DNA of 51,391 nt from NCBI RefSeq assembly GCF_000716445.1, contig NZ_JNWK01000059.1, positions 1 through 51,391 of the forward strand, written 5' to 3'. Made by a program: the position numbers and the translations under genes. This DNA is from Streptomyces wedmorensis. Its GTDB lineage: Bacteria; Actinomycetota; Actinomycetes; Streptomycetales; Streptomycetaceae. The notes beneath the pieces are model-generated. The model ran no database searches. It was not told where the DNA came from and saw only the letters and a program-made list of their open reading frames with translations. Shown piece after piece: positions 1 through 51,391 of the stretch. Position 1 is the stretch's first letter. The number at the start of each line of letters is the position of its first letter.

Positions 1-99
1 TACCCCGTGGAGCGCATGATGCGCGACGCCAAGATCACCCAGATCTACGAGGGAACCAACCAGGTTCAGCGCATCGTGATGGCCCGCAACCTCCCGTAA
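1..99 (+). CDS. Acyl-CoA dehydrogenase, C-terminal end only
   Basis: The window opens inside this gene; only the last 32 codons and the TAA stop are present. The visible residues include the YEGTNQVQR motif found at the end of acyl-CoA dehydrogenases, whose Glu is the catalytic base in the medium/short-chain enzymes. These flavoenzymes oxidise acyl-CoA to enoyl-CoA and pass electrons to electron transfer flavoprotein. That fits the next two genes: etfB begins 28 bases downstream on the same strand, so the three are probably co-transcribed. Chain-length specificity cannot be judged from this fragment. Family assignment is secure; everything upstream is outside the window. Confidence 0.9.
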
Positions 100-127
100 C
101 CCCCCGCCTCTCGAAAGGAGACAGGCC

Positions 128-913
128 GTGACCCTGAAGATCGCTGTCTGTGTGAAGTACGTCCCCGACGCGACCGGCGACCGCGGTTTCGCCGACGACC
201 TGACGACCGACCGCGAGGCCGTCGACGGGCTGCTGTCGGAGCTGGACGAGTACGCCGTCGAGCAGGCCCTGCGCATCTCGGAGGAGTCCGACGACGCCGA
301 GGTCACCGTCGTGACCGTGGGCCCCGACGACGCCAAGGACGCGCTGCGCAAGGCGCTCTCCATGGGTGCCGACAAGGCCGTCCACGTCAACGACGAGGAC
401 ATCCACGGCTCCGACGTCATCGCCACCTCCGCGATCCTGGCCAAGGCCCTGGAGAAGACCGGCTTCGACCTGGTCGTCTGCGGCATGGCCTCGACCGACG
501 GCACGATGGGCGTGCTCCCCGCGCTGCTCGCCGAGCGCCTGAGCCTGCCGCAGGTCACCCTGCTCTCCGAGCTCTCCGTCGAGGACGGCCTCGTGAAGGG
601 CCGCCGCGACGGCGACGCCGCCACGGAGCTCCTGGAGGCCCCGCTGCCCGCCGTCGTGTCGGTCACCGACCAGTCCGGCGAGGCCCGTTACCCCTCCTTC
701 AAGGGGATCATGGCCGCCAAGAAGAAGCCGGTCGCCGAGCTGGACCTCGACGACCTGGACATCGACGCGGACGAGGTGGGTCTCGGCGGGTCCTGGACCC
801 TGGTCGACGCCGTCGCCGCGCGTCCGGCCCGTACGCAGGGCACGATCGTCACCGACGAGGGCGACGGCGGCAAGCAGCTCGCCGCCTTCCTCGCCACCCA
901 GAAGTTCATCTGA
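128..913 (+). CDS. etfB: Electron transfer flavoprotein subunit beta
   Basis: The 261-residue product is the beta subunit of the FAD/AMP-containing heterodimer that carries electrons from acyl-CoA dehydrogenases to the respiratory quinone pool. It has the family N-terminus (KIAVCVKYVPD) and, in the middle third, the nucleotide-fold signature CGMASTDGTMGVLPALLAE. The length is normal. The GTG start at 128 is preceded by a clear ribosome site, GAAAGGAG, about seven bases upstream. It sits between an acyl-CoA dehydrogenase tail and etfA (39-base gap), the usual beta-then-alpha order. No promoter is evident in the 28 bases upstream, so it probably depends on transcription from outside the window. 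Confidence 0.96.
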   Translation: MTLKIAVCVKYVPDATGDRGFADDLTTDREAVDGLLSELDEYAVEQALRISEESDDAEVTVVTVGPDDAKDALRKALSMGADKAVHVNDEDIHGSDVIATSAILAKALEKTGFDLVVCGMASTDGTMGVLPALLAERLSLPQVTLLSELSVEDGLVKGRRDGDAATELLEAPLPAVVSVTDQSGEARYPSFKGIMAAKKKPVAELDLDDLDIDADEVGLGGSWTLVDAVAARPARTQGTIVTDEGDGGKQLAAFLATQKFI

Positions 914-952
914 CCCGCCGTCGGTCAACCACCCACACAGGAGCTACGAATC

Positions 953-1909
953 ATGGCTGAGATCCTGGTTCTCGTGGACCACGCCGACGGTGCGGTCCGC
1001 AAGCCGGCCCTCGAACTGCTCACCCTGGCCCGCCGCATCGGCGAGCCCACGGCGGTCGTCCTCGGCGCCGGCGAGGCCGCCGCCTCGATCGCCGCCACGG
1101 CCGGCGAGTACGGCGCGGCCACCGTGTACGTCGCGGACGGCGCCGAGTTCACCGAGCAGCTCGTCGTGCCGAAGGTCGACGCGCTCACCCAGCTCGCCAA
1201 GGAGAAGGAGGTGGCCGCCGTCCTGGTGACCTCCTCCGGCGAGGGCAAGGAGATCGCGGCCCGCGTCGCGCTCCGCCTCGGCTCCGGCCTGATCACCGAC
1301 GCCGTGGAGCTGGAGGCCGGCGAGAACGGCCCGGTCGCCACCCAGTCCGTCTTCGCCGCCTCGTACCAGGTGAAGTCGACGGTCTCGCACGGCGTCCCGG
1401 TCATCACGGTCAAGCCGAACTCCGCCGCCCCGGAGGCCGCCCCGGCCGCCGGCACGGTCGAGAACGTGACCGTCGCCTTCACCGGCAACGCCGCGAAGGT
1501 CGTCTCGCGCACCCCGCGCGTCGCCACCGGCCGCCCCGAGCTGACCGAGTCCGCGATCGTGGTCTCCGGCGGCCGCGGTGTCGGCGCCGCCGAGGGCTTC
1601 GCGGTCGTCGAGAAGCTGGCCGACTCGCTCGGCGCGGCCGTCGGCGCCTCCCGCGCCGCCGTGGACGCCGGCTGGTACCCGCACTCCAACCAGGTCGGCC
1701 AGACGGGCAAGCAGGTCTCGCCGCAGCTGTACGTCGCGGCGGGCATCTCCGGCGCGATCCAGCACCGGGCCGGCATGCAGACGTCGAAGACGATCGTCGC
1801 GGTCAACAAGGACCCCGAGGCCCCGATCTTCGACCTGGTGGACTACGGCGTGGTCGGCGACCTCTTCGAGGTGCTGCCGCAGCTGACGGACGAGATCGGC
1901 GCCCGCTGA
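953..1909 (+). CDS. etfA: Electron transfer flavoprotein subunit alpha
   Basis: The 318-residue product binds FAD and pairs with the adjacent beta subunit to shuttle electrons from beta-oxidation to the membrane. The C-terminal FAD domain is recognisable from GGRGVG (about residue 205), SPQLYVAAGISGAIQH (about 260), the QTSKTIVAVNKD strand and the terminal DLFEVLPQL helix. Length and order match the family. The ATG at 953 follows AGGAGCTACGAATC, giving a good ribosome site. A near-ideal hairpin 20 bases after the stop ends the operon. No anomaly is visible. Confidence 0.96.
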   Translation: MAEILVLVDHADGAVRKPALELLTLARRIGEPTAVVLGAGEAAASIAATAGEYGAATVYVADGAEFTEQLVVPKVDALTQLAKEKEVAAVLVTSSGEGKEIAARVALRLGSGLITDAVELEAGENGPVATQSVFAASYQVKSTVSHGVPVITVKPNSAAPEAAPAAGTVENVTVAFTGNAAKVVSRTPRVATGRPELTESAIVVSGGRGVGAAEGFAVVEKLADSLGAAVGASRAAVDAGWYPHSNQVGQTGKQVSPQLYVAAGISGAIQHRAGMQTSKTIVAVNKDPEAPIFDLVDYGVVGDLFEVLPQLTDEIGAR

Positions 1910-1929
1910 CCGTCCGGTCCCGCACACGA

Positions 1930-1970
1930 AAGGGGCGGTGGGTGGCACTCTGTGCCACCCACCGCCCCTT
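1930..1970. terminator. Bidirectional terminator between etfA and the DUF35 gene
   Basis: This is a perfect 19-base inverted repeat (1930-1948 with 1952-1970) separated by the three bases TCT. It lies between two convergent genes, is flanked by A-rich and T-rich ends, and should work in both directions. The tip of the stem, TGGCAC-TCT-GTGCCA, also fits the operator found twice further on (see findings). The terminator role is the simpler reading. Confidence 0.85.
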
Positions 1971-1988
1971 CGTCGTCGCTGACGGTCG

Positions 1989-2375
1989 TCAGAACCAGCC
2001 GTCGAGCGCGACCTCGTCGCAGAGCCGGACCACCGGCCTGCGCCCGGTCTCCCCGACGCCGGAGGAGAGCTTGACCCGCACCCCGGGGCGCACCGCGTGG
2101 AGCGGCCCGTCGACCCGGCAGCGGACCACGAAGCCCTCCGTCATGTGCACCGGCCAGAGGTCCGCGTCGGCCGCGGCGACCCCGCGGCGTACGGATATCA
2201 CGCCCTCGCCGTCGCTGAGTTCGGGCGCGAGGTCGGTCGACCCGCAGGTCGGACAGAGCAGGCGCTGGAACGTCGTGCTGTGGCACCAGCGGCAGCGCTG
2301 GAAATAGAGCTCGGAGTCCGGGGTCGACTCGTCGTCCTGGACGGCGGTCCCGCTCCTCAGTCCCGTGTGGAACAC
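1989..2375 (-). CDS. DUF35/OB-fold protein with N-terminal zinc ribbon
   Basis: The 128-residue protein has a rubredoxin-like zinc ribbon (Cys28, Cys31, Cys41, Cys44) followed by a small beta-rich OB-fold. This is the layout of DUF35 proteins, which usually partner thiolases or other acyl-CoA enzymes and may bind acyl-CoA. The GTG at 2375 is chosen because it has a strong AAGGAG eight bases upstream; a longer reading would run through the operator. No thiolase is adjacent, but a TetR gene lies 118 bases upstream on the same strand, and the intervening promoter carries a palindrome shared with that regulator's own promoter. Function is inferred from family only. Confidence 0.8.
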   Translation of the reverse strand: MFHTGLRSGTAVQDDESTPDSELYFQRCRWCHSTTFQRLLCPTCGSTDLAPELSDGEGVISVRRGVAAADADLWPVHMTEGFVVRCRVDGPLHAVRPGVRVKLSSGVGETGRRPVVRLCDEVALDGWF

Positions 2376-2423
2376 GATGCCTTCTCCTTGCACTCGGCGG
2401 CTCGACCGTGGCAAGGCAAAGAT

Positions 2424-2440
2424 ATGGCACTGAGTGCCAT
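2424..2440. promoter_or_regulatory. Palindromic operator upstream of the DUF35 gene
   Basis: ATGGCAC-TGA-GTGCCAT is a perfect inverted repeat with 7-base arms. It lies about 50 bases upstream of the DUF35 start, in an A/T-rich stretch that looks like the promoter. The same core, GGCAC-N3-GTGCC, recurs before the neighbouring TetR gene, which makes that TetR the likely binder. This is inference from motif sharing. Confidence 0.7.
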
Positions 2441-2493
2441 CAAATAAAGACCTGAGTTCCCTCAATCCTGGATACTGAGATCCCCGGCGGCCC

Positions 2494-3201
2494 TCAGCCC
2501 TCGCCGAGGCTCGACTCGACCTCGCGCACCACGCGCCACATCGGGGTGGACCGCTTGGTGATCACCACGACGACGTCCTCGGTCTCCTCGGCCGGCGCCT
2601 CCGACGCCGCGTCCGGGCTCCAGGTGGCGCGCACGAACTCCAGGGCCCGGTCGACCTCCGCCTGCGGGTCGCCCTCCCCGCCCGAGCGGAGCCAGTGGCG
2701 CAGGGCGTGGTTGTGGGCGGCGACGACGGCCGCCGCGACGACGTTGGCCCGCAGGGTGCCGTCCCTGCGGTCGGCCCAGCGGGTGCGGAGGTAGTCGCCG
2801 AGGGTCTTCTCGTACCGCCAGACGACCGAGAGTTCGTAGGTGCGCAGTCCGGCCACCTCTCGGGTGAGCCGGTAGCGCTGCACGGAGAAGGTCGGGTTCT
2901 CCGAGTACATCCGCATGACGAGCCGGGCGGCGTCGCAGACCCGCACGACGGGGTCGTCGGAGTCGGCGCTCGCCGCGAGGAACCGGGTCATGTCGGCGAG
3001 GCACTGCTCGTGGTCGGGGAAGACCACGTCCTCCTTCGACGGGAAGTACCGGAAGAAGGACCGCCGGCCGACCCCCGCGAGCGTGACGATGTCGTCGACG
3101 GTGGTCTGCTCGTAGCCCCGCTCCAGGAAGAGCTGAAAGGCGGCGGCGATGAGGGAGTCCCGCATCGCGGGCTTCGTGGAGTTCGTCGACGCAGTTCCCA
3201 T
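2494..3201 (-). CDS. TetR family transcriptional regulator
   Basis: The 235-residue protein has a TetR DNA-binding domain at residues 10-60, with recognisable helices LIAAAFQLFLERGYEQTTV and GVGRRSFFRYFPSKEDVVF. A ligand-binding region follows. Family members sense small molecules, often acyl-CoAs or drugs, and release DNA on binding. It lies between an SDR gene and a DUF35 gene on the same strand. Two copies of a GGCAC-N3-GTGCC palindrome sit 33-70 bases upstream of its start and one precedes the DUF35 gene, so autoregulation plus control of the DUF35 gene is likely. The setting among fatty-acid genes suggests an acyl-CoA ligand, but that is a guess. Confidence 0.88.
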   Translation of the reverse strand: MGTASTNSTKPAMRDSLIAAAFQLFLERGYEQTTVDDIVTLAGVGRRSFFRYFPSKEDVVFPDHEQCLADMTRFLAASADSDDPVVRVCDAARLVMRMYSENPTFSVQRYRLTREVAGLRTYELSVVWRYEKTLGDYLRTRWADRRDGTLRANVVAAAVVAAHNHALRHWLRSGGEGDPQAEVDRALEFVRATWSPDAASEAPAEETEDVVVVITKRSTPMWRVVREVESSLGEG

Positions 3202-3233
3202 GGCCCGAACCTAACACCCGAAACGGCCCCCCG

Positions 3234-3271
3234 CGGCACTTGGTGCCGGACGAATCCGGCACCGAGTGCTC
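3234..3271. promoter_or_regulatory. Double palindromic operator upstream of the TetR gene
   Basis: There are two adjacent sites: CGGCAC-TTG-GTGCCG at 3234-3248 (perfect) and CGGCAC-CGA-GTGCTC at 3257-3271 (imperfect). Together they also form a larger inverted repeat of 15-base arms with one mismatch around CGAA at 3251-3254. The position between the SDR stop and the TetR start suits autoregulation. The core matches the operator at 2424-2440. Confidence 0.7.
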
Positions 3272-3289
3272 TTACGAGGGTACGGAGGT

Positions 3290-4051
3290 TCAGCGGGGGG
3301 CCATGCGCAGGGCACCGTCCATCCGGATCGTCTCGCCGTTGAGGTAGTCGTGCTCGGCGATCATCGTGACCAGCCGGGCGTACTCCTCCGGGCGGGCGAG
3401 GCGCTGCGGGAAGGTCACGCTCGCGGCGAGCCCGGCCCTGACGTCCTCGCCGAATCCGGCCATCATCGGGGTGTCGACGATGCCGGGGGCGACGGTGACG
3501 ACCCGGATGCCGAACTGCGCGAGGTCGCGGGCGGCGGTGACGGTCATCCCGGCGACGCCGGCCTTGGAGGCCGCGTACGCGATCTGGCCGACCTGGCCCT
3601 CGAACGCGGCGATCGAGGCCGTGTTCACGACGAGACCGCGCTGCCCGTGCTCGTCGGGCTCGTGGCGGGCGATGGCCTCGGCGGCGAGCCGCATCACGTT
3701 GAACGTGCCGAGCAGGTTGACCTCGAGCACCGTACGGAACAGGTCGAGGTCGTGCGGGCCCTTGCGGCCCAGGATGCGGGCGGAGGGGGCGATGCCGGCG
3801 CAGTTCACGGCGAGCCGCAGCTCGGCGCCGTCGGCGTCGATCGCGGCCAGGGCCTCGCGCACCTGCTCCTCGTCGGTGACGTCGGCGGCGAGCAGCCGGA
3901 CGCCCTCCGGCAGCTGCCCCGCGGCGGCCACGGCCTTGCCGAGGTCCAGGCCGTAGACGGTGGCGCCGCGGGCGGCGAGCGCGGCGGCGGTGGCGGCCCC
4001 GAGACCGGAAGCGGCACCGGTGACGAGAGCGGCGGAGCCGGCGATGTCCAT
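3290..4051 (-). CDS. SDR dehydrogenase, 3-hydroxyacyl-CoA dehydrogenase type II-like
   Basis: The 253-residue short-chain dehydrogenase has the nucleotide-binding glycine motif TGAASGLG at residues 11-18, NCAG at 83-86, and the catalytic set Ser146, Tyr159, Lys163 (YAASK). The sequence around NTASIAAFEGQVGQIAYAAS and VAPGIVDTPMM resembles the HSD10 group, which oxidises 3-hydroxyacyl-CoA or hydroxysteroids with NAD+. An acyl-CoA substrate fits the neighbourhood but is not proven. The ATG at 4051 has GAGGAG about five bases upstream and begins directly with the Rossmann fold; the reading frame extends further upstream but that part shows no family similarity. Confidence 0.9.
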   Translation of the reverse strand: MDIAGSAALVTGAASGLGAATAAALAARGATVYGLDLGKAVAAAGQLPEGVRLLAADVTDEEQVREALAAIDADGAELRLAVNCAGIAPSARILGRKGPHDLDLFRTVLEVNLLGTFNVMRLAAEAIARHEPDEHGQRGLVVNTASIAAFEGQVGQIAYAASKAGVAGMTVTAARDLAQFGIRVVTVAPGIVDTPMMAGFGEDVRAGLAASVTFPQRLARPEEYARLVTMIAEHDYLNGETIRMDGALRMAPR

Positions 4052-4126
4052 GGAACTCCTCGTTCGTGTCGTGCGGGTGCGACCCTGCCGCCGGGATGGC
4101 CGCCGGATCGGGCGCTTGCCCGCGGA

Positions 4127-4235
4127 GGACCGCGCGGTCCGCGCGATCTGCGCCGCCCACCATAGAACCGTGGGCCGCGCCCCCGGAAGCGGAGGCCGAG
4201 CGCTCGGCGAGGAAGTAGTCGACCGGTCGTAGACT
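4127..4235 (+). promoter_or_regulatory. Palindromes and leaderless promoter of the TetR gene at 4242
   Basis: The divergent spacer holds two perfect palindromes, GGACCGCGCGGTCC (4127-4140) and CGACCGGTCG (4220-4229). A TAGACT hexamer at 4230-4235 ends six bases before the ATG at 4242. A -10 box at that distance predicts a transcript starting at or next to the ATG, a leaderless arrangement common in actinobacteria. CGACCGGTCG abuts the -10 and is the best candidate for an autorepression site. Confidence 0.5.
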
Positions 4236-4241
4236 CGGGCC

Positions 4242-4853
4242 ATGGGGCGAACGAGTGACGCGCGGGAGCGCATCCTGAGCGCCGCGGAGACGCTGATGCT
4301 GTCCCGCGGCTACGCGGCCCTGGGCGTGGCCGAGATCTGTGCGGCGGCCGGCGTCCCGAAGGGGAGCTTCTACTACTTCTTCGCCTCCAAGGAGGAGCTG
4401 GCGCTCGCCGTCGTGGACGAGCACTGGACCGCTCGGCGCGCCGAGTGGGACCGCGCGCTGGCCCCGGACGTCCCGCCGCTCGCCCGGCTGCGGCGGCTGT
4501 ACGAGTCCACCGGGGACGGGCTGCGCGCCGACCGGGAGAGCTGCGGCGTGGTCACCGGCTGCCTGCTCGGGAACCTGGCCCTGGAGATGAGCACCCGGAC
4601 GGAGAGCGTCCGCGCGCGGCTGCGGGAGGTCTTCGACGAGCAGGTCTCCCTGGTGGAGGGGACCGTCGCCGAGGCCCGCGACCGCGGCGAGGTCACGGTC
4701 GCCGACGCCGGGGCCGCCGCGCGCGCCCTGGTCGCCCAGCTGGAGGGCCGGGTCCTCTTCGCCAAGCTGTACGACGACCCGGGCCGCCTCGACGTCCTGT
4801 GGGCGGACTCGCTCGCCCTGCTCGGTGCGGAGGCGGCCGCCGCGGCCGGCTGA
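4242..4853 (+). CDS. TetR/AcrR family transcriptional regulator
   Basis: The 203-residue protein has an N-terminal TetR helix-turn-helix (ARERILSAAETLMLSRGYAALGV, then GVPKGSFYYFFASKEEL, residues 6-50). Its C-terminal region (GVVTGCLLGNLALEMSTRTESVR) resembles the LmrA/YxaF/NemR-like group, which respond to electrophiles or drugs. It is divergent from the SDR gene (190-base spacer) and convergent with cynS five bases after its stop. The SDR gene is therefore its likeliest target besides itself. No Shine-Dalgarno precedes the ATG, but a -10-like hexamer does, which suggests a leaderless mRNA. Confidence 0.88.
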   Translation: MGRTSDARERILSAAETLMLSRGYAALGVAEICAAAGVPKGSFYYFFASKEELALAVVDEHWTARRAEWDRALAPDVPPLARLRRLYESTGDGLRADRESCGVVTGCLLGNLALEMSTRTESVRARLREVFDEQVSLVEGTVAEARDRGEVTVADAGAAARALVAQLEGRVLFAKLYDDPGRLDVLWADSLALLGAEAAAAAG

Positions 4854-4858
4854 GCCCG

Positions 4859-5329
4859 TCAGAAGGGCCTGGTCGGCAGGTACTTGCCGTCGAGCGTGAT
4901 GACCGCGCGCTCGCCGCCCTCGGGGTCGGCAACCTTCTTCACGTCGAGCCTGAAGTTGATCGCGGAGATGATGCCGTCCCCGAACTGCTCGTGGACCAGG
5001 GCCTTGAGCGTGGTGCCGTAGACCTGGAGCATCTCGTGGAACCGGTAGATCGTGGGGTCGGTGGGGACGGCGCCGTCGAGGGAGCCGCGGGTGGGGATCG
5101 TGCGCAGCAGCCGCTCCGCGTCCTCGTCCAGGCCGAGGAGTCCGGCGACGGCCTTCGCGGCGGGCGCCGGCAGGGCGTGCTGGCCGAGTACGGCGGCGGT
5201 GGTGAAGGCGACGGAGAGACCGGCGGCGTCCGCGATCTCCTGCCAGGTCAGGTCCTTGCGGTCCTTGGCGTCGACGGCGGCGACGGCGAGGGCCTGGCGG
5301 GCGGTGGGGTCGAACTGGGCGTGCACCAT
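4859..5329 (-). CDS. cynS: Cyanate hydratase (cyanase)
   Basis: The 156-residue cyanase converts cyanate and bicarbonate to carbamate, which breaks down to ammonia and CO2. Length and catalytic residues match the Escherichia coli enzyme exactly in numbering: Arg96 and Glu99 in YRFHEM and Ser122 in [11 protein letters not shown]. The N-terminal helical domain ([11 protein letters not shown]) is the usual degenerate helix-turn-helix-like fold, and active enzyme is a decamer in the family. It follows the carbonic anhydrase gene by 52 bases on the same strand, the classical pairing in which the anhydrase replenishes the bicarbonate consumed by cyanase. A divergent LysR gene completes a cyn locus. 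Confidence 0.97.
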
Positions 5330-5381
5330 GAGTGGTACGTCCTTCCTTCTCGGGCTTCGGTGTGTGCGGGGTGTCGGGTGG

Positions 5382-5981
5382 TCAGGCGGCGAACGAGGAC
5401 CGCGCCGCGGTGGGGAGCTCCTCGACGGTGCCGTCGGCGATGTCGAAGACCCAGCCGTGCAGCCGTACGGCCCCTTCGGCCAGGGCGCGGGCCACCGAGG
5501 GGTGGGTGGCGAGGTTGGCCAGTTGGGCGGTGACGTTCTCCCGGACGAGGGCGGCCACGTCTCCCCGCCGTCCGGCCGCGGCGGTACGGGCCAGCGACGC
5601 GTCGGCGTGGCGCAGCCAGGCGGCGACGGCGGGTGCGCCGGTCAGGTCGTGGCCCTCGGCGAGCGCGGTCATGGCGCCGCAGGCGGAGTGTCCGCAGACG
5701 ATGACGTCCCGGACGCCGAGGACGGCGACGGCGTACTCGACGGCGGCGGTCACCCCGTCGGTGCCCGGGGTGTGGGCGGGGACGAGGTTGCCGGCGGTGC
5801 GGACGACGAAGAGCTCGCCCGGGTCGGTCTGTGTGATCAGTTCGGGTACGACGCGGGCGTCCGAGCAGCCGATGAAGAGCGTTCCGGGGCGGTGGGCGGT
5901 GGCCAGGCGGGCGAAGAGCCCGGCCTTGGCAGGGAAGACCTCCCGCTGGAAGCGGGCGATTCCCTCGGCGAGATGAGGCAT
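5382..5981 (-). CDS. cynT: Beta-carbonic anhydrase of the cyanate operon
   Basis: The 199-residue beta-class carbonic anhydrase has zinc ligands Cys39, His98 and Cys101 and the Asp41-Arg43 dyad of CSDAR. It interconverts CO2 and bicarbonate; beside cyanase its role is to return the CO2 released from cyanate to bicarbonate. The ATG at 5981 is chosen because GGTGAGG lies just upstream; a GTG at 5996 would add five residues and consume that ribosome site. It is the first gene of a two-gene operon with cynS. A CTATAG-containing segment shared with cynR lies 25-75 bases upstream. Confidence 0.95.
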
Positions 5982-6005
5982 GTCCTCACCCTGCACGACC
6001 AGTGG

Positions 6006-6057
6006 CTATAGCGTCCAAGACCTGCTGTCGATCTCAGCTATAGATGCGATCTATAGT
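6006..6057. promoter_or_regulatory. cynT/cynR divergent operator-promoter
   Basis: CTATAG occurs three times (6006-6011, 6038-6043, 6051-6056). The last two form the perfect inverted repeat CTATAGATGCGATCTATAG (6038-6056), a typical LysR box. Its right arm contains TATAGT (6052-6057), which can act as the cynR -10 only seven bases before its ATG. The first copy lies where a -10 for cynT would be expected. This suggests CynR represses its own start and activates cynT from one site. Confidence 0.7.
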
Positions 6058-6064
6058 CGGTGTC

Positions 6065-6976
6065 ATGCAGCCGGAACTCCGCCATCTCCGCTATCTGCTC
6101 GCCGTCGCCGAGCACGCGAACTTCACGCGGGCCGCCGAGGAGCTCCGCATCGCCCAGCCCACGCTGTCGCAGCAGATCCGGCAGCTGGAGAAGGCGCTGG
6201 GGACACGGCTCCTGGACCGCGGCGGCCGTGCGGTGCGGCTCACGGACGCCGGGGAGGCGTACGCCCGCTATGCCCGGCGGGCCCTGCGGGAGCTGGCGGC
6301 GGGCGAGCGGGCGGTGCTCGACGTGCACGACCTCTCCCGCGGTCACCTGCGCCTGGCCGTCACCCCCACCTTCACGGCCTATCTCACCGGCCCGCTGGTC
6401 GCCGGTTTCCACATCCGCCATCCGGGCATCGGCGTGGAGGTGCGGGAGCTGCCCCAGGACCGCATCGAGGCCGAACTCCTCGCCGACCGCCTCGATCTCG
6501 GCGTCGCCTTCCAGGGCGCCCACCTCCCGGGCATCGAGGCGACCGGGCTGTTCACCGAGACCCTCGGGCTCGTGGTGGGCCCCGGGCATCCCCTCGCGGG
6601 CCGCACCGATCCGGTCCCGGTCACGGAGTTGACCGAGCATCACCTCGCTTTGCTCAGCCGGGACTTCGCCACCCGGCTGCACATCGACGCGTACGTCTCC
6701 GAGCACCGCGTCCGGCCCCGGATCGCGGTGGAGACCGATTCCGTCAGCGCGCTGACGGAGGTCGTCCGCCGCACCGCCCTCGCCACCGTCCTGCCGGACG
6801 CGGTCACCCGGGACCAGCCCGGCCTCAGCCCCGTCCCGCTCTCCCCCGCCCTGCCGGCCCGCGGTGTCGTCCTCCTCCGGCGCGCGGCCGGCTACCGGAG
6901 CGCGGCCGCCGGCGCCTTCGCCGAACTGGCCGCGCGGTGGGGCGTCGAGGAGGCCGGGGGTCAGCCGATCGGATGA
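6065..6976 (+). CDS. cynR: LysR family regulator of the cyanate operon (CynR-like)
   Basis: The 303-residue LysR-type regulator has the winged helix-turn-helix at residues 1-60 (LRHLRYLLAVAEHANFTRAA, then QPTLSQQIRQLEKALG) and a periplasmic-binding-protein-like effector domain in the rest. It is transcribed away from cynT-cynS, the normal arrangement for CynR, which activates the operon when cyanate binds. The ATG at 6065 is preferred: an upstream in-frame ATG at 6044 lies inside the operator palindrome. No ribosome site is visible, and a TATAGT -10 seven bases upstream suggests leaderless mRNA. The name rests mainly on gene context. Confidence 0.88.
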   Translation: MQPELRHLRYLLAVAEHANFTRAAEELRIAQPTLSQQIRQLEKALGTRLLDRGGRAVRLTDAGEAYARYARRALRELAAGERAVLDVHDLSRGHLRLAVTPTFTAYLTGPLVAGFHIRHPGIGVEVRELPQDRIEAELLADRLDLGVAFQGAHLPGIEATGLFTETLGLVVGPGHPLAGRTDPVPVTELTEHHLALLSRDFATRLHIDAYVSEHRVRPRIAVETDSVSALTEVVRRTALATVLPDAVTRDQPGLSPVPLSPALPARGVVLLRRAAGYRSAAAGAFAELAARWGVEEAGGQPIG

Positions 6977-7118
6977 CCCGGGGGTCCACCGTTGCGGGCG
7001 CCGGACGCAGCCGGGACGACGACGGACGGTGAGGGAACGGCCACCAGGATGGGAGACGGAGCGGGCCACGGCCTCCCGGCGGCCCGCGCGATCACCCGAG
7101 TCCACTGGAGCAGACCCC

Positions 7119-7472
7119 ATGAAGCACGTGAAGAAGACCTCGCGCACCCGTGTCGTGACCGGTGGCGCGATCGTCGCCGCTCTCGCCCTCGGCGGCTTCG
7201 GTGCCTACTCCGCGAGCGCCACCGGCGAGGACACGGCGGCCGCCCCGGTCGCCGCCGTCGCCAAGGCCGACGCCAAGAACAAGAACACCACGCGGTCGAC
7301 GCACCTGACGATCGAGGCCGCGACGAAGGCCGCGCAGGCCACCCTGGACGCCGCGGAGAAGGAGAACCAGCGCGTCTCCGTCGCCGTCGTCGACAGGCCG
7401 CGGCTGATGACGAGGCGCTGGATCTGGTTGGTGCCCTCGAAGATCTGCATGATCTTGGCCTCGCGCATGTAG
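7119..7472 (+). pseudogene. HbpS/GlcG-like secreted heme-binding protein, 3'-truncated
   Basis: The ORF starts with ATG after a GGAG ribosome site and encodes a signal peptide (KKTSRTRVVTGGAIVAALAL, ending near ASA at about residue 33). The start of an HbpS/GlcG (DUF336) domain follows: THLTIEAATKAAQATLDAAE then RVSVAVVD at 86-92. At codon 92 (7392-7394) the similarity stops abruptly. The remaining 25 codons are the antisense of an acyl-CoA dehydrogenase 3' end. A normal HbpS domain runs roughly another 90 residues (GN..V...AP..S), all missing. The fragment overlaps the dehydrogenase ORF by 268 bases. The product, if made, would be an unfolded secreted stub. Either a deletion or an assembly chimera explains this. 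Confidence 0.8.
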
Positions 7473-8530
7473 CGCTCGACGGGGAACTCGCGGGTGTAGC
7501 CGTAGCCGCCGAGGACCTGGACGGCGTCCGTGGTGACCTTCATCGCGGTGTCGGTGGCGATGAGCTTGGCGGCGCTGGCCTGGCGGCTGAAGGGGCGGCC
7601 GAGGTCGCGGCGGCGGGCCGCGTCCAGGTAGGTGGCGCGGGCCGCGTCGACGGCGGCGGCCATGTCGGCGAGGAGGAAGCCGAGGCCCTGGTGGTCGACG
7701 ATCCTGCGGCCGAAGGTGGTCCGCTCGTTGGCGTAGTCGACGGCCGCGTCGAGGGCGGCCTGGGCGAGGCCGGTGGCGCAGGCGGCGATGCCGAGGCGGC
7801 CGCTGTCCAGGGCGCTGAAGGCGATCTGGAGGCCCTGGCCCTCGTCCCCTATGAGCCGGTCGGCGTCGAGGAGGGCGCCGTCCCAGTAGGCGGAGGTGGT
7901 GGGGACGGCCTGGAGGCCCATCTTGCGCTCGGGCGCGCCGAAGCTCAGGCCCTCGGCGTCGCCGGGGGCGAGGAAGCAGGAGATGCCGTGGCTGCCGGGG
8001 GCGGTGCGGGCGAAGAGGGCGTAGAAGGCGGCCTTGCCGCCGTGCGTGATCCAGGCCTTGGTGCCGGTGATCCGGTAGCCGCTGCCGTCGTCCTGCCGCT
8101 CGGCCTTGCAGCTGAGCGCGGCGGCGTCGGAGCCCGCCTGCGGCTCGGAGAGGCTGTAGCCGCCGATGGTGCGGCCTTCCAGCATGGCGGGGAGCCAGCG
8201 CTCCTTCTGCTCCGCGGTGCCGAAGGTGTACAGGGGGTGGCAGGCCAGCGTGTGGACGCTGGTGGCGACGGCGACGGCCGCCCAGCGCGCGGCGAGTTCC
8301 TCGAGGACCTGGAGGTAGACCTCGTAGGGCTGGCCGCCGCCGCCGTACTCCTCGGGGTAGGCGAGGCCGAGCAGCCCGGCCTGGCCGAGGGTGGTGAAGA
8401 GACCTTCGGGATAGGTCTCGGCGGCCTCGTGCTCGTTCACCCGCGGAGAGAGCTCCTTGTCGGCGATCTCCCGGGTGAGGGCGATGAGGTCCGCTGCCTC
8501 GGGGGTGGGAAGCAGACGGTCGACATCCAT
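7205..8530 (-). CDS. Acyl-CoA dehydrogenase with aberrant C-terminal tail
   Basis: Residues 1-379 form a complete acyl-CoA dehydrogenase: SLSEPQAGSDAAAL (127-140), the FAD-contact segments TKAWITHGG and RTTFGRRI, and FEGTNQIQR with catalytic Glu365. The natural protein should stop just after VISRGL (374-379). Instead the frame continues for 62 codons through the antisense of the hbpS-like 5' end, ending at 7205. The native stop codon has therefore been lost at the junction near 7391-7396. The core enzyme may still fold; it would oxidise acyl-CoA and donate to EtfAB. The ATG at 8530 has CTGGAG upstream. A divergent TetR gene with a shared palindrome probably controls it. Confidence 0.88.
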   Translation of the reverse strand: MDVDRLLPTPEAADLIALTREIADKELSPRVNEHEAAETYPEGLFTTLGQAGLLGLAYPEEYGGGGQPYEVYLQVLEELAARWAAVAVATSVHTLACHPLYTFGTAEQKERWLPAMLEGRTIGGYSLSEPQAGSDAAALSCKAERQDDGSGYRITGTKAWITHGGKAAFYALFARTAPGSHGISCFLAPGDAEGLSFGAPERKMGLQAVPTTSAYWDGALLDADRLIGDEGQGLQIAFSALDSGRLGIAACATGLAQAALDAAVDYANERTTFGRRIVDHQGLGFLLADMAAAVDAARATYLDAARRRDLGRPFSRQASAAKLIATDTAMKVTTDAVQVLGGYGYTREFPVERYMREAKIMQIFEGTNQIQRLVISRGLSTTATETRWFSFSAASRVACAAFVAASIVRCVDRVVFLFLASALATAATGAAAVSSPVALAE

Positions 8531-8555
8531 GTGCGACTCCAGCGGCGCGCAAAGT

Positions 8556-8581
8556 GGTACTGGGGAAGGTACTGCAGTACC
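8556..8581. promoter_or_regulatory. TetR operator between acyl-CoA dehydrogenase and TetR genes
   Basis: GGTACTGCAGTACC at 8568-8581 is a perfect 14-base palindrome. A further GGTACT half-site lies 12 bases away at 8556-8561. The site is 26-51 bases upstream of the dehydrogenase ATG, in the 116-base divergent spacer, so it can serve both genes. Binding by the adjacent TetR protein is inferred from position. Confidence 0.65.
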
Positions 8582-8646
8582 GTTGAGAGTAGCGCAGAAG
8601 GGTGCCGCCGTAACTCCCAGGAGGGCCGGCCTGGAATACTGGCCGG

Positions 8647-9252
8647 GTGATCGAGACCTCCGCCGCCGACGCCCCGAAACTCACGGGCCGGGGAGCGGCG
8701 CGCCGCTCCGCCCTCTTCGAGGACCTCGTCGCCCTCCTCGTCGGCGAGGGTTTCGCCCGGCTGACGCTCGACGACCTGGCCGCGCGCCTGCGCTGCTCGA
8801 AGCGGACCCTGTACGGCCTCGCGGACAGCAAGGAGCAGCTGGTCCGGGCGGCGGTCGTGCACTTCTTCCGGCGCGCCACGGCCCGCGTCGAGGCGGTCCT
8901 CGCCGCGGCGTCCGATCCCGCCGAGCGGCTCGCCGCCTACCTGCGGGCGGTGTCGGCCGAGCTCGCGCCGGTCTCCCCGCAGTTCTTCGACGACGTGGCC
9001 GCCTTCGAGCCGGCGGCCGAGGTGTACGAGCGCAACACCCGCGCGGCGGCGGGCCGGGTCCAGCAGCTCATCGAGGAGGGCGTGCGGGCCGGGGTCTTCC
9101 GTGAGGTGCACGTCACCTTCGCGGCCGACGTCATCTCCTCCGTGATGGTCCGCATCCAGCGGCGTCAGGTGGCCGCGGCCACCGGCCTCGCCGACGCGGA
9201 GGCGTACGAGCAACTGGCCGAGCTGCTCCTCAGCGGCCTCCGCAAGGCCTGA
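8647..9252 (+). CDS. TetR family transcriptional regulator
   Basis: The 201-residue regulator has a TetR helix-turn-helix at about residues 15-65 (LFEDLVALLVGEGFARLTLDDLA, then CSKRTLYGLADSKEQL) and an alpha-helical ligand domain. It is divergently transcribed from the acyl-CoA dehydrogenase at 7205-8530 across 116 bases carrying a GGTACTGCAGTACC palindrome, which points to local control of that gene and itself. The GTG at 8647 has no Shine-Dalgarno; an AATACT hexamer ends six bases before it, so the mRNA may be leaderless. The ligand is unknown; an acyl-CoA is plausible from the target. Confidence 0.87.
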   Translation: MIETSAADAPKLTGRGAARRSALFEDLVALLVGEGFARLTLDDLAARLRCSKRTLYGLADSKEQLVRAAVVHFFRRATARVEAVLAAASDPAERLAAYLRAVSAELAPVSPQFFDDVAAFEPAAEVYERNTRAAAGRVQQLIEEGVRAGVFREVHVTFAADVISSVMVRIQRRQVAAATGLADAEAYEQLAELLLSGLRKA

Positions 9253-9351
9253 GCCCGGCGCGGAGCCGGGTCGCGCACCGCCCGGGTGTCTCCTTGGGGT
9301 CCCACCCCAGGCGGTACGTTTGAGGTGAGGACTACTTCACCAGGGGGCCCA

Positions 9352-10668
9352 GTGACCATGCGGAACGGCCGCACCGTGCGTGACCTGCGACGCGAGAACC
9401 GCACCGCCGTCCTCCAGAGCCTGTACTTCGACGGGCCGATGAGCCGTTTCGAACTGGGACCCGCGACCGGACTGAGCTCGGGCTCGGTCAGCAACGTGGT
9501 CGCGGAACTCGTCGCCGAGGGACTGGTCGAGGAGGCGGGCAGCGTCGACTCGGCCGGCGGACGCCCCCGCATCCTGCTCCGGGTCACCCCGGGCAGCGGC
9601 TGCATGATCGGCGTCGACGTCGGCGAGACCCGGGTCAGGATCGAGCTCTTCGACCTCACCCTCACCGAACTCGCCCGCGCCGAGCGCCCGTTGGCGGTGG
9701 ACAGCACCCATCCGCACGACCGGTACGAGGTCGGGGTGGTGGTGGACCACATCCGCGAGGGCATCGCCGAGGTGCTGCGGTCCGCGGAGGTGCCGGCCGA
9801 GCGGCTGCTCGGCGTCGGGGTCGGCGTGCCCGGGATCGTGGCCTCGACCCCCGAGGACGGCGCGGTCGTGCACGGCCAGACCACCGGCTGGGACGCCGTC
9901 CCGCTGGAGCGGCTCCTGCGGGAGGCCGTCGACCTGCCGGCCTCGGTGCCGTACCGGATCGACAACGGTGCCAAGACCCTCGGCCAGGCCGAGATGTGGT
10001 TCGGCGCCGGGCGGGGCGCGAGCAGCGCGGTGGTCGTGCTCTTCGGCTCGGGGGTCGGCGCCTGCGTCGTGACGGACCCGATGGGTCCCGGCCGGGCGCT
10101 CGAATGGGGCCATCTGAAGGTGCGGGTCCGCGGGCGCCGCTGCCGCTGCGGCGCCCTGGGCTGCCTGGAGGCGTACGCGGGCGCGGAGGCCCTGCTCGAA
10201 CGGTGGCGCGAGGCGGGCGGGAAGCCGCCGGCCGGCGCGGACGAGGAGACGGCCCTGACCTCGATGCTCGCCGCCGCGTATCCCGCCGATCCGGGGACGG
10301 AACCGGACGCCGCCGCGCTGGCCGTCCTGGAGGAGACCGCCGAGTACCTGGGCGCCGGCTTCGCCGACCTCGTGAACCTCTTCCAGCCCGAGCGGATCCT
10401 CGTGGGCGGCTGGGCCGGACTCCAGCTCGGCGCCCGCTTCCTGGAGACGGTCAAGGGGTACGTGGCGGAGTACGCCCTCGCGTACCCGGCGGCCCGGGTC
10501 GCCATCGGCATGGGAAGGCTGGGGCCCGACGCGGTCACGGTCGGCGCGGCGATCCTGCCGCTCGCCGACTTCTTCTCCCTCGGCGGCCGGCGGACCGAGG
10601 CCGGGGGCGAGGCCGCCGGGGAGCAGCCGGCGTGGGCGTCGACGGTACGGGACCGGGCGGCGCGCTGA
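9352..10668 (+). CDS. ROK family transcriptional repressor
   Basis: The 438-residue protein has an N-terminal winged helix-turn-helix (residues 5-75, SRFELGPATGLSSGSVSNVV) and a ROK sugar-kinase-like domain from about residue 80. The ROK signature is present: EWGH (251-254) and zinc cysteines Cys264, Cys266, Cys271 in CRCGALGC. The kinase Asp expected in the NDAN motif is not conserved (IDNGAKT at 203-209), fitting a sugar-sensing NagC/XylR-type repressor rather than a kinase. The GTG at 9352 has CAGGGGG five bases upstream; an ATG at 9358 is the alternative. It is convergent with a secreted beta-helix protein, so a role in polysaccharide use is a reasonable guess. Confidence 0.88.
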   Translation: MTMRNGRTVRDLRRENRTAVLQSLYFDGPMSRFELGPATGLSSGSVSNVVAELVAEGLVEEAGSVDSAGGRPRILLRVTPGSGCMIGVDVGETRVRIELFDLTLTELARAERPLAVDSTHPHDRYEVGVVVDHIREGIAEVLRSAEVPAERLLGVGVGVPGIVASTPEDGAVVHGQTTGWDAVPLERLLREAVDLPASVPYRIDNGAKTLGQAEMWFGAGRGASSAVVVLFGSGVGACVVTDPMGPGRALEWGHLKVRVRGRRCRCGALGCLEAYAGAEALLERWREAGGKPPAGADEETALTSMLAAAYPADPGTEPDAAALAVLEETAEYLGAGFADLVNLFQPERILVGGWAGLQLGARFLETVKGYVAEYALAYPAARVAIGMGRLGPDAVTVGAAILPLADFFSLGGRRTEAGGEAAGEQPAWASTVRDRAAR

Positions 10669-10693
10669 GCGCACGCCGCCCGGCCCTGTCGGA

Positions 10694-12871
10694 TCAGGGG
10701 TACGAGACCACCGTGGACGGCACGGTGGAGGTGCCCGAGGTCGGGGCGCCCACGTCGTTGATGACGTGCTCGTACTGTCCGTTGCCGCCGAGGGACACGA
10801 CGAGCAGGTCGTGGAACCTGACGCCGGGCTTCACCGGGGCGCGGAAGCCGTGGTCCTGACGGATCGTCGGGTCGACGTTGTAGTAGCAGTAGCTGCCGAG
10901 TCCCCAGCCCTCGTGGGTGGTGACGGAGTCGTCGACGCGGTAGGCGGCGTATCCCTTGTGCGGTCCGTCCTGGACGGCCGCCTGGTTCGGCGCGTCGTAG
11001 GCCTTCTCGTTCTGGAAGAAGATCGTGCGGCCGCGGTCGCCGAACCACTCGACGTCGTACTTGTTGAAGTGCTCGACGAACAGGCCGGTGGCCAGGACGT
11101 CGTCGCCGTACACGCGGACGCCGTAGTCGGCGCGGTTGGTCTCCCAGCCGACGCCCTCGCCGTGGTCGGCGCGCCAGACCCAGGTGTGGTCGACGATGGT
11201 GTCGTCGCTGTGGACCGCCATGGCGACGGTGGCCTTGCCGGCGCCCGCTCCGCCGACGCGGAGGTACACGTCCTGGACGGTGGTGGGATCGGCGGCGTGG
11301 TCGGCGGCGGAGTTCTGCGCGCCGATCTCCAGCAGGACCGGGGAGTTGACCGGTCCCGCGTCGATGAGGAAGCCCGCGAGCCGGACGCCGTCGACGTCGG
11401 CGACCTTCATCGCCGTCACGCCGTTGTCGGGGATGATCGTGGCGAGGCCGAGGCCGAGGACGATCGTGCCGGGGCGGTCGACCTGGAGGGGCTGGTCGAC
11501 GTGGTAGACGCCGGGGGTGAACAGCAGGTGGAGGCCCTGGCGGAGGGCGGCGTTCATGGTGGCGGCGGTGGTGCCGGGCTTGACCACGTAGAAGCCGCTC
11601 AGCGGGATGGACTGTCCCTGCGGGGTGCCCGAACCCCAGCTGGTTCCGCGGGCGTTGACCCGCTTGGCCGGGGCGAAGACCTTGTACTGGCCGCCTTCCC
11701 AGTACAGGAAGGGCTTCTCCCGGGAGACGGGGGTGGTGTCGAGCGTGGTGTAGCGGGGCTCGGGGAAGCTCTGCGCCGGGGCGCCCTCGACGCCGGAGAA
11801 GACCTGGTTCCACACGCTGTTGGACCAGCCGCCGATGGCGCTGTCGCGGGTGTACCACTGCTGCTGCGAGTAGTTTCCGACCTGGCCGTCGATCTTCGAG
11901 TCGGCGATGTAGCCGCCGCTGGCCCAGCCGTAGCCGTCGGGGGCGAGGTTGAGACCGCCCCTCACGTGCATGCGGCGGAACGAGGAGGCCTGTGAGACGG
12001 CCCATCGGTCGGTGCCGCTGACGGGGTTGAGGGCGAGGTTCTCGGCGGCGCGCCAGAAGTTCTGGGTGGCGTTGCCGTTGAACCAGCCGGCGTCGACGGT
12101 CACGTCGCCGTTGATCGTGGTGTCGTCGGGGCGCAGCCCGAGGCCGGCGATCTGGGTGTAGAAGCCGATCTGGGCGTTGAGGCCGTTGTACGTGCCCGGC
12201 TTGAAGAGGAAGGCGTGCCGTCCGTTGCCGAACTGGGCCGACTCCTGCTGGGTGAAGACCTCGTCCAGCTTGGCCTGGATGCCGGGCGTGGACGGGTCGA
12301 AGACGTGCACGTTCGGGCCGAGGTCGCCGCCGCCGGGCAGGACCGGGCCGCCGTCGGCGGAGCCGTACACCTGGAACTCCCAGAGCGAGTAGCCGTATCC
12401 GGTGGCGCGGGTGGTGCCGTACACCCGGACGTAGCGGGCGGTGCCGGTGACGGGGAGGGACTCGTTGCCGCCGGGGCCGGCGGCGGTGCTGTAGGCGCTC
12501 GTCCAGGTGGTGCCGTCGGTGGAGAGCTCGATGCGGTAGGCCTTGCCGTACGCGGTCTCCCAGCGCAGGTCGACCCTGCTGAGCGCGGCCGGGGATCCGA
12601 GGTCGACCTGGATCCACTGCGGGTCGGCGAAGGCGCTGGACCAGCGGGTGCCGGGGTCGCCGTCGACGGCGGCGGTGGCCGGGGTGCCGCCGTTCTCCTG
12701 GCTGGAGGCCGTGGCCGGCTTGCCCTGCGAGAGCAGGACGGGCGCCGCCGCGGCGGGGGGTGCGGCGACGAGCGCGAGCAGGCCGGCGAGGAGCGCCGTG
12801 ACGAGTGCGGCTGCGGTGGTGCGGTGCCTGGGGCGTGGGGGTGGCGCGAGACGGATGCCGACTGCGGGCAT
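10694..12871 (-). CDS. Secreted discoidin-domain parallel beta-helix protein, probable polysaccharide-active
   Basis: The 725-residue protein starts with a signal peptide (basic N-terminus, hydrophobic TAAALVTALLAGLLALVAA, cleavage near residue 43). A discoidin/F5-8 type C carbohydrate-binding domain follows at about 45-165 (SQGKPATASSQENGG, DGDPGTRWSSAF, WIQVDLG). A long region (about 180-720) rich in short G/N/D turns (TINGDVTVDAGWFNGNA, GLGLATIIPDNG) looks like a right-handed beta-helix of the pectate-lyase/GH55-like kind. Related proteins in actinobacteria and fungi are often labelled coagulation factor 5/8 or, wrongly, adenylyl cyclase. I cannot name the substrate. The ATG at 12871 has AGGAG eight bases upstream. 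Confidence 0.75.
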   Translation of the reverse strand: MPAVGIRLAPPPRPRHRTTAAALVTALLAGLLALVAAPPAAAAPVLLSQGKPATASSQENGGTPATAAVDGDPGTRWSSAFADPQWIQVDLGSPAALSRVDLRWETAYGKAYRIELSTDGTTWTSAYSTAAGPGGNESLPVTGTARYVRVYGTTRATGYGYSLWEFQVYGSADGGPVLPGGGDLGPNVHVFDPSTPGIQAKLDEVFTQQESAQFGNGRHAFLFKPGTYNGLNAQIGFYTQIAGLGLRPDDTTINGDVTVDAGWFNGNATQNFWRAAENLALNPVSGTDRWAVSQASSFRRMHVRGGLNLAPDGYGWASGGYIADSKIDGQVGNYSQQQWYTRDSAIGGWSNSVWNQVFSGVEGAPAQSFPEPRYTTLDTTPVSREKPFLYWEGGQYKVFAPAKRVNARGTSWGSGTPQGQSIPLSGFYVVKPGTTAATMNAALRQGLHLLFTPGVYHVDQPLQVDRPGTIVLGLGLATIIPDNGVTAMKVADVDGVRLAGFLIDAGPVNSPVLLEIGAQNSAADHAADPTTVQDVYLRVGGAGAGKATVAMAVHSDDTIVDHTWVWRADHGEGVGWETNRADYGVRVYGDDVLATGLFVEHFNKYDVEWFGDRGRTIFFQNEKAYDAPNQAAVQDGPHKGYAAYRVDDSVTTHEGWGLGSYCYYNVDPTIRQDHGFRAPVKPGVRFHDLLVVSLGGNGQYEHVINDVGAPTSGTSTVPSTVVSYP

Positions 12872-12929
12872 GGCTCGAACTCCTGACGGGAGAGGGGAGG
12901 TTGGACGGGAGTGCGCGCGCTCCGCCACA

Positions 12930-13012
12930 GATGCTCATGGCTGGCCGGATCGGGGTCAAGGCATAGGACACCACTTTTCTTTTGAGTTGCATTAAGCATC
13001 GAAAGAGGAGCC
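12930..13012 (-). promoter_or_regulatory. A/T-rich upstream region of the secreted beta-helix gene
   Basis: This stretch is markedly richer in A/T than its surroundings and includes TGCATTAAGCA, an imperfect palindrome near 12990. It is the only candidate promoter/operator for the leftward gene at 10694-12871. No exact -35/-10 can be fixed. A sugar-responsive repressor, such as the nearby ROK protein, is a possible binder. Confidence 0.35.
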
Positions 13013-13025
13013 CTCCCCCACGGAA

Positions 13026-13057
13026 CGCCCCGGAGCCGGGTCGACGGCCCCGGGGCG
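13026..13057. terminator. Hairpin downstream of the broken lectin gene
   Basis: CGCCCCGG (13026-13033) pairs with CCGGGGCG (13050-13057) across a 16-base loop, 15 bases after the stop at 13072 on the minus strand. There is no U-run. A modest terminator candidate. Confidence 0.4.
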
Positions 13058-13071
13058 CGGACCACCGGCCC

Positions 13072-13565
13072 TCAGGCGAGGTGCCAGTCGTAGACGATCT
13101 CGTACACCCCGCCGCACTGCTCGACCCGCAGGGTGAGCGGGCTGTTCACGGAGGGGGGTGGCGGGCGAAGTGCCCCGGGTCGTCGACCTGGAGGGTGCGG
13201 GGGATCGGGGTGAACGGCTCGCCGGCGAGACCCGACCTGACCGTGTCGTGGTGCCAGAAGGTGGACCAGACGTGGTGGTCGTGCCCCAGGACGAAGAGGT
13301 CGAGCTGATCGGAGCGGCGGGACACGGCCGCCACCCGCTGGGCCGGGTCGAAGACGGCCTGTCCGGGCACCGGGAACCAGTCGGCCGCCCAGCCCGCCCG
13401 GGCGCTCCAGAAGTGCGTCCACACACGCCGGTCGTTGCCCACGGCGAACAGGTCGAGATGGTCCCCGGAACGGGACACCGACGTGACCTGGCCACCCGGG
13501 TCGAAGGCGGCCGCGCCGGGAACGGTGAACCATTCGGCGTTGCGGAGCCGGGGCCCGCCCGACAC
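13072..13565 (-). pseudogene. Truncated, frameshifted beta-propeller lectin-like gene
   Basis: From a possible GTG at 13565 the frame encodes two clear copies and parts of a third of a motif: W-[FP]-x-VPG-x-A-x-FDP-x3-V-x2-VSR-x2-D-x-LDLF-x2-G-x-D-x2-VW-x2-FW. This is the pattern of seven-bladed PLL-type propeller lectins, so most N-terminal blades are missing. The frame stops at 13146 right after a run of six C (coding strand; G6 at 13152-13157). Adding one C would continue smoothly into VNSPLTLRVEQCGGVYEIVYDWHLA-stop, ending at 13072 in the other frame. It lies 17 bases after xdhC on the same strand with no ribosome site. A remnant of a secreted lectin gene is the best reading; a sequencing error could explain only the frameshift. 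Confidence 0.6.
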
Positions 13566-13582
13566 GGTCCGAGGGACGGGTC

Positions 13583-14719
13583 TCAGGCGACGGAGCCTAT
13601 CCGGCCGTCCGGCTCGCGGGGGCCGTCGTGGTGGATCGGGGTGTGGGCGCCGGTGAGGGAGCGGCCGCTGCCGCCCCGGCGGCTGGCGACGATCTCGGCA
13701 CCGATCGAGAGGGCGGTCTCCTCGGGCGTACGGGCACCGAGGTCGAGGCCTATCGGCGAGCGCAGCCGGGCGAGTTCGAGTTCGGTGACGCCGACCTCGC
13801 GGAGCCGCTCGTTGCGGTCCTCGTGGGTGCGGCGGGAGCCCATCGCGCCGATGTACGCGACGGGAAGCCTGAGGGCGGCCTGGAGGAGGGGCACGTCGAA
13901 CTTGGCGTCGTGGGTGAGCACGCACAGGACCGTGCGGCCGTCGACCTCCGTCGACTCCAGGTAGCGGTGGGGCCATTCGACGACGATCTCGTCGGCCTCG
14001 GGGAAGCGGGCCGGCGTCGCGAAGACGGGCCGCGCGTCGCAGACGGTGACGCGGTAGCCGAGGAACTTGCCGACCCGGACGAGGGCGGCGGCGAAGTCGA
14101 TGGCACCGAAGACGATCATGCGGGGGGCGGGGACCGAGGACTCCACCAGCAGGGTCAGCGGCTGTCCGCAGCGGCTGCCGTCCTCGCCGATCTCCACGGT
14201 GCCGGTACGGCCCGCGTCGAGCATCGCGCGCGCCTCGCCCGCCGCGGTGCGGTCCAGTTCCGGGTGGCCGCCGAGCCTGCCCTCGTACGAGCCGTCGGGG
14301 CGGACCAGGAGGGCCGTGCCGTGCAGTTCGTCGGGTCCGTCGACGATGCGGGCCAGGGCCGCCGCCTCCCCCGTGGCGGCGGCCGCGACCGCGGCGGGGA
14401 AGACCCCGCCGCGGACCGGGGTGACGAGGATGTCGATGATGCCGCCGCAGGTCAGACCGACCGCGAAGGCGTCCTCGTCGCTGTATCCGAACTGCTCGAC
14501 GACGGTCTTGCCGTCTTCGAGGGCCTGGACGCACAGGTCGTAGACCGCGCCCTCCACACACCCGCCGGAGACCGAGCCGATCGCCGTGCCCTCGCTGTCG
14601 ACGGCGAGGGCGGCACCCGGCTGGCGGGGCGCGCTGCCGCCGACGGCCACCACGGTGGCGACGGCGAAGGCGCGTCCCTGCTCGACCCACCGGTGCAGCT
14701 CTTCGGCGATGTCCAGCAT
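13583..14719 (-). CDS. xdhC: XdhC family molybdenum-cofactor maturation protein
   Basis: The 378-residue XdhC-type protein belongs to the family that binds molybdenum cofactor, promotes its sulfuration and inserts it into xanthine dehydrogenase. The N-terminal XdhC/CoxI domain (VVAVGGSAPRQPGAALAVD, then GSVSGGCVEG at residues about 24-57, with the usual Cys) and a C-terminal Rossmann-like domain (MIVFGAIDFAAALVRVGKFLGYRV) are both intact. The ATG at 14719 has GAGGAG about eight bases upstream. It follows the NCS2 permease gene by 43 bases on the same strand and lies downstream of the xanthine dehydrogenase operon, so it is part of the purine-catabolism block. Confidence 0.92.
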   Translation of the reverse strand: MLDIAEELHRWVEQGRAFAVATVVAVGGSAPRQPGAALAVDSEGTAIGSVSGGCVEGAVYDLCVQALEDGKTVVEQFGYSDEDAFAVGLTCGGIIDILVTPVRGGVFPAAVAAAATGEAAALARIVDGPDELHGTALLVRPDGSYEGRLGGHPELDRTAAGEARAMLDAGRTGTVEIGEDGSRCGQPLTLLVESSVPAPRMIVFGAIDFAAALVRVGKFLGYRVTVCDARPVFATPARFPEADEIVVEWPHRYLESTEVDGRTVLCVLTHDAKFDVPLLQAALRLPVAYIGAMGSRRTHEDRNERLREVGVTELELARLRSPIGLDLGARTPEETALSIGAEIVASRRGGSGRSLTGAHTPIHHDGPREPDGRIGSVA

Positions 14720-14762
14720 CTCGAACTCCTCGATATGTGTGTGGAGGGCGACGGTACGGGCG

Positions 14763-16229
14763 TCAGCTGACGCCCAGCCAGCTCTCGATCGGATGGATCG
14801 CGAAGAACACGATGAAGATCGCGGTCAGGCCCCACATGAAGGCGCCCACTTCGCGTGCCTTGCCCTGCGCCGTCTTGATGACGGCGTAGGAGATGACGCC
14901 GGCCGCGACACCCGTGGTGATGGTGTACGTGAACGGCATCAGGACCACGGTGAGGAACACCGGGATCGCGACGGAGCGGTCGCTCCAGTCGACGTGCTTG
15001 GCGTTCTGCATCATCATCGCGCCGATGACGACCAGGGCCGCGGAGGCCACCTCGGCCGGCACGATCGCGGTGATCGGGGTGAAGAAGAGGCAGGCCGCGA
15101 AGAACGCGCCGGTGACGACGGAGGACAGACCCGTGCGGGCGCCCTCGCCGACGCCGGTGGCGGACTCGACGAAGACGGTCTGGCCGGAGCCGCCGACGCC
15201 GCCGCCGATGACACCGCCCGCGCCGTCGATGAACAGCGCCTTGGAGAGGCCGGGCATCCGGCCCTGGGAGTCGGCGAGCTTGGCCTCGGAGCCGACGCCG
15301 ATGATCGTGGCCATGGCGTCGAAGAAGCCGGCGAGCACCAGGGTGAAGATGATCATGGTGATCGTGATGTAGCCGACGTCGCCCCAGCCGCTGAACGACA
15401 CCTCGCCGATGAGCGAGAAGTCCGGCGTGGAGACCGCGCTGCCGTTGAGCTCCGGCGGGCCGGAGAACCAGGCCTTGGCCGGCAGGTCGCCGACGGCGTT
15501 CACGACGGCGGCGATGACCGTGCCCGCCACGATGCCGATCAGGATGGCGCCGGGCACGTTGCGGGCCTGGAGCGCGAAGATCAGCAGCAGCGTGAAGGCG
15601 AAGATGAGGACCGGCCAGCCGGCCAGCTCACCGGCCGGGCCGAGGACGACCGGGCCACCACCGGGAGAGGGGTTCTCGTGGACGAAGCCCGCCTTGACGA
15701 AGCCGATCAGTGCGATGAAGAGGCCGATGCCTATGGTGATCGCGTGCTTGATCGCCAGCGGGATCGCATTCATGATCATCTCACGGAGGCCGGTGACCAC
15801 CAGGAGACAGATCACCACACCGTAGGCCACACACATGGCCATGGCCTGCGGCCAGGTCATGACGGCGATGACCTGGGAGGACAGCACGCCGGAGACGCTG
15901 AGACCGGCTGCGAGGGCGAGCGGGACCTTGCCCCAGAAGCCCATCAGCAGGGTGGTCACGGCGGCGGCGAGCGCGGTCGCGGTGATGAGGGCGGGCTGGC
16001 TGAGGACGTTGCCGTCCACATCCTTGCCGCCGAGGATCAGGGGGTTGAGCAGGAGGATGTACGCCATCGCCATGAAGGTGGTGACGCCGCCGCGGATCTC
16101 CGTCGCGACGGTGGATCCTCTCTCCGAGATGTGAAAGTACCGGTCGAGCCAAGAACGGCCGGCGGGGACGTCGGAGCCGGAGCCCGCGTCCTCCGATGCG
16201 GTCTTGGGCTCCACAGACGACTGGGTCAT
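14763..16229 (-). CDS. NCS2/AzgA-type purine permease
   Basis: The 488-residue integral membrane protein has about 12-14 hydrophobic segments. The AzgA-like N-terminus is present (ERGSTVATEIRGGVTTFMAM, MAYILLLNPLIL), as is the conserved FFDAMATIIGVGSEA...IDGAGGVIGGGVGGSG core. AzgA members import hypoxanthine, adenine, guanine or related purines with protons. Next to xanthine dehydrogenase and XdhC it most likely supplies hypoxanthine or xanthine. The ATG at 16229 has GGGAG eight bases upstream; a longer start five codons earlier lacks a ribosome site. A 258-base spacer with a terminator separates it from the dehydrogenase genes, so it probably has its own promoter. Confidence 0.9.
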   Translation of the reverse strand: MTQSSVEPKTASEDAGSGSDVPAGRSWLDRYFHISERGSTVATEIRGGVTTFMAMAYILLLNPLILGGKDVDGNVLSQPALITATALAAAVTTLLMGFWGKVPLALAAGLSVSGVLSSQVIAVMTWPQAMAMCVAYGVVICLLVVTGLREMIMNAIPLAIKHAITIGIGLFIALIGFVKAGFVHENPSPGGGPVVLGPAGELAGWPVLIFAFTLLLIFALQARNVPGAILIGIVAGTVIAAVVNAVGDLPAKAWFSGPPELNGSAVSTPDFSLIGEVSFSGWGDVGYITITMIIFTLVLAGFFDAMATIIGVGSEAKLADSQGRMPGLSKALFIDGAGGVIGGGVGGSGQTVFVESATGVGEGARTGLSSVVTGAFFAACLFFTPITAIVPAEVASAALVVIGAMMMQNAKHVDWSDRSVAIPVFLTVVLMPFTYTITTGVAAGVISYAVIKTAQGKAREVGAFMWGLTAIFIVFFAIHPIESWLGVS

Positions 16230-16366
16230 GGGGCCTACTCCCAAGGTTCAAAGGGGCACCCGCATCAGACTTCGAAGGTTTCTGATCTGGTGAAGCTGCG
16301 GGATTTGGGATGCTGCGTGGGCTGCACGACCCGGGGGACGGCCCGAGGCGAACGGAGTGAATCGAC

Positions 16367-16410
16367 ACTGCGGGTGGAGCGGGTACTGCGGGTGAGCGGG
16401 TGGAGCGGGT
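16367..16410. repeat. Short imperfect direct repeats upstream of the permease
   Basis: ACTGCGGGTGGAGCGGGT at 16367-16384 is followed at once by a longer variant, ACTGCGGGTG-AGCGGGTGGAGCGGGT (16385-16410). The tract lies between the permease start and the xanthine dehydrogenase terminator. It may be simple-sequence drift; a regulatory role is not shown. Confidence 0.4.
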
Positions 16411-16425
16411 GGTGCTGGGGGGTTA

Positions 16426-16483
16426 CTCCGGGCGGTGCGGGCGGGGAAGTGTGACGTTCCTGGGAGGCACACACCGCCCGGAG
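16426..16483 (-). terminator. Terminator of the xanthine dehydrogenase operon
   Basis: CTCCGGGCGGTG (16426-16437) and CACCGCCCGGAG (16472-16483) form a perfect 12-base stem. The 34-base interval contains a smaller GTGTG/CACAC pairing. It begins four bases after the stop of the large subunit gene on the minus strand. Confidence 0.65.
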
Positions 16484-16487
16484 AGTC

Positions 16488-18875
16488 CTACAGGGTGCCG
16501 GTGAGCGCCTCGGGGCGGACCGGCGTCTTGTTGAGCTCCAGGCCCGTCGCGGCCCGGATCGCCGCGAGGACGGCCGGGGTGGACGACAGGGTCGGGGCCT
16601 CGCCGATGCCCCGGACGCCGTACGGCGCGTTGGGGTCGGCCAGCTCGAGGTAGTCGACCGGGATGGTCGGCGTGTCGAGGATCGTCGGGATCAGGTAGTC
16701 CGTGAAGGAGGGGTTGCGCACCTTCGCGGTCTTCGGGTCGACGATGATCTCCTCCATCACCGCGACGCCCAGGCCCTGGGTGGTGCCACCCTGGATCTGG
16801 CCGATCACGGAGAGCGGGTTGACCGCCTTGCCGACGTCCTGGGCGCAGGCCAGCTCGATGACCTTGACCAGGCCGAGTTCGGTGTCCACCTCCACCACCG
16901 CGCGGTGCGCGGCGAAGGCGTACTGGACGTGCCCGTTGCCCTGGCCGGTGACGAGGTCGAAGGCCTGGGTGGGGCGGTGCCGCCACTCCTCCTCGACCTC
17001 CACGGCCTGGTCCTCCAGGACGTCCGCGATGCTGGCGAGGGCCTCGCCGTTGTCGGTGACGACCTTGCCGCCCTCCAGGAGGAGTTCGGCGTTGGCCCAC
17101 GCCGGGTGGTACGAGCCGAACTTGCGCCGGCCGATCTCCAGGACCTTCTCGCGGACGATCTCGCAGGAGTTCTTGATGGCGCCGCCGGTCATGTACGTCT
17201 GGCGGCCCGCGGAGGTCGAACCGGCCGAGCCCACCTGGGTGTCGGCCGGGTGGATGGTGACCTGCTGGACACCGAGCTCGGTACGGGCGATCTGGGCGTG
17301 GATCGTGACGCCACCCTGGCCGACCTCGGCCATGGCGGTGTGGACCAGCGCGACCGGCTCACCGTTGATGACCTCGAGGCGGATCTTGGCGGTCGAGTAG
17401 TCGTCGAAGCCCTCGGAGAAGCCGACGTTCTTGATGCCGACCGCGTAGCCGACGCCCCGTACGACACCCTCGCCGTGCGAGGTGTTGGACAGGCCGCCCG
17501 GCAGCGCGCGGACGTCCGCGCCCTCGCCGGCGGTCTCCCACTGGCGCTCCGGCGGCATCGGGCGTGCCTTGACCATGCGGAGGAGCTCGGCGACCGGGGC
17601 CGGCGAGTCCACGACCTGGCCGGTCGGCATGATCGTGCCCTGCTCCATGGCGTTGAGCTGGCGCAGCTCGACCGGGTCCATGCCCAGCTTGGCCGCGAGC
17701 TTGTCCATCTGGGCCTCGTAGGCGAAGCAGGCCTGGACCGCGCCGAAGCCGCGCATGGCGCCGCAGGGCGGGTTGTTGGTGTAGAGGCCGATCGCCTCGA
17801 TCTCCACGTCGTCGATGACGTACGGGCCGACCGAGAGGGAGGAGGCGTTGCCGACGACCGACGCCGTGGACGACGCGTAGGCGCCGCCGTCGAGCACGAT
17901 CTTGCACTTCATGTGCGTGAGCTTGCCGTCCTTGGTGGCGCCGTGCTCGTAGTAGAGCTTCGCCGGGTGACGGTGGACGTGCCCGAAGAAGGACTCGTAC
18001 CGGTTGTAGACCATCTTGACCGGCTTGCCGGTGCGCATGGCCAGCAGCGACGCGAGGATCTGCATCGAGATGTCCTCGCGGCCGCCGAAGGCGCCGCCGA
18101 CGCCGGCCATCGTCATGCGGACCTTCTCCTCGGGCAGGCCGAGGCAGGGGGCGATCTGCTTGAGGTCCGAGTGCAGCCACTGGGTGGCGACGTAGAGGTC
18201 GACGCCGCCGTCCTCGGCCGGTACGGCGAGGCCGGACTCGGGGCCGAGGAAGGCCTGGTCCTGCATGCCGAAGGTGTACTCGCCCTTGACGATGACGTCG
18301 GCCCGCTTGGCGGCCTCGTCGGCGTTGCCGCGGATGATCGGCTGGCGGTGCACGATGTTGGGGTGCGGGACGTGACCGGAGTGGTGGTCGTCGCGGCCCT
18401 CGTGGACCAGGATCGCGTCCGGAGCGGTGGCCGAGGCCTCGTCCGTGATGACCGGGAGCTCCCGGTACTCGATGACGACCTTGGCGGCGGCGCGGCGGGC
18501 GGTCTCCGGGTGGTCGGCGGCCACAAGGACGACCGGCTCACCGTGGTGACGGACCTTGCCGTAGGCGAGGACCGGGGTGTCCTGGAACTCCATGCCGTAG
18601 TTCTTCGCGGCCGGCAGGTCCTCGTGCGTCATGACGGCGTAGACGCCGTCCATCGCGAGGGCCTCGGCGGTGTCGATGGACACGATCTCGGCGTGCGCGA
18701 CGGTGGACCTGAGGACCTGCCCCCACAGCATGTCCTCGTGCCACATGTCCGAGGAGTAGGCGAACTCGCCGGTGACCTTCAGGGTGCCGTCGGGGCGGAG
18801 GGTGGACTCGCCGATGCCGCCCTTGACGTGGTTCTGGGTGACGTCGCGGGGGATGCCCGTGGTGGTGCCAGCCAT
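16488..18875 (-). CDS. Xanthine dehydrogenase molybdopterin-binding large subunit
   Basis: The 795-residue molybdenum hydroxylase subunit belongs to an enzyme that oxidises hypoxanthine/xanthine toward uric acid. Cofactor-contact motifs are present: GVGGAFGGRE (258-267), CGAMRGFGAVQACFAYE in the middle and the active-site Glu759 in GIGEAP near the C-terminus. The first 130 residues are the a/b hammerhead domain. The ATG at 18875 starts two bases after the stop of the [2Fe-2S] subunit gene. Order on the minus strand is FAD subunit, [2Fe-2S] subunit, Mo subunit. Other hydroxylases (CO or aldehyde oxidoreductase type) share the fold; purine substrate is inferred from PucR, XdhC and the AzgA permease nearby. 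Confidence 0.92.
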   Translation of the reverse strand: MAGTTTGIPRDVTQNHVKGGIGESTLRPDGTLKVTGEFAYSSDMWHEDMLWGQVLRSTVAHAEIVSIDTAEALAMDGVYAVMTHEDLPAAKNYGMEFQDTPVLAYGKVRHHGEPVVLVAADHPETARRAAAKVVIEYRELPVITDEASATAPDAILVHEGRDDHHSGHVPHPNIVHRQPIIRGNADEAAKRADVIVKGEYTFGMQDQAFLGPESGLAVPAEDGGVDLYVATQWLHSDLKQIAPCLGLPEEKVRMTMAGVGGAFGGREDISMQILASLLAMRTGKPVKMVYNRYESFFGHVHRHPAKLYYEHGATKDGKLTHMKCKIVLDGGAYASSTASVVGNASSLSVGPYVIDDVEIEAIGLYTNNPPCGAMRGFGAVQACFAYEAQMDKLAAKLGMDPVELRQLNAMEQGTIMPTGQVVDSPAPVAELLRMVKARPMPPERQWETAGEGADVRALPGGLSNTSHGEGVVRGVGYAVGIKNVGFSEGFDDYSTAKIRLEVINGEPVALVHTAMAEVGQGGVTIHAQIARTELGVQQVTIHPADTQVGSAGSTSAGRQTYMTGGAIKNSCEIVREKVLEIGRRKFGSYHPAWANAELLLEGGKVVTDNGEALASIADVLEDQAVEVEEEWRHRPTQAFDLVTGQGNGHVQYAFAAHRAVVEVDTELGLVKVIELACAQDVGKAVNPLSVIGQIQGGTTQGLGVAVMEEIIVDPKTAKVRNPSFTDYLIPTILDTPTIPVDYLELADPNAPYGVRGIGEAPTLSSTPAVLAAIRAATGLELNKTPVRPEALTGTL

Positions 18876-18877
18876 GA

Positions 18878-19465
18878 TCAGACCGCCTCTCCCTGACGGG
18901 CGGCCGCGAGGCGGACCGCGTCGAGGATCTTCTCGTAACCGGTGCAGCGGCAGAGGTTGCCGGAGAGCGCCTCGCGGATGTCCGCGTCCGTCGGGGACGG
19001 GTTGCGCTCCAGCATCTCGTCGGCCGCGACCAGCAGACCGGGGGTGCAGAAGCCGCACTGGACGGCGCCGGCGTCGATGAACGCCTGCTGGATCGGGGAG
19101 AGTTCGACGCCCTCGCCGGTCTGGGAGTCCTGACCGGGCTTGGCCTCCCACCTCTTGGCGGCGTCGAGCGAGGTGCCACAGGCGCCGGAGTCGCAACCGG
19201 CGTGCTCCGCACGCTCCTTGGCGAAGTCGGCGAGGCCCTCGACGGTGACGACCTCGCGGCCCTCGACCTGACCGGCGGCGACGAGGCACGAACAGACCGG
19301 CACGCCGTCGAGACGGACCGTGCAGGAACCGCACTCGCCCTGCTCGCAGGCGTTCTTGGAGCCGGGCAGACCCAGGCGCTCACGCAGGACGTAGAGGAGG
19401 GACTCGCCCTCCCAGACGTCGTCGGCTTCCTGCGGACGACCGTTGACCGTGAAATTGACGCGCAT
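18878..19465 (-). CDS. Xanthine dehydrogenase [2Fe-2S] small subunit
   Basis: The 195-residue electron-transfer subunit has two [2Fe-2S] clusters: a plant-ferredoxin type (Cys40, Cys45, Cys48, Cys60) and an alpha-helical type (Cys137, Cys140, Cys172, Cys174 in QCGFCTPG and NLCRC). It links the molybdenum subunit to the FAD subunit. It is about 35 residues longer than typical small subunits because of an insertion at about 82-120 that carries an extra CX4C pair (Cys91, Cys96). Two bases separate it from each neighbour in the operon, which implies tight translational coupling. Confidence 0.93.
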   Translation of the reverse strand: MRVNFTVNGRPQEADDVWEGESLLYVLRERLGLPGSKNACEQGECGSCTVRLDGVPVCSCLVAAGQVEGREVVTVEGLADFAKERAEHAGCDSGACGTSLDAAKRWEAKPGQDSQTGEGVELSPIQQAFIDAGAVQCGFCTPGLLVAADEMLERNPSPTDADIREALSGNLCRCTGYEKILDAVRLAAARQGEAV

Positions 19466-19467
19466 GG

Positions 19468-20358
19468 TTATGCAGCTCCCTCAAGCGTGCGACCGGTGCC
19501 CCGGTACTGCTCCCAGGTCCAGCCGAGCTGGCGGCGGGCCATGATTCCGACGGCGTGGCGGCGGTACTTGGCGGTGCCTCGGACGTCGTCGATCGGGTTG
19601 GCGGCGCCCGAGCAGAGGTCGGCGAACTGCTTCGCGATCGACGGGGTGATGATCTTGCCGTTGTCCCAGAAGCCGCCCTCTTCCAGAGCCGCGTTCAGGA
19701 AGGCCTCGGCCTCCTTGGCGCGGATCGGGGTCGGCGCGGCGGAGCCGATGCCGGTGCGGACGGTACGGGTCTCGGGGTGCAGGGCCAGGCCGAAGGCGCA
19801 GACGGCGATGACCATCGCGTTGCGGGTGCCGACCTTGGAGTACTGCTGGGGGCCGTCCGCCTTCTTGACGTGGACGGTCTTGATGAGTTCGTCGGGCGCG
19901 AGCGCGTTGCGCTTCACGCCGGTGTAGAACTCGTCGATCGGGATGAACCGGCTGCCGCGCACGGACTCGACCTCGACCTCGGCGCCCGCGGCGAGCAGGG
20001 CCGGGTGGGCGTCGCCGGCGGGCGAGGCGGTGCCGAGGTTGCCCCCGACGCCGCCGCGGTTGCGGATCTGCGGGGAGGCGACCGTGTGGGAGGCGAGCGC
20101 CAGACCCGGCAGTTCGGCCCGCAGGTTCTCCATGATCGTGGTGTACGGAACGGAGGCGCCGAGCCGGACGTTCTCCTCGCCGACCTCCCACTCGCGCAGC
20201 AGCTCGATACGGTTCAGGTCAAGGAGGTACTCGGGCCGCCGGTGGTCGAAGTTGATCTCGACCATGACGTCGGTGCCGCCTGCGATCGGCACGGCCGTGG
20301 GGTGCTCGGCCTTGGCGGCGAGCGCCTCCTCCCAGCTGGCGGGGCGAAGGAAGTCCAT
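19468..20358 (-). CDS. Xanthine dehydrogenase FAD-binding subunit
   Basis: The 296-residue FAD-binding subunit of the CoxM/PucC type starts with FLRPASWEEALAAKAEH. FAD-contact motifs VPIAGGTDVMVEI (33-45) and the NRGGVGGNLGTASPAGD segment are visible, followed by the CO-dehydrogenase flavoprotein C-terminal domain. It passes electrons from the Fe-S subunit to NAD+ or another acceptor. It is the promoter-proximal gene of the three-gene operon. The upstream 306-base spacer is shared with the divergent pucR gene, which makes PucR the obvious candidate regulator. Confidence 0.93.
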   Translation of the reverse strand: MDFLRPASWEEALAAKAEHPTAVPIAGGTDVMVEINFDHRRPEYLLDLNRIELLREWEVGEENVRLGASVPYTTIMENLRAELPGLALASHTVASPQIRNRGGVGGNLGTASPAGDAHPALLAAGAEVEVESVRGSRFIPIDEFYTGVKRNALAPDELIKTVHVKKADGPQQYSKVGTRNAMVIAVCAFGLALHPETRTVRTGIGSAAPTPIRAKEAEAFLNAALEEGGFWDNGKIITPSIAKQFADLCSGAANPIDDVRGTAKYRRHAVGIMARRQLGWTWEQYRGTGRTLEGAA

Positions 20359-20664
20359 GGTGGCTCTCTTCTAGTGATTCTGGTGATCGGGGGTCGAACG
20401 GTGGGGCCCGGGGGGACGGCCGGCCCTCGACATCGTGTTCATGTGCTGTTCACGCGGTGTGTGGCCTAGTACACAAGCCCACGATCGCCCGGGTGCAGTC
20501 ACCGAAAACATGAAGGAGTTGGCTGGCTCCCTTGGTCGTCTTGTAGATTCGAACGAAAGGCGGGGAACAGGAACCTCGCTGTTTTCCCCTGGAAACGTTG
20601 GCACCACGCCACCGTCGACAACGCGACACCCACCCTCACCCAACGAAGGAACGGCGGCGACACG
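20359..20664. promoter_or_regulatory. xdh/pucR divergent intergenic region
   Basis: No gene is evident here. The left side must hold the promoter of the xanthine dehydrogenase operon and the right side that of pucR. The central part (20430-20600) is more A/T-rich than the genes. It contains TGTTCA repeats near 20437 and 20448 and an imperfect GTTTTCC...GGAAAC inverted repeat near 20581-20596. I cannot assign a specific PucR box from a single region. Confidence 0.4.
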
Positions 20665-22362
20665 ATGCGGCTGCGCGCACTGCTGGAGAACGACGCGCTG
20701 GGGCTGCGCCTGCTCGGCGGCGAGGACGAACTGGACCGGACCGTCCGCGGCGTGATGACGACGGACCTCAAGGACCCCAGCCGGTACCTCTCGGGCGGCG
20801 AACTGGTCCTCACCGGCCTCGCCTGGCGGGCCGACCCGTCCGACGCCGAGCCCTTCGTCCGGATCCTGGCCTCCGCCGGGGTCGCCGCCCTGGCGGCCGG
20901 CGAGGCCGAGCTGGGCGACATCCCGGACGATCTCGTGGAGGCGTGTTCACGCCACCGGCTGCCGCTCTTCGCGGTCAACGAGTCCGTTGCGTTCGCGACG
21001 ATCACCGAGCACGTTGTTCGACAGGTCTCCGGCGAGCGGGCCGGCGACCTGGCGGCCGTCGTGGACCGGCACCGGCGGCTGATGACCTCGGGACCGGCGG
21101 GCGGCGGCCCCGAGGTGGTCCTGGACCTCCTGGGCTCCGACCTGGATCTGCGGGCCTGGGTCCTGTCCCCCACCGGCCGCCAGATCGCGGGGGCGGGCGA
21201 ACCCCTGGAGGCCGGTCTGGCGGCGACCCTGGCCGGGGAGCACCTGGCCGCCACCCGCACGGGCCGGCGCGGCCCGCACCGGCTGAGCGCCGCCGGGGCG
21301 ACGTACTCGCTCTTCCCGATCCGCAACACCGGCCGCGGCGCCGCCCCGGCCTCCCGGGACGTGCGCGAGACGGTCCTCTCGGACTGGCTGCTCGCCGTCG
21401 AGGCGGACGCCGGCGACTGGCCGGCCGCCCGGCTCGACCTGCTCCAGGGCGTCACCCAGCTGATCGCGGTCGAGCGGGACCGGCGCGACGCGGCCCGCAC
21501 GGTACGGCGACGGCTGGCCCAGGAGGTCCTGGAGCTGGTGCAGACGGGCGCCGCGCCCGCCGAGATCGCGGCCCGTCTCCGGGTCGCCGCCCCGGTGCTG
21601 CTGCCCGGCCTCGGCACGGCGCCGCACTGGCAGGTCGTCGTCGCCCGCGTGGAGTGGGACCAGGACGCCGGCCAGGGCTCCGCCGTGGACAGCGGGCCGG
21701 TCGCCCAGGCGCTGCTCGAGGAGATCCTCGTCGACCCGGCGACCGTCGGCGCCGAGTCCGCCGACCGGATCGCCGTCGCGCACAGCGGCGACGAGGCCAT
21801 CGCCCTGGTCCCGCTGGCCGCGGGCCCGCTCCCGGACAGCGAGGACGAGGGCCCGGCGACCACGCTCGGCCTGCACGCGGACGCGCTGCTGGCGGCCGTA
21901 CGAGCCCCGCTGTCGGCCGGTCTCGCGGACGACGGGCGCCTCACGCTCGGCGTCAGCGCGGCCGTGGCCTCCGCGGAGGGGCTCCGCGGCGCCCTGGAGG
22001 AGGCCCGGCACGCCCGCCGGGTCGCCGCCGCCCGCCCGGGCCGGGTCTGCGCCGCAGGGCACCACGAGCTGGCCTCGCACGTGCTGCTGCTGCCGTTCGT
22101 CCCGGACGACGTCCGCCGCGCCTTCACGGCCCGTCTGCTCGACCCGCTGCGCGACTACGACCGGCGCCACCGCGCGGAGCTCATCCCGACCCTGGAGGCC
22201 TTCCTGGACTGCGACGGCTCGTGGACGCGCTGTGCGACGCGGCTGCACCTGCACGTGAACACGCTGCGCTACCGGGTGGGCCGGATCGAGCAGCTCACCG
22301 GCCGTGACCTCTCCCGCCTGGAGGACAAGCTCGACTTCTTCCTGGCCCTGCGGATGAGCTGA
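20665..22362 (+). CDS. PucR family transcriptional regulator
   Basis: The 565-residue regulator has an N-terminal PucR/purine-catabolism domain (about 1-125, RLRALLENDALGLRLLGGEDELDR and VMTTDLKDPSRYL), a GGDEF-like central region and a C-terminal PucR helix-turn-helix (about 505-562, DGSWTRCATRLHLHVNTLRY). Family members activate purine-degradation genes in response to pathway intermediates or nitrogen status. It is divergent from the xanthine dehydrogenase operon, which is its likely target. The ATG at 20665 begins the conserved domain directly, although the nearest purine-rich ribosome site is rather distant. A hairpin follows the stop. Confidence 0.92.
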   Translation: MRLRALLENDALGLRLLGGEDELDRTVRGVMTTDLKDPSRYLSGGELVLTGLAWRADPSDAEPFVRILASAGVAALAAGEAELGDIPDDLVEACSRHRLPLFAVNESVAFATITEHVVRQVSGERAGDLAAVVDRHRRLMTSGPAGGGPEVVLDLLGSDLDLRAWVLSPTGRQIAGAGEPLEAGLAATLAGEHLAATRTGRRGPHRLSAAGATYSLFPIRNTGRGAAPASRDVRETVLSDWLLAVEADAGDWPAARLDLLQGVTQLIAVERDRRDAARTVRRRLAQEVLELVQTGAAPAEIAARLRVAAPVLLPGLGTAPHWQVVVARVEWDQDAGQGSAVDSGPVAQALLEEILVDPATVGAESADRIAVAHSGDEAIALVPLAAGPLPDSEDEGPATTLGLHADALLAAVRAPLSAGLADDGRLTLGVSAAVASAEGLRGALEEARHARRVAAARPGRVCAAGHHELASHVLLLPFVPDDVRRAFTARLLDPLRDYDRRHRAELIPTLEAFLDCDGSWTRCATRLHLHVNTLRYRVGRIEQLTGRDLSRLEDKLDFFLALRMS

Positions 22363-22379
22363 TCCACTCCGTGCGGATT

Positions 22380-22407
22380 CACTCTTTCGGTGGAGCCCGA
22401 AGGAGTG
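22380..22407 (+). terminator. Hairpin terminator after pucR
   Basis: CACTCTTTCGG (22380-22390) pairs with CCGAAGGAGTG (22397-22407), with ten of eleven positions matching and a six-base loop. It begins 18 bases after the stop codon. Confidence 0.6.
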
Positions 22408-22552
22408 ACGTCCGCGCTGGTGAGGGCCCGTTGGCGGAAGCGGACGGCGGGCCGCGAGAGGGCTTGATCCCGGGCCCGGCGGCGATCTGACGGCCTGTCG
22501 ACCGCGGCCCGGGCGACGGTGGGCGCACCGCCCGGACTCTTGTGAATTCTTT

Positions 22553-22574
22553 CACCTGACCCCTTGGCCAGGTG
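22553..22574. promoter_or_regulatory. Inverted repeat upstream of the TPR gene
   Basis: CACCTGACC (22553-22561) and GGCCAGGTG (22566-22574) form nine-base arms with one mismatch. The repeat sits about 65 bases before the GTG at 22637, next to a comparatively A/T-rich GTGAATTCTTTCAC. It could be an operator; there is no obvious dedicated regulator. Confidence 0.35.
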
Positions 22575-22636
22575 CTGCCCATGTGCTGAGATGCGGGTCT
22601 ACTCAACAGCTCGATGGCGCGCTCGGGGAGGGCAAT

Positions 22637-23440
22637 GTGGCGGATACCGCCATGTCTGGTTCCGAATCAAGGGGTGGCGAAGATCCGTCCCTCGCCTACG
22701 GCAAGGAGACGCCCGTGGAGACGGCCATATGGCGTCTCCGCTCCCGCGGGTGCTGGACGGACGCGGCCGCGCTGCTCGCACCGCACGCGACCGAACCCGC
22801 CGCCGCACTCCAACGGGCCGCGCTGCTCATCGAGCGCTGCCTCTACACCGAACAGGGCTGGGCCGACGCCGAGGATGCCCTGCGGGCCGCCGAGGCCGTC
22901 GCCCGCACCGACGAGGAACGCGGGGCCGCCGCCTGCGAACGCGGCTATCTCGCCTACGCCTCCACGCTGTTGGGGGTACGCGACCGGGCCGACGAGGCGC
23001 GGATGGCACTGGGCCGGGCGGCGGCGCTGATCGCTCCCGACGCGGAGGGCCGGCCGCTGCTCGACTTCCGGCGCGGGCTCGTCGCGCAGAACCTCGGCGA
23101 CTCGCCGGAGGCGGCCCGCGCCGCGTACCGCAGGGCGCACGCCGGGGCCGCCGCCCGGGGGGACTCGCTGCTGCTGTCGTCCACCTGGCGCCACCTCGCC
23201 GGACTCGCCTTACGGGACGGCGAGTTGGCGGAGGCGCGGCACGGTTTCGCCGAATCGCTGCGGATCCGCGAGGAACTCGGCTACCTGGTCGGCACCGCCC
23301 CCGCGCTCACCGCCCTCGCCGACACCGAGACGGAACCGGAGGCCGGCCGGCTGCGGGCCGAGGCGCGGCGCCTCTTCCATCTCCTCGACGGGGTGCCCAC
23401 CTGGCTGTCGGCCCAGCTGACACCGCGCACCGCCACCTGA
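22637..23440 (+). CDS. TPR-repeat protein of unknown function
   Basis: The 267-residue, Ala/Arg/Glu-rich helical protein has degenerate tetratricopeptide repeats between about residues 60 and 235. Examples are AALLIERCLYTEQGWADAEDAL, RGYLAYASTLLGVRDRADEA and STWRHLAGLALRDGELAEARHG. There is no signal peptide or membrane segment, so it is probably cytoplasmic and mediates protein contacts. The GTG at 22637 has GGGAG six bases upstream and is preferred to internal starts. It converges on a P-loop/WD40 gene with a terminator between them. No enzyme motif is visible and I cannot assign a function. Confidence 0.75.
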   Translation: MADTAMSGSESRGGEDPSLAYGKETPVETAIWRLRSRGCWTDAAALLAPHATEPAAALQRAALLIERCLYTEQGWADAEDALRAAEAVARTDEERGAAACERGYLAYASTLLGVRDRADEARMALGRAAALIAPDAEGRPLLDFRRGLVAQNLGDSPEAARAAYRRAHAGAAARGDSLLLSSTWRHLAGLALRDGELAEARHGFAESLRIREELGYLVGTAPALTALADTETEPEAGRLRAEARRLFHLLDGVPTWLSAQLTPRTAT

Positions 23441-23471
23441 AGTCCCGTACAGCACAGGCCCGGTGACCACC

Positions 23472-23501
23472 AGGGGAGGCCCCGCACGCGAGGCCTCCCC
23501 T
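23472..23501. terminator. Bidirectional terminator between TPR and WD40 genes
   Basis: AGGGGAGGCC (23472-23481) and GGCCTCCCCT (23492-23501) form a perfect ten-base stem with a ten-base loop between two convergent stop codons (23440 and 23510). Confidence 0.7.
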
Positions 23502-23509
23502 CAACTCTG

Positions 23510-25195
23510 TCATCCGTTGCGGGACTTGGGTATGAGGCAGACGAGGCTCTCGTCGGTTCCGACGACCAGGGCGCCCGCCCCCGTGACAGCGACCGCGCGG
23601 ACCGGGGGGCCCGGGCGGAAGGAGAGCTTCGGGCCGCCTTCGGGACGGTGGAGCTCGACGAGGCCGTCGGCCCAGGCGGCGGCGACCAGGGGCCCGTGCG
23701 GGGTCTCCGTCGCGTGCAGGGAGACGACCGGGGACGGGCGCTCGGCGAGGGGTTCGGGGCGCGGGTCGCGGCCCGGGGTCCAGAGCCGTACGGTGCCGTC
23801 CGCGCCGCCCGAGCAGACGAACGGGGTCTCGGAGTCCACCGCGGAGACCGCCGTGACCCGGCCGCTGTGCGAGGCCGCCTGGTGCAGGCCGGTCAGACCG
23901 AAGGCGTGGACGGAACCGAGCCGGTCCCCCACCACCACCGAGCCCGCGATCGCCGCGAGGGCCGTGCCCGGGTGCCGGGCCAGGGTCGCCGAGACGGCCT
24001 CGGTGAGGCGCTCCAGGTACGGGGCCCGGGGCGTGGTGCCGCGCACGGTGTGCAGCCGGCCCCGGTCGTCGAGCAGCAGCACCGTGCCGTCGGGTGCGGG
24101 CGCGAGCGCGGTGACCCGGCCGGGGACGGTGTGCGCGAGGCGCCCGCCAGGACTCGCGTCCGCCTCGTGGAGCAGCCGTACGGCCCCGGTGCGGTCGCCG
24201 ACGAGCAGCGTCCCCTCCAGCGGTCCGCCGGCCGAGCCGAGGACGGTGACCGGACCCGGCCAGGGCGGGGTCAGATCGCCCCGGTGACGGGCCCACCGGA
24301 GCCTCCAGGGCGCACCCTGCGCGAGGTCGGCGAGGGCCGGTCGCAGCCGGGGGTCCGCTCCGTCGCCGAGTGCGGCAAGCAGTACCAACGCGCGTTCCGC
24401 CGGGGCCTGTTCGCGACAGAGGGACTGGCCGGCCCGCATCCAGGCGGCGCGCAGCCCGCCGTGGTCGTCCGCGGCTCCCTCGCCGGGGCGGGCGGGGGCC
24501 TCGGGGCCGTCCAGGGTGCCGGCCAGGCCGGCGGGCGCGGCCCCGGTGACGTACGCGGTGGTGACGAGCAGCGGGTCGGCCGCGCAGACCGCGACCGGGT
24601 CGGAGAGGTCCGGCAGCCGCCGTGGCGCGGGTGCCGAGGGGCCGGATCCACCGGGTACCGGGTCCCCCTCCAGGTCCACGAGCGCGACCCGGCGTTCGGC
24701 GCGGAGTACGGCCGGGGCCGGGCTGCCGCTCCTGGCCTCGACCACCAGGCGGATCCGGCCCACGCCGGCGAGTTCCCCGATCAGCCGGGTGAGCTCGGCC
24801 GGCTCGGCCGCCGCGTGCAGGTCCGTCAGGAGCAGCACGGCCCGACCCGCGGGCCGCGCCTCGCTGGTGGCGAGCGCGTGCACGAGGTCGCCGGGCGACT
24901 TCGCCACCACGCCGAGCCGGTCGGCGATCGTCCACGTCGCACCGAGCACGCTCTGCCCGGCCAGCGGCACGAGCACCCGGCCCGCCCGCCGGCGCGGCCG
25001 GCCGGCCCGTGGGCCGTAGGCGGCGAACCACCCGAGCAGGGCCGTCTTCCCGCTGCCCGCCGCACCGGTGACCACGCAGAGCCGCGGAGCCTCGGGGTCG
25101 GTCAGCCAGCCGAGCAGGGCCGCGGCCTCGGTTTCCGTGCCGGTGACGGGTCGGCGTCCGTCCCATGCCGAGGACGGGGTCACGGACGACGTCAT
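23510..25195 (-). CDS. P-loop NTPase fused to WD40-like beta-propeller
   Basis: The 561-residue protein has an N-terminal ATPase-like part with Walker A GAAGSGKT (44-51) and a Walker B-like hydrophobic strand ending AVLLLTD (about 125). From about residue 310 it has WD40-like repeats (GSAGGPLEGTLLVGDRTGAVRL, FVCSGGADGTVRLWTPG, LVVGTDESLVCLI). The layout resembles STAND-type signalling NTPases, though the NTPase region is short and no separate effector domain is visible. The ATG at 25195 has GAGGTG upstream. It is convergent with the TPR gene. A signal-integration or scaffold role is inferred from domains only. Confidence 0.75.
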   Translation of the reverse strand: MTSSVTPSSAWDGRRPVTGTETEAAALLGWLTDPEAPRLCVVTGAAGSGKTALLGWFAAYGPRAGRPRRRAGRVLVPLAGQSVLGATWTIADRLGVVAKSPGDLVHALATSEARPAGRAVLLLTDLHAAAEPAELTRLIGELAGVGRIRLVVEARSGSPAPAVLRAERRVALVDLEGDPVPGGSGPSAPAPRRLPDLSDPVAVCAADPLLVTTAYVTGAAPAGLAGTLDGPEAPARPGEGAADDHGGLRAAWMRAGQSLCREQAPAERALVLLAALGDGADPRLRPALADLAQGAPWRLRWARHRGDLTPPWPGPVTVLGSAGGPLEGTLLVGDRTGAVRLLHEADASPGGRLAHTVPGRVTALAPAPDGTVLLLDDRGRLHTVRGTTPRAPYLERLTEAVSATLARHPGTALAAIAGSVVVGDRLGSVHAFGLTGLHQAASHSGRVTAVSAVDSETPFVCSGGADGTVRLWTPGRDPRPEPLAERPSPVVSLHATETPHGPLVAAAWADGLVELHRPEGGPKLSFRPGPPVRAVAVTGAGALVVGTDESLVCLIPKSRNG

Positions 25196-25314
25196 GGGGC
25201 ACCTCACGGGCACGACGGTGCGGGCGGCTGACGCCTCCGACTCTAGTCGCCCCGGGGGCCGCGGGTGCCTCGTCGACCGAGCCCGCCGCGGCGGCGGGCC
25301 TCCCGGGGAGTGCC

Positions 25315-26325
25315 TCAGCCCTCCGAGCCCGCGAAGTGCTCCCGCACCAGGGACTGGACGACGGTCAGGTCCTGGGCGATCAAGGCGGCGAGGAGGGCGG
25401 TGTGTTCGGCGGCGTCGGCGACGAGGTCGCCGTGCCGGAGGGCGGGGGCGCTGATCAGGGGCCACTGGGAGCGGCGGTGGAGGTCGTCGGCGACGGCGAG
25501 GAGCTGGGTGTTGCCGGCGAGGGAGAGGACCGCGCGGTGGAAGGCGCGGTCGGTCTCGGCGTAGTGGGCGCGGTCCCCCCGTGCGGCGGCCGCCGCGGTC
25601 GCCTCGGCGAGCGGCCGGAGCTCGGCCCAGCGCTCGGCAGGGACGGTGCGGGCGAGCCGCAGCATGACGGGCACCTCGATGAGCGCCCGGACCTCGGCGA
25701 GTTCGGCGAGCTCGCGCGGGGTCCGCTCGGTGACGCGGAAGCCGCGGTTCAGCACGACCTCGACGGCGCCCTCGACGGCCAGTCGCTGCATGGCCTCGCG
25801 CACGGGCGTCGCGGAGACCCCGAAGCGCTCGGCGAGGGCGGGCGCGGAGTACACCTCGCCGGGCACGAGCTCGCCGCCGACGAGAGCGGTGCGGAGGGCG
25901 TCCAGGACCTGCCCGCGCACGGAGTGCCGCCGCACCTCCCGGGGGGCGCGGGCCGCCGGCCCCCCGTGGGTGTGCTCGCCGCGGGCGACCGGGACGTCAC
26001 CCGTCCGGGCGGGATCGGGGACGTACGCGGGACCTCGGGCGCCGTACCCGTCACGGCCGTCCTCCGCCACGGGGGCGCGGGCGCCGTACCCGTCACGGCC
26101 GTCCTCCGCCACGGGGCCGCGGCCGCCGTACCCGTCACGGCCGTCCTCCGCCACGGGGCCGCGGCCGCCGTACCCGTCACGGCCGTCCTCCGCCACGGGG
26201 GCGCCTGCCGTGCCGTCGGGGTGTCCGGGCTCGGCGGGACGGGCCTGTTCGGGCACCCGTGCGGCGTCGCCGAAGGGCGGGGACGGTCGGTCCGTCGCCC
26301 GCTCGCGCGCTGCGCTCTGCTCCAC
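25315..26325 (-). CDS. GntR family regulator (FadR/FCD type) with repeat-bearing N-terminal extension
   Basis: The C-terminal 220 residues are a normal FadR-subfamily regulator: winged helix-turn-helix (RGQVLDALRTALVGGEL, FGVSATPVREAMQRLAVEG) followed by an all-helical FCD ligand domain. Before it lies an unusual region of about 115 residues rich in Gly, Asp, Arg and Pro. This contains four 14-residue repeats of the type PVAEDGRDGYGxRx, encoded by a 42-base tandem repeat. The GTG at 26325 is supported by an AGGAGG six bases upstream; an ATG at 26388 is the alternative. A start inside or after the repeats would give a standard-length regulator, but no comparable ribosome site was seen there. 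Target genes are unknown. Confidence 0.85.
   Translation of the reverse strand: MEQSAARERATDRPSPPFGDAARVPEQARPAEPGHPDGTAGAPVAEDGRDGYGGRGPVAEDGRDGYGGRGPVAEDGRDGYGARAPVAEDGRDGYGARGPAYVPDPARTGDVPVARGEHTHGGPAARAPREVRRHSVRGQVLDALRTALVGGELVPGEVYSAPALAERFGVSATPVREAMQRLAVEGAVEVVLNRGFRVTERTPRELAELAEVRALIEVPVMLRLARTVPAERWAELRPLAEATAAAAARGDRAHYAETDRAFHRAVLSLAGNTQLLAVADDLHRRSQWPLISAPALRHGDLVADAAEHTALLAALIAQDLTVVQSLVREHFAGSEG
26041..26208. repeat. 42-base tandem repeat, four copies, inside the GntR gene
   Basis: Units begin at 26041, 26083, 26125 and 26167 and are nearly identical. The period is 14 codons, so the reading frame is kept if the copy number changes. It encodes a low-complexity segment before the DNA-binding domain. 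Confidence 0.9.
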
Positions 26326-26530
26326 CCGGGTCCTCCTGGGGCCTCGTGCCGGGCCCGGCTCGCGTGGCCCGGGTCCTCTGTGCACCATAGGCGAACGGAC
26401 CGGCGTGGCGGGGGCGAGGGGTGTCCCGGCGGATCGGGCGCGAGCCCGGCCGCGATCGGCCTGGGCAGGCCCCGCCGCCCGCCCCGCAGGTCGGGGCGGG
26501 CGGCGGTGTGAGAGATGATCCCGAATCGGG

Positions 26531-26556
26531 TAAGGTAAGGCTAACCTGCCTACGAT
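26531..26556 (+). promoter_or_regulatory. Iron box (IdeR/DmdR-type) and -10 of the FhuF-like gene
   Basis: TAAGGTAAGGCTAACCTGC at 26531-26549 matches 15 of 19 positions of the actinobacterial iron-box consensus TTAGGTTAGGCTAACCTAA. TACGAT at 26551-26556 follows directly and looks like the -10. An iron-loaded DtxR-family repressor bound here would block the downstream gene. Confidence 0.8.
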
Positions 26557-26574
26557 CGCGATTCGGTGGTCCAC

Positions 26575-27441
26575 ATGACCGTCCCCGCCTTGTTGCCCGC
26601 TCCGCCCGCCTCGCCCGTCGCGGCCTCCTACGCGCGACTCGCCGAGGCCTTCTCCGGCCTGCGGATAGAGGAACCGGCCCGGGGCGAACGGCTGCCGCGC
26701 GGCGCCGGCTGGGTGGGCGCGGACGAGCTCGCGGCCGGGGGCCCCGCCCTCGACGCCTTCCTCGCCTGGGACAACGCGCAGGTGCTGCGCGACTACGGCA
26801 CCCAGGCCCGGCCCGACGTCGTCGCGAGCTTCGGACTGCACCGCTACGCCTGGCCCGCCTGCCTCCTCGTCACCGTCCCGTGGTTCCTGCACCGGCGGGT
26901 GCCCCGGCTGCCCACCCGGAACGTCGCCTTCCAGCGCGCGCTGGGCCGGATGTCGGTCCGGGTGGACGAGTTCGCCTGCCTGCCGGGGGACCCCGCCGCC
27001 GCGCTCCCCGGCGCCCGGGTCGTCGCCGACGAGGAGGCGCTGCGGGCCGAGGTCCGCGCCTCCCTCGCCGAGCACTTCGAGGAGGTGCTCGGCGGCTTCG
27101 GGTCCCGGATGAAGCGCGGCCGCCGGGCCCTGTGGGGCATGGCCACGGACGAGATCGTCGAGGGTCTCTGGTACGTCGCCGCCCTGCTCGGCGAGGAGCG
27201 GCGGGCGATGACCGAGCTCGACCTCCTGATGCCGGGCACCGCCAAGCCGTACAAGCCGTACGCCGGCGCCGCGGGCTTCCGCGAGCTGGCCGGGGCCGAG
27301 GACGCCGACGGCACCCCGCGCGCCACCCGCGACCGGGCGACGTGCTGCTTCTTCTACACCCTGCGCCCCGAGGACACCTGCCTCACCTGCCCGCGCACCT
27401 GCGACGCCGAGCGGGTCCGCCGGCTGACCGCGACCGCCTGA
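26575..27441 (+). CDS. FhuF-like ferric-siderophore reductase, [2Fe-2S]
   Basis: The 288-residue protein ends in the cysteine pattern of FhuF-type reductases: CCFFYT followed by CLTCPRTC (a CC-x10-C-x2-C arrangement) that holds a [2Fe-2S] cluster. These cytoplasmic proteins reduce ferric siderophore iron for release. The central region (RYAWPACLLVTVPWFLHRRVP) is typical. An iron box overlaps the promoter 20-45 bases upstream, so it should be induced by iron limitation. The ATG at 26575 is preferred; a GTG nine bases upstream is possible. It is divergent from the GntR gene. No siderophore biosynthesis or transport gene is adjacent. Confidence 0.88.
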   Translation: MTVPALLPAPPASPVAASYARLAEAFSGLRIEEPARGERLPRGAGWVGADELAAGGPALDAFLAWDNAQVLRDYGTQARPDVVASFGLHRYAWPACLLVTVPWFLHRRVPRLPTRNVAFQRALGRMSVRVDEFACLPGDPAAALPGARVVADEEALRAEVRASLAEHFEEVLGGFGSRMKRGRRALWGMATDEIVEGLWYVAALLGEERRAMTELDLLMPGTAKPYKPYAGAAGFRELAGAEDADGTPRATRDRATCCFFYTLRPEDTCLTCPRTCDAERVRRLTATA

Positions 27442-27454
27442 GGCTCCCGGGTGA

Positions 27455-27480
27455 TTACGCCACCCGCACGGGTGGCGTAA
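27455..27480 (+). terminator. Hairpin terminator after the FhuF-like gene
   Basis: TTACGCCACCCG (27455-27466) and CGGGTGGCGTAA (27469-27480) are perfect 12-base arms around CA. The hairpin starts 14 bases after the stop. Confidence 0.75.
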
Positions 27481-27645
27481 ATCGAACTCAATTCCCGTCC
27501 CCTGCATGTGCGTTCGACCAGATCGCACCTATTCGTATGCCGTGGGCCCCCGATGGCGTGCTCTTGCCCCGAAACCCCTTGAGCACCGCACGGGGTCGGC
27601 CAGTATGGGCCGCCAAACGCCCTACTGCGATGCAAGGGACACCGC

Positions 27646-28752
27646 ATGAGACTGACCGACATATCGCTGGACTGGCTGCTTCCGGGTGGCGTGATGGTGG
27701 CCGGAGTCCTGACGGCGGTGGCGGTGCTCGCGCGCGGGAAGCGCGCCGGTGACCAGGCCGCGGCCGAGGACTCCTGGGAACGCAGCGAGGAGCGCCGCAG
27801 ACGCAAGGAGGCGGTCTACGGCACCGCGTCCTACGTCCTCCTCTTCTGCTGTGCCGCGGTCGCCGCGGCCCTCTCCTTCCACGGGCTCGTCGGCTTCGGC
27901 CGGCAGAACCTCAACCTCGCCGGGGGCTGGGAGTACCTCGTCCCGTTCGGCCTCGACGGCGCGGCCATGTTCTGTTCCGTACTCGCGGTCCGCGAGGCCA
28001 GCCACGGTGACGCGGCCCTCGGCTCGCGCCTCCTCGTCTGGCTGTTCGCGGGCGCGGCGGCCTGGTTCAACTGGGTCCACGCCCCGCGCGGCCTGGGCCA
28101 CGACGGCGCCCCGCAGTTCTTCGCGGGCATGTCCCTCTCGGCGGCGGTCCTCTTCGACCGGGCCCTCAAGCAGACCCGCCGGGCGGCGCTGCGCGAACAG
28201 GGCCTGGTGCCCCGCCCGTTGCCGCAGATCCGGATCGTCCGGTGGCTGCGGGCTCCCCGGGAGACCTTCGCCGCATGGTCGCTGATGCTCCTGGAGGGCG
28301 TACGCACCCTCGACGAGGCGGTCGACGAGGTGCGCGAGGACCGGCGGGAGAAGGAGCAGAGCCGGATCCGGCGGCGCGACCAGGTCAAGCTCGACCGGGC
28401 GCGGCTCAAGGCGATCAACCGTCAGCACCGTGCCTTCGGGCTCGGCCGGGGCGGGGGCCGTCAGGTCGAGATGGCGGCGCTCAACGCCGCGGCCGGCTCG
28501 GGACCGGGTGCCGGTTCCGGGGCGGGCTCCGCGACGGCTGCCGTGCAGGCCGCCGTCGCGGAGCCCGCCATAGCGGACCCCGGACAGCTGCCGCTTCGAC
28601 CCCGGCCCTCCCTGCAAGCCGTGAGGGGCGCTGAGTCCCGCTCGGCGGACTCCCGGATGGTGGACCTCACCGCCGAGGACGACACCCAGACGCTGCCCCG
28701 GCTCGACTCCCTGGAGCGCAAGCTCAAGGATCTGGAGCAGCAGTTCGGCTGA
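27646..28752 (+). CDS. DUF2637 membrane protein
   Basis: The 368-residue protein has about five hydrophobic segments in its first 180 residues: WLLPGGVMVAGVLTAVAVLA at about 10-29, ASYVLLFCCAAVAAALSF at about 61-78, then three more including LLVWLFAGAAAWFNWVH. These form the DUF2637 domain. A long cytoplasmic Arg/Glu-rich, probably coiled segment (about 215-270) and a disordered tail follow. DUF2637 occurs in actinomycete chromosomes and in mobile-element proteins; its role is unknown. The ATG at 27646 has AAGGGA about eight bases upstream. It converges on the RsbW-like gene with a strong terminator between them. Confidence 0.82.
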   Translation: MRLTDISLDWLLPGGVMVAGVLTAVAVLARGKRAGDQAAAEDSWERSEERRRRKEAVYGTASYVLLFCCAAVAAALSFHGLVGFGRQNLNLAGGWEYLVPFGLDGAAMFCSVLAVREASHGDAALGSRLLVWLFAGAAAWFNWVHAPRGLGHDGAPQFFAGMSLSAAVLFDRALKQTRRAALREQGLVPRPLPQIRIVRWLRAPRETFAAWSLMLLEGVRTLDEAVDEVREDRREKEQSRIRRRDQVKLDRARLKAINRQHRAFGLGRGGGRQVEMAALNAAAGSGPGAGSGAGSATAAVQAAVAEPAIADPGQLPLRPRPSLQAVRGAESRSADSRMVDLTAEDDTQTLPRLDSLERKLKDLEQQFG

Positions 28753-28779
28753 GCGGGGGATCGTGGAGATCCCGCAAAC

Positions 28780-28810
28780 CGGTGGGGCCGCCTCTCAGGC
28801 GGCCCCACCG
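28780..28810. terminator. Terminator between DUF2637 and RsbW-like genes
   Basis: There is a perfect 14-base stem (28780-28793 with 28797-28810) and a CTC loop. It overlaps the stop codon of the leftward gene at 28795, so the RsbW-like transcript would be terminated within its last codons or just beyond unless the ribosome disrupts the hairpin. Confidence 0.75.
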
Positions 28811-29199
28811 TTCAGTTCGAACCACACCACTTTGCCCACGCCGCTGTCCTCGACCCCCCACGAGTCGGCCAGGGCCTGGACGAGGACGAGTCCCCTGCCG
28901 TGCGTACCGTCGTCGGCGGGCGGTGCGTGCGGCGTCTCGAGGCCGGGGACGAAGTCCCGGACCTCGACCCTGAGCTGCTCGGGGACGACCGTCGCCGTGA
29001 CGACGGCCCCGTGGTCGGTGTGGACCAGGGCGTTGGTCACCAGTTCGCTGGTGAGCAGTTCGGCCACGTCGGAGGCGCCCGGTCCGCCCCACTTCCGCAG
29101 CAGTTCGCGTAAGGCATGTCGTACCTCCGGCACCGCGGTGAGATCGGCGCATCCCACCTTCCTGAGCAGTTGAGTCGGCTGTCGCGCCTCCCCGGCCAT
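28795..29199 (-). CDS. RsbW-like histidine-kinase-type ATPase (anti-sigma factor family)
   Basis: The 134-residue single-domain GHKL ATPase has the N-box ELLTSELVTNALVHT and the glycine-rich HGRGLVLVQAL motif. Such proteins act as anti-sigma factors or serine kinases in partner switching, and Streptomyces carries dozens. The ATG at 29199 follows GTGGGGGT; a GTG at 29232 would add 11 residues. It lies 68 bases after the poxB gene, which itself follows a PP2C-like gene, all on the minus strand, so they may be one transcript. The partner sigma factor or anti-anti-sigma factor is not in the window. Confidence 0.82.
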   Translation of the reverse strand: MAGEARQPTQLLRKVGCADLTAVPEVRHALRELLRKWGGPGASDVAELLTSELVTNALVHTDHGAVVTATVVPEQLRVEVRDFVPGLETPHAPPADDGTHGRGLVLVQALADSWGVEDSGVGKVVWFELNGGAA

Positions 29200-29267
29200 A
29201 ACCCCCACCCACACGTCGTCGAACAGGCTCACGGGGATGCATGCCCCACCGGGGCGCCCGCATTCCC

Positions 29268-31010
29268 TCAGGGGCGCGGCACGTTCCGGAGGTTGGAGCG
29301 GGCCATCTGGAGCATCCGGCCCACGCCGCCGTCGAGGACGATCTTGCCCGCGGAGAGGGCGAAGCCGGCCACCATGTCGGCGCTGATCTTCGGCGGGATG
29401 GAGAGCGCGTTGGGGTCGGTGACGATGTCGACCAGGGCCGGGCCCTTGTGCTTGAAGGCGTCCCTGAGGGCGCCCGCCAGCTGCTTGGGCTTCTCGACGC
29501 GGACGCCGTACGCACCGGCGGCGCGGGCGATGGCGGCGAAGTCGGGGTTCTTGTTCGTCGTTCCGTACGAGGGGAGCCCCGCGACGAGCATCTCCAGCTC
29601 GACCATGCCCAGCGAGGAGTTGTCGAAGACGATCACCTTCACGGGCAGGTCGTACTGGACGAGGGTGAGGAAGTCGCCCATGAGCATGGAGAACCCGCCG
29701 TCGCCGGAGAGCGAGACGACCTGCCGGTTCCGGTCGGTGAACTGGGCGCCGATGGCCTGCGGCAGGGCGTTCGCCATGGAGCCGTGGGTGAACGAGCCGA
29801 TGATCCTGCGCCGCCCGTTGGGCGAGAGGTAGCGGGCCGCCCAGACGTTGCACATGCCGGTGTCGACGGTGAACACGGCGTCGTCGTCGGCGAGTTCGTC
29901 GATGACGGAGGCGGCGAACTCGGGGTGGACGGGGACGTGCTTCTCGACCTTGCGGGTGTAGGCCTTGACGACGCCCTCCAGGGCGTCGGCGTGCTTCTTG
30001 AGCATCTTGTCGAGGAAGCGTCGGTCCGTCTTGGCGCGGACGCGCGGGATGACGCAGCGCAGGGTCTCGCGGACGTCTCCCCAGACGGCGAGGTCGAGCC
30101 GGGAGCGGCGGCCGAGGCGTTCGGGCCGGACGTCCACCTGCACGATCTTGACGTCGTCGGGCAGGAAGGCGTTGTACGGGAAGTCGGTGCCGAGCAGGAT
30201 CAGCAGGTCGCACTCGTGGGTGGCCTCGTAGGCGGCGCCGTACCCGAGCAGTCCGCTCATGCCGACGTCGTACGGATTGTCGTACTGGATCCACTCCTTG
30301 CCGCGCAGGGCGTGGCCGACGGGTGACTTGACCCGTTCGGCGAACTGCATCACCTCGGCGTGCGCCCCCGCGGTGCCGCTGCCGCAGAACAGCGTCACCC
30401 GGTCGGACGCGTCGATCATCCGGACCAGCGCCTCGATCTCGCCGTCGCCGGGCCGGACAGTGGGCCGGGTGGTGACGAGCGCGGTCCCCGACGTCTTCTC
30501 GGGGGCCGGCTGGGAGGCGATGTCGCCGGGCAGCGAGACGACGCTGACGCCGCCGCGCCCGACCGCGTGCTGGATCGCCGTGTGCAGCAGCCGGGGCATC
30601 TGCTCCGGGTTGGAGATGAGTTCGCTGTAGTGGCTGCACTCGCGGAACAGCTGGTCGGGGTGGGTCTCCTGGAAGTAGCCGAGGCCGATCTCGCTCGACG
30701 GGATGTGCGAGGCGAGGGCGAGCACCGGGGCCATGGAACGGTGGGCGTCGTACAGGCCGTTGATCAGATGCAGGTTGCCCGGTCCGCAGGAGCCCGCGCA
30801 GGCGGCGAGGCCACCGGTGATCTGGGCCTCGGCGCCCGCGGCGAAGGCCGCCACCTCCTCGTGCCGCACCTGGACCCAGTCGAGCTCCGGGGTGCGGCGG
30901 ATGGCGTCGACGACCGGATTCAGGCTGTCGCCGACCACTCCGTACAAGCGGCGGACACCCGCGCGCACGAGGATGTCGACGAACTGCTCCGCCACGTTCT
31001 GTTTGGCCAT
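29268..31010 (-). CDS. poxB: Thiamine-pyrophosphate pyruvate dehydrogenase (quinone)/pyruvate oxidase
   Basis: The 580-residue three-domain TPP enzyme closely resembles PoxB, which decarboxylates pyruvate to acetate at the membrane with FAD and quinone. Motifs are the catalytic Glu51 in RHEEVAAFAAGAEA, the central FAD-binding domain, and the TPP/Mg motif GDGG (436-439) ending at Asn464 (VIVFDN). The length is normal. The C-terminus lacks a long membrane segment, as in PoxB, which binds lipid by a terminal helix; the last residues here (MLQMARSNLRNVP) are amphipathic. The gene lies between a PP2C-like and an RsbW-like gene, with a 27-base gap upstream. Acetolactate synthase is the main alternative but the match to PoxB is stronger. 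Confidence 0.9.
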   Translation of the reverse strand: MAKQNVAEQFVDILVRAGVRRLYGVVGDSLNPVVDAIRRTPELDWVQVRHEEVAAFAAGAEAQITGGLAACAGSCGPGNLHLINGLYDAHRSMAPVLALASHIPSSEIGLGYFQETHPDQLFRECSHYSELISNPEQMPRLLHTAIQHAVGRGGVSVVSLPGDIASQPAPEKTSGTALVTTRPTVRPGDGEIEALVRMIDASDRVTLFCGSGTAGAHAEVMQFAERVKSPVGHALRGKEWIQYDNPYDVGMSGLLGYGAAYEATHECDLLILLGTDFPYNAFLPDDVKIVQVDVRPERLGRRSRLDLAVWGDVRETLRCVIPRVRAKTDRRFLDKMLKKHADALEGVVKAYTRKVEKHVPVHPEFAASVIDELADDDAVFTVDTGMCNVWAARYLSPNGRRRIIGSFTHGSMANALPQAIGAQFTDRNRQVVSLSGDGGFSMLMGDFLTLVQYDLPVKVIVFDNSSLGMVELEMLVAGLPSYGTTNKNPDFAAIARAAGAYGVRVEKPKQLAGALRDAFKHKGPALVDIVTDPNALSIPPKISADMVAGFALSAGKIVLDGGVGRMLQMARSNLRNVPRP

Positions 31011-31037
31011 GGCTCCATCAACACACGGCCCGGCGCG

Positions 31038-32480
31038 TTACGCCTCCCAGACGGCGACCCCCGTACGGTCGTCGGCGTAGCCGGTCACCCTCAGCTGGGT
31101 GTCCGCGAGGAAGGCGGCGAGGCCGGGGGGCTCCCGGTCGGCCCAGCGGTCCGCGAGCGCGCGGGCGAGGGCGGGTTCGCCGCGCATCGGCTCGGCGAGG
31201 CCCGGTGAGGCGAGGAGCAGGGTGTCGCCGGGGCGGGCGACGGAGGCGCGGAACCTGAACGGTTCGGGCGGCGCCGGTACGGGCTGCTCGATGAGCGGCC
31301 CTGGAGCGGTCGTGATGCCGAGGTCCATGGTGAGCCGGTCGCCCTCCTCGGTCGCCTCTTGTGCGGCGGGCGGCGAGCCGAAGCCGAGGACGGGTGCGCC
31401 GACGACGGCGGCCGGTTCGGGCAGGAGCGGCTCCAGGTCCTGCCAGGCGCCCTCGCGGAGCCGGAAGAGGCCTCCGCCGCCGATGCCGAAGAAGACCCGG
31501 GTGCGGCACTCGGGGTCGGCCGGCACGAGCAGGCAGCGCAGGGTCGCGGTGTACTCGTCGGGGGCGAGGCCGCGTTCGGAGGCGCGCGCCCTGAGCTTGC
31601 CGTACGTGCGGTCGGTGAGCCGGTGCAGACCGGACTTCAGGTCGCCGCGCCGGCCCGACCTGATGTCCTCGGAGAGCCGGGCGTGGCTGCGGCAGACGGC
31701 CTCGGCGATCCAGTGGCAGGCGTCGGCGGCGGCGAGGTGGGCGTCCTCGGCTGCGCGGGAGCCGGCGGCGACGGCGACGAGGACGAGCGCGGTCTCGTCG
31801 TGGCCGAAGCGGGCGGTGAGGAGGGCGTCGCGGCGGGGCTCGCCCCGGTAGCGGGCGGAGTCGCCGCGCACGGAGGCGGCGCGCAGGGTGCAGGTGCCGT
31901 AGCGGGCGCCGTCGAGGACGGTGTCGGGTACCAGGTCGGCGAGTTCGCCGGGGCGGGCGACGGGCAGGGCGGTGGGTTCCGCCTCGTAGGTGGGCGGTCT
32001 GCTGCCGACGAAGCCGGTCCGCGGCCGTGGCAGGTCGACGGGGACGGAGACCTCCACGGTGAGCTCGGTGTCGGTGCCGGGGTCGGCCGTGACGTCGGTC
32101 GCCGGTGCGGGTGCCGGCTGCTCGACCGCCGGCCCCTCGACCGCCGGCCCCTCGGTCGCCGGCCCCGGGAGCAGCGACACCTGGACGGTGGGCGTCTCGA
32201 CGGGCGGGGCGGCCGGGGGCGGCGGCGGGAAGGTCCGGGGACCCGCCTCTGGCACCTCCCAGGGTGCCCGGCCGGGCACGGGGGGCGGCAGGGAAGGGAG
32301 CACCGCCGCCGGCGCGGGCGGCGGGTTCGGAGGCGGGGGCGTCCCGCCCGGTGGGCCGGTCGTGGCGCGGGGCGCCGTGTCGAAGTGGTCGTCGAGCGTG
32401 TCACCCGAGACCGTCGGGGCCGTGTCCGGCGCCGCGTCGTCGTAGAGCTTGTCCCACCAGTTGTCCCCCTGCTGAGTCAT
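31038..32480 (-). CDS. PP2C-like protein with degenerate metal-binding motifs
   Basis: The 480-residue protein has a Pro/Ala/Thr-rich, probably disordered N-terminus (1-190) and a C-terminal PP2C-type fold (about 195-480). The family signature GDSARYRGEPRRDAL is recognisable, but metal-binding Asp residues are lost: the DG motif is VAVAAGS (235-241), the GDG motif is FGIGG (331-335) and the SDG motif is ASPGL (424-428). Only the terminal DDRT (470-473) and Asp218 remain. It is therefore probably a pseudophosphatase that binds rather than dephosphorylates. It is the first gene before poxB and the RsbW-like ATPase. The ATG at 32480 has only a weak, close AAGGG. Confidence 0.78.
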   Translation of the reverse strand: MTQQGDNWWDKLYDDAAPDTAPTVSGDTLDDHFDTAPRATTGPPGGTPPPPNPPPAPAAVLPSLPPPVPGRAPWEVPEAGPRTFPPPPPAAPPVETPTVQVSLLPGPATEGPAVEGPAVEQPAPAPATDVTADPGTDTELTVEVSVPVDLPRPRTGFVGSRPPTYEAEPTALPVARPGELADLVPDTVLDGARYGTCTLRAASVRGDSARYRGEPRRDALLTARFGHDETALVLVAVAAGSRAAEDAHLAAADACHWIAEAVCRSHARLSEDIRSGRRGDLKSGLHRLTDRTYGKLRARASERGLAPDEYTATLRCLLVPADPECRTRVFFGIGGGGLFRLREGAWQDLEPLLPEPAAVVGAPVLGFGSPPAAQEATEEGDRLTMDLGITTAPGPLIEQPVPAPPEPFRFRASVARPGDTLLLASPGLAEPMRGEPALARALADRWADREPPGLAAFLADTQLRVTGYADDRTGVAVWEA

Positions 32481-32563
32481 GCCCTTATTGTCCACCGCTC
32501 GCGGCGCCCGAAAACGGGACACCAGGAAAACCATTGCTGCAAACGGGTGGTCCGCACATGGGT

Positions 32564-32611
32564 GGTCCGCCGGGCGGCCCCACCCCCCACGGGAAGGACG
32601 CCCGGCGGACC
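32564..32611 (-). terminator. Terminator downstream of the subtilase gene
   Basis: GGTCCGCCGGGCG (32564-32576) and CGCCCGGCGGACC (32599-32611) form a perfect 13-base stem across 22 bases. The stem begins seven bases past the protease stop on the minus strand. Confidence 0.7.
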
Positions 32612-32618
32612 GGCGTGA

Positions 32619-35600
32619 TCAGCGCACGTCGTAAGCGCGGATCACGGTCTGGGTGACGGAGTTGCCGTTGGCGTCCGTCAGTTCGGTCCTCAGCGTGACC
32701 TGCTTGCCGGTCGCGCCCGCGTGGTCCACGGTCGCGGTCCAGCCGCCGCCTTGCCGAGAGACCCGCGCTTCGGTCCAGGTCGTGCCTCCGTCGTAGGAGT
32801 ACGACAGCCTGGCCGAGGTGAGCGCTGCGGGGGTGTAGCCCGCGTGACCCGTCGCGGTGAGGCCGATCTGCTGGCCGTCGGTCGCGGCGAGGGTCTTGAG
32901 TCCGTCCTCCGGAAGGTTGTACCGGGGGAAGAGAATCGGGATGCCCTGAGAATAGACGGTCTCGTCGAGCTTGGAGGTGAATTCCCACACCGAGTTGACG
33001 GACGTGGAGCGGGCCCACACCTTGCTGCCGATCTTCATGGTGTTCTGTTCGAGCCTGTACGTCCCGGCTTCGGCCGGTACCTCGAAGACACCGAACGGCC
33101 AGCTGCTCCGGCCGAGCTCCTCGCCGTCGCGGCTCAGGCTCACGTTGCCGATGTCGCCGAAGGAGCCGGGCACGGCGTAGTGGGTGTTGTCGCCCCACAT
33201 GGCGTTCGCGAAGCCGATCAGGTTGCCCTGGCGCTCGGCGACGAGGACCGGCTTCCCGGCGCCGTCCTGCGGGGCGGTGGGGGCGAGGACGCCGTCGTAC
33301 CACTTCTCGGTGCGGTGTTCGCCCTCCGTGTACGCGTGCGGGGTGCCGACCATGATCTCGCCGAACGGGAAGCTGCTGCCGACCATCGGCTCCCAGGTGG
33401 TGTCGCCGGTCGAGTAGTACTCGGTGCGGGCGCCGGGAGCGGGGACCGCCTCCAGCGAGCCGAAGCCGACGCGGACGCCGTCCGGGCGGCGCGCCGCCGG
33501 GAAGTCCACGAAGTCGGTGGCGATGCCCGCCGACCCGTAGGTGGAGTCCGTGCGGCCGAGCTCGTGGTCGCGGACCCGGTACGCGCGGTCGTCGCGGATC
33601 GCTCCGGCCTCGGGGAAGGCGAGGTTGTACAGGTAGGGGCTCTTCGCGGTGGCCTTCCAGGCGAGGGTGACCTCGCCGGCCGCCAGCTCGCCGAGGAGCG
33701 CGGCGGCCTCGTCGGACGGGAGGGACAGGACGGGGAGACCCAGGCCCGCGAAGCCTCCGGCCGGGTACCAGCGGCCGGGGGCCGAGTGGTACGCGACGAC
33801 GGCGACGGCACCGGCGGCCTTGGCGTTCCGGGCGAGGGCGCTCGCGGCGCTGGAGTCGTCCGGCAGCCGGACGAGGGCGATGCGGCCCTGGACCCCGGCG
33901 GCCTTGAGTTCGTCCGGCGTGCCCGTGCCGGCGTCGACGAGGCGGGCGGAGCCCGTGCCGTCGAGGTTGTCGGAGCCGATGGTGCCGGTGAGCGGGTGCA
34001 GGGTCAGGCCGTCGCCGGTGCGCAGCGAGGTGATCTGCGGTGCGGCGGCCCGCCAGTAGCTGCCGAACTCGAAGTCGCCCTCGTCGGCGCCACCTTCGAC
34101 CGAGGCGTAGTAGCCGCGTATGGTGCGCGGCCCCGCGGCGGTCCCGGCGTGCAGCCAGAAGCCGTCCCAGGAACGGGCGAACGCCAGGGTGGCGCCGCGG
34201 AGTTCGGAGGCGCGGTCGGTCTTCACCGACAGCCGGTGCGCCGTGCGGGCGTCGAGGACGACGGTGGTGTCCCCCTTCAGCTCCAGCTGCGGGCGGCCGA
34301 GGTAGCTGAGCGAGTCGTTCAGCGTGGCGCCCTCTCCCGCGTCGGGCGTGGTGACGAAGGAGGAGAGGAAGTAGCTGCCGGGGCGCAGCCGGTAGACCTG
34401 GTCGGCGGCTCCGTCGTTGAAGCGCCGTTCGCCGGTGGCGTCGTCGGTGCCGATGACGTCGAGGGACGAGGCGCCGGCGGCGGGCTTGCCCTGACGGTCG
34501 ATCAGCTTGACGCGCAGGGTGACCGTCTCGGGCTCCACGTACAGCGAGAACGGGGTGGAGACGTGGATGCCGCCGGGTCCGGTGGCGAGGACGCGGCCGG
34601 TGACGTCGCCGTACTGGGCGCGCTCCAGGCGTGCGTCGGGGTCGAGTTCGAGCGGGACCTGCACGGTGGCACCGGCGGGGACGGTGACGGTGCGGGCGCC
34701 GAGGCGGGCGACGGACGAGCGGACGGCGGAGCCGTCGTTGCCGGTGACCTTGTCGACGGCCAGCGTCAGGGTGACGGGTGCGCCGGAGCCGTTGGTGTAC
34801 GGGACGGAGACCGTGGTCCGGTCGCTCCTGTCCTGCGGCCAGGCGAACGTGCCGCCCTGGACGGCGGGGGCGCCGAGGACCGTCTGGTCGATGGCGGCCT
34901 TCACGTCGAGCCGGCCGCCGCCGACCTCGCGGACGTCGCCGGGGAGGTCGCTGTCGGCGGAGGAGACGAGGGCCGCCTTGACCTGCCGGGCGGTCCAGTC
35001 GGGGTGGCGCTGCTTGACGATGGCGGCGGCGCCCGCGACGTGCGGGGCCGCCATCGACGTACCGGACATGGACTGGTAGGCGGAGACGCCCCGGCCGCCG
35101 GCCGCGGCGGCGGAGATGCCGACGCCGGGCGCCGCGATCTCGGGCTTGAGGGTGTGGTTCACGATCGTCGGGCCGCGGCTGGAGAACCACGCGGTGGAGT
35201 CGTCGCGGTCGGTGGCGCCGACGGTGAGCACGCCGGGCGCGCAGCCGGGCGAGGAGACGGTGTTGTGCGTCGGCCCGGAGTTGCCCGCGGCGATGACGAA
35301 CAACGTGCCCTGGTTACGGGCGAGTTCCTCGGCCGCGACGCTCATCGGGTCGGTGCAGTCGGTGGGGACGGGGCTGCCGAGGCTCATGGAGACGACGTCG
35401 GCGCCCTGGGCGACGGCCCACTCCATGCCGGCGATGATCCAGGAGGCGGCACCGGAGCCGGAGTCGTTGAGGACCTTGCCGTTGAGGAGCTGGGCGCCGG
35501 GGGCGACGCCCTTCTTCCTGCCGCCGCTGGCGGCGCCGGAGCCGCCGACGGTGGAGATGGTGTGGGTGCCGTGACCCTGCCGGTCGTCGGCGCTGTCGGA

Positions 35601-36392
35601 GTCGGTGAAGTTCTCCGAGGCGGCGATGCGGCCCTTGAGGTCGGGGTGTTCGGCGTCGGCACCGGTGTCGAGGACGGCGACCTTGGTGCCGGTGCCGTCG
35701 TAGCCGGCCGCCCAGGCCTCGGGGGCGTGGACCTGCTTCGTCGACTCCTCCAGGGTGGCCTCGACCTTGCGGTCGAGCCAGAGCTTCTTCAGTCCGGCGG
35801 CGGAGCGGGCGCCGGGCGCCGTGACCTCGGCCCAGAAGGTGGCGGCCTGCTTCTTCTCCGCCGTCAGGGCGACGCCGTCGACGGCCTTGAGGACCTGGCC
35901 GCGCCGGGCGCCGCGGGGGGCGGCCGGGACGGAGCGGGCGACGTCGGAGCCGTAGACCGCGATGAGGGGCAGTGTCGTGGTGGCCGCGTCGTCGTAGCCC
36001 TGGCGGACGAGTCCGGTGACGTTGAACAGTTCCTCGTCGACGCGTCCGGCGGCGAGCGCCCGGGTGGCGCCCTCGGGGTAGACGTACAGGTCCTGGCCGG
36101 AGCGTCGGGTCTGGACGAAGGGGACGGTGCCGTCCTCGCCGGGCAGCGCCGTGGCCGCCGGGTCGCCCGCGGCGTCGCGGGTGACCAGGACGCGGTCGCC
36201 GGTGACCAGGGTCACCGTGGCGGTCCGGCTGCCGGCCGCTCCCCCGGCGCGGGCCGGGGCCTCGCTGCCGACCAGCGGTCGCTTGCCGGCCGTGCCGTCC
36301 TGTGGCTCGTCTGCCATGGACGGCGAGACCGCGGTGACGGCCAGGACGGCGGCGGTCGCCGCTCCCAGGGCCGTACGCGAAATCGGGCGCAT
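32619..36392 (-). CDS. Secreted S8 subtilisin-like serine peptidase
   Basis: The 1257-residue exoprotease has a signal peptide (MRPISRTALGAATAAVLAVT, cleavage near residue 27), a propeptide to about 225 and a subtilisin catalytic domain at about 228-500. The triad is Asp242 (DTGAD), His274 (GHGTH) and Ser446 (GTSMAAPH), with oxyanion Asn371. About 750 further residues form Ig/fibronectin-like and PA-like segments (VQGRIALVRLPDD...AGAVAVVAYH), as in large actinobacterial subtilases. A C-terminal cell-wall anchor is not visible. The ATG at 36392 has GGGGAGA upstream; another ATG 12 bases earlier is possible. It is divergent from a helix-turn-helix regulator that may control it. Confidence 0.93.
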   Translation of the reverse strand: MRPISRTALGAATAAVLAVTAVSPSMADEPQDGTAGKRPLVGSEAPARAGGAAGSRTATVTLVTGDRVLVTRDAAGDPAATALPGEDGTVPFVQTRRSGQDLYVYPEGATRALAAGRVDEELFNVTGLVRQGYDDAATTTLPLIAVYGSDVARSVPAAPRGARRGQVLKAVDGVALTAEKKQAATFWAEVTAPGARSAAGLKKLWLDRKVEATLEESTKQVHAPEAWAAGYDGTGTKVAVLDTGADAEHPDLKGRIAASENFTDSDSADDRQGHGTHTISTVGGSGAASGGRKKGVAPGAQLLNGKVLNDSGSGAASWIIAGMEWAVAQGADVVSMSLGSPVPTDCTDPMSVAAEELARNQGTLFVIAAGNSGPTHNTVSSPGCAPGVLTVGATDRDDSTAWFSSRGPTIVNHTLKPEIAAPGVGISAAAAGGRGVSAYQSMSGTSMAAPHVAGAAAIVKQRHPDWTARQVKAALVSSADSDLPGDVREVGGGRLDVKAAIDQTVLGAPAVQGGTFAWPQDRSDRTTVSVPYTNGSGAPVTLTLAVDKVTGNDGSAVRSSVARLGARTVTVPAGATVQVPLELDPDARLERAQYGDVTGRVLATGPGGIHVSTPFSLYVEPETVTLRVKLIDRQGKPAAGASSLDVIGTDDATGERRFNDGAADQVYRLRPGSYFLSSFVTTPDAGEGATLNDSLSYLGRPQLELKGDTTVVLDARTAHRLSVKTDRASELRGATLAFARSWDGFWLHAGTAAGPRTIRGYYASVEGGADEGDFEFGSYWRAAAPQITSLRTGDGLTLHPLTGTIGSDNLDGTGSARLVDAGTGTPDELKAAGVQGRIALVRLPDDSSAASALARNAKAAGAVAVVAYHSAPGRWYPAGGFAGLGLPVLSLPSDEAAALLGELAAGEVTLAWKATAKSPYLYNLAFPEAGAIRDDRAYRVRDHELGRTDSTYGSAGIATDFVDFPAARRPDGVRVGFGSLEAVPAPGARTEYYSTGDTTWEPMVGSSFPFGEIMVGTPHAYTEGEHRTEKWYDGVLAPTAPQDGAGKPVLVAERQGNLIGFANAMWGDNTHYAVPGSFGDIGNVSLSRDGEELGRSSWPFGVFEVPAEAGTYRLEQNTMKIGSKVWARSTSVNSVWEFTSKLDETVYSQGIPILFPRYNLPEDGLKTLAATDGQQIGLTATGHAGYTPAALTSARLSYSYDGGTTWTEARVSRQGGGWTATVDHAGATGKQVTLRTELTDANGNSVTQTVIRAYDVR

Positions 36393-36459
36393 CGCTCTCC
36401 CCATCTGAATTCGGAAAAAGGGAGCAAAGGTCCCGTATCCGAAGGCGGTTGGTGCTGCG

Positions 36460-36469
36460 GTGGCGCCAC
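36460..36469. promoter_or_regulatory. Palindrome in the subtilase/regulator spacer
   Basis: GTGGCGCCAC is a perfect 10-base palindrome in the middle of a 228-base divergent spacer. A second inverted pair, TTCGGA...TCCGAA, lies near 36410-36441. Either could bind the adjacent regulator. The remaining spacer shows no gene. Confidence 0.35.
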
Positions 36470-36620
36470 ATTGGCAGAGGTGAGGGCGGTGCAGGGATGA
36501 TGGGTGAGGCGGGAATGCGCCGTGGCCGTTTCCCGCCAGGTCACCAACGGAACGAATGCCTCCGGTGATGTCCCGGAAAGATCGGGAACGCCCGGAGGTA
36601 AGGCGAGGGGTGGGGCATCC

Positions 36621-37604
36621 ATGCTGGGAGCGATAGGACTCGACGAGCGCCAGGAGTCCGCGTACCGGGCCCTGGTCGCGCTGGGCGCTGCCGAGGTCTC
36701 CGATCTCGCGCACCGGCTCGCCCTCCCCGAACGCGACACCGAGCGTGCCCTGCGCCGGCTCGAGTCACAGGGACTCGCCGCCCAGTCCTCCGCCCGCACC
36801 GGCCGGTGGGTGGCCGCGCCGCCCGGGGTGGCGCTCGGCGCGCTGCTCACCCAGCAGCGCCACGAACTGGAGCAGGCCGAACTGGCGGCGGCGCTGCTCG
36901 CCGAGGAGTACCGCGCCGAGGCCGAGGCCGTCGCCGTGCACGACATGGTGGAGGTGGTGACCGGCGCGAGCGCCGTCACCCACCGCTTCCTCCAGCTCCA
37001 GCTGGGCGCGACGGAGGAGGTCTGCGCGCTCGTCACCGGCAAGCCGATCGCCGTCACCGGCCTCGAGAACGACGCCGAGGAACAGGCGGCCGGCCGCGGG
37101 GTGCGCTACCGGGTGGTGATCGAGCGCGAGGTGCTCACCCTCCCGTCCGGGCTGCTGGAACTCTCCGCGGCGCTCGGCCGCGACGAGCTGATCCGGGTCG
37201 CCGACCGCGTCCCCACCAAACTGGTGGTCGCCGACCGGTCCCTCGCCATGGTCCCGCTGACCGGCCGGGGCGCCGAGCCCGCGGCCCTCGTCGTCCACGC
37301 GAGCGGACTCCTCGAATCGCTCATGGGCCTCTTCGAGTCGGTGTGGCGGGAGGCCCTGCCGCTGCGGCTCGGCGCCGGCGCGCAGATCGCCGAGGACGAG
37401 GCCCCGGGCCCGGACGTGATGGACCTGGAGATCCTGTCCCTGCTGCTCGCCGGCATGACCGACGCCAGCGTGGCCAAGCAGCTCGACCTGGGCCTGCGGA
37501 CCGTCCAGCGGCGCGTCAAGGGCCTGATGGAACTGAGCGGAGTCACCACCCGCCTCCAGCTCGGCTGGCACGCCTACGAGAAGGGCTGGGTGGCCCGCGG
37601 CTGA
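36621..37604 (+). CDS. TrmB-type N-terminal/LuxR-type C-terminal helix-turn-helix regulator
   Basis: The 327-residue regulator has two DNA-binding regions: an N-terminal TrmB/winged-helix domain (IGLDERQESAYRALVALGAAEVSDL, residues 5-65) and a C-terminal LuxR/GerE helix-turn-helix (ILSLLLAGMTDASVAKQLDLGLRTVQRR, about 270-310). A helical sensor region lies between them. This architecture is common in Streptomyces. The ATG at 36621 is preferred over a longer frame beginning at 36504, since a purine-rich GAGGGGTGGGG precedes it and the family homology starts there. It is divergent from the subtilase gene, a plausible target. The effector is unknown. Confidence 0.85.
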   Translation: MLGAIGLDERQESAYRALVALGAAEVSDLAHRLALPERDTERALRRLESQGLAAQSSARTGRWVAAPPGVALGALLTQQRHELEQAELAAALLAEEYRAEAEAVAVHDMVEVVTGASAVTHRFLQLQLGATEEVCALVTGKPIAVTGLENDAEEQAAGRGVRYRVVIEREVLTLPSGLLELSAALGRDELIRVADRVPTKLVVADRSLAMVPLTGRGAEPAALVVHASGLLESLMGLFESVWREALPLRLGAGAQIAEDEAPGPDVMDLEILSLLLAGMTDASVAKQLDLGLRTVQRRVKGLMELSGVTTRLQLGWHAYEKGWVARG

Positions 37605-37620
37605 CCGGAACGGGGCCCGG

Positions 37621-37920
37621 GATCCTGGGGCCCGGGGAGACCCTGGCCGACGCGGGTGGCCCACGGCCGACCCGGGTGGCACCCGGGGGGCCAGGAGGAC
37701 CTGGCCGACGCCGGTGGCACCTGGGGCTCGGGGCTCGGGGCTCGGCGAGAGCCTGGCCGACGCGGGTGGCCCACGGCCGACCCGGGCAGGGCCCGGGGGC
37801 CCGGGTGGACCCTGGCCGAAACCGGTGGGACCCAGGGGCCCGGGGCCCGGCGGGGCCCCGGGCGACGCCCGTGGCCCGCGGCCGCCGACACGGGTGGCGG
37901 CCGGGGCCTGGGTACCGCGG
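37621..37920. repeat. Degenerate GC-rich tandem repeats between regulator and DUF456 gene
   Basis: The 391-base gap 37605-37995 has no gene of its own. It is filled by four or five degenerate units of about 52-59 bases built around CTGGCCGACGCGGGTGGC (starts at 37643, 37701, 37753, 37812 and a weaker one near 37858). Units 1 and 3 share 34 identical bases. Inverted GGGCCC pieces would make RNA from this region highly structured. The distal part must also contain the promoter of the DUF456 gene, unless it is read through from 37604. Confidence 0.8.
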
Positions 37921-37995
37921 GTGGCCGGCCCCGTGCGTAGCCCGTCCGCCCCTCGCGACCTGCGGAGACCGGCGTCGTCCGGCACGCTGGGCATC

Positions 37996-38478
37996 GTGGG
38001 TGTGTGGCAGCTCCTGATGATCGCGACGGTGATGCTGCTCGGTCTGTTCGGGGTCCTGGCCCCGGGTGTGCCGGGGACGTGGCTGGTGTGGGCGGCGATG
38101 CTCTGGTGGTCGCTGCACGAGCGGACGGGCCTCGCCTGGATCCTGCTCGTCTCCTCGACCGGTCTGCTGCTCCTCACCCAGGTGATCGTCTGGCAACTGC
38201 CACCCCGCCGCTTCCGGGGCGTCGGCATCACCCGCCGGATCGTGGCGTACGCGGGGGTGGGCGCGCTCCTGGGCTTCGTCCTGGTCCCCGTGATCGGCGC
38301 GATCCCCGGCTTCGTCGGCGGGATCTACCTCGCCGAACGGCTCCGGCTCGGCGGCCACGGCCAGGCCCGCGCGGCCACCCGGACCGTCATGCGCGCCGCC
38401 GGCACCAGCGTCCTCGTCGAGCTCTTCGCCTGCCTGCTGATCGTGGGCGCCTGGGCGGGCGCGGTCATCTGGGGCTGA
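37996..38478 (+). CDS. DUF456 small membrane protein
   Basis: The 160-residue hydrophobic protein has about five membrane segments, the DUF456 signature (LLGLFGVLAPGVPGTWLVW at about 15-33) and a Gly-rich second half (GAIPGFVGGIYLAERLR) resembling a glycine-zipper segment. Its function is unknown. The GTG at 37996 gives the expected N-terminus; no strong ribosome site precedes it and an alternative start upstream would lie in repeat sequence. It is convergent with the ada-alkA gene. Confidence 0.8.
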   Translation: MGVWQLLMIATVMLLGLFGVLAPGVPGTWLVWAAMLWWSLHERTGLAWILLVSSTGLLLLTQVIVWQLPPRRFRGVGITRRIVAYAGVGALLGFVLVPVIGAIPGFVGGIYLAERLRLGGHGQARAATRTVMRAAGTSVLVELFACLLIVGAWAGAVIWG

Positions 38479-38501
38479 GCTCCGTCACCCGTTCGGTCTA
38501 G

Positions 38502-38533
38502 GGCCTGTCTGACAATTCGCGTCGGATCAGGCC
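38502..38533. terminator. Weak hairpin between DUF456 and ada-alkA genes
   Basis: GGCCTG (38502-38507) and CAGGCC (38528-38533) pair across 20 bases. The right arm overlaps the ada-alkA stop codon. A low-strength terminator candidate between convergent genes. Confidence 0.35.
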
Positions 38534-39876
38534 GGGCCTCCGGGGCGGGCGTACAGCCGGGCGTACGAGCGCCAGGGTCGCCATTCCTCCGCGTCGGGGC
38601 CGTTCGCGGGCGGCACGTCGGGGTCGCCGAGGGCGCGCATGCGGATCAGGGCGGCGGTCTCGGCCGTGACGCCGGGGACGGCGAGCAGGGCGCGTACGGC
38701 GTCGTCGCGGTCGGCGCCGGGGTCGAGGCGGACGGTTCCGTCGGAGAGGGCGCGGGCGAGCGGCCCCGCGACCGGGTGACCGGCCAGGGCGGCCGGCTCG
38801 GGGAAGACATGGGTGAGGGTGCCGCAGGCCACGGCCAGCGGGGTGCCGTACGGCTCGACGACCCGGGCCGACTCCTCGGGCCCGAGGACCGTCCGCAGCG
38901 CGAACTCCTCGGGTTCGGCCGTGCCCGGGGAGCGGACGCCGGGCCGTGCGGCCACCTCGGCGGCGAGCGCGGGGGCGGCCCCGAGCCGTTCGGCGACGGC
39001 GTACGGGTCTGCGTCGAGGTCGAAGAGGCGGCGCAGCCGGTGCACGGCGGTCGTGAGGTCGCGCAGCTCGGTGAGGTGGATCCGGGCGTCGAGCCACCGT
39101 CCGGCGGAGCGTTCGTCGACGGAGACGACTCCGGTGCCGTACGGGAGGCGGAGCGTGCGCCGGTACGTGCGGGCGCCCGGGGCTCCGACGACCTCCTCGA
39201 CGCGGGGCACGGCCTCGGCCGCGAGCAGGTCGAAGACCTCGCCGGCCGCGTAGGGACCCCGGTGGGCGAGCCGCAGCGGCACCCCGGCGGCGAGCGCGGT
39301 ACGGGCCCCGGCGCCGCTGCCCGCCTCGGCACGGAGGGCGGTCGGGGTGCGGGCGTAGACGGCGCGGATGGTGTCGTTGAACTGGCGGACGCTGGCGAAG
39401 CCGGCCGCGAAGGCGATCTCGGTGACGGGCAGTCCCGTGGTCTGGAGCAGCAGCCGCGCGGTGTGCGCCCGCTGGGCGCGGGCGAGGGCGACGGGTCCGG
39501 CGCCGAGCTCGGCGGTGAGCTGGCGCTGGACCTGCCGGGTGCTGTAGCCGAGGCGTCCGGCGAGGCCGGGCACGCCCTCGCGGTCGACGACGCCGTCGCC
39601 GATCATCCGCATGGCGCGCCCGACGACGTCGGCCCGGACGTTCCATTCGGCCGAGCCGGGGACGGCGTCCGGCCGGCAGCGGCGGCAGGCCCGGAAGCCG
39701 TGGCCCTGGGCGGCGGCGGCCGTCGGGAAGAACGCGACGTTCTGCCGTTTGGGCGTGACGGCGGGGCAGCTGGGACGGCAGTAGATCCCGGTGGTCCGGA
39801 CGGCGAAGAAGAACTCTCCGTCGAACCGCGCGTCCCTGCTGCTGACCGCCTCGTAGCGGGTGTCGTCGTCCCTCAC
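38527..39876 (-). CDS. Ada-AlkA fusion: methylphosphotriester sensor with AlkA-like region lacking the catalytic Asp
   Basis: The 449-residue protein starts with an Ada zinc domain (Cys33, Cys37, Cys64, Cys67; Cys33 corresponds to the methyl acceptor). An AraC-type helix-turn-helix follows (about 95-190, FAAGFASVRQFNDTIRAVY), then an AlkA N-terminal domain (LAHRGPYAAGEVFDLLAAEA) and a helix-hairpin-helix region (VPGVTAETAALIRMRALGDPD). In AlkA the latter continues to a PDD motif with the catalytic Asp and about 20 more residues before the WKPWRSYA helix. Here the sequence jumps from PDVPPANGPDAEE to WRPWRSYA, about 16 residues short and without that Asp. DNA-glycosylase activity is therefore doubtful; sensing and activation remain possible. 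The GTG at 39876 has GGGAGG four bases upstream. Confidence 0.88.
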   Translation of the reverse strand: MRDDDTRYEAVSSRDARFDGEFFFAVRTTGIYCRPSCPAVTPKRQNVAFFPTAAAAQGHGFRACRRCRPDAVPGSAEWNVRADVVGRAMRMIGDGVVDREGVPGLAGRLGYSTRQVQRQLTAELGAGPVALARAQRAHTARLLLQTTGLPVTEIAFAAGFASVRQFNDTIRAVYARTPTALRAEAGSGAGARTALAAGVPLRLAHRGPYAAGEVFDLLAAEAVPRVEEVVGAPGARTYRRTLRLPYGTGVVSVDERSAGRWLDARIHLTELRDLTTAVHRLRRLFDLDADPYAVAERLGAAPALAAEVAARPGVRSPGTAEPEEFALRTVLGPEESARVVEPYGTPLAVACGTLTHVFPEPAALAGHPVAGPLARALSDGTVRLDPGADRDDAVRALLAVPGVTAETAALIRMRALGDPDVPPANGPDAEEWRPWRSYARLYARPGGPA

Positions 39877-39952
39877 GCCTCCCAGTGTGCGGCCCCCGGC
39901 CGACCGGGGCTCGCGGTTTTCGGACACCACGCTCCCCGGCGGCCGTGACGAC

Positions 39953-40120
39953 CGCGACCCCGCGCGTACGCCACCACGGACGCCGGGGGCCGTACGGTCG
40001 CGACCCCGCGCGTGCACGCCACCACGGACGCCGGGGCCGTACGGTCGCGACCCCGTGCGTGCACGCCACCGCGGACGCCGGGGGGCCGTACGGTCGCGAC
40101 CCCGCGCGCAGGTGCCGTCC
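39953..40120. repeat. 47-base tandem repeats between rsgA and ada-alkA
   Basis: Four copies of a 46-49-base unit begin at 39953, 39999, 40046 and 40095. They share CGCGACCCCGCGCGT, a CGCCACCACGGACGCCG segment and GGCCGTACGGTCG. They fill most of the 285-base gap between the rsgA stop and the ada-alkA start on the same strand. The segment between copies 1 and 2 is the most conserved. No gene is visible in the gap. Confidence 0.85.
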
Positions 40121-40161
40121 GGGCCGCGCGACCGCGGCCCCGGACCTGCGCGCTGCCCGCG

Positions 40162-41271
40162 CTACCGCAGACGTCCGCTGCGCTTGAACTCTCCGGCGGC
40201 GCGGCCCGCGTCTCCCTTGCGCTTCCAGTCCTTGCGGATCTCGTTGCGCAGGCGGGCGTCGGTCTTGGCCACGAGGCGCTGGTTCTCGCGCAGGAGCTTG
40301 CGGAAGCTCTCCAGACGGCGCACGGGCAGGGTGCCGTCGTCGATGGCCGCGAGGACCGCGCAGCCGGGCTCCGCCTCGTGGGCGCAGTCGGGGAAGCGGC
40401 ACTCGGCCGCGAGCTCCTCGATCTCCGAGAAGACCTGGCCGACGCCGGTCTCGGCGTCCCAGAGCCCGACGCCGCGGAGGCCGGGGGTGTCGATGAGGAC
40501 GCCTCCGCCGGGCAGTACGAAGAGGTTGCGGGTGGTCGTGGTGTGGCGGCCCTTGCCGTCGATGTCGCGGGCGGCCTGGACGGTCATGACGTCCTGGCCG
40601 ACCAGCACGTTGGCGAGGGTCGACTTCCCGGCGCCGGAGACGCCGAGGAGCACGGTCGTCCCGCCGGCGACGGTCGCGCTCAGCACGTCGAGGCCCTCTC
40701 CCGTCGTCGAACTGACGGGCAGCACCTGGACGCCGGGGGCCACCGTCTCCACGTCCTCGACGAGGTAGGAGAGCCCGACGGGGTCGGGCACGAGGTCCGC
40801 CTTGCTGAGGACGACGGTCGGCTGGGCGCCGGACTCCCACGCCAGGGCGAGGAAGCGCTCGATCCGGCCGAGGTCGAGCTCGACCGCGAGGGAGACGGTG
40901 ATGACCGCGTGGTCGACGTTGGCGGCGAGGATCTGCCCCTCGGACCGCTTGGACGAGGTGGAGCGCGCGAAGGCCGTACGGCGCGGCAGGCACGCCCGTA
41001 CGTACCGGGGGTCGCTGACCCCCTCGGGGTCGACGGCCGCCCAGTCACCGGTGCACACGACCCGCAGCGGGTCGTGCGGGGTCACGAACGCCGTGTCGGC
41101 GCGGACGATCCCTTCGGCGGTGGCGACGTCGCACTGGCCGCGGTCGACCCGGACGACCCGCCCGGGGATCAGCCCCTGGGCGGCGTAGGGCGCGAAGTCG
41201 GCGGCCCAGCCGGAGTCCCAGCCGTGGGCGTCGAGCAGAGAGGAGGAGTCAAGGGAAAGCGAGAAAGACAA
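40162..41271 (-). CDS. rsgA: Ribosome small subunit-dependent GTPase A
   Basis: The 369-residue circularly permuted GTPase checks maturation of the 30S ribosomal subunit. The G motifs occur in permuted order: SKAD (156-159), P-loop GVSGAGKST (210-218), DTPG (261-264). They are preceded by an OB-fold and followed by the zinc set Cys291, Cys296, His298, Cys304. The C-terminal tail is Lys/Arg-rich, as expected for rRNA contact. The start is a TTG at 41271 with GAAGGG six bases upstream; the sequence from there matches the family N-terminus. A short ORF with a strong ribosome site ends 51 bases upstream on the same strand. Confidence 0.93.
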   Translation of the reverse strand: MSFSLSLDSSSLLDAHGWDSGWAADFAPYAAQGLIPGRVVRVDRGQCDVATAEGIVRADTAFVTPHDPLRVVCTGDWAAVDPEGVSDPRYVRACLPRRTAFARSTSSKRSEGQILAANVDHAVITVSLAVELDLGRIERFLALAWESGAQPTVVLSKADLVPDPVGLSYLVEDVETVAPGVQVLPVSSTTGEGLDVLSATVAGGTTVLLGVSGAGKSTLANVLVGQDVMTVQAARDIDGKGRHTTTTRNLFVLPGGGVLIDTPGLRGVGLWDAETGVGQVFSEIEELAAECRFPDCAHEAEPGCAVLAAIDDGTLPVRRLESFRKLLRENQRLVAKTDARLRNEIRKDWKRKGDAGRAAGEFKRSGRLR

Positions 41272-41322
41272 GGGGGACCCTTCAAGGGGCGGCCCCGGCG
41301 CCGAGAGAAGGCAGAGTGGAGA

Positions 41323-41394
41323 TCAGCCGGTGGCCGCGGAGGTGGTGTGGAGGAACATCCGCGTGTGGGCAAGGCCCTTCGTGACGGCAGCCAT
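41323..41394 (-). CDS. Candidate 23-residue small ORF upstream of rsgA
   Basis: An ATG at 41394 follows AGGAGG with eight bases between, the strongest ribosome site in this part of the window. It opens a frame of 23 codons ending in TGA. The peptide begins MAAVTKGLAHTRMFLHTT and ends AATG; it has no membrane segment and no run of one amino acid. It ends 51 bases before the rsgA TTG and could be a leader peptide or a small protein. I do not recognise it. The rest of the 277-base gap 41272-41548 shows nothing else certain. Confidence 0.55.
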   Translation of the reverse strand: MAAVTKGLAHTRMFLHTTSAATG

Positions 41395-41548
41395 CGATCA
41401 CACCTCCTGTGTCTTTCGCACGTGTCCTTCGCGATCACGTGTCGCACGGATCGCGTCGTACGCGATCACGCCCGGCGCGATCCCGTACGGCGTTCACCGT
41501 AGCCGGAAGGCTCCGGCAGGCGCCACGGGTTTTTCCGCGACGCGGGAT

Positions 41549-42673
41549 TCAGTCCTTCTCCCAGCCGGAGTGGAGGCGGGACTTCACGTCGTCCGGGGGG
41601 AGGAACTTGGACCAGCGCTCGGGGAACTCGGACGGCATGTCGGGGTCGTCCTCGTCGACGTCCTCCGCCTCGGCGCGGACGCGGGCGACGAGTTCGGCGG
41701 CCTGGAGGGCGCGGGCGCGTTCGTTGGCCTCGCGGGCGGCGGCGGTGGCGACGGAGGGCCAGACGCGGTCGATGGCGGCGTTCACGGCGGCGCCGACGAG
41801 CACGGCGAAGGCGGAGATGCCGATCCAGAGGAGGACGGCGATGGGGGCGGCGAGGGAGCCGTAGATGGTGGGGCCCTCGACCTGGCTGGTCAGGTAGATC
41901 CGCAGCAGGAAGCTGCCCAGGGTCCACATGGCGAGCGCGACCAGGGCGCCGGGGATGTCCTCGATCCAGGGCGATCTGACGGGCACGGACACGTGGTAGA
42001 GCGTCGTCAGGAAGGCGACCGAGAGCAGGGTGACGGCCGGCCAGTAGAGGACGGCGACGACCTCCGTGCCCCAGGGGACGAGCTCGACGACGCGGTCGGG
42101 GCCGACGACGGCGAGCGGCAGGACGACCGCGCCGATGAGGAGGGCCACGATGTACAGGAGGAAGGCGAGGAGCCGGGTCTTCACGATGCCGCGGTGGCCG
42201 TCGAGTCCGTACATGACGGTGATGGTGTCGATGAAGACGTTCACGGCGCGCGAGCCGGACCAGAGGGCGATCGCGAAGCCGAGGGAGACCAGCTCGGGCC
42301 GTTTGCCCTGGGTGACGTCGTCCAGGAGCGGTTTGGCGATGTCGTGGACGCCCCGGTCGGAGAGGACCGTTCCGGCGGCGCGGAGGATGTTCTCCTCGAT
42401 GCTCGCGACGGTGTCGGTGTTCGTCCAGTCGTCCGCGTACCCGAGGAGGGCGATGAGGCCGAGGAGCAGCGGCGGCAGGGACAGCAGCGTGAAGAACGCG
42501 GCCTCGGCGGCCAGACCCAGGATCCGGTACTCGATGCACGAGTTGACGGTGTCCTTGAGGAGCAGCCAGACCATCTTCCGCTTCGAGACGTTGCGGTAGA
42601 GGACGCGCGCGCGGTGGAGCCTGCTCCAGGGCCGCCGCTCCGGTCGTTCGGGTGTTTCGCTTGCTGCCTGCAC
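41549..42673 (-). CDS. YihY/BrkB family membrane protein
   Basis: The 374-residue integral membrane protein has six hydrophobic segments and the YihY signature pieces AAEAAFFTLLSLPPLLLGLIALLG (about 54-77), ALWSGSRAVNVFIDTITVMY (about 135-155) and GSLAAPIAVLLWIGISAF (about 285-302). A charged acidic tail follows. The family was long mislabelled ribonuclease BN; its real role, possibly transport, is unsettled. The GTG at 42673 lies only 17 bases from the divergent acyl-CoA dehydrogenase ATG, so the two promoters must overlap each other's coding starts. Confidence 0.88.
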   Translation of the reverse strand: MQAASETPERPERRPWSRLHRARVLYRNVSKRKMVWLLLKDTVNSCIEYRILGLAAEAAFFTLLSLPPLLLGLIALLGYADDWTNTDTVASIEENILRAAGTVLSDRGVHDIAKPLLDDVTQGKRPELVSLGFAIALWSGSRAVNVFIDTITVMYGLDGHRGIVKTRLLAFLLYIVALLIGAVVLPLAVVGPDRVVELVPWGTEVVAVLYWPAVTLLSVAFLTTLYHVSVPVRSPWIEDIPGALVALAMWTLGSFLLRIYLTSQVEGPTIYGSLAAPIAVLLWIGISAFAVLVGAAVNAAIDRVWPSVATAAAREANERARALQAAELVARVRAEAEDVDEDDPDMPSEFPERWSKFLPPDDVKSRLHSGWEKD

Positions 42674-42678
42674 CTGCT

Positions 42679-42684
42679 TACCGT
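42679..42684 (+). promoter_or_regulatory. Putative -10 of a leaderless acyl-CoA dehydrogenase mRNA
   Basis: TACCGT ends six bases before the ATG at 42691. No Shine-Dalgarno is present and only 17 bases separate this ATG from the divergent gene, so a leaderless transcript is the likely solution. Confidence 0.45.
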
Positions 42685-42690
42685 ATCGGC

Positions 42691-44346
42691 ATGTCAGGGA
42701 GCACCCACACAGTGACCAACCAGGCTCCGCCCCTGGTCGGATACGACGTCTTCACGAGCGATCGGGCGCTGACGGAGGCGGTCGAGCGGCACCTCGCGCC
42801 GGAGCTCCTCGCGGAGGCGCGCGACGAGCTGGCCCTGCTGGGCCGGGCGTCCGGTTCGGAGCAGGTCAGGGAGTGGGGGGAGCTGGCGAACGCGTTCCCG
42901 CCGCGGCTGCGGACCCACGACCGGTACGGCGTCCGGATCGACGAGGTCCGGTTCCACCCGGCGTGGCACCGGCTCCTCGGCCGGTCCGTGAGCGCCGGGC
43001 TCACGGACGCGTGGGGCCGCCCGGGTGGTCATGTGCGGCGGGCCGCCGGCTTCGTGGTGGCGTCCCAGCCGGAGGCGGGTCACGGCTGCCCGCTGTCGAT
43101 GACGCACGCGGCGGTGCCCGCCCTGCGCGTCGAGCCGGAGCTCGCGGCGGTCTGGGAGCCCGCGGCCACGTCGCACGTGTACGAGAAGGCGCTCGGCACG
43201 GTCGCGGAGAAGCCGGGCGTGCTGCTCGGCATGGCGATGACGGAGAAGCAGGGCGGCAGCGACGTACGGACGAACAGGACGGAGGCGCGGCCGCTGGCGG
43301 CCGACGGCGAGTACGTCCTGACGGGGCACAAGTGGTTCTGCTCGGCGCCGATGTCGGACGCCTTCCTGGTCCTGGCGCAGGCTCCGGCGGGGCTGACGTG
43401 CTTCCTGGTGCCGCGGGTGCTCGCGGACGGCTCGCGCAACCCGTTCGCGCTCCAGCGCCTGAAGGACAAGCTGGGCAACCGGTCGAACGCCTCGGCCGAG
43501 GTGGAGTTCGACGGGACGACGTGGGCGCGCCGGGTGGGCGAGGAGGGGCGCGGGATCCACACGATCATGGGCATGGTCGCGGCGACCCGGCTGGACTGCG
43601 TCCTCGGCTCGGCGGCGCTCATGCGGCAGGCGGTGGCGCAGGCCGTGCACCACTGCGCGTACCGCGAGGCCTTCGGCGGACCGCTCGTCGAGAAGCCGCT
43701 GATGCGCAACGTCCTGGCCGATCTGGCCTTGGAGTCGGAGGCCGCGACCGTCCTGGGGATGCGTCTCGCGGCGGCCTACGACGCCGTCGACGCCGACGGC
43801 GGTGACGCCGGGCGGGAGCGGGCCTTGCTCCGCATCGCCGTGCCGGCGGCGAAGTACTGGGTGACGAAGCGGTGTACGCCGATGGTGGCGGAGGCGCTGG
43901 AGTGCCTGGGCGGCAACGGGTACGTGGAGGAGTCCGGGATGCCCCGGCTGCTGCGCGAGTCGCCGCTCAACTCCGTCTGGGAGGGCTCGGGGAACGTCCA
44001 GGCGCTCGACGTCGTACGCGCGCTGCGGGCCGGCCCGGAGGTGCTCGACGCCTTCCTGAGGGAGGTGGGCGCGGCGCGGGGCGCGGATCACCGGCTGGAC
44101 CGGGCGATCCGGGGCCTGCTCGTCGAACTGGCCGACCTGGAGGGGATCGAGGCGCGGGCGCGCCGCCTCGTGGAGCGGATGGCGCTGGTGCTGCAGGGTT
44201 CGCTGCTCGTCCGGTGGGCGCCGCCCGAGGTCGCCGACGCGTTCTGCGCGGGGCGGCTGGGCGGGGACGGCGGGTCGGCGTTCGGGACGCTGCCGCACAC
44301 CCTGGACCTGCGGGCGCTGGTGGAGCGGGCGCGGGTGGCCGTCTGA
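42691..44346 (+). CDS. AidB-like acyl-CoA dehydrogenase family protein
   Basis: The 551-residue protein belongs to the AidB branch, larger than ordinary acyl-CoA dehydrogenases. Recognisable segments are GHGCPLSMTHAAVPAL (about 131-146), MTEKQGGSDVRTN, YVLTGHKWFCSAPMSDAFLV, LECLGGNGYVEE and VWEGSGNVQALDVVRAL. E. coli AidB is an FAD protein of the adaptive response to alkylation. An Ada-type sensor lies 3 kb away on the other strand, which may be coincidence. The enzymatic substrate is unknown. The ATG at 42691 has no ribosome site but a -10-like TACCGT six bases upstream. Confidence 0.9.
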   Translation: MSGSTHTVTNQAPPLVGYDVFTSDRALTEAVERHLAPELLAEARDELALLGRASGSEQVREWGELANAFPPRLRTHDRYGVRIDEVRFHPAWHRLLGRSVSAGLTDAWGRPGGHVRRAAGFVVASQPEAGHGCPLSMTHAAVPALRVEPELAAVWEPAATSHVYEKALGTVAEKPGVLLGMAMTEKQGGSDVRTNRTEARPLAADGEYVLTGHKWFCSAPMSDAFLVLAQAPAGLTCFLVPRVLADGSRNPFALQRLKDKLGNRSNASAEVEFDGTTWARRVGEEGRGIHTIMGMVAATRLDCVLGSAALMRQAVAQAVHHCAYREAFGGPLVEKPLMRNVLADLALESEAATVLGMRLAAAYDAVDADGGDAGRERALLRIAVPAAKYWVTKRCTPMVAEALECLGGNGYVEESGMPRLLRESPLNSVWEGSGNVQALDVVRALRAGPEVLDAFLREVGAARGADHRLDRAIRGLLVELADLEGIEARARRLVERMALVLQGSLLVRWAPPEVADAFCAGRLGGDGGSAFGTLPHTLDLRALVERARVAV

Positions 44347-44357
44347 GGATCCGTACG

Positions 44358-44448
44358 ACGGGTGGGGCCGCGCGTGCCAGGGGTGGACCCGCGGACGGGT
44401 GGGGCCGCGCGTGCCAGGGGTGGACCCGCGGACGGGTCGGCACGCGCG
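44358..44448. repeat. 37-base direct repeat after the AidB-like gene
   Basis: Two identical 37-base units (44358-44394 and 44395-44431) are followed by a partial third beginning ACGGGTCGGCACGCGCGG. They begin 12 bases after the stop codon. The rest of the 317-base gap to 44663 has no gene; GTTGCA repeats at 44532 and 44542 and a purine-rich ribosome site lie before the next gene. Confidence 0.85.
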
Positions 44449-44663
44449 GAAAAGCGGGGGTGGTGCTGCGCCGACACGGCACCACCCACCGCTCACATCA
44501 GCCTCGCCCGGGGGACCGGTCGATCGCCAGAGTTGCAAAGGGTTGCAGGATTGTGCGAACCGGGCCTCGCGGAGGTGTTCCGGACGGCACGATGGGCACC
44601 GACACTCCGGACATCTGCCCAGTGCAGAACCGATACAGCACCCCGGGGGGCTGGGAGAGACCG

Positions 44664-45956
44664 ATGAAGAACACGCAGCTCGACATGAGGCGGCTGGCCT
44701 CCATGGACGCCGCCCAGGCCACCAGACTGCTGCACCGGGTCCGCGAGGAGACACTGGCGGGCCGTACGCCCCCGATCGCGCCCCGTGCCGTGATCGACGC
44801 GTCCTGGCAGCGGATGGCCCGGCTCGGTCTCGACCCGGACCGGGGCACGAGCAGCGTGCTGCTCCAGCGGGAGGAGCTGGAGGAGCGGCGCAGGACCACG
44901 CTCCTCTCCGAGGTGATGCGGACGCTGAGCGGCGGTCTCGCCGGCATCGCCGACGCCTCCCTCCAGATCATGGTGGTCACCGACGAGCACGGCCGGGTGC
45001 TCTGGCGGCAGGGGAACTCCGCCGTGCTGCGGCAGGCGAACGGCATCTGCCTGGAGGAGGGCGCGGCCTGGTCCGAGCACACCACCGGCACCAACGCGGT
45101 CGGCACGGCGCTCGCCATGGGGCGGGCCGTGCAGGTGCACTCCGCCGAGCACTACGTCCAGGCGCTGCACAACTGGACCTGCGCCGCGGCCCCCGTGCAC
45201 GATCCGCGCGACCAGCGCCTGCTGGGCATCCTGGACGTCAGCGGACCGGCGTCCAGCTTCCACCCGGCGATGCTGGCGCTGGTCGGCTCGGTGGCGCAGC
45301 TCGCCGAAGCCGAGATGCGGGAGCGGCACCGCGGGTCGATCGAGCGGCTGCGGGCGGTGGCCGCGCCGATCCTGTGCCGGGTGGGCGGCCGGGCGGTCGC
45401 CGTGGACACCCACGGCTGGACGGCGGCGGTGACCGGGCTCGCGCCGGTCGACCGGATCCCGCTGCCCAAGTCCTTCCGGGCCGGCCGGGTCTGGCTGCCC
45501 TCGCTCGGGGTGTGCGCGGTGGAGCCGCTGCCGGGCGGCTGGCTGCTGCGGGTGGAAGAGGAGGCCCGGGCGGCGGAGCCCGGTGCGGAGGCCGCGAGCC
45601 GGGTGGTCCTCGACCTGAGCCGGCCGCGCCGCTGGACGGTGTCCGTCTCGGGGGCGGCGGGCAGCTGGCAGCAGGAACTCAGCCCCCGGCACGCGGAGCT
45701 CCTCTACGTCCTGGCGCTCCATCGCGACGGGCGGACGGCGGCGGAACTGGCCGACGACGTCTTCGGCGACCGTACGCGGACGGTCACCGTGCGTGCGGAG
45801 ATGTCCCGGGTGCGCCGGAACCTGGCCGGGGTCCTGGCGCACCGCCCGTACCGCTTCCGCGAGGAGGTGGCGGTGGAGGTCCTGCGCCCCCGCCTCCCGG
45901 CGGACCTGCTGCCCCACTCGACGGCACCGGCGGTCCGGGCCGCGGCGAAGGCCTAG
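44664..45956 (+). CDS. GAF-domain transcriptional regulator
   Basis: The 430-residue protein has an N-terminal region and GAF sensor domain like those of AcoR-type activators: PRAVIDASWQRMARLGLDPDR, then VTDEHGRVLWRQGN and GAAWSEHTTGTNAVGTALA at about 90-160, and LGILDVSGPASSFHPAML. It has no AAA+ sigma-54 module; instead the last 100 residues form a winged-helix-like DNA-binding part (ELSPRHAELLYVLALHRDGRTAAEL, RTVTVRAEMSRVRRNL). This variant is common in actinobacteria, which lack sigma-54. The ATG at 44664 has GGGAGAG upstream. Targets may include genes for alcohol or aldehyde use in relatives, but none is adjacent. Confidence 0.83.
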   Translation: MKNTQLDMRRLASMDAAQATRLLHRVREETLAGRTPPIAPRAVIDASWQRMARLGLDPDRGTSSVLLQREELEERRRTTLLSEVMRTLSGGLAGIADASLQIMVVTDEHGRVLWRQGNSAVLRQANGICLEEGAAWSEHTTGTNAVGTALAMGRAVQVHSAEHYVQALHNWTCAAAPVHDPRDQRLLGILDVSGPASSFHPAMLALVGSVAQLAEAEMRERHRGSIERLRAVAAPILCRVGGRAVAVDTHGWTAAVTGLAPVDRIPLPKSFRAGRVWLPSLGVCAVEPLPGGWLLRVEEEARAAEPGAEAASRVVLDLSRPRRWTVSVSGAAGSWQQELSPRHAELLYVLALHRDGRTAAELADDVFGDRTRTVTVRAEMSRVRRNLAGVLAHRPYRFREEVAVEVLRPRLPADLLPHSTAPAVRAAAKA

Positions 45957-46077
45957 CAACAGTCCTGCGGGGTCCCGCGGGAACCCTGTCCACCATGCGG
46001 ACACCCGCCTGCCGCCGGAGGCCCGGGGCCGGGGGCCCGGTCTGGGAATCCGGCGCTCCGCATGATGCGATGACCCC

Positions 46078-46647
46078 ATGAGCATCACTCTCACCACCTG
46101 GTCCCTCGAACAGACCTCGCCGTCCGATCTGCGTCCCGCGACCCCGCCGGAGGGCGAGGACGTCACGATCCGGCGGGCCGAGGTGCCGTCGGCGGAGTTC
46201 AGCCGCTTCCTCTACACCGCGGTCGGCGGCGACATCCGCTGGTCCGACCGGCTGTCGCTGACGTTCAAGCAGTGGCAGGAGATCGTCGAGAAGCCGGGCG
46301 CCGAGATCTGGGTGGCGTACGACAAGGGGACGCCGGCCGGGTACGTGGAGCTGGACCCGCAGGACGACGGCGTGGTGGAGATCGTCTACTTCGGTCTGAT
46401 CCCGGCCTTCCGGGGTCGCCGGATCGGCGGGCACCTCCTGTCGTACGGCACGGCGAGGGCCTGGGACCTGGCCGAGCGCTGGCCGGACCGCGAGGAGACG
46501 AAGCGGGTCTGGCTGCACACCTGCTCGCTCGACGGTCCGCACGCGATGGCCAACTACGAGCGGCGCGGCTTCCGGCTGTTCGACACCAAGGTCGAGGAGG
46601 CCGAGGAGGCCGAGACCCCCGGCCCGTGGCCCGGCGCCCACGCCTGA
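46078..46647 (+). CDS. GNAT family N-acetyltransferase
   Basis: The 189-residue protein has the GNAT acetyl-CoA fold: IWVAYDKGTPAGYVELD, the central strand VEIVYFGLIPAFRGRRIGGHLL with the Q/R-x-x-G-x-G/A pyrophosphate loop (RGRRIGG), and the C-terminal HTCSLDGPHAMANYERRGFRLF motif. It transfers an acetyl group from acetyl-CoA to an unknown amine. The start at 46078 begins MSITLTTWSLEQTSP; no strong ribosome site precedes it. A terminator follows 32 bases after the stop. It appears to be a single-gene unit. Confidence 0.88.
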   Translation: MSITLTTWSLEQTSPSDLRPATPPEGEDVTIRRAEVPSAEFSRFLYTAVGGDIRWSDRLSLTFKQWQEIVEKPGAEIWVAYDKGTPAGYVELDPQDDGVVEIVYFGLIPAFRGRRIGGHLLSYGTARAWDLAERWPDREETKRVWLHTCSLDGPHAMANYERRGFRLFDTKVEEAEEAETPGPWPGAHA

Positions 46648-46678
46648 GCCGCACCGGAGGAACCGCCGAAGCACCACG

Positions 46679-46704
46679 AAGGGGGCCTGGCCAGGGCCCC
46701 CTTT
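46679..46704 (+). terminator. Rho-independent terminator after the GNAT gene
   Basis: AAGGGGGCC (46679-46687) pairs with GGCCCCCTT (46695-46703), with a seven-base loop and a short T-run. It separates the GNAT gene from the sulfur operon. Confidence 0.75.
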
Positions 46705-46747
46705 CGCGTGACCCAGAGCACACCGTCCCGCCAAGCGAGACGACTAC

Positions 46748-46780
46748 GTCCAAATGCTGGACGATGCTGGACTGGGTCCA
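46748..46780 (+). promoter_or_regulatory. GTCCA/TGGAC repeat cluster upstream of the sulfur operon
   Basis: GTCCA-N5-TGGAC (46748-46762) and TGGAC-TGG-GTCCA (46768-46780) are two inverted repeats of the same half-site. ATGCTGGAC is directly repeated at 46754 and 46764, ten bases apart. They lie 24-56 bases before the leader-peptide ATG, where an operator or activator site of the operon would be. The binding protein is unknown. Confidence 0.5.
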
Positions 46781-46803
46781 AAGTCCCGTGACACGCTTCC
46801 GCC

Positions 46804-46887
46804 ATGTCTGGAACTGGAATTGCCTTGGTGAGTCGGCGGCACGTCGACCTCGGCCGCATGTCCAGCGCCATCTGTCCGGCGCGCTGA
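46804..46887 (+). CDS. Short Cys-containing leader peptide upstream of sirA
   Basis: The frame of 27 codons from the ATG at 46804 contains the stretch SRRHVDLGRMSSAIC, which matches the short leader peptides annotated before sulfur-assimilation and cysteine-related genes in Streptomyces and relatives. Translation could also begin at the GTG at 46828, giving a 19-residue peptide. The Cys codon lies four codons before the stop, so slow translation at low cysteine would stall the ribosome near the end. A perfect hairpin lies 71 bases downstream. Cysteine-dependent attenuation of sirA is a reasonable inference. Confidence 0.75.
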   Translation: MSGTGIALVSRRHVDLGRMSSAICPAR

Positions 46888-46958
46888 GAGAACCAGCACC
46901 GCCGCGATTTCCTTACAGCCCGACTCTGCCCCACCCTGCTGCGCACTGACGCGCCACC

Positions 46959-46990
46959 CTCTGACCTGAGCGCGAGTGTGCAGGTCAGAG
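46959..46990 (+). promoter_or_regulatory. Hairpin in the sirA leader, attenuator candidate
   Basis: CTCTGACCTG (46959-46968) and CAGGTCAGAG (46981-46990) form a perfect ten-base stem with a 12-base loop. It lies between the leader peptide and the sirA ribosome site and lacks a U-run, so it may act on translation or through an alternative structure rather than as a simple terminator. Confidence 0.55.
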
Positions 46991-47023
46991 CCGCCCTCTC
47001 GCAGTCCCGAAGGACGAAACGCC

Positions 47024-48721
47024 ATGGCCGCCACCCCGGAAAACCCCACCCCCGCCGCCGCCCGCCGCAAGGCCGGGCGCCACCGTGGCGAGGGTCAGTG
47101 GGCCGTGGGGCACTTCACCCCCCTGAACGGCAATGAGCAGTTCAAGAAGGACGACGACGGTCTCAATGTGCGGACACGCATTGAGACGGTCTACTCGAAG
47201 CGCGGCTTCGACTCCATCGACCCCAACGACCTGCGCGGACGCATGCGCTGGTGGGGCCTCTACACCCAGCGCAAGCAGGGCCTGGACGGCACCAAGACGG
47301 GTGTCCTGGAGCCGGAGGAGCTGGACGACGAGTACTTCATGCTCCGCGTCCGCATCGACGGTGGCCGGCTGACCACCGAGCAGCTCCGCGTCATCGGCGA
47401 GATCTCCGAGGAGTTCGCCCGCGGCACCGCCGACATCACGGACCGGCAGAACGTCCAGTACCACTGGATCCGCATCGAGGACGTCCCCGAGATCTGGAAC
47501 CGCCTGGAGGCGGTCGGCCTGTCGACCACCGAGGCCTGCGGCGACACCCCGCGCGTCATCCTCGGCTCGCCCGTGGCCGGCATCGCCGCCGACGAGATCA
47601 TCGACGGCACGCCCGCCATCGACGAGATCCACCGGCGGATCGTCGGCAACAAGGACTTCTCCAACCTGCCCCGCAAGTTCAAGTCCGCGGTCTCCGGCTC
47701 GCCGCTGCTCGACGTGGCGCACGAGATCAACGACATCGCCTTCGTCGGCGTGAACCACCCGGAGCACGGCCCCGGCTTCGACGTCTGGGTCGGCGGCGGC
47801 CTCTCCACCAACCCCAAGCTCGGCGTCCGCCTCGGCACCTGGGTCTCCCTCGACGAGGTCCCGGACGTCTACGAGGGCGTCATCTCGATCTTCCGCGACT
47901 ACGGCTACCGCCGGCTGCGCAACCGCGCCCGCCTGAAGTTCCTCGTCGCCGACTGGGGCCCGGAGAAGTTCCGCCAGGTCCTGGAGGACGAGTACCTGAA
48001 GCGCAAGCTGACGGACGGCCCCGCGCCCGAGCAGCCCGCCGGCCAGTGGCGCGACCACGTCGGCGTCCACCGGCAGAACGACGGCCGCTTCTACGTCGGC
48101 TTCGCGCCGCGCGTCGGCCGGGTCGACGGCGCCACCCTGACGAAGATCGCCGAGATCGCCGAGACCCACGGCTCCGGCCGGGTCCGCACCACCGCCGAGC
48201 AGAAGATGCTCGTCCTCGACGTCGAGGAGGCGCAGGTCGACGGCATCGTCGCCGCGCTGGAGGCGCTGGACCTGCGCGTCACCCCCTCGCCGTTCCGGCG
48301 CGGCACGATGGCCTGCACCGGCATCGAGTTCTGCAAGCTCGCGATCGTCGAGACCAAGGGCCGCGGCTCCTCCCTCATCGACGAACTGGAGCGCCGCATC
48401 CCGGACTTCGACGAGCCGCTGACGATCAACATCAACGGCTGCCCGAACGCCTGCGCCCGCATCCAGGTCGCGGACATCGGCCTCAAGGGCCAGCTGGTCC
48501 TCGACGACGAGGGCAACCGCGTCGAGGGCTACCAGGTGCACCTGGGCGGCGCCCTCGGCCTGGAGGCCGGCTTCGGCCGCAAGGTCCGCGGCCTCAAGGT
48601 CACCGCGGCCGAGCTCCCCGACTACGTGGAGCGCGTCCTCAAGCGCTTCCAGGCGGAGCGCGAGACCGGCGAGCGCTTCGCGACCTGGACGGCCCGCGCC
48701 TCGGAGGAGTCCCTCTCATGA
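47024..48721 (+). CDS. sirA: Ferredoxin-dependent sulfite reductase (siroheme, [4Fe-4S])
   Basis: The 565-residue nitrite/sulfite reductase reduces sulfite to sulfide in assimilation. Siroheme/[4Fe-4S] ligands are Cys431, Cys437 (CTGIEFC), Cys473 and Cys477 (CPNAC). Tyr80 (WWGLYTQR) and Cys172 (ACGDTPR) are 92 residues apart, the same spacing as the covalently linked Tyr69-Cys161 pair of Mycobacterium tuberculosis NirA, a ferredoxin-dependent sulfite reductase; this argues for sulfite rather than nitrite. The ATG at 47024 has GAAGGA about eight bases upstream. It heads the operon, overlapping the next gene by four bases. Confidence 0.94.
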   Translation: MAATPENPTPAAARRKAGRHRGEGQWAVGHFTPLNGNEQFKKDDDGLNVRTRIETVYSKRGFDSIDPNDLRGRMRWWGLYTQRKQGLDGTKTGVLEPEELDDEYFMLRVRIDGGRLTTEQLRVIGEISEEFARGTADITDRQNVQYHWIRIEDVPEIWNRLEAVGLSTTEACGDTPRVILGSPVAGIAADEIIDGTPAIDEIHRRIVGNKDFSNLPRKFKSAVSGSPLLDVAHEINDIAFVGVNHPEHGPGFDVWVGGGLSTNPKLGVRLGTWVSLDEVPDVYEGVISIFRDYGYRRLRNRARLKFLVADWGPEKFRQVLEDEYLKRKLTDGPAPEQPAGQWRDHVGVHRQNDGRFYVGFAPRVGRVDGATLTKIAEIAETHGSGRVRTTAEQKMLVLDVEEAQVDGIVAALEALDLRVTPSPFRRGTMACTGIEFCKLAIVETKGRGSSLIDELERRIPDFDEPLTININGCPNACARIQVADIGLKGQLVLDDEGNRVEGYQVHLGGALGLEAGFGRKVRGLKVTAAELPDYVERVLKRFQAERETGERFATWTARASEESLS

Positions 48722-48897
48722 GCGAGCGAGCCGCCCCGTTCTTCTGCCCCTACTGCGGCGACGAGGACCTGCGTCCGAACGAGCAGGGTCACGGCGCCTG
48801 GGAATGCGCAGCGTGCAGCCGAGCCTTCCAGTTGAAGTTCCTGGGGCTGCTCGCCCCGGCGACTTCGGGCAACACCCCTGGGAGGGAAGAGATATGA
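48718..48897 (+). CDS. Small CxxC-CxxC protein of the sulfate-reduction operon
   Basis: The 59-residue protein has two CxxC pairs (Cys10/Cys13 and Cys30/Cys33), which should form a zinc ribbon or rubredoxin-like site. The start ATG overlaps the sirA stop and its own stop overlaps the cysH start (ATGA at both ends), so its translation is coupled to both. The pairing with sirA and cysH is known from other Streptomyces genomes but the role is not established; electron transfer to, or metal-site assembly in, the Fe-S enzymes is possible. Confidence 0.85.
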   Translation: MSERAAPFFCPYCGDEDLRPNEQGHGAWECAACSRAFQLKFLGLLAPATSGNTPGREEI

Positions 48898-49616
48898 CGA
48901 TCACTCAGCACGAAGAAGGCCAGGAAGCCACCACGTCCGACCTCAAGGCACTCGCCGAGCAGGCCGGCCGTGATCTGGAGGACGCCCCCGCCCTCGAGAT
49001 CCTCCGGTGGGCCGTGGACACCTTCGGCGAGCGGTTCTGCGTCACCTCCTCCATGGAGGACGCGGTCGTCGCCCACCTCGCCTCCCGGGTCCGCCCCGGC
49101 GTGGACGTCGTCTTCCTCGACACGGGCTACCACTTCGAGGAGACCATCGGCACCCGCGACGCCGTGGACGCCGTGATGGACGTCAACGTCATCACGCTGA
49201 CCCCGCGTCAGACCGTGGCCGAGCAGGACGCCGAGCACGGTCCCGGGCTGCACGACCGCAACCCCGACCTGTGCTGCGCTCTGCGCAAGGTCAAGCCGCT
49301 GGAGGAGGGCCTGACCGCGTACCGCGCCTGGGCCACCGGCCTGCGCCGCGACGAGTCCCCGACCCGGGCGAACACCCCGGTCGTCGGCTGGGACGAGAAG
49401 CGACAGAAGGTCAAGGTCTCCCCCATCGCCCGCTGGACGCAGGAAGACGTCGACGCGTACGTCATGGAGCACGGTGTCCTCACCAACCCGCTCCTGATGG
49501 ACGGTTACGCCTCCGTCGGCTGCGCCCCCTGCACCCGCCGCGTCGTGGAGGGCGAGGACGCCCGCGCCGGACGCTGGGCGGGCCGCGCCAAGACCGAATG
49601 CGGGATCCACGGCTGA
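48894..49616 (+). CDS. cysH: Adenylyl-sulfate (APS/PAPS) reductase
   Basis: The 240-residue thioredoxin-dependent reductase forms sulfite from activated sulfate. It carries the Cys127-Cys128 and Cys210-x2-Cys213 ligands of a [4Fe-4S] cluster, which marks the APS-reductase type, and the catalytic Cys236 in the terminal ECGIH. The nucleotide-binding SSMEDAVV (52-59) replaces the SGGKDS-like loop of related ATP pyrophosphatases. The ATG at 48894 overlaps the preceding stop. The presence of cysC downstream means PAPS may also be made, for another purpose or as alternative substrate. Confidence 0.94.
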   Translation: MTITQHEEGQEATTSDLKALAEQAGRDLEDAPALEILRWAVDTFGERFCVTSSMEDAVVAHLASRVRPGVDVVFLDTGYHFEETIGTRDAVDAVMDVNVITLTPRQTVAEQDAEHGPGLHDRNPDLCCALRKVKPLEEGLTAYRAWATGLRRDESPTRANTPVVGWDEKRQKVKVSPIARWTQEDVDAYVMEHGVLTNPLLMDGYASVGCAPCTRRVVEGEDARAGRWAGRAKTECGIHG

Positions 49617-49660
49617 TGACCACGACCCCTCAGACCTCCCAGACCTCCCAGGAGAACCAC

Positions 49661-50194
49661 GTGACCGGTGCCACCATCTGGCTCACCGGCCTGCCGAGCG
49701 CCGGTAAGACGACCATCGCGTACGAGCTGGCCGGCCGGCTCCGCGACGAGGGCCACGGCGTCGAGATCCTCGACGGCGACGAGATCCGCGAGTTCCTCTC
49801 GGCGGGCCTCGGCTTCACCCGCGAGGACCGGCACACCAACGTGCAGCGCATCGGCTTCGTCGCCGAGCTGCTCGCCTCGCACGGCGTGAAGGTCCTGGTG
49901 CCGGTCATCGCCCCGTACGCCGACAGCCGCGAGGCGGTCCGCAAGCGCCACCAGGCCGAGGGCACCGCCTTCGTCGAGGTGCACGTCGCCACTCCGGTGG
50001 ACGTCTGCTCGGTCCGTGACGTGAAGGGCCTGTACGCCAAGCAGGCCGCGGGCGAGATCTCCGGCCTCACCGGCGTCGACGACCCGTACGAGGCTCCCGA
50101 GGCCCCCGATCTGCGGATCGAGTCCCAGAACCAGACCGTGCAGGAGTCCGCGGCGCAGCTCCACGCGCTGCTCACCGAGAGGGGTCTGCTGTGA
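49661..50194 (+). CDS. cysC: Adenylyl-sulfate kinase
   Basis: The 177-residue APS kinase phosphorylates APS to PAPS. The P-loop GLPSAGKT is at residues 9-16, with LDGDEIREFLSAGLGF and the lid-region DVKGLYAKQAAGEISGLTGVD following. The GTG at 49661 has AGGAG six bases upstream and gives the standard N-terminus (MTGATIWLTG). An ATG at 49616, overlapping the cysH stop in TGATG, would add a 15-residue Thr/Gln/Ser-rich extension and is the alternative. Its stop overlaps the cysD start by four bases. Confidence 0.92.
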   Translation: MTGATIWLTGLPSAGKTTIAYELAGRLRDEGHGVEILDGDEIREFLSAGLGFTREDRHTNVQRIGFVAELLASHGVKVLVPVIAPYADSREAVRKRHQAEGTAFVEVHVATPVDVCSVRDVKGLYAKQAAGEISGLTGVDDPYEAPEAPDLRIESQNQTVQESAAQLHALLTERGLL

Positions 50195-51126
50195 CCACCG
50201 TTGCGCATGCTCACGACACCACGGACAGCCCGTTCGCGCTGTCGCACCTCGACTCCCTGGAGTCCGAGGCCGTCCACATCTTCCGTGAGGTGGCGGGCGA
50301 GTTCGAGCGGCCGGTGATCCTCTTCTCCGGCGGCAAGGACTCGATCGTCATGCTGCACCTGGCGCTGAAGGCCTTCGCCCCGGCGCCGGTCCCCTTCACG
50401 CTGCTGCACGTCGACACGGGGCACAACTTCCCCGAGGTCCTCGCCTACCGCGACCGGGTGGTGGCCGAGCACGGGCTGCGCCTGCACGTCGCCTCCGTCC
50501 AGGAGTACATCGACGCCGGCAAGCTGCGCGAGCGCCCGGACGGCACCCGCAACCCGCTGCAGACCGTCCCGCTGACCGAGGCGATCCAGCAGCACCGCTT
50601 CGACGCGGTCTTCGGCGGCGGCCGCCGCGACGAGGAGAAGGCCCGCGCCAAGGAGCGGGTGTTCTCGCTGCGCGACGAGTTCTCGCAGTGGGACCCGCGC
50701 CGCCAGCGCCCCGAGCTGTGGCAGCTCTACAACGGCCGCCACGCGCCCGGCGAGCACGTCCGCGTCTTCCCGCTGTCCAACTGGACCGAACTGGACGTCT
50801 GGCAGTACATCGCCCGCGAGGGCATCGAGCTGCCGGAGATCTACTTCGCCCACGAGCGCGAGGTCTTCGCCCGCAACGGCATGTGGCTGACGGCCGGCGA
50901 GTGGGGCGGCCCCAAGGACACCGAGACGGTCGAGAAGCGGCTCATCCGCTACCGCACCGTCGGCGACATGTCCTGCACGGGCGCCGTCGACTCCGACGCC
51001 ACGACGCTCGACGCCGTCATCGCCGAGATCGCCGCCTCCCGCCTCACCGAGCGGGGCGCGACCCGCGCCGACGACAAGATGTCCGAGGCCGCGATGGAAG
51101 ACCGCAAGCGCGAAGGGTACTTCTAA
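50191..51126 (+). CDS. cysD: Sulfate adenylyltransferase subunit 2
   Basis: The 311-residue catalytic subunit of ATP sulfurylase forms APS from sulfate and ATP, driven by the GTPase subunit CysN. The pyrophosphatase loop SGGKDS is at residues 46-51; [16 protein letters not shown] and the C-terminal KREGYF are typical. The GTG at 50191 overlaps the cysC stop (GTGA), and its TAA overlaps the cysN ATG (TAATG), so the subunits are translationally coupled. Confidence 0.95.
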
Positions 51127-51391
51127 TGAGCACGTCCACCGAGCAGTTCGCCGACGTCTCGGCCACCACCCTGCTGCGTTTCGCCACCGCCGGGTCCGTC
51201 GACGACGGCAAGTCCACCCTGGTGGGCCGTCTCCTGCACGACTCCAAGTCGGTCCTCACCGACCAGCTGGAGGCCGTCGAGGCCGCGTCCATCAAGCGCG
51301 GCCAGGAGGCGCCCGACCTGGCACTGCTCACCGACGGCCTGCGGGCCGAGCGCGAGCAGGGCATCACCATCGACGTGGCCTACCGCTACTT
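51126..51391 (+). CDS. cysN: Sulfate adenylyltransferase subunit 1, N-terminal part
   Basis: Only the first 88 codons lie in the window. They show an elongation-factor-like GTPase start: P-loop GSVDDGKST (residues 22-30), switch region and [14 protein letters not shown] near the cut. CysN hydrolyses GTP to drive APS synthesis by CysD. The start overlaps the cysD stop by one base. It continues past the right edge; nothing visible is abnormal. Confidence 0.93.

Follow-up and report, generated by a model that had tools for sequence, protein, structure and literature searches.

Streptomycetes sense haem and redox state through the HbpS-SenS-SenR system, in which HbpS is secreted, forms octamers, binds haem and iron, and acts as a modulator of the kinase SenS (PMC3754957, PMC4991794). 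The second described system that matters here is a technical one: it is standard that neighbouring pieces of a de Bruijn assembly graph overlap by a fixed length (PMC2821320). In this work we look at an hbpS-like gene that meets an acyl-CoA dehydrogenase gene tail-to-tail within a contig of 51,391 bases, here called the window (the whole stretch of DNA that was analysed). The join between the two genes is most likely an assembly error at a repeated gene, in which case it represents no natural deletion and encodes no new protein. The features concerned are the following.

7119-7472, forward strand: hbpS-like open reading frame of 117 residues (frame read directly)
8530-7205, reverse strand: acyl-CoA dehydrogenase open reading frame of 441 residues (frame read directly)
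7119-7394, forward strand: hbpS-like gene, native codons 1-92, with the 3' half missing (similarity to relatives G015 and G004)
7295-7393, forward strand: 99-base stretch where likeness to the relatives' senS-locus hbpS starts; likely a contig end inside a repeat
7393-7394, no strand: the join, most likely an assembly splice (blastn breakpoint against G015 and G004)
7394-8530, reverse strand: acyl-CoA dehydrogenase, native codons 1-379, with the normal last codons and stop missing (Pfam, relatives)
7205-7393, reverse strand: tail of the dehydrogenase frame, 62 codons and a stop, antisense to hbpS; likely spurious (frame read directly)
7395-7472, forward strand: tail of the hbpS frame, 25 codons and a stop, antisense to the dehydrogenase; likely spurious (frame read directly)

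The initial annotation had ended the native genes at codon 92 and codon 379 and had counted 25 and 62 foreign codons with a 268-base overlap of the two frames. Direct reading returns the same counts (the overlap being 7205-7472), and the native limits proved exact to the base. Codon 92 of hbpS, GAC at 7392-7394, is its last native codon, and Leu379, read from CAG on the forward strand at 7394-7396, is that of the dehydrogenase; base 7394 is compatible with both genes, and the border lies at 7393/7394. Up to base 7394 the DNA is 88.5% identical to G015 and 86.3% to G004 by blastn, and the start of the hbpS product shares 88% of its amino acids with the intact HbpS of G015. Pfam found no family in the 92 native HbpS residues alone, PF03928 included, and placed this family on the intact G015 copy over residues 64-187 (9.2e-31); a search of plasmids with the same 92 residues gave no match. 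Residues 9-379 of the dehydrogenase carry PF02771, PF02770 and PF00441, the N-terminal, middle and C-terminal domains. Nothing in the analysis bears on a new function.

An alignment with related genomes, which the initial annotation had called for, shows that the two genes are normally separated. In blastn, the DNA left of the join is matched over 6957-7394 by G015 (one contig) and 4847-7394 by G004 (five contigs), and the DNA right of it over 7394-9258 and 7395-9253, respectively. These flanks lie 1,011 bp apart in G015 and 2,649 bp apart in G004. Between them G015 has the remainder of hbpS (its 3' half) and an ankyrin gene, and G004 has these two plus a gene in which SPFH and kinase parts are fused; the window therefore lacks sequence that both relatives have. 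The dehydrogenase stop comes two residues after the departure point Gly-Leu of the window in G015 and three residues after it in G004. An ankyrin gene comes after hbpS in S. aureus NRRL B-2808 (L062), G318, G299 and G162 as well. Root431 (L056) has the SPFH-kinase gene without an ankyrin match, and the interval from hbpS to the dehydrogenase yielded neither gene in G268 and G076. In its true order the locus likely starts with hbpS, may continue with an ankyrin or SPFH-kinase gene, and ends with the dehydrogenase and its normal stop. As a separate observation, an SPFH/Band 7 domain fused to a protein kinase domain lies between hbpS and the dehydrogenase at 3320-5008 of L029 (minus strand) and at 6195-7806 of L056.

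The window is not the only place in its assembly where this gene is cut. An hbpS search of the assembly returned the window (contig C59), contig C17, where codons 149-192 alone are left, and C5, whose homologue is distant (39% identical); a third close copy lies on C62 beside an ankyrin paralogue. Compared with intact orthologues, the copy on C17 lacks everything from the end of the leader to codon 148 (448 bp missing against G015), and the copy on C62 lacks about codons 21-164. All three close loci are thus cut, and all three are without codons 93-148. Six-frame searches with these codons gave no match in the assembly, and they gave matches, some of them weak, in 212 of 392 genomes. We considered that the missing interior might be hidden in small contigs and rejected this, since contigs of 200 bp are present and codons 93-148 were still not found; the assembly may have discarded a repeat contig shorter than 200 bp.

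Both senS-like kinases that lie beside hbpS copies, on C17 and C62, are cut as well. The two histidine kinase genes share an exact run of 100 bases, after which both leave the intact kinase sequence at the same base, C17 entering a response-regulator gene and C62 the end of an apparent LysR-type gene on the other strand. The hundredth base, a G, is also the first base on the senR side in G015, which makes the kinase-only run 99. This run, with both genes cut at its end, was counted in favour of assembly error as the same signature as that of the join, described below. The kinase region of C17 lacks 252 bp against G015, and its ATPase domain keeps profile positions 3-55 of 111 (3-110 in G015). 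The senR-side edge has no second exact copy, its best match beyond the kinase repeat being 75% identical (best 40 of 902 candidates). The hbpS edges in C17 (on its leader side) and in C62 do not fit a 99-base rule, which counts against assembly error. We also rejected the idea that C17 and C62 had swapped sequence reciprocally at the kinase repeat they share, since to the left and right of it C17 remains collinear with the G015 locus that corresponds to it. These two senS-like loci, each interrupted both within hbpS and at the 3' end of the kinase gene, can be viewed at L136 6700-8700 and L137 5400-6950.

We next consider the position of the left edge of the join. Bases 7295-7393 are identical to the senS-locus hbpS at 90-95 of 99 positions in six of six relatives, and the preceding 60 bases at 37-39 of 60. 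The left edge, 7393, is 7295 + 98, that is, one assembly-overlap length inside the repeat, a repeat seen in the relatives and not in the assembly itself. An overlap of this length is seen at contig ends that flank rRNA genes: exactly 99 bases are common to C100 and C121, and exactly 99 to C19 and C41. The remaining 10 of the 12 pairs among the eight rRNA-flanking ends have other offsets, with 0-2 shared bases when laid end to end, and the fact that only two of twelve show 99 counts against assembly error. In the draft G249, contigs break off in hbpS both before and after its interior, with exactly 99 bases common to the ends at each break; in the draft G291 the shared stretch at such ends is 59. 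In G270 and G162 the exact tract between hbpS copies begins at the position corresponding to 7295; in the other five genomes compared it begins later, which speaks against assembly error. If the strain's own copies are alike from 7295 on, as comparison with the relatives suggests, the left edge would be the expected contig end of this assembly; the own hbpS interiors are missing, so identity with 7295-7393 is borrowed from relatives, and this too weighs against assembly error. The right edge at 7394 lies at no near-exact repeat of the assembly, where the best other matches are 66-72% identical (best 40 of 1,251 candidates). This edge and the lack of any N to mark a join were both counted against assembly error.

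Unlinked hbpS copies pair within genomes in six of six relatives compared. The longest exact run shared by two copies of one genome measured 38-382 bases across 13 pairs; it reached at least 122 in eight of them and stayed below 122 (38-111) in the other five, a point against assembly error. Over the DNA of the HbpS domain in six genomes, identity within a genome was 94.2-99.7%, and identity of the same locus between genomes had a mean of 92.4% and a maximum of 96.7% (30 pairs). The unlinked copies were sisters within their genome in six of six cases (support 0.915-0.997). The pair of G268 was dropped from this comparison, its dehydrogenase-locus copy having no anchor; the senS-locus copy of G307 has a raw identity of 94.5% to that of G318 and 94.2% to its own partner. 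Judging from these alignments, the within-genome pairing of unlinked copies was likely caused by gene conversion; among the titles listed, literature searches gave nothing on such conversion of the Streptomyces hbpS. The concerted look of HbpS domains from unlinked loci can be seen by setting L139, L141-L144 and L146 against L154, L156, L158, L159, L162 and L203; before about codon 60, unlinked copies are much less alike. The concerted domains look like a real pattern beneath the probable artefact.

How the gene fares in other assemblies is also informative. Copies were counted at more than 60% identity, a count that excludes distant homologues and one piece of 40 residues in G224. In eight genomes of at most seven contigs, 18 of 20 copies are intact; the two irregular ones are a copy with a partial repeat in G268 and a copy with a stop in G224. 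Seven genomes of at least 10 contigs gave a mixed picture. All copies are intact in G162 (two of two) and G238 (three of three), G299 and G322 each combine an intact copy with a broken one, G143 has broken copies only, and G249 and G291 have copies at contig ends. The intact state of the near-closed genomes and the break of G249 in the same gene were counted for assembly error, and the intact copies in the drafts G162 and G238 against it. The G143 copies (L165, L151, L206; 30 contigs) show an in-frame loss at about codons 106-157 in one hbpS and overlapping partial stretches in a second; these losses may be the same kind of artefact.

Other repeated sequence is also missing from the assembly of the window. 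A 16S search found no match in it, despite a rating of 99.99% complete; the same search found matches in nine of 14 control genomes, and six matches in G015. With a 9.2-kb rRNA-operon query from G015, none of 31 matches touched positions 1913-7107 (best 40 of 733 candidates). Contigs as short as 200 bp were kept, as 12 sampled contigs show, and the missing 16S and rRNA-operon interior together with these kept contigs were counted in favour of assembly error. The rRNA contigs were left open, not joined, which stands against it; a step that joined contigs would therefore have to act on short repeats only.

Taken as an assembly error, the join could have come about as follows. Gene conversion would hold unlinked copies close in sequence along extended tracts of the HbpS domain, such tracts being shown in relatives and presumed for this strain. 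A short-read graph with 99-base overlaps would be unable to place the interior of such a repeat because the unlinked copies pair within genomes, and its contigs would stop 99 bases inside. A later joining step would then have brought the two flanks directly together and left the interior out. The initial annotation had offered an assembly chimera as its second option, and this is now the best explanation, given the 99-base left edge and the other copies cut at the same repeat.

The first option of that annotation was a deletion between two convergent genes, and part of it stands: the two genes do converge, relatives keep them at a distance from each other, and the window lacks both the stop of the dehydrogenase and the 3' half of hbpS. 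A real deletion would have taken these two pieces with the intervening sequence, and left each gene to end in the antisense of the other. The distance between the flanks in relatives and the varying gene content of the interval suit such an event, as does a join that requires at most one shared base and has a right edge away from any repeat. Moreover, the irregular copies in the near-closed G268 and G224 imply that hbpS can be really rearranged. What makes a real deletion improbable is that its left edge would fall exactly 99 bases inside the similarity to the paralogue, 99 being an overlap length of this assembly, and that separate deletions would be required at three hbpS loci and in both senS-like kinases beside two of them, two of these starting from the same base. 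The join is also absent from the listed matches of other genomes: in a search with 7100-7620 against 392 genomes (one per species, all with some match), the window alone spans it among the matches listed, and those of the other 391 genomes extend past it by about 27 bases at most. That the strain truly lost the core of all three copies by breaks in the segment kept alike by conversion, one break giving the dehydrogenase its 62-residue antisense-hbpS tail, is in our view very improbable.

A SalI cloning or ligation artefact, which the initial annotation had left open, would have joined two fragments at GTCGAC, and this motif does lie at the join (7389-7394). The idea finds little to lean on. 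The motif is part of GTCGTCGAC, which encodes a native Val-Val-Asp in the intact hbpS of seven of eight relatives (the pattern missed the eighth, G318), so SalI cloning is not needed to explain it; the dehydrogenase end has no GTCGAC in the two relatives matched by pattern (G015, G268), and the window contains 76 GTCGAC sites. We regard the chance of such an artefact as negligible. An inherited pair of overlapping genes with conserved tails, for which one may cite that each frame is open through the other gene, is equally hard to credit, as no other genome has the arrangement among the matches listed, the dehydrogenase of relatives ends two or three residues after Gly-Leu, and no protein with dehydrogenase residues 372-441 was found at E<=0.001 in about 5.8 billion proteins (1,506 candidates), a search in which the protein of the window is itself unlisted.

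If the join is an assembly error, neither the dehydrogenase of 441 residues nor the HbpS fragment of 117 residues should serve as an example of gene fusion, of antisense-derived tails or of HbpS loss. The same trap may exist in other drafts, with hbpS broken in G143 and at contig ends in G249 and G291.

Other places in the window were compared with G015 and G004. That the assembly is riddled with such joins was considered and not seen in the part checked. Two further gaps against both relatives, near 25235-25315 and 38478-38560, look by eye like whole missing genes, and a third, at 41303/41417-41549, corresponds to about 7.2 kb in G015 and 2.4 kb in G004. At 10687-13583 about 2.9 kb are unmatched in G015 or G004 at the same place and include an open reading frame of 744 residues (10694-12928, minus strand). 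At its very start (window 1-93) the contig cuts into a further acyl-CoA dehydrogenase, within the C-terminal region, and contigs of G076 (L031) and S. griseoluteus (L059) start at about the same dehydrogenase codons.

It is worth setting the locus beside the systems it resembles. The dehydrogenase has the three Pfam domains of its family up to residue 379, and it differs from the family in its last codons and stop, replaced by the 62-residue antisense tail that is likely spurious. With the HbpS-SenS-SenR system, as PMC4991794 and PMC3754957 describe it, contig C17 shares an hbpS remnant next to genes for a senS-like kinase and a response regulator, in an arrangement collinear with that of G015, whereas the copy in the window lies beside a dehydrogenase gene, not senS, and consists of the first 92 codons only. 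A third parallel is with the repeat-induced gaps or collapse of short-read de Bruijn assemblies. As in these, the break lies one overlap length inside a repeat and the interior is lost, and comparable open contig ends are found at rRNA in the same assembly and at hbpS in G249; the window differs in that its flanks are abutted without N and one edge is not at a repeat.
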